64,000 nt of DNA from Argopecten irradians (lineage: Eukaryota > Mollusca > Bivalvia > Pectinida > Pectinidae): the NCBI RefSeq assembly GCF_041381155.1, contig NC_091135.1:58688567-58752566 (forward strand), written 5' to 3'. Below are positions 1-64,000 of the stretch, one piece after another. The stretch's first letter is position 1. Every line of letters begins with the position of its first letter. The position numbers and the translations under genes are program-made. The notes under the pieces are model-generated. The model was not told where the DNA came from and searched no databases. It saw nothing but the letters and a program-made list of their open reading frames with translations.

Positions 1-1432
1 ATAGAAAGGTCTTAAGGTCCTTTACAAAAATTATGAATTATATGACCCTGGGGTCTCACGTTTCCCCCTGGGGAGGGGGTCAAGTTTACTAAAGTTTATA
101 TAGGGAAAACACATTTATGAGAATGTTTTGCTCAATTTTCATTGGAAACGAGTCAAACATGGTTAGAATTATTAGCCTGAGATAGCATTTTAATATCATA
201 TCCACATTGGTCCTGGCCGACCCCCTGGGGGCAGAGGGGTGGGGCTAAAAAAGGGTGAAATAGGCTAAAACTTCAAATATCTTCTTCTGAAATTCTGGAA
301 ATGGTAGAAACAAATACTTTTCATAAATAGAAAGGTCTTAAGGTCCTTTACAAAAATTGTGAATTATATGACCCTGGGGTCACACGTTTCCCCTGGGGAG
401 GGGGTCAAGTTTACTATAGTTTATATAGAGAAAACACATTTATGAGTATTTTTTGCTCAATTTTCATTGGAAACGAGTCAAACTTGGTTAGAATTATTAG
501 TCTGAGATAGCATTTTAATATCATATCAATATTGGTCCAGGCCGACCCCCTGGGGGCAGAGGGGCGGGGCCAAAAAAGGTCAAATAGGCTAAAACTTCAA
601 AAATCTTCTTTTAAAATTCTGGAAATGGTAGAATCAAATACACTTTATAGATGAAAAGGTCTTAAAGTTTGTTTATAAAAATTGTAAATTACATGACCCT
701 GGGGTCTCCTGTTTCCCCTTGGGGAGGGGGTCAAGTTTACTATAGTTTATATAGGAAAAACACATTAATGAGCATTTTTTGCTCAATTTTCATAGGAAAT
801 GAGTCAAACTTGGTTAGAATTATTAGCCTGAGATAGCATTTTAATATCATATCCACATTGGTCCTGGCCGACCCCCTGGGGGCAGAGGGCGGGGCAAAAA
901 AAGGTCAAATAGGCTAAAACTTCAAAAATCTTCTCAAATTCTGGATATAGTAGAATCAAATAATTATAGATGGAAAGGTCTTAAGGTGTTTTATAAAAAT
1001 TGTGAATTATATGACCTTGGGGTCTCACGTTACCCCCTTGGGAGGGGTCAAGTTTACTTTAGTTTTTATGGGAAAAACATATTTGTTAACATTATTTGCC
1101 CAATCTTTGTAGGAAATTAGTCAAACTTGATAAGAATTATTAGCCGAAGATATAGCATTTTAACATTCATATCTGTCCTCGATGACCCCTTGGGGGACCA
1201 GAGGGGCAGGACCAAAAAGTGTCAAAATGATTAAAATTTCAAAAAATACTTCTAAGTTCACAGGTTTGATGGAAGCAAATACTCTTCATAGTCTAAAGAG
1301 TCAAATTTATAAATCACTGACCAACTTCAAGGCCCAGCATATAGTGTTTATATGTCTTTAATTTGTTTCATTATTTATTTCATTATATATTCTAACTCAG
1401 GTGACCGTTAAGGCCCATGGGCCTCTTGTTCA
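1..1432. repeat. Four-copy ~325-bp tandem repeat element with bivalve-type end motif
   Basis: Four degenerate copies start near 3, 329, 653 and 972. Each carries 'gaccctggggtc' followed by a G-rich block near 'ccccctgggggcagagggg'. The block ends at 1393-1432 with 'ggcccatgggcctcttgtt', whose reverse complement begins 'aacaagaggcccatgggcc', the same end motif seen at 12370. I read it as a nonautonomous dispersed element in reverse orientation, entering from the left edge of the window. No coding potential is seen. Confidence 0.75.
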
Positions 1433-2740
1433 GATTAACATGTTTTTATGTGATTTTTGGAAGCTTGAAAATAAGCAATTTTACTTAAAATCATACATTC
1501 AAAACCAAAAGTGCATTTTAGGCAAATGCAGATGTACATCTCCTGATTTTAACATTGGTGGAGTTGCCAATCTGTCTTATATATAATATATTACTTAAAA
1601 TTTAACCTAATGGAGTGACACACTGACTAGACTCTTTTTCTTTCTTGAAATCAGTAACACCACAGTTTTCAAATGCATTTTTTGAAATTCAGAATACGTG
1701 TTTCTAATGCAACCTAAGTAAATCCTCAGCAGTATATTACAATCGGGACATTTGTTGTCCGTTGATAAGTGAAGGTTATAATAAATAAATGATATAAGTA
1801 TATTCCATACGTTAAGGGTAAACATGATCGATACCTGTACTTTAATTTTAACAAAATTTTTCATCACATACCAATGTATATCTGCGTCTGGAAGGGTTAC
1901 CTTTAACGCTTTGGGTGATAAACTATGCTACAGTGATAGGTGTATATTAAATGTGTGTTTATTTTATCGACTTCTTACCTTTATCGATGAGTTTCCATTT
2001 AAATGTCAACATTGAAAGTTTTCAATAGACTTTAGTATTTAAACAAACTAGAGTCTGATAAAACAAGTATAGCCTTCTTCCTTTGATGACCGATCTTTCT
2101 ACCAATCTTCTGTATATTAAATCGTTCAATATTGCAAAGATATAAGTGGAGTGAGTAATGAAGTATTTTGACTTTTCTAGTGAAAGAAAGCAGGAACGAA
2201 TCTGTGATTAAGGACGTCTTAAATCGTTAGTATACTTTTATCAAGTATGATGCCCACAATCCACTTAATATTGTTCCTTAATTTACATAAAATATCAATA
2301 AGACGATCATCTATGTCCTATGATATATCGGAGTTAAGCTGTATTGCTGTTTGTGATAGTCGCGAACGTTTGTATGCCTATCTAACGCCAGTGTTTATTT
2401 CAGCTGTTGGTAACTTGCCCATTTCGACTCGAACAGCTCGATACTCCGACTGAGATAAGTTAGTTGTGGATTGCCATCCTGTTGCATGTGTGGCTTTTAG
2501 TCCAGTTCTGTACACATTTACAGGGAAATATTTCAAATTTGTTTTAATATTTTTCAACTAGGAATGTTTTCGTAAAACGTACGGCATTTGTATTATCGAA
2601 CATTGCCGTTTGATCACTTGCTATGTAGAGCATTTGAATAGCTCTTGCAAACGATAAAGGAAAAGAAAACATTATCAAGTTACTGATTCCGATTGACGAT
2701 AGGAGGACGACGTATCTAGACTCAGTACGTGATTTGAAAC
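1433..2740. other. AT-rich 5' flank of the TRIM-like gene; no feature recognised
   Basis: Only short reading frames without family motifs are present. The stretch must hold the promoter of the gene that starts at 2741, but no convincing TATA box or initiator could be picked out. Confidence 0.4.
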
Positions 2741-4689
2741 ATGGATTTGCCGGTAAATTACGAAAAACATGTGATCATCTGTCAGCTGTGTGATAAAGTG
2801 TTGGTAAAACCGAAGAGTCTTAAATGTTTGCATTCCTTCTGTGCGGCGTGTCTCCTTGCTTACCTCAATAAAATACCAGACGACAGCCGGGCAGACTGCT
2901 CCTTCCACTGTCCATCATGTAGGGCGATAACAAAATTGCCTGTTTCAGACATCCCTATAGACTCCTGGTTACCACTGCTCCCTAACAGCACCCTACTCAC
3001 GACGCTCATTGAGAAAGTCTCCCTTGGAGAAGCGAAGACGTGTTCCCCGTGTACTCGTGCGGACGTCGTTACTACCCCATTGTCGTGGTGTTATGATTGT
3101 GGCGAAGCCCTCTGTGAACAGTGTGTAAGCTATCACCAACGGATGAAAGTCTTGATGGATCATACTGTCTTAAATCTAGAGGAAATCAGGAATAAACCTG
3201 GAAAGCTGGCGGAAACTGAGGAGCTTTGTGAAACCCACGCCGGAAAGGTGGTGGAAGCCTTCTGCTTTGATCATGATCGCCTGTGCTGTTTGGATTGTGT
3301 GACATACGACCACAAGAAATGCAAGAAGGTAAAGTCATTAGAGGAAATATCGACTGGTATAAAAAGCCAAGGTGCCGTTAAGTCAGTGGCTGATAAACTA
3401 AAATGGGTTGAGGACCATACTGTCGCTGTAATTAACAGTCGATCAAGCACAGTGGAAGAACTGGATCACAAGAAAGAAGCTATATTATCCCAAGTTGCAT
3501 TGTTACGCGAAGAAATCGAAGCACTTTTACAACAGATGGAAATTAAACTAAACGAGGAGTTAACAAAAATGCACGCAGCAGTCGTCGAACGGCTCAATAT
3601 CCAAAAACAGGATTTCGATTATGTATACAAGGCAACCGATAATGGAAAGAAGATCCTTGCGGTGTCCGAATACTTAGGTACGGAAAACCAGGTTTTTGTG
3701 ACAACTCAGAAACTCAAGAAAATATGCGAGGAGTATGAAGAGTTTGTGAAATCTGAAAGCAGCAGAGTGTACGACTACAGCTATGAATTTGTAGTCAATG
3801 AAATCATAAACGAGTTTACCAAAAACGTTCTTTCTATTGGCAGAATCAACTTACTGCGGGCACCAAACAACATCCTCCCGGCTTATATGAAAGACATGCG
3901 CATTGAGAAGAATTTGGAGATAAACGGGAAGTGTCCCGGGGACACAAACCACTGCTGGTTTACAGGCGGGTTGTTCACGTCATCTGAGTATCTTGTCCTG
4001 GCAGACTACAGAAACAAAAAAGTTAAGTGTTTCAATCAATCCGGCAGCCTGGTTTCATCACTGGAGCTCCACGGGCAGCCGTGGGACATTTGTGAGATTG
4101 CAAATGGAGAATTAGTCGTCACCTTTCCAGATAGAGCATCCATTTGTGTGTTAGAGATAGATCAGGAAGGAGGAATCACAAACAATGGCAAGGTGATCGA
4201 AGTAGGAGTGTCGAAGTAGGAGTGGGATGTCATGGAATTCAACTTACTGAAGAAATCTTGGTAACCGCATGTTCCAATGAAATACGAGTCATTGGCCTGG
4301 ACGGTATACTACAGAGCACTCATCCACTGGAAGAACGCGGCACGAGATATGCTATGGCACATAAGGATAACTTTGTTTACACGGACAAAGTTGGCTTAAC
4401 GTCGAAAGGCTTGTCAGGTGTCTCCGTATTCAAATACAGGCACCGCGAATTACGATCTCCTCGCGGATTTACACGTGATCATGAAGGTAATTTCTACATA
4501 TGTGGTATGGATTCCAACAACGTTCATCAAATCACAAAGGATGGCACAATCAGCAAAGTCTTGCTGACAGCAAAAGACGGCATCCGGAATCCTTACATGC
4601 TGCGATTCCAGAGTGAAAGCACTAAACTGTTTCTCACACAGATGGACTGTGACATAGTTACTCTATACAGACTGGTAACAAGATGGTGA
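2741..4689 (+). CDS. TRIM-like RING/B-box protein, intronless, interrupted by a frameshift
   Basis: Likely E3 ubiquitin ligase of the TRIM family that expanded in bivalves. The first open frame (492 codons, 2741-4219) begins at ATG 2741. It shows a C3HC4 RING with Cys14, Cys17, Cys29, His31, Cys34, Cys37, Cys57 and Cys60, a first B-box at about 101-143, a second B-box at about 160-200, and a Glu/Lys/Leu-rich coiled coil at about 205-300. A C-terminal beta-propeller-like region follows, of the NHL-like kind seen in invertebrate TRIM2/3/56/71 relatives. The same propeller-like sequence continues in another frame from about 4225 to the stop at 4689. The break is a 14-bp tandem duplication (4197-4224); without it one frame of about 644 codons would run through, a usual length for such proteins. 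No intron is needed, as in many bivalve TRIM genes. It is either a recently damaged gene or allele, or an assembly error; the rest of the frame is intact. RING and B-box calls are strong; the exact subfamily is open. Confidence 0.85.
4197..4224 (+). repeat. 14-bp perfect tandem duplication that breaks the TRIM frame
   Basis: The unit 'tcgaagtaggagtg' occurs twice back to back (4197-4210 and 4211-4224). Fourteen is not a multiple of three. The frame before it meets a stop at 4217-4219, while the homologous protein sequence resumes in the shifted frame directly after it. Confidence 0.9.
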
Positions 4690-4734
4690 AACGGGAATCA
4701 ACATAGTCCGTACAGATTAGTGGTGACAAGGTGG

Positions 4735-4860
4735 TGAAGTAAGCTACATAATCTGTACAAATTGATGCCATGGTGTTAATCAAGCTAGATAGTCTGTACA
4801 AATTGATGCCATGGTGTTAATAAAGCTACACATTCTGTGTAAATTGTTAACAAAGTTGTG
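4735..4860 (+). repeat. ~42-bp tandem repeat in the TRIM 3' region, with possible poly(A) signal
   Basis: Two to three copies of a unit containing 'tgtacaaattgatgccatgg' follow the TRIM stop codon. The second copy includes AATAAA at 4819-4824, about 130 bp after the stop, a possible polyadenylation signal. Confidence 0.5.
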
Positions 4861-5500
4861 AAACATAATCCGGATCAGGAATCAAGGATACGCTTCTGGA
4901 CAAGCGAACATATATTACCACTGTTCTGAATAGAGTCATTGATTAAATTCATTAGTATTGCATGTGTGTTAATCCCGAGAAGATTTATAAAAGCACTGTA
5001 TTTTAATAATTAATTAAGAATATCTCAGAACTGTATCAGAATAAGCGTTGCCATTGTTACCCCCTAACACCAGTCTAGGATGTAAACCTTTATACCTAGT
5101 TATCAGTGTTTAAAAATATCGCACGCTTATTCAATATGTAACTTGCATGCATTTAATTTTGGAATGTAAGAGGGGTTTGTTTGTTTTTATCAGCATTAAA
5201 GTATGTTCAAATGTTATGATGTGGCTGAAAAACATTTTGATATGACAAGGTTAAACACAATTCACGTTTTACAAATCAATTCAGCTTACCTACGATAACA
5301 GTAAAGGGTAAAAGTCATAGGTTTGAAGGTCAAGGTCAAACATTTCCTAATGATATACTGATGCAACAAATTGCTTCGAATTATATTTAACATTGGTATA
5401 GTTGTATGAATTTTTCATCTGAATATAACAAAATATTTGCAAGCTTTTGTGAGAAAAGTTTACACGAATTCTCACTAAAGTTTGCAAACGATATTTTTTT
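4861..5500. other. AT-rich intergenic DNA; no feature recognised
   Basis: No reading frame, RNA gene or repeat stands out in this stretch. Confidence 0.4.
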
Positions 5501-5511
5501 ATAGCACAATG

Positions 5512-5530
5512 AAAAAAAAATAAATAGAAA

Positions 5531-5572
<42 letters not shown>

Positions 5573-5592
5573 TTTAAAAAAAAATAAAAACA

Positions 5593-5669
<77 letters not shown>
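5512..5669. repeat. Paired poly-C tracts with flanking poly-A
   Basis: A first run of about 40 C starts near 5533. It is followed by an A-rich spacer of about 25 bp, a second run of about 40 C (from about 5597 to 5636), and then about 33 A to 5669. The A-rich stretch before the first C run resembles the spacer, so the whole looks like a duplicated (A-rich)(C-run) unit. The glycine- and phenylalanine-rich minus-strand reading frames here are artefacts of these runs. Confidence 0.9.
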
Positions 5670-5671
<2 letters not shown>

Positions 5672-6590
5672 GACAATGTCCATAATTAATTATGTGGACT
5701 ATTTGATCAAATAGGATACGTTTTTATCTACGATTCCTGTGATTTTTCAAGGTTTCCTCAAATCAATAGCAATGTCAAATTGTATTTTTCCATTTAATCA
5801 GGAATGCCAATATTTTCAGGATATGAAAGAAATGAAACAAACTGTGAATCCGCGTATTATTTTATTTCTGTAAGGTAGGATTGTAAATAATTCGACCAGA
5901 AATTAACAAAGTCAAGGTCATTGTATCAGTACTTGTAATTGATAGAGAATCAGATGTTAGTGATGGACAGATGCACACTCATTCAAAAAACATTTAAAAT
6001 AAAAATCGACATTTTAAAGGATCTGCTGTATGGTAAGATTTAATTACGATAATTACATAAGGAATATTATTTTTAAGGAATTTTGATTTGAATATTTCAA
6101 ATATCACACCGGAAGGATCGTGTACAAAACACCGATAGCCGAAGCCATACTTTTTTGAACATAAAATGTACAGATAAAATTAGTAAAATGGAAGAGATGC
6201 ACACTCACAGCATGTGACTTATAAAGCTGTTATAGTTCTTTCAAACGTGATTTATGTAGCGAGAATAGAATAAATATACGTATATATCGGCTGTTTTATT
6301 TCTTAAGTAATTAAAAGAGTCTCGAGTGTTTATTTGATCTTTTATTCCTTTTATGAAACCGTTTTTTTACTCTATAGCTTCTGTGATAGATGTTGGTAGC
6401 TGAAGGTTGAACTAGATAACATGCTGGTTAGGTTACAGTGGCACATGTTTATAACTAAAATATTTGAATTCATTGAGATTTGGCAGCATAGTGTATGTGA
6501 AAAGCATTGCTTAGATTTGTATGATTGTTTTAGGTTTGAGTAGGTATAGGAATTCGTAGTGTGTTGGATGTACAGTGTAATCTCAAATAT
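5670..6590. other. AT-rich intergenic DNA; no feature recognised
   Basis: No gene, RNA or clear repeat seen between the homopolymer block and the satellite. Confidence 0.4.
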
Positions 6591-6593
6591 ACA

Positions 6594-7258
6594 GTAAGAT
6601 AGTGTAGTGAGCTATGTATGGTAAGATAAAGTACTGAGCTATGTATGGTAAGATAAAGTACTGAGCTATGTGTGGTAAGATAATGTAGTGAGCTATGTAT
6701 GGTAAGATAAAGTACTGAGCTATGTATGGTAAAATAATGTAGTGAGCTATGTATGGTAAGATAAAGAGTGATTTATGTATGGTAAGATAATGTAGTCAGC
6801 TATTATGTATGGTAAAATAATGTAGTAAGCTATGTATGGTAAGATAACTTAGTGAGCTATGTATGGTAAGATAATGTAGTGAGCTATGTATGGTAAGATA
6901 ATTAGTGAGCTATGTATGGTAAAATAATGTAGCGAGCTATGTATGGTAAGATAATGTAGTGAGCTATGTATGGTAAGTAGTTAGTGAGCTATGTATGGTA
7001 AGTAATTAGTGAGCTATGTATGGTAAAATAATGTAGTGAGCTATGTATGGTAAGTAATTAGTGAGCTATGTATGGTAAAATAATGTAGTGAGCTATGTAT
7101 GGTAAGATAATGTAGTGAGCTATGTATGGTAAGTAATTAGTGAGCTATGTATGGTAAGTAATTAGTGAGCTATGTATGGTAAAATAATGTAGTGAGCTAT
7201 GTATGGTAAGATAATGTAGTGAGCTATGTATGGTAAGTAATTAGTGAGCTATGTATGG
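6594..7258. repeat. 25-27-bp minisatellite, about 25 copies
   Basis: The unit is 'agtgagctatgtatggtaag' followed by 'ataatgt' or 'taatt'. The first copies vary more ('aaagtactgagctatgtatgg') and the right-hand copies are nearly uniform, including alternating blocks of the two spacer types. Confidence 0.95.
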
Positions 7259-7868
7259 CGGTATTTTGTTATTAAACACATATTTGCCTTTTAGTTTCAA
7301 AACTTTTATTTTTCCAAGTTATACGGAGGATCTGAATAATAACAGTATACCGAAATATGGTTTAAATCAAAATTACTATTAAAAGGATACAGATTTCGAG
7401 AATCTGTGGTTTAAGAAGAATAAACTTGACAAGTTTTCTGTGTATTAAAGCCATCTGTCTCTAAAGATATGTAGGATGTGTTTTTATTGACAGATGTGAA
7501 AATCAATAGTGTCTGCGGGCTCTACAATTATAGTTTATCTCAGAAGATTTATCTTGAATTTATGAGAATACAAACCATGGCTGATCTCAGTCATGGGAAG
7601 TCATGTATAACCAGATATCCTTTGTATACACAATTATACTACATTCCCCGTCCCCGCTGGCCCTGTAGAAACTGAATCGGCTATGGAATGTCATAGTGAA
7701 CATCAGAGTTATAGGGTCATCCTCGATACTCAAGAACTAGTCTAAACAAAAACTGTTCGTCAAAAACAGCCAAAACAGTGGTACTTACCTGGAAAATGTC
7801 AATAACGTTTTGGCACAAACGGTACAAAATGTACATGAGAAACGGTATAGAGTCGACTTTCCAGTTTA
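7259..7868. other. Intergenic DNA; no feature recognised
   Basis: Unique AT-rich sequence. Short reading frames lack motifs. Confidence 0.4.
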
Positions 7869-8015
7869 CAACTGTACATTTTCTGCGCCTGTTTCGATAG
7901 AGTCGGCGTTCCAGTATACAAATGTACATTCTCTGTGCCTGTTTCGATGGAGTCGTCTTTTCAGTATACAAATGTACATTTTCTGCGCCTGTTTCGATAG
8001 AGTCGGCGTTCCTAC
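7869..8015. repeat. 50-bp tandem repeat, three copies
   Basis: 'tgtacatt(t/c)tctg(c/t)gcctg' recurs at 7873, 7923 and 7973, followed each time by 'tttcgat(a/g)gagtcg'. The spacing is exactly 50 bp. Confidence 0.85.
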
Positions 8016-8540
8016 TCTTTCCTGCCGTCAGTATGCTGCATTTTTTTTAAAACATCTACATGACTAACGTGGACTGTATCCTAGTTTTCAAGTTTTCTTT
8101 TATTTTGGGATGGCTTCTATCTTTATTACCCCATGACCAGAAGTGTTAGCAGACCTTTAAGTTTTACAAGTTGATTTATACCCATAGTGGAAACCTCTCT
8201 TTGTCATTATTGAGCACAGAAAATTTTCCATTCATAATTGATTCAGATAAATGTATTGACATTATTATTAAACATACATTTTAAAACTATGTGTAATACT
8301 ACAGAAGCATTTCCATAAATATATCTCCTTTGTTATATTTGATATGATTCAATTTTGCTTGTTACGAGCATTTTCATTGGCTTAAAATTATTTTATCAGC
8401 CAATAAAGGAAAAAATGGCGTCGCCGTTTTTGAAGTTGCTTCTGATTGGCTGAGATGACGGCGTAATGATTTCCTAAACAAAAGAGTCCCAAAATGAATT
8501 TTGAGTATTGAAGATATTATCTTTAGTAAATTGAATTATA

Positions 8541-8693
8541 AGGATTAATTTGAATAGATTTTTTATGTTATGGAGATATAACACAAAAATCTGAGTGTAC
8601 TCTCATCATAAACCGCTTAACGGTTTATTTAGAGTATACTAAGATTTTTGAGTTACATCTCCATAACATAAAAAATATGTTCAAGCTAATCCT
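8541..8693. mobile_element. Foldback (MITE-like) element, 153 bp
   Basis: The two halves are inverted copies of about 70 bp: 'aggattaatttgaatagatt' at the left pairs with the sequence ending 'caagctaatcct' at the right. The apex at 8611-8625 is the palindrome 'aaccgcttaacggtt'. No coding capacity. Confidence 0.75.
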
Positions 8694-9328
8694 TAAATAT
8701 AAGTTTTTGGACCAAATCCAATATGGTGGTCATCGGAATGGCATTATGACTAGAAGTACCTGTAAACTAGGGAAGTATCGATCAATAAATCGATCCCGTT
8801 TTAAGTAAGAATTATATATAATAATCATTTGGCAACCAAATGCAATATTATATGTTGTTTGTGTAATCGGTAGCCCGATATTAAAGGGTTCATAAAAACA
8901 TTTGGTCGTAAAATATCAGGTGTGGATATACGCTCAATTTGACTGACGGACCAATAGTATTGTAAGTCATATCGTAGGAAGACAAGTAAATTTTCGCTTT
9001 AAGAGCTCCATAACTTATCTGTCCAGGAATTATAATACCGTGTCCTGTGTATAGCACTAAGTCATGCATGACTATGAGGTTAGTCAGGGTAGTTGTGGAT
9101 ATGATATGGATGTGATAGGAATACAGGGATTTGAAGGACTGATTCTCGCCTGGTAGGTAACGTATACACAACGTAAATAAGGGTTATGGGATTATATTCG
9201 AACAGATGCTGTGAATGTTTAATTGTGAAATGAAATAATGAAGTGTGGCATGCACAAGAGACAACGCTGGTCGGTGCACAGACACATATCTGCACCCGAT
9301 AATACAGGGTCAAGGTCTGTATGACTCG
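8694..9328. other. Intergenic DNA; no feature recognised
   Basis: No gene or clear repeat seen. Confidence 0.35.
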
Positions 9329-10532
9329 GCCGGTGTAACGTTGAAAATGGACCTCCGTTGAAAATTGACCTCGGGTCAGTTTTCAACGTTGAAAACGGAC
9401 CCCGAATGCCGTTGAAAATTGACGGTGTCTAGGGTCAATTCTCAACGGCAGGTCTGTTGAAAAATGACCGTTGAAAAATTACCTTGGCAAACTATCAACG
9501 GATGGTCTGTTGAAATATGACCCTAGTACATTCACATATATAACTGTTGCACAAACCAGAAACATATATACATTTATGATAGGCAGATGTACCTCTCTAT
9601 GTCCCTAGGGGCTTTTAGATAAACTCTTAAATAGTTAAATACAGCAGAATAACTTTGATATGTTATAAAAGTTAAGTAATTTCAGATGGTTTGAGTACGA
9701 TTTTGGAAAGAAAAAATAATATTTTTAGCTTATATGTTAATAAAACAAAATGCACTTCCGGTTTTGAATGCCTGATTTTCGAAAAACCAGGTAAAATTGC
9801 TCATTTTCATACTTTCAAAAATCATATTAAATAACCATCAATTGGATAAAATGATCACATCAAACCATGATATAATGTTTAAACTTTGTGTTGATGCAAA
9901 AGTATCATGTTTAAAAGAATACACTTAAATGTAGTTACCCAAGGGAAAATGCCTATAAACTGGATGTCCCTCTACCTGTCAACATAGACAATATATGTTT
10001 CTGCACAAACATAATTCTCGAATTCTGTTATCGCCATTTCTAATATAAGCGACCCTTCTGTGCTGGTATTTAAATTACGTAATCACCTCGATTTGAATTG
10101 AAATTTGTTATTGTTATCATCGTATAAAAAATACCTCATTTAAATATTTTGTATGTTTATTATGGAGAATACAAAACTTTAATTTTTTCTATAGTTATTT
10201 TGTTCGCCCGTTTAGATAATGTTAATTTAATTGTTCTCAGACTGAGGAATTGCTATATGACACTGAGGTAACGTAGTAAATATAAAAGGAATTGTTATGT
10301 GGTGTTCACTTCCGAGTACCAGTGGATAGTGTTACAAAACTATAATTATGGGATATTATTAATTTATTTCTTAATGATTTTTTATGATTATATTTTCGAC
10401 GATTTTACGTTTGTCAGACATTGTTTGTTGTTTTGTTGTTGTGTGATGTTGTGTTGTTATGTTATGTGGTGTTGTTGTGTGTTGTGTTGTGTTGTGTTTT
10501 AAACGGGGGTCCATTTTCAACGTTACACCGGC
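9329..10532. mobile_element. ~1.2-kb element with inverted ends carrying 'gttgaaaatggacc' motifs
   Basis: The left end 'gccggtgtaacgttgaaaat' is matched in inverse at the right end ('attttcaacgttacaccggc', ending 10532). Inside the left end several direct and inverted copies of 'gttgaaaa(t/c)(t/g)gacc' are packed within about 200 bp. The interior is AT-rich without a transposase frame, so it looks nonautonomous. Near the right end is a low-complexity 'tgttgtgttg' stretch (10430-10500). Confidence 0.7.
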
Positions 10533-12369
10533 TATATGACAGTATCATCACTAACAACCTGTAAGATATGACAATGGAAAATACTTTAAATCGACAGACA
10601 GATAATTTAACTATAATTTTTATTAATATATGTGAGACAACATATATAATGATATCTTTCCTGAAGGCGTAAAAATATTGGATACGAAAGGTATATTTCC
10701 TTTGTGCATCATTTCGTACCATCTATTTATAACTGTGTATGCAGATACTTGGCAGTCCTCTTACCGAGTGACTTTACAACAGTCAATATAAACGTTTTCA
10801 TACAATTCGCTATTTGGTTATTTGGTAATCACGAATGAATGAATGGTATTCGAACAATTTGGTAAAATGTTTGTCCAGAAATATATATGAGAGAGAGTGA
10901 CCATTTTTATGACCAGTAGATGTATGTGCCTAGGGATTGTTCCCTATTCTCCTAAAAAGTTATATATATGAGGATGACTGATATATCATTAATAGTTAAA
11001 TAATTATCAGACGATGTGAGAAAATTTTGAGAACTTATTCAAACATTCAACTGCTTTCTTGGAGGATTTATTGTCCTATAAATCTCCTAGGATTGCAGAC
11101 AAATTAAATAGTGCGTTCTCCATACATATGTCGAAAACCAGGTACGTAAAATCCTCTAAGTATTGTTACTCAATATGGAATAGGATCAACAAGATCCAAA
11201 ATTATTATTTATGCCAAGACTTAAAAAACTGGACACAATAATACTTCCACCACTTTCGAAAATCTACACGAAAACGTTTACATATGTGGGGACCCCGGGT
11301 ATGTGGTATTGATCCATTCACTGGTAGATATAGGGATAAGTTTTCAATAGCAAACAATAGCACCACTCAATAGTGATTTGTCCTCACTTTCTCCCATTGG
11401 TCCCAGCAGTGCTAGTCCTCATTCGACTTTTTATAACACGAATGGAATCTCGCTACAGAATTTATGCCTTTTCATAGATGTATTATGTAAATATTACATC
11501 AAAAAATTTAAACCTTTTTCCATTTATTTACTGCATACTTCCCAACCATCTCACTAATGGGAAAACGTATGGTGAATAAGTATGTCACTTGCTACCCACA
11601 GTTGTGTCCACACATAATCCCATTTCATGGTCAATAAGTAAAGTTTATTACATGGGTTTCAAGTAAGAAAGGATTTATTACAACCGAACGACGAGAAATT
11701 ATGCAATTAAAAAAAATATTTGATTGAAAAATACACACATTTCCATCCCTATACCCTATTTTCCCATTTTTCTTTGTTTGATTTACTTGTTCGTACTATG
11801 TTTGTGAGTACCTTTCGATACTAGGGGTTGGCTTAATATTGATACAGATTTTTTCATTACCATAGTAAGGAGCACAAGAATATTTGGAATATAAAGAGTC
11901 TGGGAAATACTGAACCAACATATTTTTGAGGGATATGTACTGTATGAAACAATTGTATCATAATCAAGTTTTGATCAATTATTAAAAGAAAATAAGTAAA
12001 AACAAGAAATTTTTGGAACCTTTAATTGTGGAAGTAAATTGTATCTAAAATCTTATGGGATCTCTCATAGTGTTATTTGTTGATATAGGGGTTCATGAAG
12101 TAAATCAAACACTAATTAGCCATAATAGTTAACCATCTTTATTTTAATGTCAGATAAGATATATACCCAGTTCGCCATTGACCATGTAACAGGGGTTCTT
12201 TTTTGAAACTTAAAGAAATTCTCAAAATATCAAATAAAAACGCTCAATTGATTGTGTATTATAACAAAATAATAACATGAGCTTCTGCGTTGTAAGTATA
12301 ATAGTTCAATGCTAACCCCAAGTCTATGCGGCGATATTGAGGATTTCGGTAGAACCCCATAACGAATTA
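10533..12369. other. AT-rich intergenic DNA; no feature recognised
   Basis: About 1.8 kb with short reading frames only, including one of 60 codons near 11059 with no motif. I see no repeat structure. Confidence 0.35.
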
Positions 12370-13905
12370 AAACAAGAGGCCCAGAGGGCCTGTATCGCTC
12401 ACCTGGTTTGTAATGCCAAGTAATGTTCTAAATACAGGTTCATTGTTTCTTTTCTGAAGGAATTCGAATATTTACCTCTAATTCACCTACTGGGCCCTAC
12501 CCATCCTACCCCCGGGGGGTCAGAGCCAACATTTATACAAGTTCTGTTCCCCTTCCCCCATGGATGTTTGTGGCCAAATTTGGTCACAATCCATGCAGAA
12601 CTCTAGAAACAAGTAGCAATTTATAGGATTTACCTCTATTTCCCCTATTGGGCCCCACCCCTCCTGCCCCCGGGGGGTCAGAGCCAACATTTATAGAAGT
12701 TCTGTTCCCCTTTCCCCAAGGATGTTTGTGGCCAAATTTGGTCACAATCCATGCAGAACTCTAGGACAAGTAGCGATTTATAGGATTTACCTCTATTTCC
12801 CCTATTGGGCCCCCGCCCCTCCTGCCCCGGGGGGTCAGAGCCAAACTTTATACAAGTTCTGTTCCCCTTCCCCCAAGGATGTTTGTGGCCAAATTTGGTT
12901 ACAATCCATGCAGAACTCTAGGACAAGTAGCGATTTATAGGATTTACCTCTATTTCCCCTATTGGGCCCCGCCCCTCATGCCCCCGGGGGTCAGAGCCTA
13001 ACTTTATACAAGTTCTGTTCCCCTACCCCCAAGGATGTTTGTGGCCAAATTTGGTTACAATTCATGCAGAACTCTTAAGACAAGTAGCGATTTATAGGAT
13101 TTACCTCTATTTCCCCTATTGGGCCCCGCCCCTCCTGCCCCCGGGGGGTTCAAAGAACCAAACTTTATACAAGACACTGATTCTTTCCCACGTCTCCCCC
13201 AAAGGATGTTTGTGGCCAAATAGGGGGCGTTCTAACAATCCATGCCAGGACTCCTAAGGAGGGGACCAATGTAGCGATGTAATCAGGTGCTTTTGTTACA
13301 CTCTATTTCCCTATGGGGCCCCGCCCCTCCTGCCGCCCGGGGGGGTCAGAGGCCTAAACTTTAATACAAGTATCTGTTTCCCCACCCCCCAATGAGATGT
13401 TTGTGGCCAAATTGGTTTCTATCCCCCCCCCCCCCAATCCAATTGCAGATGACGCTCTAGGATAACAAGTAGCGATTTTTAGGAATTTACCTCTAGTTTT
13501 CCCCCTATTGGGACCCCGCCCCTCCTGCCCCCAGGGTGGGGTCAGAGCCAAACTCTTATACAAGTTCTGTTCCCCTTCCCCCAAGGATGTTTGTGGCCAA
13601 ATTTGGTTACAATCCATGCAGAACTCTAGGACAAGTAGCGATTTATAGGATTTACCTCTATTTCCCCTATTGGCCCCGCCCCTCCTGCCCCCGGGGGGTC
13701 AGAGCCAAACTTTATACAAGTTCTGTTCCCCTTCCCCCAAGGATGTTTGTGGCCAAATTTGGTTACAATCCATGCAGAACTCTAGGACTAGTAGCGATTT
13801 AAAGGAAATGTTGACGGACGGACGACGGACGGACGACGGACGACGGACGACGGACGCCGCGCCATGACATAAGCTCACCGGCCCTTCGGGCCAGGTGAGC
13901 TAAAA
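12370..13905. mobile_element. Bivalve-type nonautonomous element with 157-bp internal tandem repeats
   Basis: It starts with 'aacaagaggcccagagggcc' and ends with '(gacg)n', then 'gctcaccggcccttcgggcc' and 'aggtgagct'. Internal copies containing 'tttatacaagttctgttccc' recur every 157 bp (for example 12621, 12778, 12935, 13092 for 'ttatagg'). Copies between about 13140 and 13560 are disrupted by many small insertions, while the copies on both sides are nearly identical. Confidence 0.8.
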
Positions 13906-14179
13906 ACCCAACAACCGTGTTTAAAGTATAGATTTTTGTTTTATGTTATGTGTTTGAAGTCAATGCATGTTATAGTCTAGAAGATAATCAAAGCAGACTT
14001 TAGGTTATACTTTACTGCACAGGTAGTTTAATGAACTGACAAACACTGGTATGATTATTGTTTTATAATGTTACCAAATAAAATCATATCTTAATCTCCA
14101 CGCTTGTTTGAAATATTTTATCTTGTCTGATATGATGTGTTGAATTCTTTTTTTGTAATATTATATATTTTATTCACAG

Positions 14180-14546
14180 TTTGCTGTCATCACTCCAGAT
14201 TGTTAACGCACTACACAACAATTTGAATGCGACACGATGTTCACCGATCAAATCAGGCCGAGTTTCATCCGCAGTCGTTCGGTCTAGTGGATTCCAGTCC
14301 ATATCACTTCAATTTCCCCTCGTCAACTATCGCTACACCTACGAGAACGCCGGTGAACGCCATCTTGTTGTACGTCACGTGCGTGTGAACTACCCATACC
14401 AGACCTTGTCTGTCCTAGAACCTTGGTTTCCGGCGGCTGTGACGTAAACCGCACGTTTGTTTCCAAGACAACGGAACTGAAATCTTGCTTGGTTGCTATG
14501 AATGCAGGATTTTTCTATGAGTTTGGTGCTGGAGCCGGCTGTTACG
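14180..14546 (+). CDS. NAGPA: First visible NAGPA exon, with apparent 1-base deletion
   Basis: The acceptor 'tattcacag' precedes 14180 and the donor 'gtatgt' begins at 14547. Reading from TTG 14181, the frame gives 'TLSVLEP' and then runs to a stop at 14445-14447. In the frame starting at 14423 the family sequence resumes ('GGCDVNRTFVSKTTELKSC', then 'MNAGFF'). Adding one base at 14421-14423 restores the spacing seen in the human enzyme between the LEP and GGC motifs. There is no room for an intron. Confidence 0.8.
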
Positions 14547-17500
14547 GTATGTTTACATATTCTGAATAAGATAAACTAGGAACTTGGATTTAGCCATATA
14601 CCCTATTTAGGAAAAAAATCAGGAATTTTCAAAAAAAAAATTTTTTTCAAAGTTTAAAAAGTTGTCATACAAAGATATTATTCTCAGTAGAAAATTGGGT
14701 GTAATAAGTTATAATGCTACATCCAATGTTCTTAACAAATTTCGATGCAATCGTTATACATTATAAAAAGGTTTGTTGTCGGGAATCACGTGACCACAAA
14801 AGTGTGCATTCCAATAATAAAATATGGTTGAATCAACTAAAGAACGTGAAAATCAAGATTTAAACAACTTCCCGCTCTTGGTCAAATACTTCATAATACT
14901 GAGTACGCCCTGCGACCGATAACGATATTATATTTATGTGTACCTTCCTTTTGCCTGAATGTGTCGTAGAATTAGATAATGGTAATGCCAACATGAGCGT
15001 TTTCGTTATGATAAAAGTCATTAACTATAAAGATATGTGACTCCCGGCTAATTTTTTACGAAAACGTTCATGGTCTTATTGACGAAAAATTTAGTTCAGA
15101 TCTGAAACCATATTGGCGTCTTGTTAAGCGTTTGATGAAGACTGGTCAAACATCTCAACAAATTCCAACTCTTGTAGATCCTGAGTCTGATTCCCTGGCT
15201 ACGTCTGACATTGTAAAAGCTAATGTGTTAATCAACTATTTCTGTGGCTTTACACGTTTAGATGAACAGTTCAAATTGTATCCGTGGTCATAAGTGTGAG
15301 AGTGCCTATCATTTTTCCCAATGTAATAAGTATGTGAATGGCAGAATTATTTTATTAGATAACTTAAGAAACTTGAATGTTGATTTATGTTTTACTATGT
15401 AGCAGCAAGCTATATGCTGATCATATAAACAAAAGTATTTGAGACACGTGTATCAATTCATAAGTCCAAAAAAAGTAAATTTTGTATTTAATGTTATTTA
15501 TATTGTTTAAGTCTATTGTCTCTTGTTTCGTCGTTGTATGTAAGGAGAAGGCTTTTATAAGTTGTAATAACTTTTGTCTGGTCCTTTTGTCTTTTGTATT
15601 GACAATTAAATATGTTTGAACTAAACTTTAATTTAGATTACATCAGTCACTTAATATATAAGTATTATCAATCATTATATATCAATGTACTGTTGTTTTA
15701 TTCACCATTCACATTTCTATATTATCAATCATTATATATCAATGTACTGTTGTTTTATTCACCATTCACATTTCTATATTATCAATCATTATATATCAAT
15801 GTACTGTTGTTTTATTCACCATTCACATTTCTATCGTGCATCCTGCTTATAAAGGTCAGATTTGTTTTTTTACTTTTCATGAGACAAAATAAACCTTGAG
15901 TGAAAAGTTTCTTTGAAAACAGCAGGCAGTTTTGGATTTATTTGGAATCTTTTACCTTCCCCATCCCTTCTTTCTCACTGCACCATTGTTACACCAGATT
16001 AAAAATATCTAATTGTGGATCGATTCCATTTATGTGTTAAAAAGATTTAGTTTGTTAGTACCCGTCAATTTATCAAGACATATTTGCATGGAGTATTTCG
16101 ATGTGTATACACTACAGGACTACAGGACTGAGATAGTAACAATTACAGGAATCACTTTTGACATCTATCATAGTTTGGATTAAGATGTTGTTATATCGTC
16201 TTTTGAGTAAATATCAATAGTGCTATGATATTTTTTATAATTCTAGTATAGAGGTTTTTTCTATCACTGCAAACAAAATTAAAACTCTCAAGTAACACTG
16301 TTAATACATAGTCAAAAAAATGAATTACAAACAAAGATGTGATGTTTATGTTATATCTGATATAAATACTCATATTATCATTTAACGACCGAAGTTATTT
16401 TAGGCCAAAATACTATGTTTTCTTCAGCGATCTATTGAAAACCACCAGGTTTGGTGAATTAGGCTGTGAAAATCATTCAAATGGACAAACATTTCTAATG
16501 CCTTATACACACTGGTTTCAACTCCGAATTTGTGTACTGTATAATTCGTTATGCTTTATATATGTTAACATGAAAGCATACAAGCAAAAATCACTCTACA
16601 ATTACTAACAACACTGTAAAAATGTGAAGAGAAATTGTACAGCACAACTTGGCTTCATAATATGACTTTATCTGTGTATGTACTCATTTCACTGCGCTGT
16701 AGATGTAAATATGATTTTTGTGAGTACTGCCAAAAAATCATTTCAGCTCTTATTTGTACTTGTAAAACTCAAACCTATGCATTTTGGTATTCTCGTCCTC
16801 AAAATGTATAGTGAATAAGATATTAAAAGTTCTTTTTGATTCGTGAATATGAAAAGTACGGCACATACAAATTAAAAAAATATTATTATGAAGATATAAT
16901 TTATTAACTTATGGGATAAAAATGTATGTCTTATAAGAGTTGACTGTAGTGGAATTCAATATCTCTATTTCTATTTTGAGCATAGTAACCATATCTTAGG
17001 GGTACAGAAGTTGCCATTGGTAGCATTCGTTATGTGAAAAACCGTCTTAATGCTAAAACAGAAATGATCGTTTTACTTGATTTGCTTCAAGGAATGTTAT
17101 CATCGTTTACAGGAAATATTGTAAGTGATGGAAGGTTCGTCCGTGACTCTGGCGGGATACAAAATGTCCACTTCGGAATTAAGAAAAATGGCGACATCTT
17201 TGTAGGGTAAGTGATATTTGTATAATCTTTACTTTTTGCTATAATTTAAAAAAAGATAGATAACATCCAGCATATAGAACTCTCTAGATTTCGTTAACCT
17301 CAAGTCGATTGGATTATAGTAATACATGTAATTGGTAATTTTGGTATTAGTTACTGATATACTTTATCAGAAACATTTATCAGAATATGTTTGATGCAAA
17401 TATACAACAATTGAACTGTATTAATTATCTCTTGTCAGAGAATTTTTCTCGAGAGGCAAACTGCAAAGTAACATATGCAAGTCTGTGAAGGGATCTCATG

Positions 17501-20500
17501 GGAGTGATCAATGAATCAATGACCGTTGTAGTCCAGAGAGAAAACTGTAATAAATAGTTTTGATTGTACAACAGTCTTACTTTAATCAAAGGGAATCCCC
17601 ATTATACGATTACAGATTTAGTCGTCTTCTCCGAAAATTAAGAACACAACCAAAGGCTATCTACATCTTGATAATTTATCATTGGAAAAAATCATAAATA
17701 TATCATTTCTAGTCGTGTTACTGCTTCATCAAAAATAAAAGTCATCCTAATGTTTGCTGTTAAGATAACAGGGATACATCTGTAAATAGTTTATTCTATA
17801 GCAGGACATACCTGTACGGTGCAGCCATAATTGATACAGTCACAGTTGAGTTTGTAATCCTTTGTGCTATCGTTTTTGTTGACACGGCTTTCTCCCAGCA
17901 GGTGATTGGTACATTCCACAGGCATCAGTGTGAAAACTGAGTATGCTTTTATTTTGATATACAAACCTATGTTAAACATTAAATGGACAAAATAATAGTA
18001 AAAAATAGAAAAAAAAGTTATTTTAGGTCTTGTTTTCATCTTCAAAAATCTTTTGACGTACATAACTGATACTTTTACAATATTTATGATCTGAATTTAT
18101 ATATGAGAATAGGTAAAATAATAGGCAATAACAGTGGATTTGAAAAGATAATGACTACATGTGTTTGATATACGAATGTGTGAACTTAAGTTGGTACTTG
18201 AAAATATAATAAAACAGTAAACATGTTAATTACTATATCGCCTAATATTGGTATAATAACTGGTTCACCACCAGATATGAAGCATGCTTATGAGATGATA
18301 TTGTTTATACGTCTATAGTTACCTAACAGCGGATGACATGAAGAGACAAAAATTCACCCAGCTCGTCAGTGGAGTGATCTGGCTTATCAAGGACGGCAAA
18401 GTTAACGTCAACGACAGTTTGGGGTACGAATGTTTCGCGCCAATCAAAGGTATGTGGCCAAATACGCAGATACTCCAAGGAAATTGTGGAAGAATAAATG
18501 CATTTAAAAGGAATCTTAATGGAATGGTAATATATACTTAATTGTATGCATATTTTGTCTTAAAACAACATTAATTGTGCTGAGTAAGACATTAGAGCGC
18601 CTGATTTATGAGAGATGTCCCAAGTAGACAATGAATAACTAAATGACATCTTTAAGTTAAGGGGAAGTAATCCTATTATCAGTAGCGTCATTATCATTAC
18701 TTCGTCAATATGTTAAGTTGGGTAGTTTGTTTTCGTGTCATTCTCATAGATACCACACTATTTTAATCGATTCGTTATGTGAACGGAGCAGTAAAACACA
18801 GTGTGCTAACTGTTTAAAATAATGAGTTTGATACATTGGAAAATTCAATGAAACAAAGTAACATATCAACGACATCCTTTTATATAAAACAATTTACAAA
18901 ACTGAAAAAGTTTCGTTCACGGTAAGTCTGCTACCTCATGGGTTTTATCACCGTATGAATGTTTCTTCTACCCTAGCATCCATTTATCACCGTATGAATG
19001 TTTTCCTACCCTAGCCCCCAGGTACAACTTCACGAACTCGCCGTCTGCCAGGTCAGCTATTGCTGTCGACAAAGACGGCAGGGTGATGCTGATACAGATT
19101 GATGGAAACACGAACGAAAGAGGGTAATGTTTGTATTCAGACTCCGCCATTCACATTAGTTTTCAGTCCTTAATAATCAATTGATTGTACTTTTCATTAA
19201 TTCATAAAATTCAATACGAAGTGGAAGCTAAACTATACATTTTGGACTCAGTCCAGTTAATTACAATGGAAATTGTCAACCATAGAATCATGTTGATTTG
19301 TTAGAAGAACATAATGACATCTTTGTCTGGGCGTCAAAGTTTTACTTCGGAAAACTGAAATCATTCATATAGTAACGACCGGTTCATTACCCATAAATCA
19401 AAGGGAGACCATGCATATTGTCATGTTACAAGCTTAAATTCTACTTTTGGAATGGAAATAATACTGATAAAGATACTTTGTTGATTTATTTTATAGAATA
19501 ATACTGTCAACAGAACATTAGTGTAATGTGTGTTATAAATGCGTTAGATATTGATGACTCATTGTAGGGTTAACCTGCATCAGTTTGCTGATATTCTGTT
19601 GAAGTTTGGCGCGGTACAGGCCGTGAACTTAGACGGAGGAGGCTCTTCGTCACTACTGATAAATGACACGATGATCAACAACCCTCCTGATATCTGGTGA
19701 GACTGACATACCAAAAATCACCCAATAAATATTAGGGTTTATAACTCATCTTAATTTTGTTATTACAAACTCATTTGATAGCTACATATTGTCCATGCAG
19801 TTAGGGTGTAAAAACCATGAAAGGCGACCAAAAATAGGATACTATAGTTTCTCTTTTTTCTAGCTGGCTTTCTCCTTCCTAATTTCCGCTTCACTTTTGG
19901 CCATGAGTTGGACGCTCGCTCTTGGGAGAGAGGCTATGGGGTCTATCCCCTGGTGGAGACACAAAAGAATCTATAAAAGTGGTAGTGTTTTCTCTGCTAT
20001 AGCGCTTCGCATTTGGAGTGGGACGACCAGTTTGCCCGTTGTATATTTGTCAGTATGATGATCTCAGATGGGATGAATTAATTGGTCTGTGATCGTAATA
20101 TTAAAAGGGCAAGAGTTATCATACTACAAAACGTTATAACAAGAACCACGCACCACACACACTTCACACGCATACAACAATCGCATACACGCTAGGTCGC
20201 CTTTAAATGACCCTGTTTACAAATAGGACGTTAATCTATTCAACCGTGACAAGTATACCATTTCTGTTCAAGTAGTTACCGCAAATAAGAGTCTGGTGGT
20301 AACAATCTTTGGATTATAATTTGACCTTAGTTTGATCTTGATGTATGTATGTGACAAATGTCAACGACAAAAGCAGAGACGCTCTCACTTCCGTATCATT
20401 GTTTTAGTGAGGACGATCCTCGGTTTCGATGTCCACGTACTGTATCTACGGTACTCTGTATACATGAGCCGACCTGTGAACGTGAGGACTGTTCCGGTCA

Positions 20501-23500
20501 TGGTCAGTGCATAATGGGAAGGTGTAACTGTCACTACCCATGGGGTGGACAAGACTGCTCTCAGCTTTTATGTTATAAAGGCTGTTCCTTTAATGGAAAA
20601 TGCACTCCAAGTATGTCAAATAAAGATATTTAGTATCCTTACCTTAAAACCACATAGCAAACTACATGTATAATATAATTAGAAAGCCAGGATTTTAACC
20701 TGAAAGAAAACTCAAATGTCTCTTCAGCAGATATATTAAAGCCATAGTTGCTTGTTTATAAAAAAATATTTTGTAATACATTTCTTAATAACTTTGTTGG
20801 TAAAGTATAATCACACTGAGGATTTCACAACAGATACAAATAGGGAAAGCTAATTAAATTAATTTGTATACATCATTGAACGTGATCAGGTGGCTGTGTC
20901 TGCAATGCTGGGTTCCATGCAATAGACTGTAATAAACGGTGTCCAGGGGGGTATTATGGGAAAGGATGCACTAAAGTATGTGCCTGCCATAATGGTGCCA
21001 CTTGTCATGCTGTGGACGGTTCGTGTAGCTGTGCCCCTGGATACAAAGGCCGAACATGCGCAGAAGGTAATTTAGTTTTGTGACTTACCTTGGTCAGAGT
21101 AAAACCTTATAACAATAAGGGAGTATCACAACTATAATGATAACACATCACAACTTTGTTTTTCGACTAGGAAAAAGTATGAGGCGGTTACATAGATGAA
21201 ATTATCATAACAAAGTCTGGTCTATTATCAGAAAAATATCCTTAGGCGTATGATCTGTATCAAAAAAGAGAATATTGTAAAAAAATTAATCCACCGTATG
21301 GTCATGACACCGGAAGTAGGTACCCCCTGAAGCGAGAGTGAAAATCAGGATTTGAACAGAGCTAAGATTGTCGCTTTTATCTGCATTTTGAGACGTTGTT
21401 TTGGATACTGACGTTTAGTACAAGTGTTTCCCAATGTATATAAGCCACACAAAGATATATAAGTGGTTTTCGAGAAGTGTCCCGAAAAAACCTTGACAGA
21501 TGTAAACATGCACCACACCAAGGGAGGTACCGACATAATTAGAACAGATGCGGGAAAAGATCTTTTCATCGCCCATAAATACATAATTCAGTACTACATT
21601 ACTCTATTATTATATATTAGGATAGATTCACAAGCAAAATACTTCTCAGCCCCATCTATTTGTGTTATGGAAGCAATGTAAAATCTCGGTGGTGTACGGC
21701 TCATAACAAACGAGATGTATGGCTTAATTATAGTGACCTCGATATTGGTAATTACCATAAAGATAATAAATGAAGCGTAAAATTCTAAAAACCTATATTT
21801 TTCAGTCATATGACATATAGCACTATAATTAAGCCATATCAAGTGTTTCGCATCATAAGTTATTGAAAGAGATATATAGATATATATATCACATAGATAT
21901 ATATCTCTTGAACAATTCATTAAAACCAACAGTAAATTAAGATTGTAAATTTATTGTTTAATTACTTAAACCATAATAGTTATTTTACCATGTTGGCATT
22001 AACACAAAGCTCAAAACTCATACAACTGAGGAAAATTGAAAAGGTGTATAGGAGGAAAAAAGAACATGTCTGCGAAAAACGAAAATGCGCGAGCGGGAAC
22101 TCATCTTTAACGATGTCTTTCTAGATAATGTAATAACAGAATGTACATGTACTATCATTACCTGGTAATTTGTCTATTTTAAGCCTGTAACTATGGATAC
22201 TACGGTGACGACTGTAGCCAGGTGTGTCAGTGTGAAGACGGCTGTTCGTGTAACCATATCACGGGGAGCTGTAATGGGACGGACAGGATAAAAAAACTAC
22301 AAGGTAGTGACAGTATATCCAGCCTTAGATATCACTGACTGTAAACGTACTTCGCAGTCCGCTTTTAGCGCAGATGGGAAAATCTGTAAATTATATTTAT
22401 TAGCAATTCAGTGGTTCCATATTGGAAATACCCCAATACTAACTTTCGCGCTGTACTTAAATGTAGTGCTTCAAAGACAGCGCGAAAAGCGCTGAAATAA
22501 AACTACCGCTAAAATAGGTACATGTTCGTTTATAGTGTATTAAACATAAACCCTGTCTACTTATGTAACGTTTCATTCATTACGCTATTAAGATAAAAAG
22601 GGAAATTTAACTTTTGAATCAGCAAATAGCTGGTTCCTACATAGCACAATGAGATACTTATGTGTGGGATTGCATGCATTCGAAACATTCTAAAAATACA
22701 TTTAAAAAAAAAAAGATTTATAAAATATATCAAATGATAATGGGCCTTTTGCAGTTTGTAATTGTGTTGCCGATGGAATTCTTAAAGACGAAATGCAATT
22801 AAAAGCAGACCAGCGGACGAAATATGAGTAAGTGTTAGACAAATGTTTCATGAAACTCAGAGTTTAATTTAAAAATATTATAGTAAAGCTAAAGGAAACA
22901 TTATTTTATATCTATAAATGTAAGCATAAACACATAAACATGGAATATCTACATGAAAATGAAACAATTTGGTGATACGAGGTCTGTAAATGAACAAAAT
23001 GTATAATTTTTTTGGAAATACGGATGTAGAAGTACATACCAAAGTTGAAAATGAAATAAAAATGATATGACGGTGTGCTTCATTTTGAGCTACTATGAAT
23101 AAAAAAGCTATTTGACGCCAATTGTGATTTTACCTGAATTTCACTGTTTTGACCATGCATACGGCAACATTAAGCAATATTTTCCAAATGAAAGATATTA
23201 AAACCTTAAATCGACTAAGAATGGTTTGGGCCCATTTTGGCCTCCAAATCCGTAATTAACGTAATTAACGTTTTCTAATTTTACAGCTGCAGTTGCCATG
23301 GTAACCATCCGAAATATGCATAACTTATGAAAATGAGAAATCTTGACATTTACAAATAACAAACTAAATATTTACTGAGAATATGTATGCACCTCCGATT
23401 TGTCTTTAGAAGAAATATAAAGTTTTTGTCAAAGATGCGCTATATGGTTTGTTAGACAGAAAAACAAATGACCAAAATTGTGAAATATTCCTCATTTTCA

Positions 23501-23581
23501 TAAATTTCACGGATATGGGAGGCCAAAATAACATAGAAAAATTATGTACTAATAAATAAACGTTCACTCATCATGTCTTAT

Positions 23582-23616
<35 letters not shown>

Positions 23617-25736
23617 AATGCAGAGGTATTTCAATGAAATCATAATGTGGATTAATAAACAATCATAAGGTAAGGCCGAAAATATATTGTTATCTCTCCT
23701 AACAAAAAAAACTATCAACCACAGAAATATTTTTGTAAGATCCGATATATGTAGACATATCAGTATTGAAGTTTAATTTTTGTGACACAGGGACATTATA
23801 TCATAAGCCTTTATCCTGTTTTACAGTTGAACTACATTTTATAATAACATGCGTATATATTAACGATAGGCTTTGACTACTGTAACCTAACAGTAGTAAT
23901 ATAGGCGTGTCTTTATACAAAATGGACTGATACTTATTATGTTACTTATGGAGTGATAGGACAGCAGAAATCATCGAACAGTTAACTGTTTAATCTTCTG
24001 ATGTCAGCATCAGGGAATATGTCATTCTTGAAACTTCCTTCCCTTTCTCTCTCTCTTCCTCCTCCCCACCCCTCCTATCTGTATATCTTTCTGTGCCTGT
24101 GATCTGCCTTCTCTCTCTCTTCCTCCTCCCCACCCCTCCTATCTGTATATCTTTCTGTGCCTGTGATCTGCCTTCTCTCTCTCTTCCTCCTCCCCACCCC
24201 TCCTATCTGTATATCTTTCTGTGCCTGTGATCTGCCTTCTCTCTCTCTTCCTCCTCCCCACCCCTCCTATCTGTATATCTTTCTGTGCCTGTGATCTGCC
24301 TTCTCTCTCTCTTCCTCCTCCCCACCCCTCCTATCTGTATATCTTTCTGTGCCTGTGATCTGCCTTCTCTCTCTCTTCCTCCTCCCCACCCTCCTATCTG
24401 TATATCTTTCTGTGCCTGTGATCTGCCTTCTCTCTCTCTTCCTCCTCCCCACCCCTCCTATCTGTATATCTTTCTGTGCCTGTGATTTTTTGCCTTCTCT
24501 CTCTCTTCCTCCTCCCCACCCCTCCTATCTGTATATCTTTCTGTGCCTGTGATCTGCCTTCTCTCTCTCTTCCTCCTCCCCACCCCTCCTATCTGTATAT
24601 CTTTCTGAGTCTGTGATCTGCCTTCTCTCTCTCTTCCTCCTCCCCACCTTTCCTATCTGTATATCTTTCTGTGCCTGTGATCTGCCTTCTCTCTCTCTTC
24701 CTCCTCCCCACCCCTCCTATCTGTATATCTTTCTGTGCCTGTGATCTGCCTTCTCTCTCTCTTCCTCCTCCCCACCCCTCCTATCTGTATATCTTTCTGT
24801 GCCTGTGATCTGCCTTCTCTCTCTCTTCCTCCTCCCCACCCCTCCTATCTGTATATCTTTCTGTGCCTGTGATCTGCCTTCTCTCTCTCTTCCTCCTCCC
24901 CACCCCTCCTATCTGTATATCTTTCTGTGCCTGTGATCTGCCTTCTCTCTCTCTTCCTCCTCCCCACCCCTCCTATCTGTATATCTTTCTGTGCCTGTGA
25001 TCTGCCTTCTCTCTCTCTTCCTCCTCCCCACCCCTCCTATCTGTATATCTTTCTGTGCCTGTGATCTGCCTTCTCTCTCTCTTCCTCCTCCCCACCCCTC
25101 CTATCTGTATATCTTTCTGTGCCTGTGATCTGCCTTCTCTCTCTCTTCCTCCTCCCCACCCCTCCTATCTGTATATCTTTCTGTGCCTGTTATCTGCCTT
25201 CTCTCTCTCTTCCTCCTCCCCCCCCTCCTCCTATCTGTATATCTTTCTGTGTCTGTGATCTGCCTTCTCTCTCTTCCTCCTCCCCACCCCTCCTATCTGT
25301 ATATCTTTCTGTGTCTGTGATCTGCCTTCTCTCTCTCTTCCTCCTCCCCACCCTTCCTATCTGTATATCTTTCTGTGCCTGTGATCTGCCTTCTCTCTCT
25401 CTTCCTCCTCCCCACCCCTCCTATCTGTATATCTTTCTGTGCCTGTGATCTGCCTTCTCCATCTATTTCTCCCTTTCCAAAATGTAAATATATAGTCATC
25501 ATCTTAATGTGTACAAACGTTTTTAGAAACTGTATTGAGATAGGGCTTAAAATAAGTTGGACAACTTCCCATTGTATATACATTTGTACATTTACTTGAA
25601 CAATAAAATATGTTTAAATCAATACTTATGTTTATTTACAGTTTAATGACAGTGGCTATTGTGGTTATTGGACTAGAGGCGTCCATTAGTACCATCCTGA
25701 ACTTAGTCTTGTTGTACAGAGTGTCCAGCCAGAACA
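14180..25736 (+). CDS. NAGPA: N-acetylglucosamine-1-phosphodiester alpha-N-acetylglucosaminidase (uncovering enzyme), ten exons, both ends missing
   Basis: This Golgi membrane enzyme removes the covering GlcNAc and exposes mannose-6-phosphate on lysosomal hydrolases. Exons: 14180-14546, 17113-17206, 18319-18449, 19015-19123, 19568-19696, 20408-20610, 20890-21066, 22184-22303, 22755-22827, 25642-25736. All have AG/GT borders and the phases agree throughout. Family motifs appear in order: 'TLSVLEP', 'MNAGFF', 'SGGIQNVHFGI', 'QLVSGVIWLI', the glycine-rich 'NLDGGGSSS', 'RCPRTVSTVLCIHEP', then EGF-like cysteine-rich modules (exons 6-8) and a hydrophobic membrane span in exon 10. About 499 codons are visible, against 515 residues in the human enzyme. 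The signal-peptide exon upstream and the cytoplasmic-tail exon downstream were not located; a weak candidate for the latter begins at 26008. Exon 14180-14546 needs one extra base near 14421-14423 to keep frame. Identification is strong; intactness is uncertain. Confidence 0.9.
15060..15900 (+). mobile_element. Truncated, internally deleted non-LTR retrotransposon (LINE)
   Basis: From about 15090 a frame reads like the start of a LINE reverse transcriptase domain ('YWRLVKRLMK', 'IPTLVDPESDS', 'KANVLINYFC'). It jumps near 15275 to a C-terminal zinc-knuckle-like segment ('CIRGHKCESAYHFSQC', 'LRNLNVDLCF') ending with TAG near 15402. The catalytic middle is missing. The tail runs to 'aataaaccttgag' near 15900. 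A jockey/CR1-type origin is inferred from the motif style. It lies in the first visible NAGPA intron, same strand. Confidence 0.65.
15661..15834 (+). repeat. 57-bp tandem repeat, three copies
   Basis: 'attatcaatcattatatatc' recurs at 15664, 15721 and 15778, exactly 57 bp apart and nearly identical. It lies in the 3' tail of the LINE remnant. Confidence 0.9.
15901..17112 (+). other. NAGPA intron; no further feature recognised
   Basis: AT-rich intron sequence between the LINE remnant and the exon at 17113. I see no gene or repeat in it. Confidence 0.4.
17812..17936 (-). CDS. Possible orphan exon, cysteine-containing, antisense in a NAGPA intron
   Basis: On the minus strand 'catactcag' precedes 17936 and 'gtatgtcc' follows 17812, giving a 125-bp open exon (phase 1 in, phase 0 out). 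It is richer in GC than the surrounding intron. The peptide includes 'VECTNHLLGESRVNKN' and 'YKLNCDCINYGCTVQ'. The spacing of cysteines suggests a small secreted-type domain but I do not recognise a family. Partner exons were not found, so it may be a stray exon, a nested gene or chance. Confidence 0.35.
18932..19014 (+). repeat. Duplicated 3' splice-site segment of NAGPA exon 4
   Basis: 'tatcaccgtatgaatgtttt' and the following '(c)taccctag' occur twice, the second copy ending at the acceptor used for exon 19015. The first copy also ends in 'ccctag' (18971-18976), giving a decoy acceptor about 38 bp upstream. Confidence 0.65.
19800..20250 (+). mobile_element. SINE-like dispersed repeat copy A
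   Basis: It shares with 38845-39330 a run of motifs in the same order: 'aaaggcgac', 'cttcctaa', 'tcacttttggcc', 'tctataaaagtggtagt' and 'gtgggacgaccag(t)ttgccc'. It ends with 'aaatgaccctg' and 'aataggacgtta', the tail also seen in the SINE at 50280. It lies in a NAGPA intron. Confidence 0.6.
21719..21837. repeat. Short foldback with perfect 17-bp arms
   Basis: 'atggcttaattatagtg' (21719-21735) is matched by 'cactataattaagccat' (21821-21837). It lies in a NAGPA intron, just before a 'tatatagatatatatatc' stretch at about 21870. Confidence 0.7.
22828..24029 (+). other. NAGPA last intron, 5' part; poly-A run
   Basis: Mostly unremarkable AT-rich sequence. A run of about 32 A lies at 23584-23615, possibly the tail of an old retroposed copy, but no body is recognisable. 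Confidence 0.5.
24030..25470. repeat. 64-bp pyrimidine-rich minisatellite, about 22 copies
   Basis: The unit begins 'ctgccttctctctctcttcc', continues with a 'tcctccccacccctcc' core and ends 'tttctgtgcctgtgat'. Copies are close to identical with few substitutions and small indels (for example near 24485 and 25215). The plus strand is almost purely pyrimidine over half of each unit. It fills the intron before the NAGPA transmembrane exon. Confidence 0.97.
25642..25736 (+). CDS. NAGPA: NAGPA transmembrane exon
   Basis: Acceptor 'tttatttacag' lies before it and donor 'gtacgt' at 25737. It encodes a hydrophobic stretch beginning 'LMTVAIVVIG' and ending near 'LVLLYRVSSQN', which fits the single type I membrane span of the family. 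It is split from the previous exon by a 2.8-kb intron filled with a pyrimidine satellite. The tail exon that should follow (phase 1) was not identified. Confidence 0.75.
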
Positions 25737-27030
25737 GTACGTCAAATGAAAGATATAAACAACCATAAATATCCTGACAAATATTTGCATGTTTAAGAAA
25801 AAGATGAGCATAATACATGTAGTACACTGTATTTTTTAAATCGTTATAATATGTGTGCTGTTTTGTTAAAAGTCCACTACCCATCCAAAACAAACATTAA
25901 AGGTTTCCTAAAAACAAAAAGGATATAAGAACTTTTGTATTAATGGCCTAAGATGAGGTTACAACACCAAACGAATGCAATATTCCATGCGTGATATATA
26001 GTAACAGTGAAGATTGATTTCGCTGTTTTGCCGTTTGACGTTGAAAGTCAATCAATGCGTAGTAATAAGGACGATGGCGGGAAACATAAGACGACCCGCG
26101 TTATGAAAATTAACATTAAATTTATCTTAAATAAATTGTTAGAATGCGATGATAAGTGTAGTATAAGCGGTAAGCTAATAACCTTTGCGTCTTTCTAAAA
26201 TTATTAATCTCATTTTACTTTCTTATCTTAAACATTAAAAGCTGTTTCGGAAAGGTAGTCGACATTTACTTAAGGTTTGTTGAATGATACTTTCTAGTAT
26301 CTATATATGGATTTTATGCTCGCAATGTTAAAGCATAGTAATTCAACGGCAATATAAACAACAGAACAGAAACAATAAAATGAACAAATATAAAGTTTTT
26401 ATTGGGTACAGGCCCACTCTCCTCAGTTTATACTGTTTTTTGAACAGGCAATGCTAAAAATGTAAAATTATCGGTTGTTAGTACGATAGCTAACTTATCC
26501 CCAAATTAGATATATGTTCGTGAAAGAAAACTCTTTCATTATGATTTGTGATTAATTTAAATGCTCGGCTTGAATGGCTTACATTGTATCTCTGAATCAT
26601 CGTTCCAATGTTGTTACCTTATACAAACTTTTAATAAAATATGGAATATTGAACCGTTTTCTGTCTTTTTCCTTTTTCCATTATGTTGATTTATTATATT
26701 TCAGTATAATATACCAATGCTCTGTCAACATTTGTTCAGAGTGTCTATTAAATACGATGACATGTACTCATTAATCAAGTATCATCTTACCTATCCATTT
26801 GGACGTATGGCGTAGGTTGTTTTTATTATCTTAGATTGCATGGCGTCCAAATTTGGATTATAACCACCATCAACTTTATCATATCATTACATACATGTAA
26901 TAGGGTGGCAACGTTTTAAAAATAATTTAAATATTAAAGGAATGAATTTATGTGTGTTGGCGCGGTATTTCACCATCACATATCTGTTAACTTTTCTGAG
27001 ACGGCAATAGGTAGCTGCTTATTTCCGTTG
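25737..27030. other. Downstream of NAGPA exon 10; no sure feature
   Basis: The missing NAGPA tail may lie here. One weak candidate begins after 'gtaacag' at 26008. In the right phase it opens a charged frame to 26198 with a possible donor at 26170, but it has no polypyrimidine tract and no recognisable tail motif. Confidence 0.25.
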
Positions 27031-27034
27031 ATAA

Positions 27035-27165
27035 TGGCGCTAAAGAATTATATCCACCGCTACGTCATTACAGCGGGAAGATTACAAAGGGTTACGTTCC
27101 ATCACCACTGGAGATATTAGTCCCGCACAAACATTATCGGGTATCACGTGGTACATGGATTAGTG
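27035..27165. mobile_element. Partial copy of the 51648 MITE family
   Basis: 'agtcccgcacaaac' followed by 'attatcgggtatcacgtggtac' matches the right inverted repeat of the element at 51648-51854, and 'atcaccactggagatatt' matches its interior. The left end is degraded. Confidence 0.65.
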
Positions 27166-27275
27166 TCATTTTGGTGTTTTTGTCACAAAATTGTCGACAT
27201 TAAAGCAGATTTATAAAATTTAATCACTCTATGTTCATGTTTAAAGAATAAACTTTATATTAGGCAAAAAAAGTC

Positions 27276-27490
27276 TGTTTAGGGTTAAATTGGCAAAAAA
27301 ATAGGGTCGGTCAGTCGGGAGAATTTTTTTTAGAATTTATTTTAGTGTCTTTCACTCTAAAATGATGGCCGGAACCGGAGTCGGAGATCGAAATCCCAAC
27401 TTTTTTAAATGTTTTTTTTTCGTAGAAAAGTGGAAACAACATTAGGGTCGGGGAAAATAAATTAGGGTTGGTCGGGTAACCCTAAACACA
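27276..27490. mobile_element. ~215-bp MITE with 'tgtttagggtta' ends
   Basis: It begins 'tgtttagggttaaattggc' and ends 'gggtaaccctaaacaca'. 'tagggtcggtcagtcggg' on the left faces 'ttagggttggtcgggtaacc' on the right. It has a purine-rich interior and no coding capacity. Confidence 0.6.
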
Positions 27491-29180
27491 CATATTTTCT
27501 TTTTGGTCTAACGTACATGTATTCTGCTGGATAATGCTGGTATAATCAATCAATATGCATTATTTTCATTTAAAATGTCAATAATTTGATGAACAAATAT
27601 AAAAGAAGGATTCATAATTTACAGAATTGTTTACAATAGAATAAATAGATAAATAATTATCTTTTGGATATATTAGGAAACAATATTGTCGATATGATTA
27701 ATTATTCTTACAACAATAATTAATAACCCACATTTATCATAAATTATCATATTCACAACTGTAAGATACATTCATCTCCTACTCTTTGTAAAATATAGTT
27801 TCCCGTTTAACTGACAGACTCAACTCTTTCAGAATCAATTATTAGTATGTAAATGCGATGTACATGTAAACAGTAGAAAATGGAAATAACTGCCTGTGAT
27901 ATATTATACATTTATTTTTGAATAGACAAGAATACATTAGAGTTATAATCATTGTATTTGATTAATAGGAATTATTTCAAGAGCTTTGCAAGTAGATATG
28001 GTTGGCATGTTTATCTAACGATCATGTACTATCTATATGAACGATGCATTTTTACTGTCAATTTTAAGAATTGGGTGTGTTACTGTTTTGTTTTTTCATT
28101 CATAACCAAATTAATTAAGAAAATGTCTATGGGTTCTGCCCCCTTATATAAGGTTGTTAAAGCAAGTGCTTGTTGAAATAGGACTGTTTTCGTAGTATAC
28201 CTCGTTTTTTTTATTGATATTTAAAACTCTATGGGAAGTTTAATCTATACAACAAACTTTTGATCGAACAATAACAAAGGCAAGACCGGACCTAGATTAC
28301 TATGTACATTTGGTGAATACTACCTTAAATACATTGCTTTGATGAAATTTTAAAACCTTACGTCTCAGCTGGGAGATGTCGGATTAATTACTAACCTATT
28401 CAAACTAGCATATATATATAATTGTAACTGTAATCGATGGAAGTTTATCATATTACCAGTAGTGTTCTGATCGTACTGATCCGTACAACCAAAAACTTAC
28501 GACATATGCAAAAGGTACACGACGTGGTACCTCTGATGTTCAGATATTCTAGATTATATTATTCTTTTAAAATTCGCTACGGTAATATGTTAAATTAATG
28601 TATGTATTTCCGGTCGTGCGAAAGTACGACAGGCAGGTAAGAGGGGCCTCCTGCGGGAGGTTTATGGGTTTTTACAAATGAATGGGAAATTGTGGAAGAT
28701 ATGCATACTCAAGTTATGGTAAGTATTACATCACGAAAAAATGGTTTTACAAAAAAAACTAAAATTTATATATATGATATGATAACGAACATTTTATCCA
28801 ACGAATTTGACAGTTACACAATCCTTCAACACTTGGTCTGTCCTTGTTCACAAACAAAAGCAAATATTTTCACAGCTACGTGAAGTCTGTTTAAGACGGC
28901 TTATCATAGATCAAACCACCTGGTTTTAAAAATGAGCTGTTTTTTTCTTTTCTTCTTGTTGATTGTTTATTGGTATGCTCACTTTAAAAAACAAAAAGGA
29001 AAACAAAATAGCTCGTTTTAGAGACAGTTGAATCGATATAGGCTAATAATGGATTGGATCATTTTCATTCGAGTGTCGATCACATTGGTTGTTGGGACGA
29101 CTGAACAATATAACGCAACATTGCCTGTGCCTCTTGCAGTATTGAAGGCATATTTACAGAAAATCGAATTTCAAAGCAGA
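27491..29180. other. AT-rich intergenic DNA
   Basis: No gene recognised. On the minus strand AATAAA (28966-28971) lies about 210 bp past the stop of the gene that ends at 29181 and could be its poly(A) signal. Confidence 0.35.
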
Positions 29181-32100
29181 TTAACACAAACTAGTGTCCT
29201 TGTCATGATGTTTTCGTTTTTGTGGTCTCGTTCTATAACTTGGTGGAGTAGTTTTATTATGATAAAGGTATCTGACCAACTGAAAAACATCCGGAATGAC
29301 GATCAACGAGATACTCAAGGCTAGAAGGATCGCTCCGACTACCCCTATCACCTGTGCAGAAGGTCTGTCATCTCTAGCACTGATCTTCTTACGACCAGAG
29401 GACGAAAGGGATAATCTATCCACCGCCAGTTCGGCCTTCAGTTCCGCGACTATACAATTGACATCATTCTGTGTACAGACAGTGGTGGACTCCGTGGAAG
29501 TTGTGGATGATCGAGGAAAAGGGGTTTGGTCAGACGACACGACTGATGTAGACCGGTTAGAGGTCTCATTGTGTATTGTCGTGGTAGAGGTGTAGTCTGT
29601 ACTGTTCACGAACGTCACACCTGCCATTCAGAACATGTGATCATTATGGATACACAGGATGCATTTTGTCTATTCTACATGTACACACTAAAGGGTTAGG
29701 GCTTAATTACCTTCAACAGACAATAATTTGACCAAGCTTAAATGCCTTGTCTTATCCGACTTAACACTACGTATACAGCTTACCTCAGTGTTTGGAACAC
29801 ACATACATTCTACAAATGAAATGAGTTTAGCTATTTATTTAACATTAAAGCAATGCATATCGTTTGCTTAATGAAGATGACTAAAAGACAAAACTCATTG
29901 GCTTCACTATTAGATGATTGTAATTGGGATAATATAAAAAAGAAACAATGATATTGAAGAATTTCTATGGGATTATATAATCAGATTTTTAAAAACCTAA
30001 ATTGTTACATAAATTATCACTGAGATGATAATTAGTTCATGTATAATTATTTCACTATTACCCTTTTGTATTATCCATGTAGCGTCAGAGCTTGAAAGAA
30101 ATCCAACGTATTCAACTTCGGACAACATCGTTAAGTTGTTACTCACCGTTTAATTATGTGGGGTGGGATTTTTTTTCGGAAAAATTACGATATTTAAAAA
30201 TATTCTCCGTTTAATATAAATTCATTACTCTAAAATATTTGTTATTAAGTATATATGCATCCATAATACAGATGTAATCAATATTGCATCGCACCACATG
30301 TCTTGCTTCAACATGTCCCCATCTGGGTCCATCTTAGTATACATGGTTTATTGGGAAAATGGCGATATTTAAAAAATAATTTTATGTGTTTTATATGAAT
30401 TTTTCACTAAAAAATATTTGTTATTAAGTATATATGCACTAATAATGCGGATGATATCAATATTACATCGCATCACATTTCCTGATTCAAAATGTACCCG
30501 ACTAAGTCCGTCTTCGTATCCGGGTCGTTTTTTTGGAAAAATCGCGGTATTTAGAAAAAATTTCATGCGATGAATATGAGTTGGGTCTAAGTTTGTATAC
30601 GATTTTTAGCCCACCATCATCAGATGGTGGGCTATTCAAATCGCCTTTCGTCCGTGGTCCGTGGTCCGTCCGTCCGTCCTTCCGTCCGTCCGTCCTTCCG
30701 TCCGTCCGTCCGTCCGTCCGTTAACAATTCTTGTTACCGCTATTTCTCAGAAAGTACTGAAGGGATCTTTCTCAAATTTCATATGTAGGTTCCCCTAGGA
30801 CCCTAGTTGTGCATATTGCATTTTGCGACCGATCGGTCAACAAGATGGCCGACAGGCGGCCATCTTGGATTTTGATAGTTAAAGTTTGTTACCGCTATTT
30901 CTCAAAAAGTGCTGAAGGGATCTTTCTCAAATTTCATATGTAGGTTCCCCTAGGACCCTAGTTGTGCATATTGCATTTCGGGACCAATCGGTCAACAAGA
31001 TGGCCGACAGGCGGCCATCTTGGATTTTATTAGTTAAAGGTTGTTACCGCTATTTCTCAAAAAGTGCTGAAGGGATCTTTCTCAAATTTCATATACAGGT
31101 TCCCCCAGGACCCTAGTTGTGCATATTGCATTTTGGGACCGATCAGTCAACAAGATGGCCGACAGGCGGCCATCTTGGATTTTGATAGTTAAAGTTTGTT
31201 ACCGCTATTTCTCAAAAAGAACTGAAGGGATCTTTCTCAAATTTCATATGTAGGTTCACCTAGGACCCTAGTTGTGCATATTGCATTTTGGGACCGATCA
31301 GTCAACAAGATGGCCGACAGGCGGCCATCTTGGATTTTGATAGTTAAAGTTTGTTACAGCTATTTCTCAAAAAGAACTGAAGGGATCTTTCTCAAATTTC
31401 ATATGTAGGTTCACCTAGGACTCTAGTTGTGCATATTGCATTTTGGGACCGATCGGTGAACAAGATGGCCGACAGGCGGCCATCTTGGATTTTGATAGTT
31501 TAAGTTTGTTACTGCTATTTCTCAAAAAGAACTGAAGAGATCTTTCTCAAATTTCATATATAGGTTCCCTAGGGCCCTAGTTGTGTATGTTGCATTTTGG
31601 GACCGATCGGTGAACAAAATGGCCGACAGGCGGCCATCTTGGATTTTGATAGTTTAAATTTGTTACCGCTATTTCTCAAAAAGTACTGAAGGGATCTTTC
31701 TCAAATTTCATATGTAGGTTCCCCTAGAACCCTAGTTGTGCATATTGCATTTAAGGACTGCTCCATAATGCTTTTTGGGACTGATCGGTAAAAAAGATGG
31801 CCAACCGGCCGCCATCTTAGATTTCATTGTTGAAGTTTGTTACCACTTTTTCTTAGAAAGTACTATAGCGATCTGTCTCAAATTTTATATGTAGTGTGTT
31901 TGAAAAAGTTTGAAAAGCAGGGAAAAGATCCTCTTTCCATTTTCAGACATAAATCATTCTTTGGTGGGCGCCAAGATCCCTCTGGGATCTCTTGTTAAAG
32001 GATTATCTGGTATTTAAGACATATTTTCATTAGTTTAGTACTTTTGTTTGATAATTTGAACATATGCATGCTATTTAAAGATGCTCCACCGCCGACAGAG

Positions 32101-34541
32101 CAAAAATGATACTCATCATTTGGACAATAATTGGTGTTTAATCGTGTTTATATATGTCTAAATCACACACACACAAAAAAATCATATAATATAATTTGTT
32201 TTGCTTTGGTGCATGCGCAATCAGTACTTCATTTCATATAGGATAGAGTACCACGGATTTTTTTCGGGATGCAATTATTTATTTTTCAATATTTTTGTCT
32301 TGAAGTAAAATGAGAAACTCAAACTTTTCAATGGTGGTAATGGTGTAAAGTAATAACTTTTGTAACTGAAGAAAAATACTAATTCGTCTGTTCCTGTTTT
32401 TGAAAGAGAAAAAAAAAACTTTTTGTCAGCGGTGAAGCATCTTTAAAAGAAAATGCGCAATGAAAAATTGTCCTAAGTTGAAAGACAATCGGAATCAAGA
32501 GACGTTGGAGAGTCGCCGTACGCGTAGATGTACAGACTTGGGTTTGTAATAATCAGCTTCTATATGGAATGCATAGTAATGGGATAAATATATAAGAAGA
32601 TGTTTATATTTATTATTTATAATAAACATTCCTCTTTATTCCTCCAAATAGAAGAGTTCCATAGAATGAACAAAATTTAACATGACAAAGAAGAAAACAA
32701 ATAAAAGTGGAAAATCAACGTACAAGAAACGTAAACAAAAAAAGTATTTATATGTATTTCTTCAAGAAAAACACCTTTATGACAAAGGCAAAATACCTTT
32801 GTCATGAGGGTTTTTTCTTGAAGAAATATATGATGAATATACAAAGAACATTTTTTGAACTTTCTATATATATATATATACATGTATAAGCAATTTTACA
32901 TTTTTTTTACATTGACAAAAAGTGAACTGGATATATATATACTTGTAAACGTAGCAATAAAACGATGAACCAAATATCCATATTAAGTGATACAATATTA
33001 TGTGAACCTTACAGTTTAGACACAAGCTTTGAAAAAAGAAATATTATGTTAGAGCACTTGAAGAACTAAATGAAAAATAACTTATTGAAATGTTAGTGCT
33101 GAGACTTTGTCAGCATGTATTTAAAAGTGTTTAAAATATTTTCATCAGTTTAAAACGATTTCTTTATTTAAAAACAACAAGAACACAAAAGGATGGAGTC
33201 AATTGTTAATTCATTTGAAAACATACATTGGTATATCAGTCAGCGGGAACGTGGATGAAAATGCAAGAAAAAAGAAACAACTATCTGTAACATTTAGATA
33301 AAGCTACATGATATAAAATACATAATATCAATATACACTAAATCATTTATTTTAAAAATCAGGTTAACCTCGATATATTTTAACACATGGATATAATATC
33401 TGTATACAGCACTCGTATACAGTAGACATGTCAGGACATATAGTTTGCTCTAAGTATAGACGAGTTATCTATCTTTACGGGCCCCACCAGCGCCGGTCCT
33501 AGTGAGGGACAGCTCAGCTGTTTGATGCCACTCCATTTTTTACCAAATTGATCACATGATGAGTACTATTGATAACTGTCCAATATAGAGATTTCCTAAT
33601 TGATATTACCTCAGTAAAATGCTGGAAATTCGCTGGTACCAATGAAACACAACGGGTTATCCTTTTCATAAGAACGTTTTATCAAGATTTCTAAATGAAA
33701 CATAATGTGCTACAATTGCAAACAATGTTATGATATGTTGACGGGCTTAAATGTTGTAGATTCATCACCATTGCCAGTTAAAGTCCATAATAGTCCTAAG
33801 GTATGAATGGGGCAGTAATGTTGACACATAAAGGAAAATAAATTACTTTGCTTAAAACTACATGTTCCAATGATAGAGAAATGTCTATTTCTGAGTGGTC
33901 TAAAGCATAAAACAAAATATTGTGTATGGAATCAATAAAGTACACAGAGACAAAGCATTGCAATAATATACTTGTAATTCTATCTTTTTTTTATTATTCT
34001 CACATTCATGTCACTAAGCAATCATAATCATATATCCAGAGAAAGTTCTGGACGTTCACTAATTCCATAAGCCGTCTTGTATTCATGCTATAATAAAGCC
34101 CTGTAGCTACGCGTAAATCATATTATAATAACTGTTTTAATGATTTCATATTTTGCCATACTTCCTATCATCCAAGTACATAGATTGTATTTCGGAGGAA
34201 TCCAAATTCCAACCATGTTCTGTAATGATTAACTGTCAAACAGCAACTGTTAACCAAGAATACAACGCACCAGCTACAATAAGCCCAATGATATTGAACA
34301 CGGATTCTTATGTCCAACAGTTGTTCAAATTTAATGGGCCGTATACACTGTGTGTGTAAGTGATACGTTTGTACCGCAATATGCAGGCGCATTAATAAAA
34401 TCGTGGCCTTGACAGACTAAAATGTGGTTTAAGTTCAATCCTAAACATCTCCCTCTGACCGAAAGTAAATATTAATAGATTCTTACCTTCATTTGTTTCT
34501 CGGCACAATTGCAGACACGCAAACAGAATTTGTAGCAACAT
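29181..34541 (-). CDS. Small single-pass membrane protein, two exons, C-terminal module shared with the FAMeT gene
   Basis: Exon 1 (34487-34541) encodes a signal peptide, 'MLLQILFACLQLCRETNE', and ends in phase 1 at the donor 'gtaaga'. Exon 2 (29181-29620) follows 'aatggcag' in phase 1. Together they give 164 codons before the stop. The mature part would be a Ser/Thr-rich stalk with N-glycosylation sequons ('NST', 'NET', 'NRS'), then 'CTQNDVNC', a polar segment 'SARDDRPSAQVIG', a membrane span and a short basic tail. The 'D-D-R-P-S-A-Q' motif before the span also occurs in the gene at 48027-62491 and, from general knowledge, in many bivalve membrane proteins. Function unknown; an extracellular receptor- or adhesin-like role is a guess. 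Another domain exon could be hidden in the 4.9-kb intron, but none was seen. The module is certain as an open frame; the join to exon 1 is inferred. Confidence 0.6.
30160..30585. repeat. ~180-bp tandem repeat, about 2.3 copies
   Basis: 'ttgttattaagtatatatgc' recurs at 30239 and 30418, with the surrounding 180 bp diverged but alignable. It lies in the intron of the small minus-strand gene. Confidence 0.7.
30608..31996. mobile_element. Nonautonomous element with 155-bp tandem repeats
   Basis: It opens with the hairpin 'agcccaccatcatcagatgg', then '(gtcc)n', and closes with 'ggtgggcgccaagatccc' and 'tctgggatctcttgtt'. Seven to eight internal copies start 'gttaccgctatttctca' at 30733, 30888, 31043, 31198, 31353, 31508 and 31662. 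Each holds the palindrome 'aagatggccgacaggcggcc' followed by 'atctt'. The same architecture of ends is widespread in bivalve genomes (general knowledge). Confidence 0.8.
31997..32750. other. AT-rich intron DNA; no feature recognised
   Basis: Nothing recognised between the 155-bp array and the hairpin at 32755. Confidence 0.35.
32755..32829. repeat. Strong hairpin, arms of about 36 bp
   Basis: 'atttcttcaagaaaaa' and 'atgacaaaggc' on the left are matched in inverse by 'acctttgtcatgaggg' and 'ttttttcttgaagaaat' on the right, with almost no loop. Likely a small foldback element. Confidence 0.75.
32830..34486. other. AT-rich intron DNA; no sure feature
   Basis: On the minus strand 34306-34236 a short hydrophobic frame ('SVFNIIGLIVAGALYSWL') ends at a stop. 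It could be the second span of a CD225-like protein or chance. Nothing else recognised. Confidence 0.25.
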
Positions 34542-35400
34542 GACTGCTGGTCGGTCGAGTTGGAAAAATATTAGTACATACTTCTTTAAACATGTTCCCA
34601 GCACTGAGTTCCGTTGTGCTGGCCTTTTGAAAGACATGGGCGGCTTTTAAGAAGATCATGATACGCATTCCATGGCCCTTAATGATTGGTTCATATTTGT
34701 GTATCTATCAAAAGTTGTCATCTAGAGGCAAGTGATTTGTTTCTTTGTACACATTTCCCCTGTGGTAGTTCGATTATCTGATATGGAATATTGTCCTTTC
34801 TTGTCCATCACTTGTGCCGCAGAGAGCTATATATCTTTAGTAAGTAATTGTTTTGGAATCCATAGATCTAATCGTGTGCATGTCCAAATACAATGATAAT
34901 TGGTCAATAACAATCATTTTAAACAAACAATAACAAATACAGACAATTAGAAATACCGCGATATCTTTGATCACGTGTCTCCAGGGATACAATTCAAAAT
35001 TGTCTGAAACATTTTACTGGAAATTTTTATGTCTCCGCAGTTTATACATGTGTTTGTTTTCAGATCATCATCGCTCAATTCCCGCCGGGTTGTCTTGTGC
35101 TGTTTTAAGGTAAATTTCCCCATAGTTCAACATTCTTTCTATATATACACGTACTTGTTTAACAGTTGTTTAATTAAGTAAATCTATTGCTATGTAATGT
35201 ATTAAAGAGACAGATGAATCTATTATTTATACTAGGTTGTTAGCCGAATCTGCAATTTCTTTACTTTTTATGTACTTGTATATAACATTCATTCGAAGTA
35301 GATCAATTCCATCAATACAAATCACAAACAAAATATTCAGTGAGGCAATCCCTCATAATTTAATGTTTAATTATAATTTAATACTCAAGTATTAAACTAC
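34542..35400. other. 5' flank of the small minus-strand gene; little recognised
   Basis: No promoter element was identified with confidence. On the plus strand 35064-35109 is flanked by 'tgttttcag' and 'gtaaat' and is GC-rich compared with its surroundings, so it looks exon-like but has no recognisable product. Confidence 0.25.
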
Positions 35401-35406
35401 ATAATT

Positions 35407-36169
35407 TAAGCGTCTCTATGAAAAAAAACCCGTTTTGTCTCCTTTATTATGAAACTTCAACATTTATTATACCTCACCGATGAGGAACAGTCGCTGATTG
35501 GTCGAGAGACGTCAAGTGTGAGGGCGACAAAACATCGTGTATCCCGATGTGCGTCATGTTCAAAAATCATGTTTCTCACATGCGGATCCCCTCGTACGAC
35601 GGAACTCTCCGATGTATTCCGATAACAAACCAAATTGATGGCATACGACGCTTCCGTCTGCCTTTGACCGAGGAAATTAGTAATATACTTATGATAAAAG
35701 ATACAGATAGCACAATTACACTCGACATAATGTTTATATGATGTAATATGCTAAAGGAAGTTGATTTGGGCTGAAAGATACGGTAGGTCTAACTTATGAT
35801 TTAACATATAAATGTTACGTTAGCCCAACAGTGTTTGAGCAAACAACTTAAATTCTAGCCATTGCGTTAGACTTGTATTCTGGCGCGCAATTTTTTTTCG
35901 ATATAATAAACAATTTATTGCCCTGGCAGTCGGGAGACATGACTCTTAATTTACCCGCGGCAAGTCATATTTCCCTCGGGAAATATGACATGCCTTGGGT
36001 AAACAAAGCGTCATGTCTCCCTGCTGCCAGGGCAATAAATGTATAATATACACGATAGAAATCTGCAAGAAAAGGTTTATATCATTAGGCTCAATAATGA
36101 CATATATGAAGTTGAAGTTTCGTGATGAGGGAGACAAAACTAATTTTTTTTCATAGAGACGCTTAAACT
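35407..36169. mobile_element. Foldback element with ~55-bp inverted ends and a nested palindrome
   Basis: The left end 'taagcgtctctatgaaaaaa' with 'gttttgtctcc' and 'atgaaacttcaac' is matched in inverse by 'gttgaagtttcgtgatgagg' and 'tcatagagacgctta' at the right end. Inside, 'ttattgccctggcagtcggg' (from about 35918) and 'ctgccagggcaataaa' (to about 36040) form a second inverted repeat with arms of about 60 bp. No transposase. Confidence 0.75.
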
Positions 36170-36471
36170 ATGAAGGATTACATCGAGACCTTTAACTATA
36201 TAAATAACCGTGATTCTAAGTGACGACATAAAGCTTAACAGGGTAAGGCCTGCAAGAAGGGTGTTCAATATTGAAAAAAAAGGTTTTGGTTAACATATGT
36301 ACACGTCAATAGTTTTATAAAGACATCAATAAGTTTCATTATCGAACCTAACGATATTATCCCTTTATTGCATTATATAAAACTATGATGTACACATGTT
36401 GGCATTGACGAAAACCAAAACGATTTTTCAGACGTTATTATTATCACGTATATATAGAAGTTATACAATAA

Positions 36472-37662
36472 GTGGTTGTAGAATATTGAATATATTCCAC
36501 ACGAGTGAGTAAATTTTTAAAAACAACTTTTGTGACGTTTACTGGGTCCGCCCAGTCACAATTAACTGATGATCTATAGTGTCTATATTATGTACTGTTC
36601 CTATCAAATTACTCAGTGCAAATATATACAAATAATACACAGCTGACCTAGCTGTGATTCTATATATCCCTAAATATTATGATTAACAATATCAATCCTA
36701 CTGATCACTCAGTGCCTCTGAGTGATCATGATAACTTAACTTCAAAATATACCAACAGCATAAATCATACAGATCAGAATAATTATTAAATGATTAGCAA
36801 CAAATACTGAGTGATCTATAAGCCTATGCGAGTAGTCTCCCCTACCTCGGGTGATTCGATAATCCCTACTCGCACATATATAACAAGACTACGATAAAAT
36901 CAATGTAATATTATCTATTAAGAACCTTTCCCTAAGGCCTAACACAACCGAGCTACCGAGTACTCAAAATCACTGTGTACTCACAGTACTCACTGCTACT
37001 GAGCACTCACGTTTACCGAGTACTCTCAGAGCAATCACTCCAGCAATGATTCACACACAATCATTACATATTACCGAGTACTCACAGAGTAATCACTAGT
37101 ACTCTCAATGATTCACGTAAACGCAATCATTCAACGAGCAATCCCAAGGCTCAGTTTACAACTTACTCTCCAGAGTATTTAACGCGGAGGAGGAAAGCCT
37201 TATTCAGGCACGTCAATCTCCGATCTCAACTCTACCGTAAGTTATTATCAACTGACGTATATAGGCAAGCCTTGTTCAGGCACATCTATATTTACCTTGT
37301 ACTAACTAGAAGGTGTTCTCGCTTCAACAGCTCGTTCAACAATCAGAAAAACTCTCTGATTGATTGATGGGGCTTAACGTCCTTGTTCCGGTTATAACCG
37401 AGCCTAGGAAAAACTCTCGTTGAAACCGCGGCTTTATATACTGCCGGGCAACGACATTAGCGCCCTCTATTTACAACAATCCTATGCCATAGAACGCTTA
37501 ACTTACATATAGCTTAACATTACAAGCGTCTACTTGACGGAGAGACTAATAGACAAAATAGAGCGGACAGCGATTCCGGATAGCATGGTAATACAACCGT
37601 ATTTCATCACACTTTTAAAAACAACTTACGAGTGCGGAATAAATTCAATATTCAACAACCAC
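36472..37662. mobile_element. ~1.2-kb element with ~45-bp imperfect inverted ends
   Basis: The left end 'gtggttgtagaatattgaat' corresponds to the inverse of the right end 'attcaatattcaacaaccac'. The interior is rich in 'gtactc'/'gagtac' and 'tcactgagt' words and has no transposase frame. It looks like a nonautonomous DNA element, not an LTR, since the ends are inverted. Confidence 0.65.
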
Positions 37663-38844
37663 GAGTCGTGTGACCTGTTTCTACCACAATGATATTCGCG
37701 CTTTTAGCCGATAGAAATACGGTGAGGATACGGTGAGCAGTATTTGCTGAAATATGCAACTAGGGTGTAGTAATATTTTCCTCAGTAAAAAGAATATTAA
37801 TAAGCTTAAGGGCGCACACGAAGGGCCCGAAGTGCGAAGCACATTTAAGGTAACACATACATGAAAATATCTTCCAAATTCAATCCTACACACTGACAGC
37901 TTCAGTTTGCGGCCGCCATTATTTACCCACTGTAAAATATCCCATCAGCGTGATTGCGATGCTTTGAAGTCAGCTAATTATATAATAGATCGGTTCAAAC
38001 GCTTTCATGATCCGACGAACGTTATCTTCATCCGACAGAAGCTCAGTGCTATTGCTTTTTATTTGCAAGCGTTCAAGTGACTTGGAAGAAACACATTCTT
38101 TCGCCTGACTAACGACACTTACTCCCCAACATAAAAATAAACTTGACGTTTCGACCTAACACACAAAATTGTGAATAGTAAACTACAGTATGCTAATTTT
38201 AATGAATATATTTGTATTTTTAAAATAATAAAATGTCAAATTTAATAGTATTCGAATCAAACGAAATGTTGAATGTTAAATGTTCAAAAAGCATGAGGCG
38301 AAACTTCTGGGGCGAATTGAAAGTCCAAAACAGCAAAAAAATATTTCAGACTTCCATCAAAATTGTCCAAAAAATATAATACTGTGTGTTAATTTCAATG
38401 AAATTTGTATTAACTAAAGAAATGAATCGATTAATAAAATTCGAATCAAACTTAGTTTTGAATGTAGAATACTAATTAACTATGGGGCGAAACGTCTGCG
38501 ACATGTCGACTCACGGTCAATTTTGTTGCGAAACGTCTGACATACATGTCGTCTGCTACACCAGTCATGTGCTATTCAGCTTGTAATCAATATTTTGAGT
38601 AGACTAGTAATGTTTTCTACACACAAGTGTCAAGTTTATCTTCAAAACGTTCATCATTGCCCACTGGAAACTTTAGTAACCATAATCTGATTAGTTTCCC
38701 CATTTTTTTTAAATATCTATTTGGCTCATTCTAGTACAGTTGATCTTAACAGTTACCCATCTGATCTTACAGATTTTTTCCACTCTTAGTGAACCATTGG
38801 TCAAGAATCCTTCGCTGAAGCCAAATCAAATTTATCCACCCTGC
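37663..38844. other. Intergenic DNA; no feature recognised
   Basis: Two related segments containing 'ggcgaaac(t/g)tctg' (near 38290 and 38485) hint at an old duplication. No gene recognised. Confidence 0.3.
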
Positions 38845-39330
38845 AGGTAGGGCGTAAGAATTGTACCTACTGCCCCTTGCATGATCGTAAAAGGCGACTG
38901 AATTTAGGATCTTATCTTTTCTTTCTTCCTAACTTACTTTTTACTTCCTAACGTCTCCCTTCACACCATCTCACTTTTGGCCTTTGGTGAGCGCTCGACG
39001 CAGTGAGAAAGCGTAGGGTTCTGCCCCCTGGCCGAGACACACCAAAGTCTATAAAAGTGGTAGTTTCTGCTCCTGATTAGCATTCAGCATAACGGGAGTG
39101 AGACGACTGGTTCGCCCATTGTCAGTATAATGTGGCCGGGTGGGGTGTGTTGCTTGGTGTCTTTGGCGGCACACTTCAGTGATATAGCACTAGAAAAAGG
39201 GCAACAGTTCCACTGCACAAGAAGACACAACATGAATATACCATAGTCTCTCAAAACATGCACCTCGCACACATACACACAACACACGGCATACATAGGA
39301 GGCCGTACTTTCATGACCCTTAATCAAACA
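38845..39330 (+). mobile_element. SINE-like dispersed repeat copy B
   Basis: It matches copy A (19800-20250) in order over 'aaaggcgactgaatttagg', 'cacttttggcctttggt', 'tctataaaagtggtagtttc' and 'gtgagacgactggttcgccc'. It ends 'catgaccctta'. Confidence 0.6.
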
Positions 39331-39344
39331 AATGATCCACCCAT

Positions 39345-39760
39345 GCAGGAGAAAATGAACGTCGATCATGATCACCACCTCATCGCGTAGTTGATAATAT
39401 TTATTCCAAAGAAGATGATCTGACGAATCACAAACCATGTCAATCAACTTATCGTGTAGTTGATGTACCAGATGATGGGAATTATTTCTTTTCGTGTCAG
39501 TTATTAATGCATGGGAATTTCAATCACTCAAATGACCTAGGCTCTTGATTTGTGAACATATATACAACAACTGGGATTTCTTTAAGGATTATGTTTCTCT
39601 TCGCCATGACAGACACACACAAGAAACATACCGGACTGCAACAAGTGTTGGTGGGTAACTAACGATACCAGTAAATAGTTTAATGTATGAAGATATACTG
39701 TACAATCAGCACTTGAATGGTTAAAAATGCATAATCCACCCAAGCACCTTGGTAAAGAAA
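39345..39760 (+). pseudogene. Degenerate OTU-domain protease remnant
   Basis: The frame 'YRVVDVPDDGNYFFSCQLL' (from about 39448) resembles the start of an OTU cysteine protease domain, in which the motif is normally D-G-N-C-x-F. Here the catalytic Cys position reads Tyr. After a stop at about 39550 a further OTU-like stretch follows ('CEHIYNNWDFFKDYVSL' ... 'TATSVGG'), and more stops come after. OTU domains are often carried by mobile elements in bivalves, so a transposon origin is likely. It lies directly after SINE-like copy B. Confidence 0.5.
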
Positions 39761-40790
39761 TATAGATTGTGTCATAGGGTTGATACACCTCTTACAAGGG
39801 CTTGATCTCCGGATATTCAACGTTTAAAAGGCTGTGTGAATCAAAATTATGAAAATGGTTTTCTCATGAAGCTTTCCAGGCCTTGTTAATGAAAATTGAA
39901 TCCCATTCTATAGACAGCGTCATTGAAGAGTAAACATGTGTCAAAGTTTTTTAGATATGTACTGTATATACACCTATTTTCAACGAATATCATCTTGCAC
40001 GTTTTGAAATTTATTGTTAATTTCAAGAAAAAAACTTTCTGTCAAGTTTATCCGTCGTCAGGTTGGGGACTTCATACTATGACAATATTCACTTGTGTCT
40101 TATTGTATAAATTCTATCAATTTGTATATTTGGTTATTATTCATAGGTCAAATTTTAATAAAGAATCTATTGGTATTAAATTTTTGAAATTGGAAATATC
40201 TTTAAGATGAAATGTTACTCATTTAACGTCTGATTGAGTTTAAATTTTCATAGTTGCTTCAATAATATAAACCTCAATGTTGGACTATATAAAAGCGTGC
40301 GCACGGCACGGTACCGTTTCCTCCCGCCAAATAATCATCAGGCCATTGTAATCAAGTTTAAGTCCATATCAGACGCGTTTAATATACTAAACCCATCAGT
40401 GAAATCCTGTCCATCACCTGTAGTTCGGTCAAAGTTCATCGTGTCAGCCAATCATGAAGAATGCGTACAGAGTTTATAACACGTATGGTATAAACAAATT
40501 GTTAATCAACAGTTGCACTGTTTATTTGATACCCTGAGTGTTAAAAAACACCGCCTTTTGTGGTAGGAATTAAAATAACGTATGTTTGTCACTGTTTAGG
40601 AAGATTTAATCATAACAAACAAAGAGCCATGTTTTATATTTAAACGTTTTATTAAAAGTGACTTGTATGATTAACAATACTATTAAATTACATTTTTCTC
40701 ATTATTCGATTTGTCAGTTTAGGTAAGACAATTAAGATAATGAAGGGCCTTTTAATAATGTTATAATTAATTTTCTCTTGGTTACTGGCT
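39761..40790. other. Intergenic DNA; possible TATA-like site only
   Basis: 'tatataaaagcg' at about 40285 precedes a GC-richer stretch with a plus-strand frame to 40479. The encoded peptide matches nothing I know, so I do not call a gene. Confidence 0.2.
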
Positions 40791-40997
40791 TTCTGATTGG
40801 CCTATTCATTTTTTTCATTCCACGATGGAAAAAAAAACCGAGAATGGCGCGGAAATCCCGACGTTATCGTCACGTCACAATAGAAACATTGACGTTACGT
40901 ATTGATTTGGAAAAAATAATCCCTTGGAAAACATCAATGGATTCGTACGTGTAAACGTATTTCATTTTATAAAGTAGCCTGGAAAATTAATAATAAG

Positions 40998-41103
40998 CAT
41001 TGAAGTAACTATTTTTTAATTTCATCGGGGTATGAAATAAATTTTGTTTGCAAACTTTTGTGAGAATCCGCTAAGCGGATTCACACAATAGTTACCTCAA
41101 TGC
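40998..41103. mobile_element. Foldback element with 'ccgctaagcgg' apex
   Basis: The ends 'gcattgaagtaacta' and 'tagttacctcaatgc' are inverted repeats. 'gaatccgctaagcggattc' forms an inner palindrome. The style is like the foldback at 8541-8693, whose apex is 'aaccgcttaacggtt'. Confidence 0.6.
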
Positions 41104-42276
41104 CTAAATGAAGATATAACAAAGAAGTACGAGTGCAATCTAAATAAATCGTTCTTGATTTCAGATGTTAAAAATAACATGTTTCTATAAAAAATATTAA
41201 CGGTCATTAAGATGATTTTACATCATGTATACCAAACTCCAGAGAGATCTTGGTGCCTATCTTTGAAGGACCTATATATGTTCAATGAAAGGTAGATTCC
41301 TTCTGTAAGTCAGAAACTTCACTTTTGACGTGAGGTTGCCAAGAGTAGTGAAATTGCATCATATGCTATCTATTTAAATTACATTTCACCCGTGGACAAA
41401 TATCCGTCTGTTTATCCTTCCTCAAACAGCGCTAACATTTTGGATTTCGGCTATTAAAGGTTGTTACTATAATAGTTCCTAATGGAAATATAACCATTCT
41501 CCCAACATAAAAGTATGAATCACTAGACAATAGAATCTAAATCGCAATTAATCTACAAAATAGATAAACTGCATGAGTGGACATTTTTGATTGTGCAGTA
41601 TTTTGATACAATTAGGTGTTTAAAAATGTCCTTTACACAGAGAAATCACCTTCTTAGAAAGTGTAAGATTCAAATAAATGTAACACCATCAATAGTAAGA
41701 ACGTTATACCAAGACGGTGATTAACACATGTTGTTATAATCACTGAGGACCTTCTCGTTTTGGTATTTGCATATTGCAGAGTTATATGCCCTTGCAAAAA
41801 AGTATTGATTGTGACGTCATGTGTTTGCGAATGTGACGTCATAAACGACGTAAATATATAAAAATAATGTATGCAAGGGAGGTAAGTATGCAGGAAGAAT
41901 ATGATCATCATAAATATTTAACCGTCAGTATCAGATGACCATTACACAATGATATGAACTGTGTTAAATAAAACAACAGATTACCACATATAGCCGAGAA
42001 ACAAATATACAATTGTGAATACACAGGTAATTATTATTCTCTTCCATCTCTGTCTTGTCATACATCATTATTATTTTTTTTATTTTTTTTTCAATTCTGG
42101 GTTTGGGGAGGGGTGGTGGGTTATCATATGATAAATGATATATATGTCTGTCACAATACATACCTATCACCATACAACTCACCCAAAGATACACTCGACA
42201 TTTAACCATAGGCAGTGGAAGATGCCAAATAGCAGGTGAGATTAATGAAATCTGTTTCCTGTAACCTGTTACCTGT
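41104..42276. other. Intergenic DNA; no feature recognised
   Basis: No gene recognised. A C/T-poor poly-T stretch at about 42065-42090 is the only low-complexity sequence. Confidence 0.35.
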
Positions 42277-42388
42277 AAGTGATCGAGATCGGGTTATCTC
42301 AGTCGAGGACTAAGATTTTGTAGCATAGCCGAGGTTGGGATGTTGCAAAACCTTAGCCCGATAATGAGATACCCGATCTCGATCACTT
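42277..42388. repeat. Foldback, 25-bp arms containing 'gatcgagatcggg'
   Basis: 'aagtgatcgagatcgggtta' with 'tctca' on the left matches 'tgagatacccgatctcgatc' with 'actt' on the right in inverse. An inner pair, 'aggactaagattttg' and 'caaaaccttagccc', is also complementary. Confidence 0.7.
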
Positions 42389-43129
42389 CAAGTTAAAAAA
42401 AATTCTCGCGCCTCAACGATATAATAAAACTTATCTATATACGCGTTCCGAGTGTAAAATTATCCCGTCTTATGCCTCCTGGTTCAAAACCGATGAACCA
42501 TTTCACCTGCGCTTCGAATTCAGTAATTCCGCGTAAGGTATAGTGCGATTATATCAAAGAAAAAAAAGATGATCAATCTGTGCATACTATTTCAATAATT
42601 AAAAAACAATAACCAAACAACGCATGGTAAAAGACTGAATGTACAGATTTCTAATAAAATCGATTATCTGAAGCGTGTGACGTCACCGATTCGATAGTAT
42701 GACGTCACATGTGCGGACTGTTTCGTTTAATGGAATAAAATTCCATCAAAAATCGTGTAAAGGTATCAGACAGATCAGACGAGATAGAAAAATCATGTGA
42801 GATTTCCCTGTTCGAGGTGCGAGAATAATAAATATTTGCAGTGCCTCGCTCCAGTTCATTTGTTTGGTCAAATCTCAAATATGTTGTTGTGGATATAAAG
42901 AATTTTAACTTCAGAAAAATAATCACATTTAAGATTTAGGACAAACACAACTCAAATAAAATGGCAAACATAGCATTTGTGCATAAATCATTCACCAGAA
43001 ACACCATGGTCTTGTACAGCACGCATATCACAATCGTCAAACAGCATGTCTCCATGTGACTATCATCGAGTATTGTGTCAACAATATTCCCAATTTAAGT
43101 TTTATCACAATCCGTGCTATTGGAATGGT
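42389..43129. other. Intergenic DNA before the minisatellite block; no feature recognised
   Basis: Unique sequence without recognisable genes. It marks the 3' (minus-strand) edge of the repeat block that follows the FAMeT gene. Confidence 0.35.
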
Positions 43130-43744
43130 AAGGTCGATACCCAACTTTTTTGTTTCCATTTGTGTACTGAACTGAAGAGTCAATGACTAGTACCCAACTT
43201 TTCTATCCATTTGTATACTGAACTGAAGAGTCAATGACCAGTACCCAACTTTTCTATCAATTTGTGAACTGAACTGAAAAGTCAATGACCAGTACCCAAC
43301 TTTTCTATCCATCTGTGTACTGAACTGAAGAGTCAATGACCAGTACCCAACTTTTCTATCAATTTGTGAACTGAACTGAAGAGTCAATGACCAGTACCCA
43401 ACTTTTCTATCCATTTGTGTACTGAACTGAAGAGTCAATGACCAGTACCCAACTTTTCTATCCATTTGTGAACTGAACTGAAGAGTCAATGACCAGTACC
43501 CAACTTTTCTATCCATTGGTGTACTGAACTGAAGAGTCAATGACCAGTACCCAACTTTTCTATCCATTGGTGTACTGAACTGAAGAGTCAATGACCAGTA
43601 CCCAACTTTTCTATCCATTGGTGTACTGAACTGAAGAGTCAATGACCAGTACCCAACTTTTCTATCCATTTGTGAACTGAACTGAAGAGTCAATGACCGG
43701 TACACAACCTTTATATCAATTTGTGTACTGATTTGAAGAGTCAT
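43130..43744 (-). repeat. 51-bp minisatellite array A, about 11-12 units
   Basis: On the minus strand each unit is 17 codons reading near 'LTLQFSTQMDRKVGYWS'. The frame is open for 185 codons (43187-43744). Unlike arrays B and C it does not run into an exon copy; it ends in unique sequence. Confidence 0.95.
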
Positions 43745-44405
43745 GTATGTGTGGTTCGGTCGGTACCCTACCTTTCTGTCTATTTGTATACTGATTTGAA
43801 AAGTAAATATATGTGTGGTTCAGCCGGTACCCTACCTTTCTGTCTATTTGTAAACTGATTTGAAGAGTAAATATATGTATGGGTCAGCCGGTACCCTAAC
43901 TTTCTGTCTATTTGTATAATGATTTGAAGAGTCAATGTATGTGTTGTTCAGGCGGTACCCTAACTTTCTGTCTATTTGTATACTGATTTGAAGAGTAAAT
44001 ATATGTGTTGTTCAGCCGGTACCCTACCTTTCTGTCTATTTGTAAACTGATTTGAAGAGTCAATGTATGTGTTGTTCAGCCGGTACCCTACCTTTCTGTA
44101 TATTTGTATACTGATTTGAAGAGTAAATATATGTGCTGTTAAGCCGGTACCCTAGCTTTCTGTCTATTTGTATACTGATTTGAAGAGTCAACCATGTGTG
44201 GTTCGGTGGGTACCCTAACTTTCTGTCTATTTGTTTACCGATTTGAAGAGTCAATGTATGTGTTTTTCGGTCGGTACCCTTGTATACTGATTTGAAGAGT
44301 CATATATGCGTGGTTCAGCCGGTAACCTACCTTTATGTCTATTTGTATACTGATTTGAAGAGTCAATGTATGTGTGGTTTGACCGGTACCCTACCTCTCT
44401 ATTCA
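43745..44405. repeat. 64-bp minisatellite array A
   Basis: Units carry 'gccggtaccctacctttctg' and 'tctatttgtatactgatttg'. Period 64, for example 43802, 43866 and 43930 for 'agt(a/c)aat'. The core resembles the 51-bp unit but the length is not a multiple of three, so no frame is kept. Confidence 0.95.
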
Positions 44406-44409
44406 TTTG

Positions 44410-44731
44410 TCAAGGTATGTGTGCTTTGCTTTGCCTTTGAAATAGATACCTGCATAATATTACAAAGTCCGGAACAAAGACTATGAGTACAAATGCTACC
44501 AGGAAAGCTACCCCTACCATACCAATCGCCTGTGCGGACGGCCTGTCATCGTTAGCACTGGTTTTCTTCCTAATGGTGGATGAGAGAATTTGTTTGTCCA
44601 CAGTCAACTCCTTCTTCACGGCTTCTATTACACAGCTGACGTCATTTAAGGCACAGTCGAACGATGTGGTATTGAGCTTGATACAGACACACGGACAAAC
44701 CCCGCTTGCCATTGTGGAAGTGTATGTTGTT
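44410..44731 (-). pseudogene. Truncated copy A of the FAMeT-gene terminal exon
   Basis: Nearly identical to the 3' part of the exon at 48027-48532: the 'CPCVCIKLN' cysteine cluster, '[13 protein letters not shown]', the membrane span and the stop. The Thr-rich 5' part and the splice acceptor are gone. The copy is joined at 'gttgttgtca' to 51-bp array B, and the joined frame stays open for 295 codons (44410-45297). It could be a dead copy or part of an alternative last exon. Confidence 0.8.
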
Positions 44732-45297
44732 GTCAATGACCAGTACCCAACTTTTCTATCCATTTGTGTACTGAACTGAAGAGTCAATGACCAGTACCCA
44801 ACTTTTCTATCCATTTGTGAACTGAACTGAAGAGTCAATGACCAGTACCCAACTTTTCTATCCATTGGTGTACTGAACTGAAGAGTCAATGACCAGTACC
44901 CAACTTTTCTATCCATTGGTGTACTGAACTGAAGAGTCAATGACCAGTACCCAACTTTTCTATCCATTGGTGTACTGAACTGAAGAGTCAATGACCAGTA
45001 CCCAACTTTTCTATCCATTGGTGTACTGAACTGAAGAGTCAATGACCAGTACCCAACTTTTCTATCCATTGGTGTACTGAACTGAAGAGTCAATGACCAG
45101 TACCCAACTTTTCTATCCATTTGTGTACTGAAGTGAAGAGTCAATGACCAGTACCCAACTTTTCTATCCATTTGTGTACTGAACTGAAGAGTCAATGACC
45201 AGTACCCAATTTTTCTATCCATTTGTGAACTGAACTGAAGAGTCAATGACCGGTACACAACCTTTATATCAATTTGTGTACTGATTTGAAGAGTCAT
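44732..45297 (-). repeat. 51-bp minisatellite array B, 11 units, in frame with exon copy A
   Basis: Eleven 17-codon units precede the exon copy without a stop. The unit variants differ mainly at '(S/T)(Q/P)' positions. Confidence 0.95.
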
Positions 45298-45960
45298 GTA
45301 TGTGTGGTTCGGTCGGTACCCTACCTTTCTGTCTATTTGTATACTGATTTGAAAAGTAAATATATGTGTGGTTCAGCCGGTACCCTACCTTTCTGTCTAT
45401 TTGTAAACTGATTTGAAGAGTAAATATATGTGTGGGTCAGCCGGTACCCTAACTTTCTGTCTATTTGTATAATGATTTGAAGAGTCAATGTATGTGTTGT
45501 TCAGGCGGTACCCTAACTTTCTGTCTATTTGTATACTGATTTGAAGAGTAAATATATGTGTTGTTCAGCCGGTACCCTACCTTTCTGTCTATTTGTAAAC
45601 TGATTTGAAGAGTCAATGTATGTGTTGTTCAGCCGGTACCCTACCTTTCTGTATATTTGTATACTGATTTGAAGAGTAAATATATGTGCTGTTAAGCCGG
45701 TACCCTAGCTTTCTGTCTATTTGTATACTGATTTGAAGAGTCAACCATGTGTGGTTCGGTGGGTACCCTAACTTTCTGTCTATTTGTTTACCGATTTGAA
45801 GAGTCAATGTATGTGTTTTTCGGTCGGTACCCTTGTATACTGATTTGAAGAGTCATATATGCGTGGTTCAGCCGGTAACCTACCAATTATGTCTATTTGT
45901 ATACTGATTTGAAGAGTCAATGTATGTGTGGTTTGACCGGTACCCTACCTCTCTATTCAT
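45298..45960. repeat. 64-bp minisatellite array B
   Basis: Almost identical to array A (43745-44405) over its whole length, including its unit order and irregular units such as 'gtgggtacc' and 'tttttcggtcggtaccc'. This shows block duplication, not independent expansion. Confidence 0.95.
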
Positions 45961-45963
45961 TTG

Positions 45964-46288
45964 TCAAGGTATGTGTGCTTTGCTTTGCCTTTGAAATAGA
46001 TACCTGCATAATATTACAAAGTCCGGAACAAAGACTATGAGTACAAATGCTACCAGGAAAGCTACCCCTACCATACCAATCGCCTGTGCGGACGGCCTGT
46101 CATCGTTAGCACTGGTTTTCTTCCTAATGGTGGATGAGAGAATTTGTTTGTCCACAGTCAACTCCTTCTTCACGGCTTCTATTACACAGCTGACGTCATT
46201 TAAGGCACAGTCGAACGATGTGGTATTGAGCTTGATACAGACACACGGACAAACCCCGCTTCCCATTGTGGAAGTGTATGTTGTTGTC
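45964..46288 (-). pseudogene. Truncated copy B of the FAMeT-gene terminal exon
   Basis: As copy A, with one or two base differences (for example 'cttcccatt' for 'cttgccatt'). It joins 51-bp array C in frame at the same breakpoint and gives an open frame of 465 codons (45964-47361): 21 repeat units plus a 108-residue C-terminal part. Confidence 0.8.
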
Positions 46289-47361
46289 AATGACCAGTAC
46301 CCAACTTTTCTATCCATTTGTGTACTGAACTGAAGAGTCAATGACCAGTACCCAACTTTTCTATCCATTTGTGTACTGAACTGAAGAGTCAATGACCAGT
46401 ACCCAACTTTTCTATCCATTTGTGTACTGAACTGAAGAGTCAATGACCAGTACCCAACTTTTCTATCCATTGGTGTACTGAACTGAAGAGTCAATGACCA
46501 GTACCCAACTTTTCTATCCATTGGTGTACTGAACTGAAGAGTCAATGACCAGTACCCAACTTTTCTATCCATTTGTGTACTGAACTGAAGAGTCAATGAC
46601 CAGTACCCAACTTTTCTATCCATTTGTGAACTGAACTGAAGAGTCAATGACCAGTACCCAACTTTTCTATCCATTGGTGTACTGAACTGAAGAGTCAATG
46701 ACCAGTACCCAACTTTTCTATCCATTGGTGTTCTGAACTGAAGAGTCAATGACCAGTACCCAACTTTTCTATCCATTGGTGTACTGAACTGAAGAGTCAA
46801 TGACCAGTACCCAACTTTTCTCTCCATTTGTGTACTGAACTGAAGAGTCAATGACCAGTACCCAACTTTTCTATCCATTTGTGTACTGAACTGAAGAGTC
46901 AATGACCAGTACCCAACTTTTCTATCCATTTGTGAACTGAACTGAAGAGTCAATGACCAGTACCCAACTTTTCTATCCATTGGTGTACTGAACTGAAGAG
47001 TCAATGACCAGTACCCAACTTTTCTATCCATTGGTGTTCTCAACTGAAGAGTCAATGCCCAGTACCCAACTTTTCTATCCATTGGTGTACTGAACTGAAG
47101 AGTCAATGACCAGTACCCAACTTTTCTATCCATTGGTGTACTGAACTGAAGAGTCAATGACCAGTACCCAACTTTTCTATCCATTTGTGTACTGAAGTGA
47201 AGAGTCAATGACCAGTACCCAACTTTTCTATCCATTTGTGTACTGAACTGAAGAGTCAATGACCAGTACCCAACTTTTCTATCCATTTGTGAACTGAACT
47301 GAAGAGTCAATGACCGGTACACAACCTTTATATCAATTTGTGTACTGATTTGAAGAGTCAT
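46289..47361 (-). repeat. 51-bp minisatellite array C, 21 units, in frame with exon copy B
   Basis: Twenty-one 17-codon units. Variants recur in the order SSQ, STQ, STP, STP, which points to expansion of multi-unit blocks. No stop codon occurs in the array. Confidence 0.95.
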
Positions 47362-48022
47362 GTATGTGTGGTTCGGTCGGTACCCTACCTTTCTGTCTAT
47401 TTGTATACTGATTTGAAAAGTAAATATATGTGTGGTTCAGCCGGTACCCTACCTTTCTGTCTATTTGTAAACTGATTTGAAGAGTAAATATATGTGTGGG
47501 TCAGCCGGTACCCTAACTTTCTGTCTATTTGTATAATGATTTGAAGAGTCAATGTATGTGTTGTTCAGGCGGTACCCTAACTTTCTGTCTATTTGTATAC
47601 TGATTTGAAGAGTAAATATATGTGTTGTTCAGCCGGTACCCTACCTTTCTGTCTATTTGCAAACTGATTTGAAGAGTCAATGTATGTGTTGTTCAGCCGG
47701 TACCCTACCTTTCTGTATATTTGTATACTGATTTGAAGAGTAAATATATGTGCTGTTAAGCCGGTACCCTAGCTTTCTGTCTATTTGTATACTGATTTGA
47801 AGAGTCAACCATGTGTGGTTCGGTGGGTACCCTAACTTTCTGTCTATTTGTTTACCGATTTGAAGAGTCAATGTATGTGTTTTTCGGTCGGTACCCTTGT
47901 ATACTGATTTGAAGAGTCATATATGCGTGGTTCAGCCGGTAACCTACCAATCAGTCTATTTGTATACTGATTTGAAGAGTCAATGTATGTGTGGTTTGAC
48001 CGGTACCCTACCTCTCTATTCA
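47362..48022. repeat. 64-bp minisatellite array C
   Basis: Third copy of the same array, directly after the stop of the intact terminal exon on the minus strand, so it would form the 3' UTR or 3' flank of the FAMeT gene. It differs from array B at few places (for example 'ccaatcagtc' near 47947). Confidence 0.95.
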
Positions 48023-48026
48023 TTTG

Positions 48027-51000
48027 TCAAGGTATGTGTGCTTTGCTTTGCCTTTGAAATAGATACCTGCATAATATTACAAAGTCCGGAACAAAGACTA
48101 TGAGTACAAATGCTACCAGGAAAGCTACCCCTACCATACCAATCGCCTGTGCGGACGGCCTGTCATCGTTAGCACTGGTTTTCTTCCTAATGGTGGATGA
48201 GAGAATTTGTTTGTCCACAGTCAACTCCTTCTTCACGGCTTCTATTACACAGCTGACGTCATTTAAGGCACAGTCGAACGATGTGGTATTGAGCTTGATA
48301 CAGACACACGGACATACCCCGCTTGCCATTGTGGAAGTGTATGTTGTTGTCACCATTTCTGTCGTTATTGCAGTGGTAGTTGTTGCTTCAGCAGTTGTTG
48401 TCAGGGAGGTTGTAGTGGAAAATGTTACTTCAGCTGTTGTTTTCATGGAGGTTGTCGTGGTAGTTGTTGTTTCAGCAGGTGTTGTAATTGGGATTGTCGT
48501 AGTAGTTGTTTCTATGGATGTTGTTTCTCCTCCTGCAATGTGCATTATACTAGAAAAAAAAATCATTTATACAGTAGATTTGACTTTCCTGGAAGTGTAT
48601 ACACTTGTATTATTCCATATTCATTTTTTTCTATATATATTCAGATCTTTAATCCTTTTAATCCTTTGCACCATACAATGGATCAGTGATCATATAAAAA
48701 GAATCATTTACATCGTTAACTGACATCTAAATATAGTTTATGGTTTCAAAAACTGTTTATGTACCGTCTCATTATTCTAGATTTAATCCCCCAGGGCATT
48801 ATATATCTACATAAAGGACAAATTTATAAGGCTGTGGAATACTAGCCACTTCAAAAACAATTAATACCAACATCGGTAACAATGACAGAGCGTTCAGTAG
48901 AAACAGCGTTATCTGCTAAAACTCATCGGGGACTCTCTCGATACTGATAAGTTATAATCCAAACCGAGCTACCGACTTTGTAGATGTCAATATAACAAGT
49001 CTAGTCAAAATAACCGCGTCGTATGGATTATTATAATAAAACAATGGTTTGTATATGATAATGTGATCAATGCCTCAAAATTATAAAATACTGAATATTA
49101 ATCTATCCTAAATAAAACAAGAGGTCGATTGGGCCTGTATCGTTCACCTGTTTCAGGCTAAGAAAACAAGCTACCAACTTGAAGGCTTTATAATTGAACT
49201 TAATCTATTTATTTCTAGAGATCGATTTTAAAGAATTTGCTATATTTTCCCTATTGGGCCCCGCCCTCCAGACCTCTGGGGGGACCAGACCCACCGTTTA
49301 TACAAAAATCGTTCCCCTTCACCAAAGGAAGCTTCAGACCAAATTAAAACTAAATTCCTTCATTCCCACAGAAGAGGAAGGATTTTAAAGAATTCACTAT
49401 ATTTCCCCTCAGGCCCCTGGAGGTCCAGGGTCACTGTATATACCAGATTGGTTCCTCTCAAACATGGGAGCTTCCGACCAAATTAGAACTCAATATCTTC
49501 ATTCCTACAGAAGAAGAAGGATTTTAACGAATTTGCTATGTTTCCCCTATTGGGCGCCGTAGGCCCCTTGGGGCAAGGGTCACCATGTATACAACTTTTT
49601 TTCTCTTGACACAAGGAAGCTTCAGACCAAATAAGAACTAAATCCCTTCATTCCTGCAGAAGAAAAAAGATTTTAAAGCATATTGGCCCGCCCCTCGGGC
49701 CCCTTGGGGGGAAAGGGGGGATAGGGTCGCCGTTTATGCAAGATTGGTTTCCCTTTATCTAGAACTAAATCCCTTCATTCCTACAGAAGAAGAAGGATTT
49801 TAAAGAATTTGCTTAATTTCCCCTATTGGGCCCGCCCCACCATTTATACAAGATTGGTCCCCCTTCACCCAAGGAAGCTTCAGACCAAATTTGGTGAAAA
49901 TCTATTCAGCCGTTAATGACTAGTCGGAAATTTTGTGAACAGTTGACGGACGCCGTACCAATTCACGTCATTTTCTCTTAAACGTATGACGTTATGCTCG
50001 CAAACACATGACGTCACAATCAATATCTAACCTACTCTGGTTAATACAATGGAAGTATACAACGAAAAGCAACAAAGCAAATACTGTATTTCGAGGTCTT
50101 GAACACTTGAATCAACTCAGAAGTGTTTTTATTACCACAAGCCCTCCACTTCTGGATCTCAAGTTCGAATCTCATGTGGGGCAGTTGCCAGGTATTGACC
50201 GCTTGTCGGTGGTTTTTCTCTGGGTACTCCGGCTTTCCTCCACCAACAAACCTGGCACATCCTTAAATGACCCTGGCTGTTAATAGGACGTTAAACTGAT
50301 AAAACTAAACAGAAGTATCATATTTCTATACTTAGAGTTAAATTCTTATATCGGCTCGTGACATTTACCTATTTTGATCTTCCATTCTCCGTCTGAGTAT
50401 ATCGACGTAGTTACTCCTATGTAGTTTACTGCTATTGGTGACGGGTCTATCCATAATGCTAACTCTGTCCACGTGACCCCACTGTCAGGGGACGAGAACA
50501 CCGACACATGACCAGAGCTCCACTTTACTTTGAAATAGTTGAACGCATTACAACCCAATACTGTGCCAGACATCTTGGTTTTCTCGCTTCCATATTTCGA
50601 GTCGTATATAACAATTTTGGTGTTTACATAGCCGCCTAAAGTGACCATGTATATTTTACCGGAGGCATCTTCATCATCTGTAGTCATCAGGGCTACCGAA
50701 GCATCCTGACACGCCTTCACTTGAAACTCCAGAGATGATTGACCGGCAGCTGAGTAACCATAAGCACTCAATAGTTTAACTTGCGTGTTTCCCTCAGATC
50801 CACTTTGTCTTGGGGTCAACACAGTCACTTCTGGAAAAAAAGATGAACAATATATCAGTGAAAACCTAAGAACCTTAAACGTATTTTATGTTCGTCAAAA
50901 TTTGATTCGAAAATTCAAGATACTTCTGTCACTAAATGTATGCAAAAGCGTTGCAAAACATGTGATACTATTATAGAGTGTAAAAATTATACATTCAAAA

Positions 51001-54000
51001 ATGGTTTTAATTTCAAAACTAATATGAATTGTACATCCAAAAATGTCATATAAGCCTTATTTGTAGCAAATGCTCAGATTTTTATATTGGTCAGACAGGA
51101 ATGGAATTGAGAAAGAGAGTTACATTACACCGACAACAAACTAAAACAGACCATCTCAGATATTTAACAGTAAACGAACATTGTCATATGTGTGTTAATG
51201 ATAACTTTTTTATTTTACCAACATATCAAATGTCTAATTCAGATCTTTTAAAAAGAGAAAATAAAGAAATGTATTTCATTCAACTTATGAAACCTGTGTT
51301 AAATTCAGAACGGGACAAAGGAACTTCATATTAGTTTTTATTTTGTCCTCATGTTTTTGTTAGTTTCTTCCAGAACCATTCACAATATCTTTATGTACCA
51401 TGTCATGACGTAATCTTACTATGACGTCATTGTACTATGACGTCATGTTTTACAAATAAAAGAATTAAAACCCCTGAAGACCGGCATGAGCCGAGAAAGC
51501 GCTAGGGAGGAAAAACTGTTTTATAGTTGTGTTTTCTTTTTATGTATATATATATATATATATTTGATACATTGCTATAACAGGTAATCCACCCAAGAGG
51601 CAGCAGCTGGGCAAAAGGTCAACAGTTCTCATTCAATATCTTGTCAATGGGACTAATTCACGTACCACGTGATACCCGATAACGTTTGTGCGGGACCATT
51701 ATCTCCAGTGGTGATGGAATGTATCTCTTTGTAATCTTCCCGCTGAAATGACGTTATCCCGCGATAACGCCATTTGACGTCATTCCATTACCAATAGAAA
51801 CAATAGTCCCGCACAAACGTTATCGGTTATCACGTGGTACGTGAATGAGTCCCATTACTTTCTCAACTTTCAAGCCATAGATCTCTACAACATGACCATG
51901 GAAAGGAATATGTAAGCCATCTCGATATAAGCCACAAAACAGTGTGTTTACCTAGCCTGGAATGAAGCTGTATGTAAGACATTTTTTGTTTGTTTAAAGT
52001 CCTATGAACAGCCATTGTATGTTAGTATTTGAATGATTTTCTGTTGAACCTAAATAACTTTTTTTTGTAATTTTCTCTGATTCTTACTATAACTGCGCCA
52101 AATCATCAGACCATATCCTGAACGTTTCTAGTGTTTCTACGCTAGGTGCTTTCCACTAGTGATTCTCTCTTACATTGTAATTTGCTTTTTGTAATAGTAT
52201 TTGTGGTATATTTGATAAATAGTTAAAGAATCAGTTCAATAATGTCTTTGATTTTCTATTCATTAATATTTCCAAGAATATGCAACATGTACAAGGCCAG
52301 TCATTAATAATCCATCATATATTGCGTATAACGTAAGACCGTTGTAGGATGCAGTACGTCGTAAGACCGTTGTAGGATGCAGTACGTCGTCGCGTGTACA
52401 ACTTGCAAACGTTACACGCCGGGTGTGCATTGATAGAACGCGAAGAAACGGCTATCATACACCTCGCCGTAAAGCCCGTGACAAAGCTGTACAAAACGGG
52501 AAAAATGTGCAGTCAATGTGCATCAACCGTGATAAAACGCGAAGTAAATATTGTTCAGAACATCACATTGAAACCACCGAGAGTTTCCACCACGGACCGT
52601 CTGCAAGTACTACCACGTTTTACAACGCCAAGCCCGTTTTGATACGTCCTGTCATGTTCACTATCTGATTGCCGTAGCAAATGCTTTCAGAGTTTAATGC
52701 TAGGTTTACACTATTGTCAAATTATTTGACAGTTTAAAAATCTGGCACGACATCCACGGTATTCACGACCGCTTACATTTGTCTATCACGTCCTTCTACG
52801 CTGTCTCATGTTGTCTTGTGGTCACCACGTTTTGTCCACGGTGGTCTGAAACGGGGCTGCCGTGGCCGCCGGGAACATAGTGTAAACCTAGCATAAACTG
52901 ACAAAAAAATTGCCACGGCAGTCACGGTACAGATGGTGAACGCTACAGGAGGACGTAATAAAACGTGACTGACGTAACAAAACGTAACAGCGCGTACGAG
53001 ACCGTAACAAAACTTCCATACAGTCCTTGGTGGAACGGGCAGCAACCATGTTCCCCGGCATCTTACGGTGATTTAAAGTTTTGTGACGTTCTGTTGCGTT
53101 TTTTTTTTTTACTTTTTATCACGGTTGATGCAGATTGGCTGCACGTTTTGTCCAGGTTTGTCAAGGTTTTGACGGCAAGCCAAGGTGGATGATAACCGTT
53201 TTGATACGTTCTGTCAAGGCATATTACGGCTTGTAGCGGTTGAAAGCCCGACGTGATACGGCAAGTTACGTCATATTACGATTATACGTTGCAAGCAATA
53301 TATGATGGAGTATCATTGCCTGGCCTGGTTTATATTTGCTACTTCATGGAATCATTTGCATTAATAAATAGAAATAGTCATTATTAAACACATTTAAACC
53401 ATCAAATTATACCAAAGCTATTACTGCAAAAGGCAGATTAAGTGAGAACCATTACAGAAAAAAAAAGGTTTGCGTAGAAACACTTGGCTATAATAATTTT
53501 ATATTTTTTATACATGTACCAAATATAGTTAAGATTTTCTTTTCTTTTAACACATTTTGTTATTAGAACGTGTTTGAAATGACAGTTCCGGCATAAATAT
53601 TGTTTCATTTGCTCCAAAAAAGCCCGGTATCAGATTTTTACCCTAGTAAGCCTTGGCGGACCGTGAAAAACGTATCGGAACTTATCAAAACGTGTAAAAC
53701 GTAGCAGAACTTATCAGATCGTAACAGGCCTAGAGAAAACGTAGTGGTATCCTCGATAGACCGTGCTAAAGCCGTAGTGTATCTTTGATCTCCGGGAACA
53801 GCACTCTCCCCTATACCCACGGTCCACCACGTAATCCGTAAAAGACCGTGGCAAAACTTCACAAGACCTAGCTCAACTTGAATACAGAGACAAAAATATC
53901 CAAAATTCCACGGCGCACCACGTTTCGGGCAAACGGGGCTAACGTGGTCGCCGGGAACATAGTGTAAACCTAGTGTAAAATCTGCTGGTCATCCCGTTTA

Positions 54001-57000
54001 GTCCAAAGTGGCCTGAAATGATATTCAGTAGCCGCAGTGAGCTATGTAAACCTACAATTTCACCTCAGAAATAAATGATTTAACCATTATTAATCAATTC
54101 ATTATCTAAAGCATCACTGTGATTATTACAAGATCCGCGTTATGTAAATTGTATATTTACCAAATGCAGTCTCAGCAAACAATGGGAGTAACAATACGAC
54201 TAAATGCAATAATGTACCATAACAATAGATATAGCAGACAAAATGAAAAGACCAAAAGTAAACATTTGTCACTACAGGACACGCTGTCATTCAGACTGAT
54301 TTATAATGATGATAAAGCTTTAGGCTAATCTACCGCAAGGTCACCTAAGGTTAGTAAAATATTTTATGGTTAGAAAAAAATACATGTTATATAAATACCT
54401 ATATCACAGACAGTAATAGTTATATCAGAGTCACATCAGTCCATCACGGATAGCAAGATATTACTAATTTTTGTTTCATAAATCAATGATACCTAAATAC
54501 TATTATACACATCAAGAATTACAGATATTATTGTAACATCAACTTGTCACTTACTGTCAATATCGACATGAATATTTCAGTGGTTTTAATGATTATGTCG
54601 TCATCATGTATTTCAAAATAAATATTCAATAAGACAATTTGTAATTCATACATTCATCCGTCGGTGCTAAAACTAGTTTGTCCAATGCACATTCAGACAT
54701 CGTTAACACATATTAACGATATGTCATGAAAAATTTAATGTAATTTTTTCCAAAGTACAGTATTCATTTTAAATTCCGTTAGCATTTCCTTCCATCCCAC
54801 TAAGTGAGGCTAAATATCGTATCTCACGACTAGATAGACAAGGTTTGGAAAATTTGAAACTAAAGCTTATATTTTCAGATAATAACCATGCATACTTTTA
54901 TCCTAACAATGTTACAAACATGTAGTTGTTCATACGATGTGTCTCCATGTATTTTGTAAAGAGACACATAATTAAGTTCGAAAGAATTGGAAGGTCTTGA
55001 AAGTAGGATAGTGTCACATCCTAAAATGCAGGCCTGCAACACAGAAATGTGGTAGGTAGGTGTACACGTATTCTGACACCTATGTTGATTGCAGATTAGC
55101 ACAAATTATGGAGCATTATTTAAACGTGCATTGGCAACCAGAAATGATTTTATTAACATAATTTACCCGTATTCATACCCGAAAATATATTAGAATGCTC
55201 ACCATTTTACGTCTGCTGCTCTGCACCAGTATACATCTATTGTAAAACAAGTTCTAATGTATTGTAATGGATACCTTTCACTCCGATCCGCACTTGCAAA
55301 GATACTCCATCAGGCAAAATATTTTAGGATTCCTAATCACTTTGTTATTGGCAAAAGGAGCTTGATGGCAGTGGTCAACCTGCAGATCAGATTAGGATGT
55401 TTTCTTCTACTGTGATTGATTGATTGATTGACTGATTGATTTATTGATTGAATGATTAATTGATTGATTGATTGGTTAATCGATCGATCGATTGATTGAT
55501 TGATTAATTGGTTTATTGATTGATCATTCTTAATTCTAGAAGTTATTCGGCGTATGTTAGCACATTGACAAGAAAAGGGTCTTTCAATGTTTACACGACG
55601 ATTATTTCAATAAACCATTTGAATTTCAATCGTAAGTGACCTTAAGATTTTTTTTTTATATTTATTTTATTTTTGAAGATTTTAGATATACAGATATACG
55701 TGGTTATCTCATTCACACCATGCACACCCACTCACATCATATCCAGCATGATTTCAATATATTGTCATCTTTATGTATCATCATTTTCAAAAATGACCAT
55801 CACATTCACATCATTCAGCCATCAAGGATCATCATTCGTACTCAAATCATCATTAATTAAGCATGCTGATATATTATTATTTACCATATGATATATTAAA
55901 TTATTATCTACCAGGCACATCCTCATCAACCTGACGCATCGAAGACAGGTGGGATTACTATGACAGAGAGTGTAATAATGATTGCTGTTCTATTACAAAT
56001 AAATAGTAGTATTATATTTATACCTAGGCAGTCTCTGAAATGAATTGTACGGAACAAATTAACACCTCTATTGTCCACATACTGTAATGATAATTTCTGA
56101 ATTATTGATGTGTTGATCAGTCGCCTCTCGTTTTCACACGATGGGAGTATCGTATACATGGTAGAGGGTAACACAATAGCTTTCTCCTTTATTGAATATC
56201 CGTGTCAGTAACGAGATGTGGGCCGCTGACAGGCCATTATAAATGACACTGTACATTTAATGACAAAATATAAATTTCGATTTGCCAATAAAGGTTATTT
56301 TTTCAACATTTAAAAATGCCAACATTGAAAACGTTTATTTGATCGCCGTATCAGCTGGATCTGAGAGTTTGTGTGGACCAAATGATTTCAAGCATGTGTA
56401 AACATGTATTTACCTGTCGTATCTTAATGACGTTCGTGAAATATTATTCACTTAAGCATGGTTGTCATATTTGGACATGTATTGGTGTGTAACATACAAT
56501 GGATGTTTTAACGAATATTTACAATTGCCGCTGTTACTGTATCGATAAACTAAGTTGGAACAGTTATGTTTTTTTCCAAAAATAGTGCGTATGGATACAT
56601 GTAAATATTGGCGGACTTCCTTTCACATGTCTCAAGTTCACGTGTCAATGTTTACAAATAACACATATACAAGATAATTGAAGACATACAATAAAACAAA
56701 TTTAAGTTTTTGGGGTGTGCTATTGCTATTTGACCTGAAAAAAGTGACTGAAACATAAGATTTTTTGTGACGTTATAGAAAAAAGGGCGGATGAAGCTGT
56801 AAGTCAACGGCGCGCTTTTTTCCTGAATGGCTGTAGCAGTATAATTTTGACGGCGAATAGCTCACGTTAAAGGACCATATCTAATGTTCTTGTTGATTTT
56901 ATTGTTTAAGTATAAGACTTAACCTTTTACTTTGTTTAGTTTATGAGATGATAAATCCAATGGAGCGCGAGGTAAATTGTGTAATTTTACATACAATTTA

Positions 57001-60000
57001 CAGACTTTTGGTTTAACATCTCATAAACTAAACAAAGTAATTGGTTAATCCTGTATTAAGCAGAAGTTATTGTTTAAATGATGAGTATCATGTATGCCAT
57101 GTCGGCGGTGAAGCATCTTTAAGGGCTGCAATCATAAACTGTATTTCGAATCTAGCCACCACTTACCTCCCTTGTCTAATCATTCATACGAAGGAATCTA
57201 TTTTACCCAATAATTTCGGGTGCTTAGACATTACAGGAACGTGTGGATTTATTACCAACGAACCAAGGTGGATCTTGAAATCGTTCAAATAACATTTTGA
57301 TTGAAGAATCGTGAAATTTTGTCAATTACCTTTAAATTACAAAATGTATCCTCCAAAACTACGGCCATGGCGGTAGCCATTGTGGTTTTCAAAATGGCCT
57401 TGATAGTATGTGGATAGCTGATGTAGAGGTTTATATATGATAATTTTTTTTATCACATAAATACAACAGAAGAATCACCACGTCAAGATTTGTTGTAATA
57501 AAACTCGGTTATATTACAGCAGTAACAGATACAGAGAACAAAAGAGATGGGAGAAGCCATTGGATACATTGGATGGAATATCGAAATTCTACCACTGTTA
57601 AATCGTTATAAACACGAATATCTAATTCAATGGTACAGAAAAACAATAGACTTTAGACCTATTAGGAATATTTACAATAAGCGGTATATGCATATGTATA
57701 ATTAAGCATTAAATTTTCTTCCTATGGAATCTGTGGTCTACATAGATGCCAGAGCTTTGCAGGCAATCTTCATAATGCGCTAGCACACATTATGGGATAA
57801 TTGTCTACAAAGCTCTGACATCTATATTTACCATAGATAGTTTAATATCTATATTTAAAACCGTTCATCAACGATATACTCCACAAGATGGAACAGCTAC
57901 TTTGACGGCCATCTGTTGACGTTACCATATCAACATTAGTAACGTCAAAATAGTCACGTTTTGAGTGCAAGTTATACCTCATAGACTTCACTTTGGCTTC
58001 GTTAGTTTATGTAGTAGAAGTGACAAGTGAATGTAAATATTGATACGTATATGAAGGAGCGCTCATTATAAGTTTTTTAAGTTTCCTAAATTTATAATTA
58101 GACTAATAATATCGTAATTTCTTAAGTTGGTCCCATGGCGCATTGTCGTATATTTTCATTACCACTGCACTGTACCTGTATGTTGCTTTTAAGCCCAATG
58201 TAGGATATTTTCCAGAATTTACATTGGCAGTTAGGCCCTGGCGTACTAATACCACAATCAGAGTTCAAAAGGTCAAGAAATGGGATTTTACGTCAGTATG
58301 GTAATTCAATGAAGAACATAACTTATTCTGAAAATTGATCGATATGAAAATATCTTCTTATGGGAATATTTGAAATGGACTAAATGTTGAACTATTCATT
58401 ATATATACCGTTTTATCGATGGGATTATTTCATCTAAGTATTGTTAAGTCGGTTGTCCATGGCATCATACCGGAAGTTGCATGAACCAACTCTCTCCCGG
58501 CATTGTCTGTTCCATCAAATGACATTTGTCTCTATACAAATATATAAGTTTTATTTTCATACTTTTTATCCCTTTTCTTTTCATAACAAGAATGACTAAA
58601 TAAATATAAATATAAGTATATTGGTTGTCATATTTTGACAGGTATTGGTGTGTAACATGCTTTGGGTGTTCTAGCATATTTATCATGATGCGCTAATGCG
58701 CACCGTTGGCTGTGAAAGAACACCCAATGTATGTTACACATCAATACATGTCAAAAATATGACAACCAAGGCCAAATGCTAAAACTTTCGCGCATTGTCG
58801 CTATTAGCATTCAACAGTCCGACAATGCACAATGCGACAGTGCAACAATACGCCATGAGACAATAGATAATGCGCCATACGACAATGGATCATGCGATAA
58901 TGCAGCAGGCGAAGAGCGACAATACTACCGTCACCAAGTGAAGAGCGACAATGCGTCATGCGATAGTGCGATAATGCGCCAAGCGATGAACGACATTGAG
59001 CCAAGTGAAGAGGTGACAGTAAGACAATGCCCCATGTGACAAACATTCTATAGCGCTGTTGTATTGTCGCTGTCGTGTTGTTGAACTGTCGCCGAAATTA
59101 GCCATCATTTCTTTATGATGATGAGTATGTTTACTCATATGCAAAGGAAGTTTAGTAAATAAGTAAAACCTATCATAGTTTTACTAATAAAGTTTCTGAA
59201 CCTTTTGTCCAATAATCTGGATATAGAAACATACACATATTTTACTGTCATTACATAAGACAAAAGGATCAGGCAAAAAGCTATTACAATTTATATTAAA
59301 GAACGTTGACTAAATAAATGTTATCTATTTAAATAAATAACCATGTTATATCCTACCATAGAAAGTGTTACATGACTTGTGGCCGTCTCGGCATATTGCC
59401 ACAAGTCATCCACCTTTGCGTTGCAAGTTCGAATCTCATGTGGGGCAATTACCAGGTTCTGACCACTGTCGGTGATTTTCTTCGGGTACACCAAATGTCA
59501 TAACCAAATTAAACAAACTTGGCACGTCCTAACATGGTCCCGGCTGATAATAGGACGTTAAAGTTATAAATCCCAAACCCTCTTTATCTTTCGTTTTTCA
59601 TTTCATGATCTAGCTTGCATGCTCATTTGTTGACACAAATGATATTCTTTAAAAAAAAATTCTAAATTCAATGTATCGTGATAAAACACGGTACATAAAC
59701 CGCTTATTGTTATAGTGTAGATATCTGTCATGTCATTTTGTTGTGAACAAAGCGTCTTACATAAGTTCTATGTCCTAGACAAAATCCGATAACACGAGCT
59801 TGGTTCTAGGTTCAAATCGTGCTGTCGTTTAGTTTCTTAGTGTCGTTTTTGGAAATCCATACTGATATTGTAACAAGTGCTGCAAAATAAATCATTGAAC
59901 GGTGTACTTGTGTAGGTTGCATCAAAACGCATTGGTTGCTATAGAAAACATTTTTTTCACAGTCATGCTTATCAAACACAGTAACATGATAGCTGTTGCC

Positions 60001-62491
60001 AATAGCATCATAGCTTATCTCTATCAATTTCAGAACACTAAATAAATAATGTTATGGGATTGACAGAGATAAGCGGTGACAACAACTTATCCATACATGT
60101 TGTTTACAATACTTTAATGAGTCTGACTGTGAAAAAAAGTATGTTTCTACAGCAAGCAACGCGTTTATAGGTTTTATCATATCGGAACAAAAGACAGTAT
60201 GGTTGATCAATTAAAGCTATGTGACGAGGATGACTTACACCAGATTCATACTTCATTGTTATAGATTACCCTGTTGGCCAGTAAAGAGAAAGTATCACAC
60301 TATCTGTACCTAACATCCTGATATGGTGTCAACAGGATTATACAAATAATTCATAAGTCATCTTTATGCACTCTTCGTGCGAAATGATATACTAGGCCGA
60401 TTAATGTTTTAATTAACTTTGTATTGTAAATATCAAGTGATAAAGTAATTAATTAGTTATTTCTGCCGATAAATTTAATTAATGCGGACAGCCTGAGAGA
60501 TAGACGAGCCTATTTATTAGGAATTGTCATGACTGATCAAATCCTGATGTTAAAGACACAATGCTATCTTAGAAAACATCTTACTTATAAGGAATTGTCA
60601 TGACTGATCAAATCCTGATGTTAAAGATACAATGCTATCTTAGAAAACATTTTTACTTATTAGGAGTTGTCATGACTGATCAAATATCCCTATCCTTCAT
60701 ATACACATATGAAAGAGTTTTATAATATTCCATCTCGAGTCCTTGCTTACAATATTAATTATTAATGCATTCAATAGTAATATGTCCTGACAAATATATA
60801 TCTAAATTAACGAAATGATTTGTATGGGATTCAGAAATAAACAATTTCAGTAGGTTCATTAAGGTCTTCATTGGCAAATTGAAAAAAAGGCAGATCAATG
60901 ACTGAAAATCCAACAAACTCGTTTCCTTGTTCAAATAACAATTGATGACCATTACATATACGAGTATGCATAGGATAACATAACATTTACGTTGTGAATT
61001 TCACTTTGTACAGTTTTCATATTTTTTTAGATACCGTATCGATTTGGATTATATACAATTTTAAGATGGTGATATTGGAAAGAATTTTCATTACTCTGGT
61101 AAGTCAATACAGATTTACACTGAAATCTCACGCATAATGCGTTATTATCCTACTCATATTCATCTTTTAATTGGTTCGTCAGTGATAGAGTGATAACCCT
61201 TTCATCATTGTCAGTTTACTTCCATCAACAGGGAACAATAAGTCATAGCTGTTTTGAATTAATACATGGGTTTTAAATGGATTCTTCCATTGTTAACATT
61301 GCTCTAGTGTTTCACTGCTAACTCCACTGAAAAAAGAAACCCTTTTTTCTGTGCTGGCGTGTCTTTCATGGTGTTGTCGTTTATATTTCTCAATGACAAT
61401 CCCCGTCCCATGGGGTATAAGATGTGTAAAACACGACTGTTCCTCTCCAAATTATGTTTCACAACTGAACGTGATTTTGAGAAAGCAGGTTATTTTAACT
61501 AATTTACAGTAAAGTATGTGGGGTTCGTGATAATAATAGCACCCATTTTTGTGTAGAATGGAGAATTGTCTTGCAATTGCGGTTTTCTTCAGAACTTATC
61601 ACTGTAGACTGCTCAAAATGGTTAGATATCTTCATTGTAAAATTGCGATAAAACGTCTAGATATCAGAGGAAAACGCTCTTTAATATGTGGATATGAAGG
61701 ATAGGGATATTCTATATTCAGGATCGCAAAATAGTTTAAAAACCTCAGCAAGCCTGGGTTTTTGCTAAAGTTTGTGATCCTCAGGTAGACTCTCTCTTAT
61801 ATAGTATTATACATACTGTCAAAATGTCTGAAAAGGTTCTTTTACTTATAGTAAGTTGTAAATAAATGAAAAGTCGCTGTCATACCGTCCTTCCTTACAT
61901 TATCATCAGACGTTTACATTTTGTATTGAAATGTATTTCTCTGTTTGTGACAGTTAACGGTACAAATGCAGAGATCTTAATAACATTTATCATTATTTCG
62001 GATTGTTTTGTTATATTTCAAGTGACATTTAAAAAAACAACATAAAAAACAATCGTTTCATTCAAAATAGGCCAAAATAGAATAAACGTCTTCGTTATTT
62101 AAGGTTGTTGTTGAATGGTATTATCAAAGAACACAAATGAATATACCATTGCAGAATGTATTATTAGTTTGTAAAGTTTTACAATCAACTGATGGCGATA
62201 TAAACTCTAGAACAAATCGTTAAGTTAAAAGTGATACCTTATATATATTTATGTATAAACACTTTGTGTTTGATTCCAAATAACCAAAGTGATTAATTCA
62301 CGCTAACAAGTATATTTTTGTGTCAATCAGAACAATGAAAATTAAAGTGACACATTTTGACAAGAGGATTTTTTTTTAAACTTTGATAAACCTAAATACT
62401 ATTAAATATTATATTTGTACTTACCTGCTGATGTTATAGGGAGAAGAACGGCGAAGCAGAAGGTAAGTTTTCCGGGCCAAGCTAAACACAT
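48027..62491 (-). CDS. FAMeT-domain single-pass membrane protein, three exons, 344 residues
   Basis: Exon 1 (62425-62491) starts at ATG and encodes the signal peptide '[20 protein letters not shown]', ending in phase 1 at donor 'gtaagtac'. Exon 2 (50369-50830), between 'ttttttccag' and 'gtaaat', is a phase 1-1 module with a Methyltransf_FA/FAMeT domain ('[15 protein letters not shown]', '[13 protein letters not shown]', '[10 protein letters not shown]', 'IGVTTS'). Exon 3 (48027-48532) begins after 'cattgcag' and encodes a Thr-rich stalk, '[11 protein letters not shown]', '[13 protein letters not shown]', a membrane span and a short tail. The three lengths sum to 345 codons with the stop. From family knowledge the FAMeT domain in molluscan proteins is a lectin-like extracellular module, and its name does not imply methyltransferase activity. 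A surface recognition role is inferred. More domain exons may lie in the 11.6-kb first intron, but none was seen. Exon 2 identity is strong. Confidence 0.8.
48533..49100 (-). other. FAMeT-gene second intron, 3' part; no feature recognised
   Basis: AT-rich sequence. The polypyrimidine tract of the exon 3 acceptor lies about 14 bp upstream of the AG (minus strand of 48546-48560); an earlier 'ctag' there would put a stop in frame. Confidence 0.4.
49115..49960. mobile_element. Third member of the 'aacaagagg' bivalve repeat family
   Basis: It starts 'aaacaagaggtcgattgggcc' and 'tgtatcgttcacctg', parallel to the start at 12370, and ends 'gttgacggacgccg'. It contains four to five ~140-bp degenerate tandem copies with 'tcattcctacagaagaagaa' and 'tttcccctattgggcc'. 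It lies in the second intron of the FAMeT gene. Confidence 0.7.
50060..50310 (+). mobile_element. tRNA-derived SINE
   Basis: 'aagttcgaatctcatgtggg' holds a box B-like core (GTTCGAATC). 'gcagttgccaggt', 'tcggtggtttttctctgggt' and the tail 'ctgttaataggacgttaaac' are shared with the copy at 59375-59580. Inserted in the FAMeT-gene second intron, antisense to that gene. Confidence 0.7.
50862..51334 (+). mobile_element. Penelope-like retroelement remnant (GIY-YIG end), frameshifted
   Basis: A first frame from 50862 reads '[14 protein letters not shown]', '[10 protein letters not shown]' and '[15 protein letters not shown]', the Cys-rich linker typical of Penelope-like elements. From about 51053 another frame continues with '[20 protein letters not shown]', the GIY-YIG nuclease start, to the TAG at 51332-51334. 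The reverse transcriptase part is absent. It lies antisense in the first intron of the FAMeT gene, with its recognisable start only about 30 bp from the exon 2 acceptor. Confidence 0.75.
51471..51505 (+). ncRNA. Hammerhead-ribozyme-like core after the Penelope remnant (degenerate)
   Basis: CTGAAGA (51474-51480) is followed by a short stem 'cggc'/'gccg' with loop 'atga', and then GAAA (51495-51498). This matches the hammerhead order CUGANGA - stem II - GAAA apart from an extra A. Penelope-like elements are known to carry hammerhead motifs. Stems I and III are not clear, so activity is doubtful. Confidence 0.3.
51540..51564. repeat. (TA)n microsatellite
   Basis: Simple 'tatatatatata' run in the first intron of the FAMeT gene. 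Confidence 0.9.
51648..51854. mobile_element. MITE with ~48-bp terminal inverted repeats
   Basis: The left end 'tgggactaattcacgtacca' with 'cgtgatacccgataacgttt' and 'gtgcgggac' is matched nearly perfectly in inverse by the right end, which finishes 'cacgtggtacgtgaatgagt' and 'ccca'. About 207 bp in all, with no coding. A partial relative lies at 27035-27165. Confidence 0.85.
51855..52320. other. FAMeT-gene first intron; no feature recognised
   Basis: AT-rich sequence with no gene or repeat seen. Confidence 0.4.
52325..53990. mobile_element. CpG-rich composite repeat with internal inverted motifs
   Basis: It opens with two copies of 'cgtaagaccgttgtaggatg' plus 'cagtacgt' (period 29). It is dense in words such as 'acgtaacaaaacgt' and 'ccgtgac'. 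'tgctaggtttacactat' (52697) and 'atagtgtaaacctagca' (52877) are inverted. 'cgccgggaacatagtgtaaa' occurs at about 52867 and 53951. An AT-rich stretch (53290-53630) separates two CpG-rich blocks. Its reading frames look spurious. Confidence 0.55.
53991..55410. other. FAMeT-gene first intron; no feature recognised
   Basis: AT-rich unique sequence; no exon with known motifs was found on either strand. Confidence 0.4.
55413..55523. repeat. (GATT)n degenerate microsatellite
   Basis: 'gattgattgattgattg' with interruptions over about 110 bp. Confidence 0.9.
55524..56457. other. FAMeT-gene first intron; no feature recognised
   Basis: A 'cat'-rich stretch occurs at 55720-55860. Nothing else seen. Confidence 0.35.
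56458..56510 (+). repeat. Half copy of the 58621-58769 foldback arm
   Basis: 'tggttgtcatattt' and 'gacatgtattggtgtgtaac' match the left arm of the foldback at 58621. The opposite arm is missing here. Confidence 0.6.
56929..57038. repeat. Foldback with perfect 22-bp arms
   Basis: 'actttgtttagtttatgaga' plus 'tg' (56929-56950) is the exact inverse of 57017-57038. Confidence 0.8.
57743..57824. repeat. Foldback with 25-bp arms
   Basis: 'tagatgccagagctttgcag' plus 'gcaat' pairs with the sequence at 57800-57824 at 22 of 25 positions. An inner pair 'cataatg'/'cattatg' extends it. Confidence 0.75.
58075..58425 (+). repeat. Duplicated ~340-bp segment, copy 1
   Basis: It matches 62890-63280 in the same orientation with a few substitutions: 'ttcttaagttggtcccatgg', 'ggcgtactaataccacaatc', 'aaaggtcaagaaatgggatt', 'ttgatcgatatgaaaatatc'. 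Confidence 0.9.
58621..58769. mobile_element. Foldback element with 50-bp arms
   Basis: The left arm begins 'ttggttgtcatattttgaca' and runs to 'tgggtgtt' (58621-58670). The right arm 58719-58769 is its inverse with about five differences. The spacer is about 48 bp. Confidence 0.8.
58785..59095. repeat. Degenerate array of 'gacaatgcg'-type words
   Basis: Words such as 'gcgacaatgc', 'gcgataatgc' and 'agcgacaatgcg' recur every 10-30 bp, ending with inverse forms ('attgtcgctgtcg'). It directly follows the foldback at 58621. No coding frame is credible. Confidence 0.6.
59375..59580 (+). mobile_element. tRNA-derived SINE, second copy
   Basis: 'caagttcgaatctcatgtgg' (box B-like), 'ggcaattaccaggttctgac', 'acttggcacgtcctaa' and 'gataataggacgttaaag' match the SINE at 50060-50310. 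Confidence 0.7.
59581..60505. other. FAMeT-gene first intron; no feature recognised
   Basis: AT-rich unique sequence without a recognisable exon. Confidence 0.35.
60515..60685. repeat. ~72-bp tandem repeat, 2.4 copies
   Basis: 'aggaattgtcatgactgatc' (the last copy reads 'aggagttg') recurs three times, followed in the first two by 'aaatcctgatgttaaaga'. Confidence 0.85.
60682..61712. mobile_element. Possible ~1-kb element bounded by ~29-bp inverted repeats
   Basis: 'aaatatccctatccttcata' (from 60682) and 'tatgaaggatagggatattc' (to 61712) are inverse at about 27 of 29 positions including their continuations. No transposase frame lies between. The call rests on the ends only. Confidence 0.4.
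61713..62424. other. FAMeT-gene first intron adjoining exon 1; no feature recognised
   Basis: AT-rich sequence only. Confidence 0.35.
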
Positions 62492-62889
62492 GATAAATAT
62501 GTCTAATTAAACATCGCATACACACGAAAAGGTGTAATGTTCCCGTAAGGACGCTAGGATCTACATGGTGATCCTATAGGCATTTATCGTCAAAGTACTA
62601 ACAGCAAGTGAACAACGAGGTGTCAGACCCGAAGGCAGTCGTCTCCAATCGATATCGAAATAATCATAGCTAATGTAAACATCAGATATGCTGTTATTTC
62701 TACATACGACATAAGCTATTAACACTTTATATTTTCGAATCATATATATTTATATCATATGATATTATCTAAAAGGATGCTTCCATAACTGATGCGGTCA
62801 ATGGTGAACAACCATTAAAATATCAAATATACTAAAATCTAAAATAAAAGTAAGATAAAAATATAAATATGAGATTGTACTTCAGCTTT

Positions 62890-63280
62890 TATCAGTTTTT
62901 TAGAGTTATCTAAATCTATAATTAGACTAATAATATCGTAATTTCTTAAGTTGGTCCCATGGCGCATTGTCGTATATTATCATTACCACTGCACAGTACC
63001 TGCATGTTGATATTAAGCCCAATGTATGATATTTTCCAGAATTTACATTGGCAGTTAGGCCCAGGCGTACTAATACCACAATCAGAGTTCAAAAGGTCAA
63101 GAAATGGGATTTTACGTCAGTATGGTAATTAAATGAAGAACATAACTTATTCTGAAAATTGATCGATATGAAAATATCTTCTTATTATAATATTTTTTTA
63201 TTTAATATATATTATTTTATATTTAATATTTGAAATGTATTAAATGTTGAACTATTCATTATATATACCGTTTTATAATA
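62890..63280 (+). repeat. Duplicated ~340-bp segment, copy 2
   Basis: Second copy of 58075-58425. It differs by scattered substitutions and a ~40-bp A/T insertion near 63187-63228. It lies upstream (minus sense) of the FAMeT gene start. Confidence 0.9.
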
Positions 63281-64000
63281 ATTACTCACATAATATATAC
63301 TAATAATAATAGAAATACTGTTAGAGGTATCTTCATAATTCCAACTGTTCCGAAATCAGGATGATTTTTTTAGTGTTCCAGCAAAATTAATGTATTTTAT
63401 TTTCCTTACTTTTTGAGAAAATCAACTTTTTATGTCCCTGTTCCCCCGATGCGAAAATTCACTTGGAAGGTCTTTATCACTACGGTGTTTATTCCCATTG
63501 AAAACAAGCGTTCTTACGCCCTTCGAATTTGCGAATTCAAACTCAACAAAAGTAGCGGAACAATATCAATAAACCAGATATTTTCAGCACTAATATCGAG
63601 ATTAACCAGGCATAGAACTCGATACCAGGTAATAAGAATTTCCTGTAACAGTTGCGATATGAAAATATTGCGATATGATTAACAAATGATTAATTTCTTT
63701 ATTCTGATTACCATTTCTAAATTTGACGATTTGATACCGAACATTCCAATGACGTCACTTTTTGTCCTCTATGAGCTCGGGTGATTCGACTTTGCAAGCT
63801 GACGTTTTGAAGGATTGCAAGCTGACGTTTTGAAGGATTGAATAAGCATTCATTTGTGGTATTATGGTTGCAATTTGCACTCATATACAGCTTAACAAAG
63901 TTTAAAATAATAGTGTTACGTTATCTTGAAACATTTCATTATTTAAACGTCACTTTGACAAAAAGAAAAAGAAACAGTAGGCCTACGTAGGCTACAATGT
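63281..64000. other. 5' flank of the FAMeT gene; small duplication
   Basis: No gene recognised. 'gcaagctgacgttttgaagg' is tandemly duplicated (23-bp period, about 63793-63838). Confidence 0.4.

Follow-up and report, generated by a model that had tools for sequence, protein, structure and literature searches.

A probable microhomology-type tandem duplication of a terminal exon's end and its 3'-flanking minisatellite in a bay scallop membrane-protein gene

Tandem blocks that carry exon sequence are familiar from the D4Z4/DUX4 macrosatellite and the LPA kringle repeats, whose repeats hold complete or spliced exons, and minisatellites can themselves be coding, as in the coding-minisatellite (VNTR) mucin MUC1. 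For the CUP1 arrays of yeast, one account invokes short-homology or non-homologous joining followed by unequal crossing-over (PMC4232551). Here we describe a locus in Argopecten irradians, within a stretch of 64,000 nucleotides analysed as a whole (the window), at which the end of a membrane-protein gene's last exon recurs together with repeat arrays that lie in its 3' flank. In the open-licence literature we found no paper on this mucin-22-like scallop gene or its array. We consider it very probable that the locus arose through a microhomology-type tandem duplication of the exon end and the 3'-flank minisatellite, that the intact exon is still coding and that the copies most likely go untranslated.

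Read along the minus strand, a 64-bp and then a 51-bp minisatellite array follow an intact terminal exon, and this order is repeated twice more with an exon truncated at its 5' end, delimiting blocks A, B and C (Table 1); a preliminary description had reported the same arrangement at this place, as well as a common breakpoint in the two truncated copies, and both observations hold. The two array-exon junctions read GGTCATTGACAACAACATAC, with TGAC (GTCA on the plus strand) common to exon and array. The TGAC match at the junction is short (4 bp). The exon stretch common to the three copies spans 326 nt, with 2, 1 and 1 pairwise differences, and the exon piece plus the 64-bp array (1063 nt per block) differs pairwise in 6, 7 and 5 alignment columns, although in two pairs one of these columns reflects no more than where the fixed-length piece was cut off; over exon and 64-bp array the copies are at least 99% alike. 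Whole-block comparison gives 7 differing positions between A and B, together with one gap of 1 nt and one of 510 nt (10 units); block C departs from A at 18 positions and from B at 19, with further gaps. Adjacent copies in the same orientation that share one novel junction point to a tandem segmental duplication.

Table 1. Blocks, exons, repeat arrays and junctions at the locus, in window coordinates
Feature	Position	Strand	Description	Support
Block A	48352-46290	-	2063 nt	
Block B	46289-44736	-	1554 nt	
Block C	44735-43138	-	1598 nt	
First coding exon	62425..62491	-	Signal peptide; phase-1 donor CAG|GTAAG at end	P0005 residues 1-22, 100%
Second coding exon	50369..50830	-	Methyltransf_FA (PF12248), phase 1 at both ends	Pfam E 5.9e-17; P0005 23-177, 100%
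Intact terminal exon	48027..48532	-	Thr-rich stalk, Cys cluster, membrane span, tail, stop	P0005 177-344, 100%; splice model
42-bp in-frame repeat	48373..48510	-	3.3 copies, encoding the Thr-rich stalk; in intact exon, missing from truncated copies	TRF
64-bp minisatellite, block A	47314..48017	-		TRF, unit list
51-bp minisatellite, block A	46290..47358	-	21 units, the first transitional between 64- and 51-bp types	
First junction	46286..46289	-	TGAC common to 51-bp unit and exon	
Truncated exon copy B	45964..46289	-	326 nt, differing from the intact exon at 2 positions; acceptor missing	
64-bp minisatellite, block B	45250..45954	-		TRF, unit list
51-bp minisatellite, block B	44736..45294	-	11 units	
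Second junction	44732..44735	-	Identical TGAC breakpoint	
Truncated exon copy C	44410..44735	-	326 nt, differing from the intact exon at 1 position; acceptor missing	
64-bp minisatellite, block C	43697..44400	-		TRF, unit list
51-bp minisatellite, block C	43138..43741	-	11 units and a degenerate last; private variants, in-frame TAG	

The 64-bp and 51-bp arrays belong to one minisatellite family, their units sharing an origin. In the best-rotation alignment the 51-bp unit corresponds to the 64-bp unit apart from a 13-14 nt gap, and the first 51-bp unit of every block is intermediate in sequence between the two types; the arrays had first been described as two minisatellites duplicated with the exon, and while their duplication stands, two independent minisatellites were rejected because the units align as one family. 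No further copies of the unit were found elsewhere in the window, where the best match outside the arrays (E 0.032) covered at most 28 nt. The 64-bp arrays carry the same unit series in all three blocks, and the 51-bp arrays hold 21, 11 and 11 units in A, B and C (21.1, 11.1 and 11.8 copies by TRF), so that the uniform 51-bp array is the part that changed length, as slippage or unequal exchange would predict. Degenerate units and private unit variants occur only at the far end of array C, beside unique sequence, which probably marks this as the array's ancestral end, with A and B cut by the junction. At the other side, the coding sequence closes with 13 nt that agree with the 64-bp unit at 12 positions, a score that 13 of 500 shuffles (one of them reaching 32 against 21) and none of 162 other coding windows equal; an origin of the array in the coding sequence's end is no more than suggested.

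By its exon matches, the parent is a single ordinary scallop membrane-protein gene whose recorded protein uses only the intact last exon. The order of signal peptide, Methyltransf_FA domain, Thr-rich stalk, Cys cluster and membrane span describes a protein that is secreted and then anchored. A search with the joined exons returned five proteins at E <=0.001 among 2619 candidates, and the top match, Argopecten irradians mucin-22-like (P0005, 344 residues), was 100% identical across the 321-residue query. All 344 residues of P0005 are present at 100% within the window, in three minus-strand places that join in frame (residues 1-22 at 62491-62426, 23-177 at 50831-50367 and 177-344 at 48533-48030). 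Introns 1 and 2, which flank the Methyltransf_FA exon, are both phase 1; this exon scores 62.2 bits on PF12248 and the whole of P0005 scores 60.2 bits, both above the curated cut-off of 24.2, and the membrane span of the intact exon has a hydropathy of 2.98. In P0007 (Pecten maximus) and P0006 (Mizuhopecten yessoensis), likely orthologues as judged by match and domain order, a Thr-rich stretch precedes the Cys cluster and the array peptide is absent. A more diverged version of the gene's tail ends P0004, P0008 and P0009, whose N-terminal domains differ.

We infer the following order of events. An ordinary gene would have begun with a minisatellite directly 3' of its stop codon, a section of whose 64-bp array would have taken the 51-bp form and amplified, giving the ancestral order of exon, 64-bp array, 51-bp array and unique flank. 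Next, a tandem duplication that took in the exon end and both arrays would have joined the exon's TGAC to one in the 51-bp array, and a third copy with an identical junction may have followed by unequal homologous exchange or by repetition of the same joining step. Slippage or exchange within the very uniform 51-bp array would have led to the present 21, 11 and 11 units, and the intact exon would have kept making protein, with two truncated exons in its 3' region. The common TGAC, the repeated junction and the unequal array lengths together fit short-homology joining followed by unequal homologous exchange. The copies are young, since the divergence between blocks lies below the heterozygosity of Pecten maximus, put at 1.71% in PMC7191990; the part of PMC7090048 available held no heterozygosity figure for A. 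irradians.

The repeats and the extra exon copies could instead form an extended 3' UTR with a regulatory effect on the mRNA of the intact gene, which we consider unlikely. The arrays begin about 10 nt or less past the stop codon, and from the intact stop to 42731 the sequence holds neither AATAAA nor ATTAAA, so that transcripts may well run through all three blocks, a point that also counts against our preferred reading; variant poly(A)-like signals are nevertheless present just past the stop, for example AATAGA at 48020. Quite improbable, in turn, is an assembly artefact in which the same block was included repeatedly or two haplotypes were placed side by side. The near-identity of the copies and the repeat-rich region would suit such an error, as would the long homopolymer tracts at 5533-5669 of the window, which hint at hard-to-sequence stretches, and a Pecten maximus heterozygosity that exceeds the block divergence. 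Every block, however, carries substitutions and an array length of its own, and the new joint between exon and array is seen twice, which plain haplotype misassembly would not create. The contig on which the matching protein is recorded measures 73 Mb, which indicates that the assembly is contiguous.

The preliminary description had read the locus as a system for variable-length ectodomains, in which the 51-bp arrays would be translated as repeat domains of varying length on the fixed membrane anchor of the truncated exons, or else as a neutral block. Array lengths do vary between blocks, and the reported open frames of 295 and 465 residues, counted from the first ATG, are real and extend over 320 and 490 codons from stop to stop. 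The in-phase frame stays open across the transitional unit plus 20 and 10 full repeats and on into the tail. Of the six frames, a single one is stop-free in each array, namely the frame in phase with the exon (for array C, the examined stretch ended just before a TAG); a frame in use would likewise be the one open frame of six, in the phase of the exon, which counts against the neutral reading. That the array is kept in frame holds for A and B, but array C has an in-frame TAG at 43189-43187 and the openness itself is at chance level: among 20000 dinucleotide shuffles of the 51-bp consensus, 41% left a given frame open and 82% left open one or more of the three. A period that is a multiple of three does mean, as had been stated, that copy-number change cannot break the frame, but the prior for such a period is one third, and the same would hold for a third of all periods.

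Nor do the variants within the arrays point to a translated peptide. The 40 units contain 13 distinct variants relative to the consensus (1 synonymous, 11 missense and 1 nonsense), and the 153 possible single changes in the unit divide into 29 synonymous, 113 missense and 11 nonsense. The sole nonsense variant sits in array C, which joins no exon, and the 8 variant types of arrays A and B alone are all missense, although 8 events at 7% expected nonsense carry little weight. With 13 events the test is a weak one; it showed neither an excess of synonymous changes in the arrays nor a shortage of stops greater than chance would allow. An open array frame is roughly what chance would produce and needs no selection.

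A search with the 320-residue frame, in which 7997 candidates were scored, gave three proteins at E <=0.01, all through the tail (31-34% of the query), and the array peptide was absent from the proteins scored. This peptide, with the sequence LTLQFSTQMDRKVGYWS, is hydrophilic, with a peak 19-residue hydropathy of -0.22. The 490-residue frame matched PF00868 (Transglutaminase N-terminal) at 62.8 bits, above the cut-off and with one stretch passing alone, and other array matches to this family, at 36.6 and 37.6 bits, were also above the cut-off with no stretch passing alone. Permuted 17-mers in tandem, which were also run at shorter lengths of 170-306 residues, matched at least one unrelated family above the cut-off in six of six cases, at up to 127.7 bits, with no stretch passing alone. 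We regard a Transglut_N or an MG2 domain within the arrays as unlikely, since its matches exceed or approach the cut-off as those of all six permuted repeats do, and the PF00868 match of the array is most likely spurious. The stretch of the 490-residue frame that passes alone, unlike anything in the permuted repeats, speaks against dismissing the Transglut_N match.

As far as sequence allows us to judge, the truncated exon copies are probably untranslated. The exon acceptor is missing from them, as is the Thr-rich part, P0005 residues 177-236, and they have no signal peptide of their own, that of the gene lying 14-16 kb upstream (62491-62426). The upstream donor carries one base, and, with the four commonest contexts tallied per phase, the sole consensus-unit AG that fits it is the purine-rich GATAGAAAAG|TTGGG, with 19 cases in array A; this in-phase AG follows GGATAGAAAA, and its 17-nt pyrimidine fraction is 0.35. 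AG sites of the other phases reach pyrimidine fractions of 0.65-0.71, above the 0.47 of the gene's own terminal acceptor. Splicing of the Methyltransf_FA exon into the array was rejected because the only fitting AG is purine-rich, an argument of moderate force given that the real acceptor has just 0.47. Splicing into the array is conceivable, given the pyrimidine-rich AG sites there, and a transcript initiated in the array could use in-frame ATGs, giving a product that would lack a signal peptide. With no signal peptide, no acceptor, little of the Thr-rich stalk and an open frame that needs no selection, the variable-length ectodomain system is unsupported, and we regard translation of the arrays as a functional device as very unlikely. 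The neutral block proposed beside it is supported by copies at least 99% alike in exon and 64-bp array, by the lack of any sign of coding constraint in the arrays and by the lack of any scored protein with the array peptide.

Least likely, and very improbable, is an optional intron within the intact last exon, which would run from a donor at 48067 to array acceptors of the form TTCAG|TACAC. The donor-like CAG|GTATCT (last exon base 48067) agrees with 7 of 9 consensus positions, carries two codon bases, lies between the membrane span and the stop and is identical across the three exon copies, and the TTCAG|TACAC sites, the best-looking acceptors in the array, accept exactly its phase. If such an intron were real, the stop and the 64-bp array would be removed and a variable count of 17-residue repeats would be read into a second Cys cluster and membrane span; the result would be a two-anchor protein with a length-variable loop, the step could recur into the next block, and length-variable membrane proteins would have a route of origin from 3'-flank repeats.

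We return to the duplication of an exon end and its flanking minisatellite as the preferred explanation. Long open frames at about the level of chance point to an ordinary tandem duplication, not to a protein-diversifying system. The locus thus offers a clean, young example of a gene-adjacent minisatellite that takes part of the gene along and leaves long open frames on a real membrane anchor without selection, and it urges caution in reading open frames across repeats. It may also provide a length-polymorphic marker in the bay scallop.

Set beside known systems, the intact exon belongs by sequence with the molluscan proteins P0001-P0009, which have in common a Thr-rich/Cys/RKKTSA-DDRPSA/membrane tail and diverse N-terminal domains, and for which we found no family name. 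Other members of this tail group carry F5/8-type (PF00754) or WSC (PF01822) domains where the scallop gene has Methyltransf_FA. Unlike the exons of D4Z4/DUX4 and LPA, the scallop copies are without an acceptor and upstream exons. The gene's own Thr-rich stalk, with its 42-bp unit, is of the mucin-type coding VNTR kind. As in mucin-type coding VNTRs (PMC1273636), the unit of the 51-bp arrays is a multiple of three and copy number varies without frameshift, but these arrays lie 3' of the intact gene's stop codon and bear no sign of coding constraint. The yeast CUP1 repeats (PMC4232551) comprise a whole selected gene with junction repeats of at most 3 bp, whereas the scallop blocks comprise a 5'-truncated last exon, have 4 bp in common at the junction and bring no known benefit. 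The likeness to CUP1 lies in the course of events: the initial duplication brings together two unlike sequences that have little homology, and later copies keep that junction while their number varies.

In Mizuhopecten yessoensis, P0006, the likely orthologue of P0005 (the A. irradians mucin-22-like protein), carries two tandem Methyltransf_FA copies, both of which match the single window exon at 50831-50367 (-), an arrangement consistent with duplication of a phase 1-1 exon. The same species has a predicted protein consisting of the tail only (P0001), encoded on a separate 24.7-kb contig. Over 97 residues it shares 94% identity with the tail of full-length P0006, and it would represent either the other haplotype or one more duplication of the tail exon. 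The window also contains another terminal exon, a diverged member of the tail family of P0005, which shares 48% identity with that protein over 75 residues and has an AG at its start, but lacks an array.

Additional features of the window
Feature	Position	Strand	Basis
Diverged terminal exon, tail family	29181-29627	-	similarity to P0005
Minisatellite, period 64 bp	24045-25459		
Minisatellite, period 155 bp	30731-31752		
Minisatellite, period 27 bp	6594-7258		
Minisatellite, period ~157 bp	12470-13806		
Open frame with FYIGQTG...LRKR...H	51023-51334	+	sequence motif
Open frame, RING/B-box TRIM-type appearance	2738-4689	+	resemblance

The tabulated 64-bp minisatellite has a pyrimidine-rich unit that differs from the 64-bp unit beside the P0005 gene. 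Homopolymer tracts (40 C, 41 C and 33 A) lie within 5533-5669, where sequencing or polishing error is suspected.

The open frame that we take to resemble a RING/B-box TRIM-type protein contains an exact 14-bp tandem duplication (4197-4224) and continues in a different frame after 4219. The other open frame, located in the first intron of the P0005 gene, gave zero matches at E 0.1 in a Pfam search; its motif resembles that of a GIY-YIG endonuclease from a Penelope-like element.
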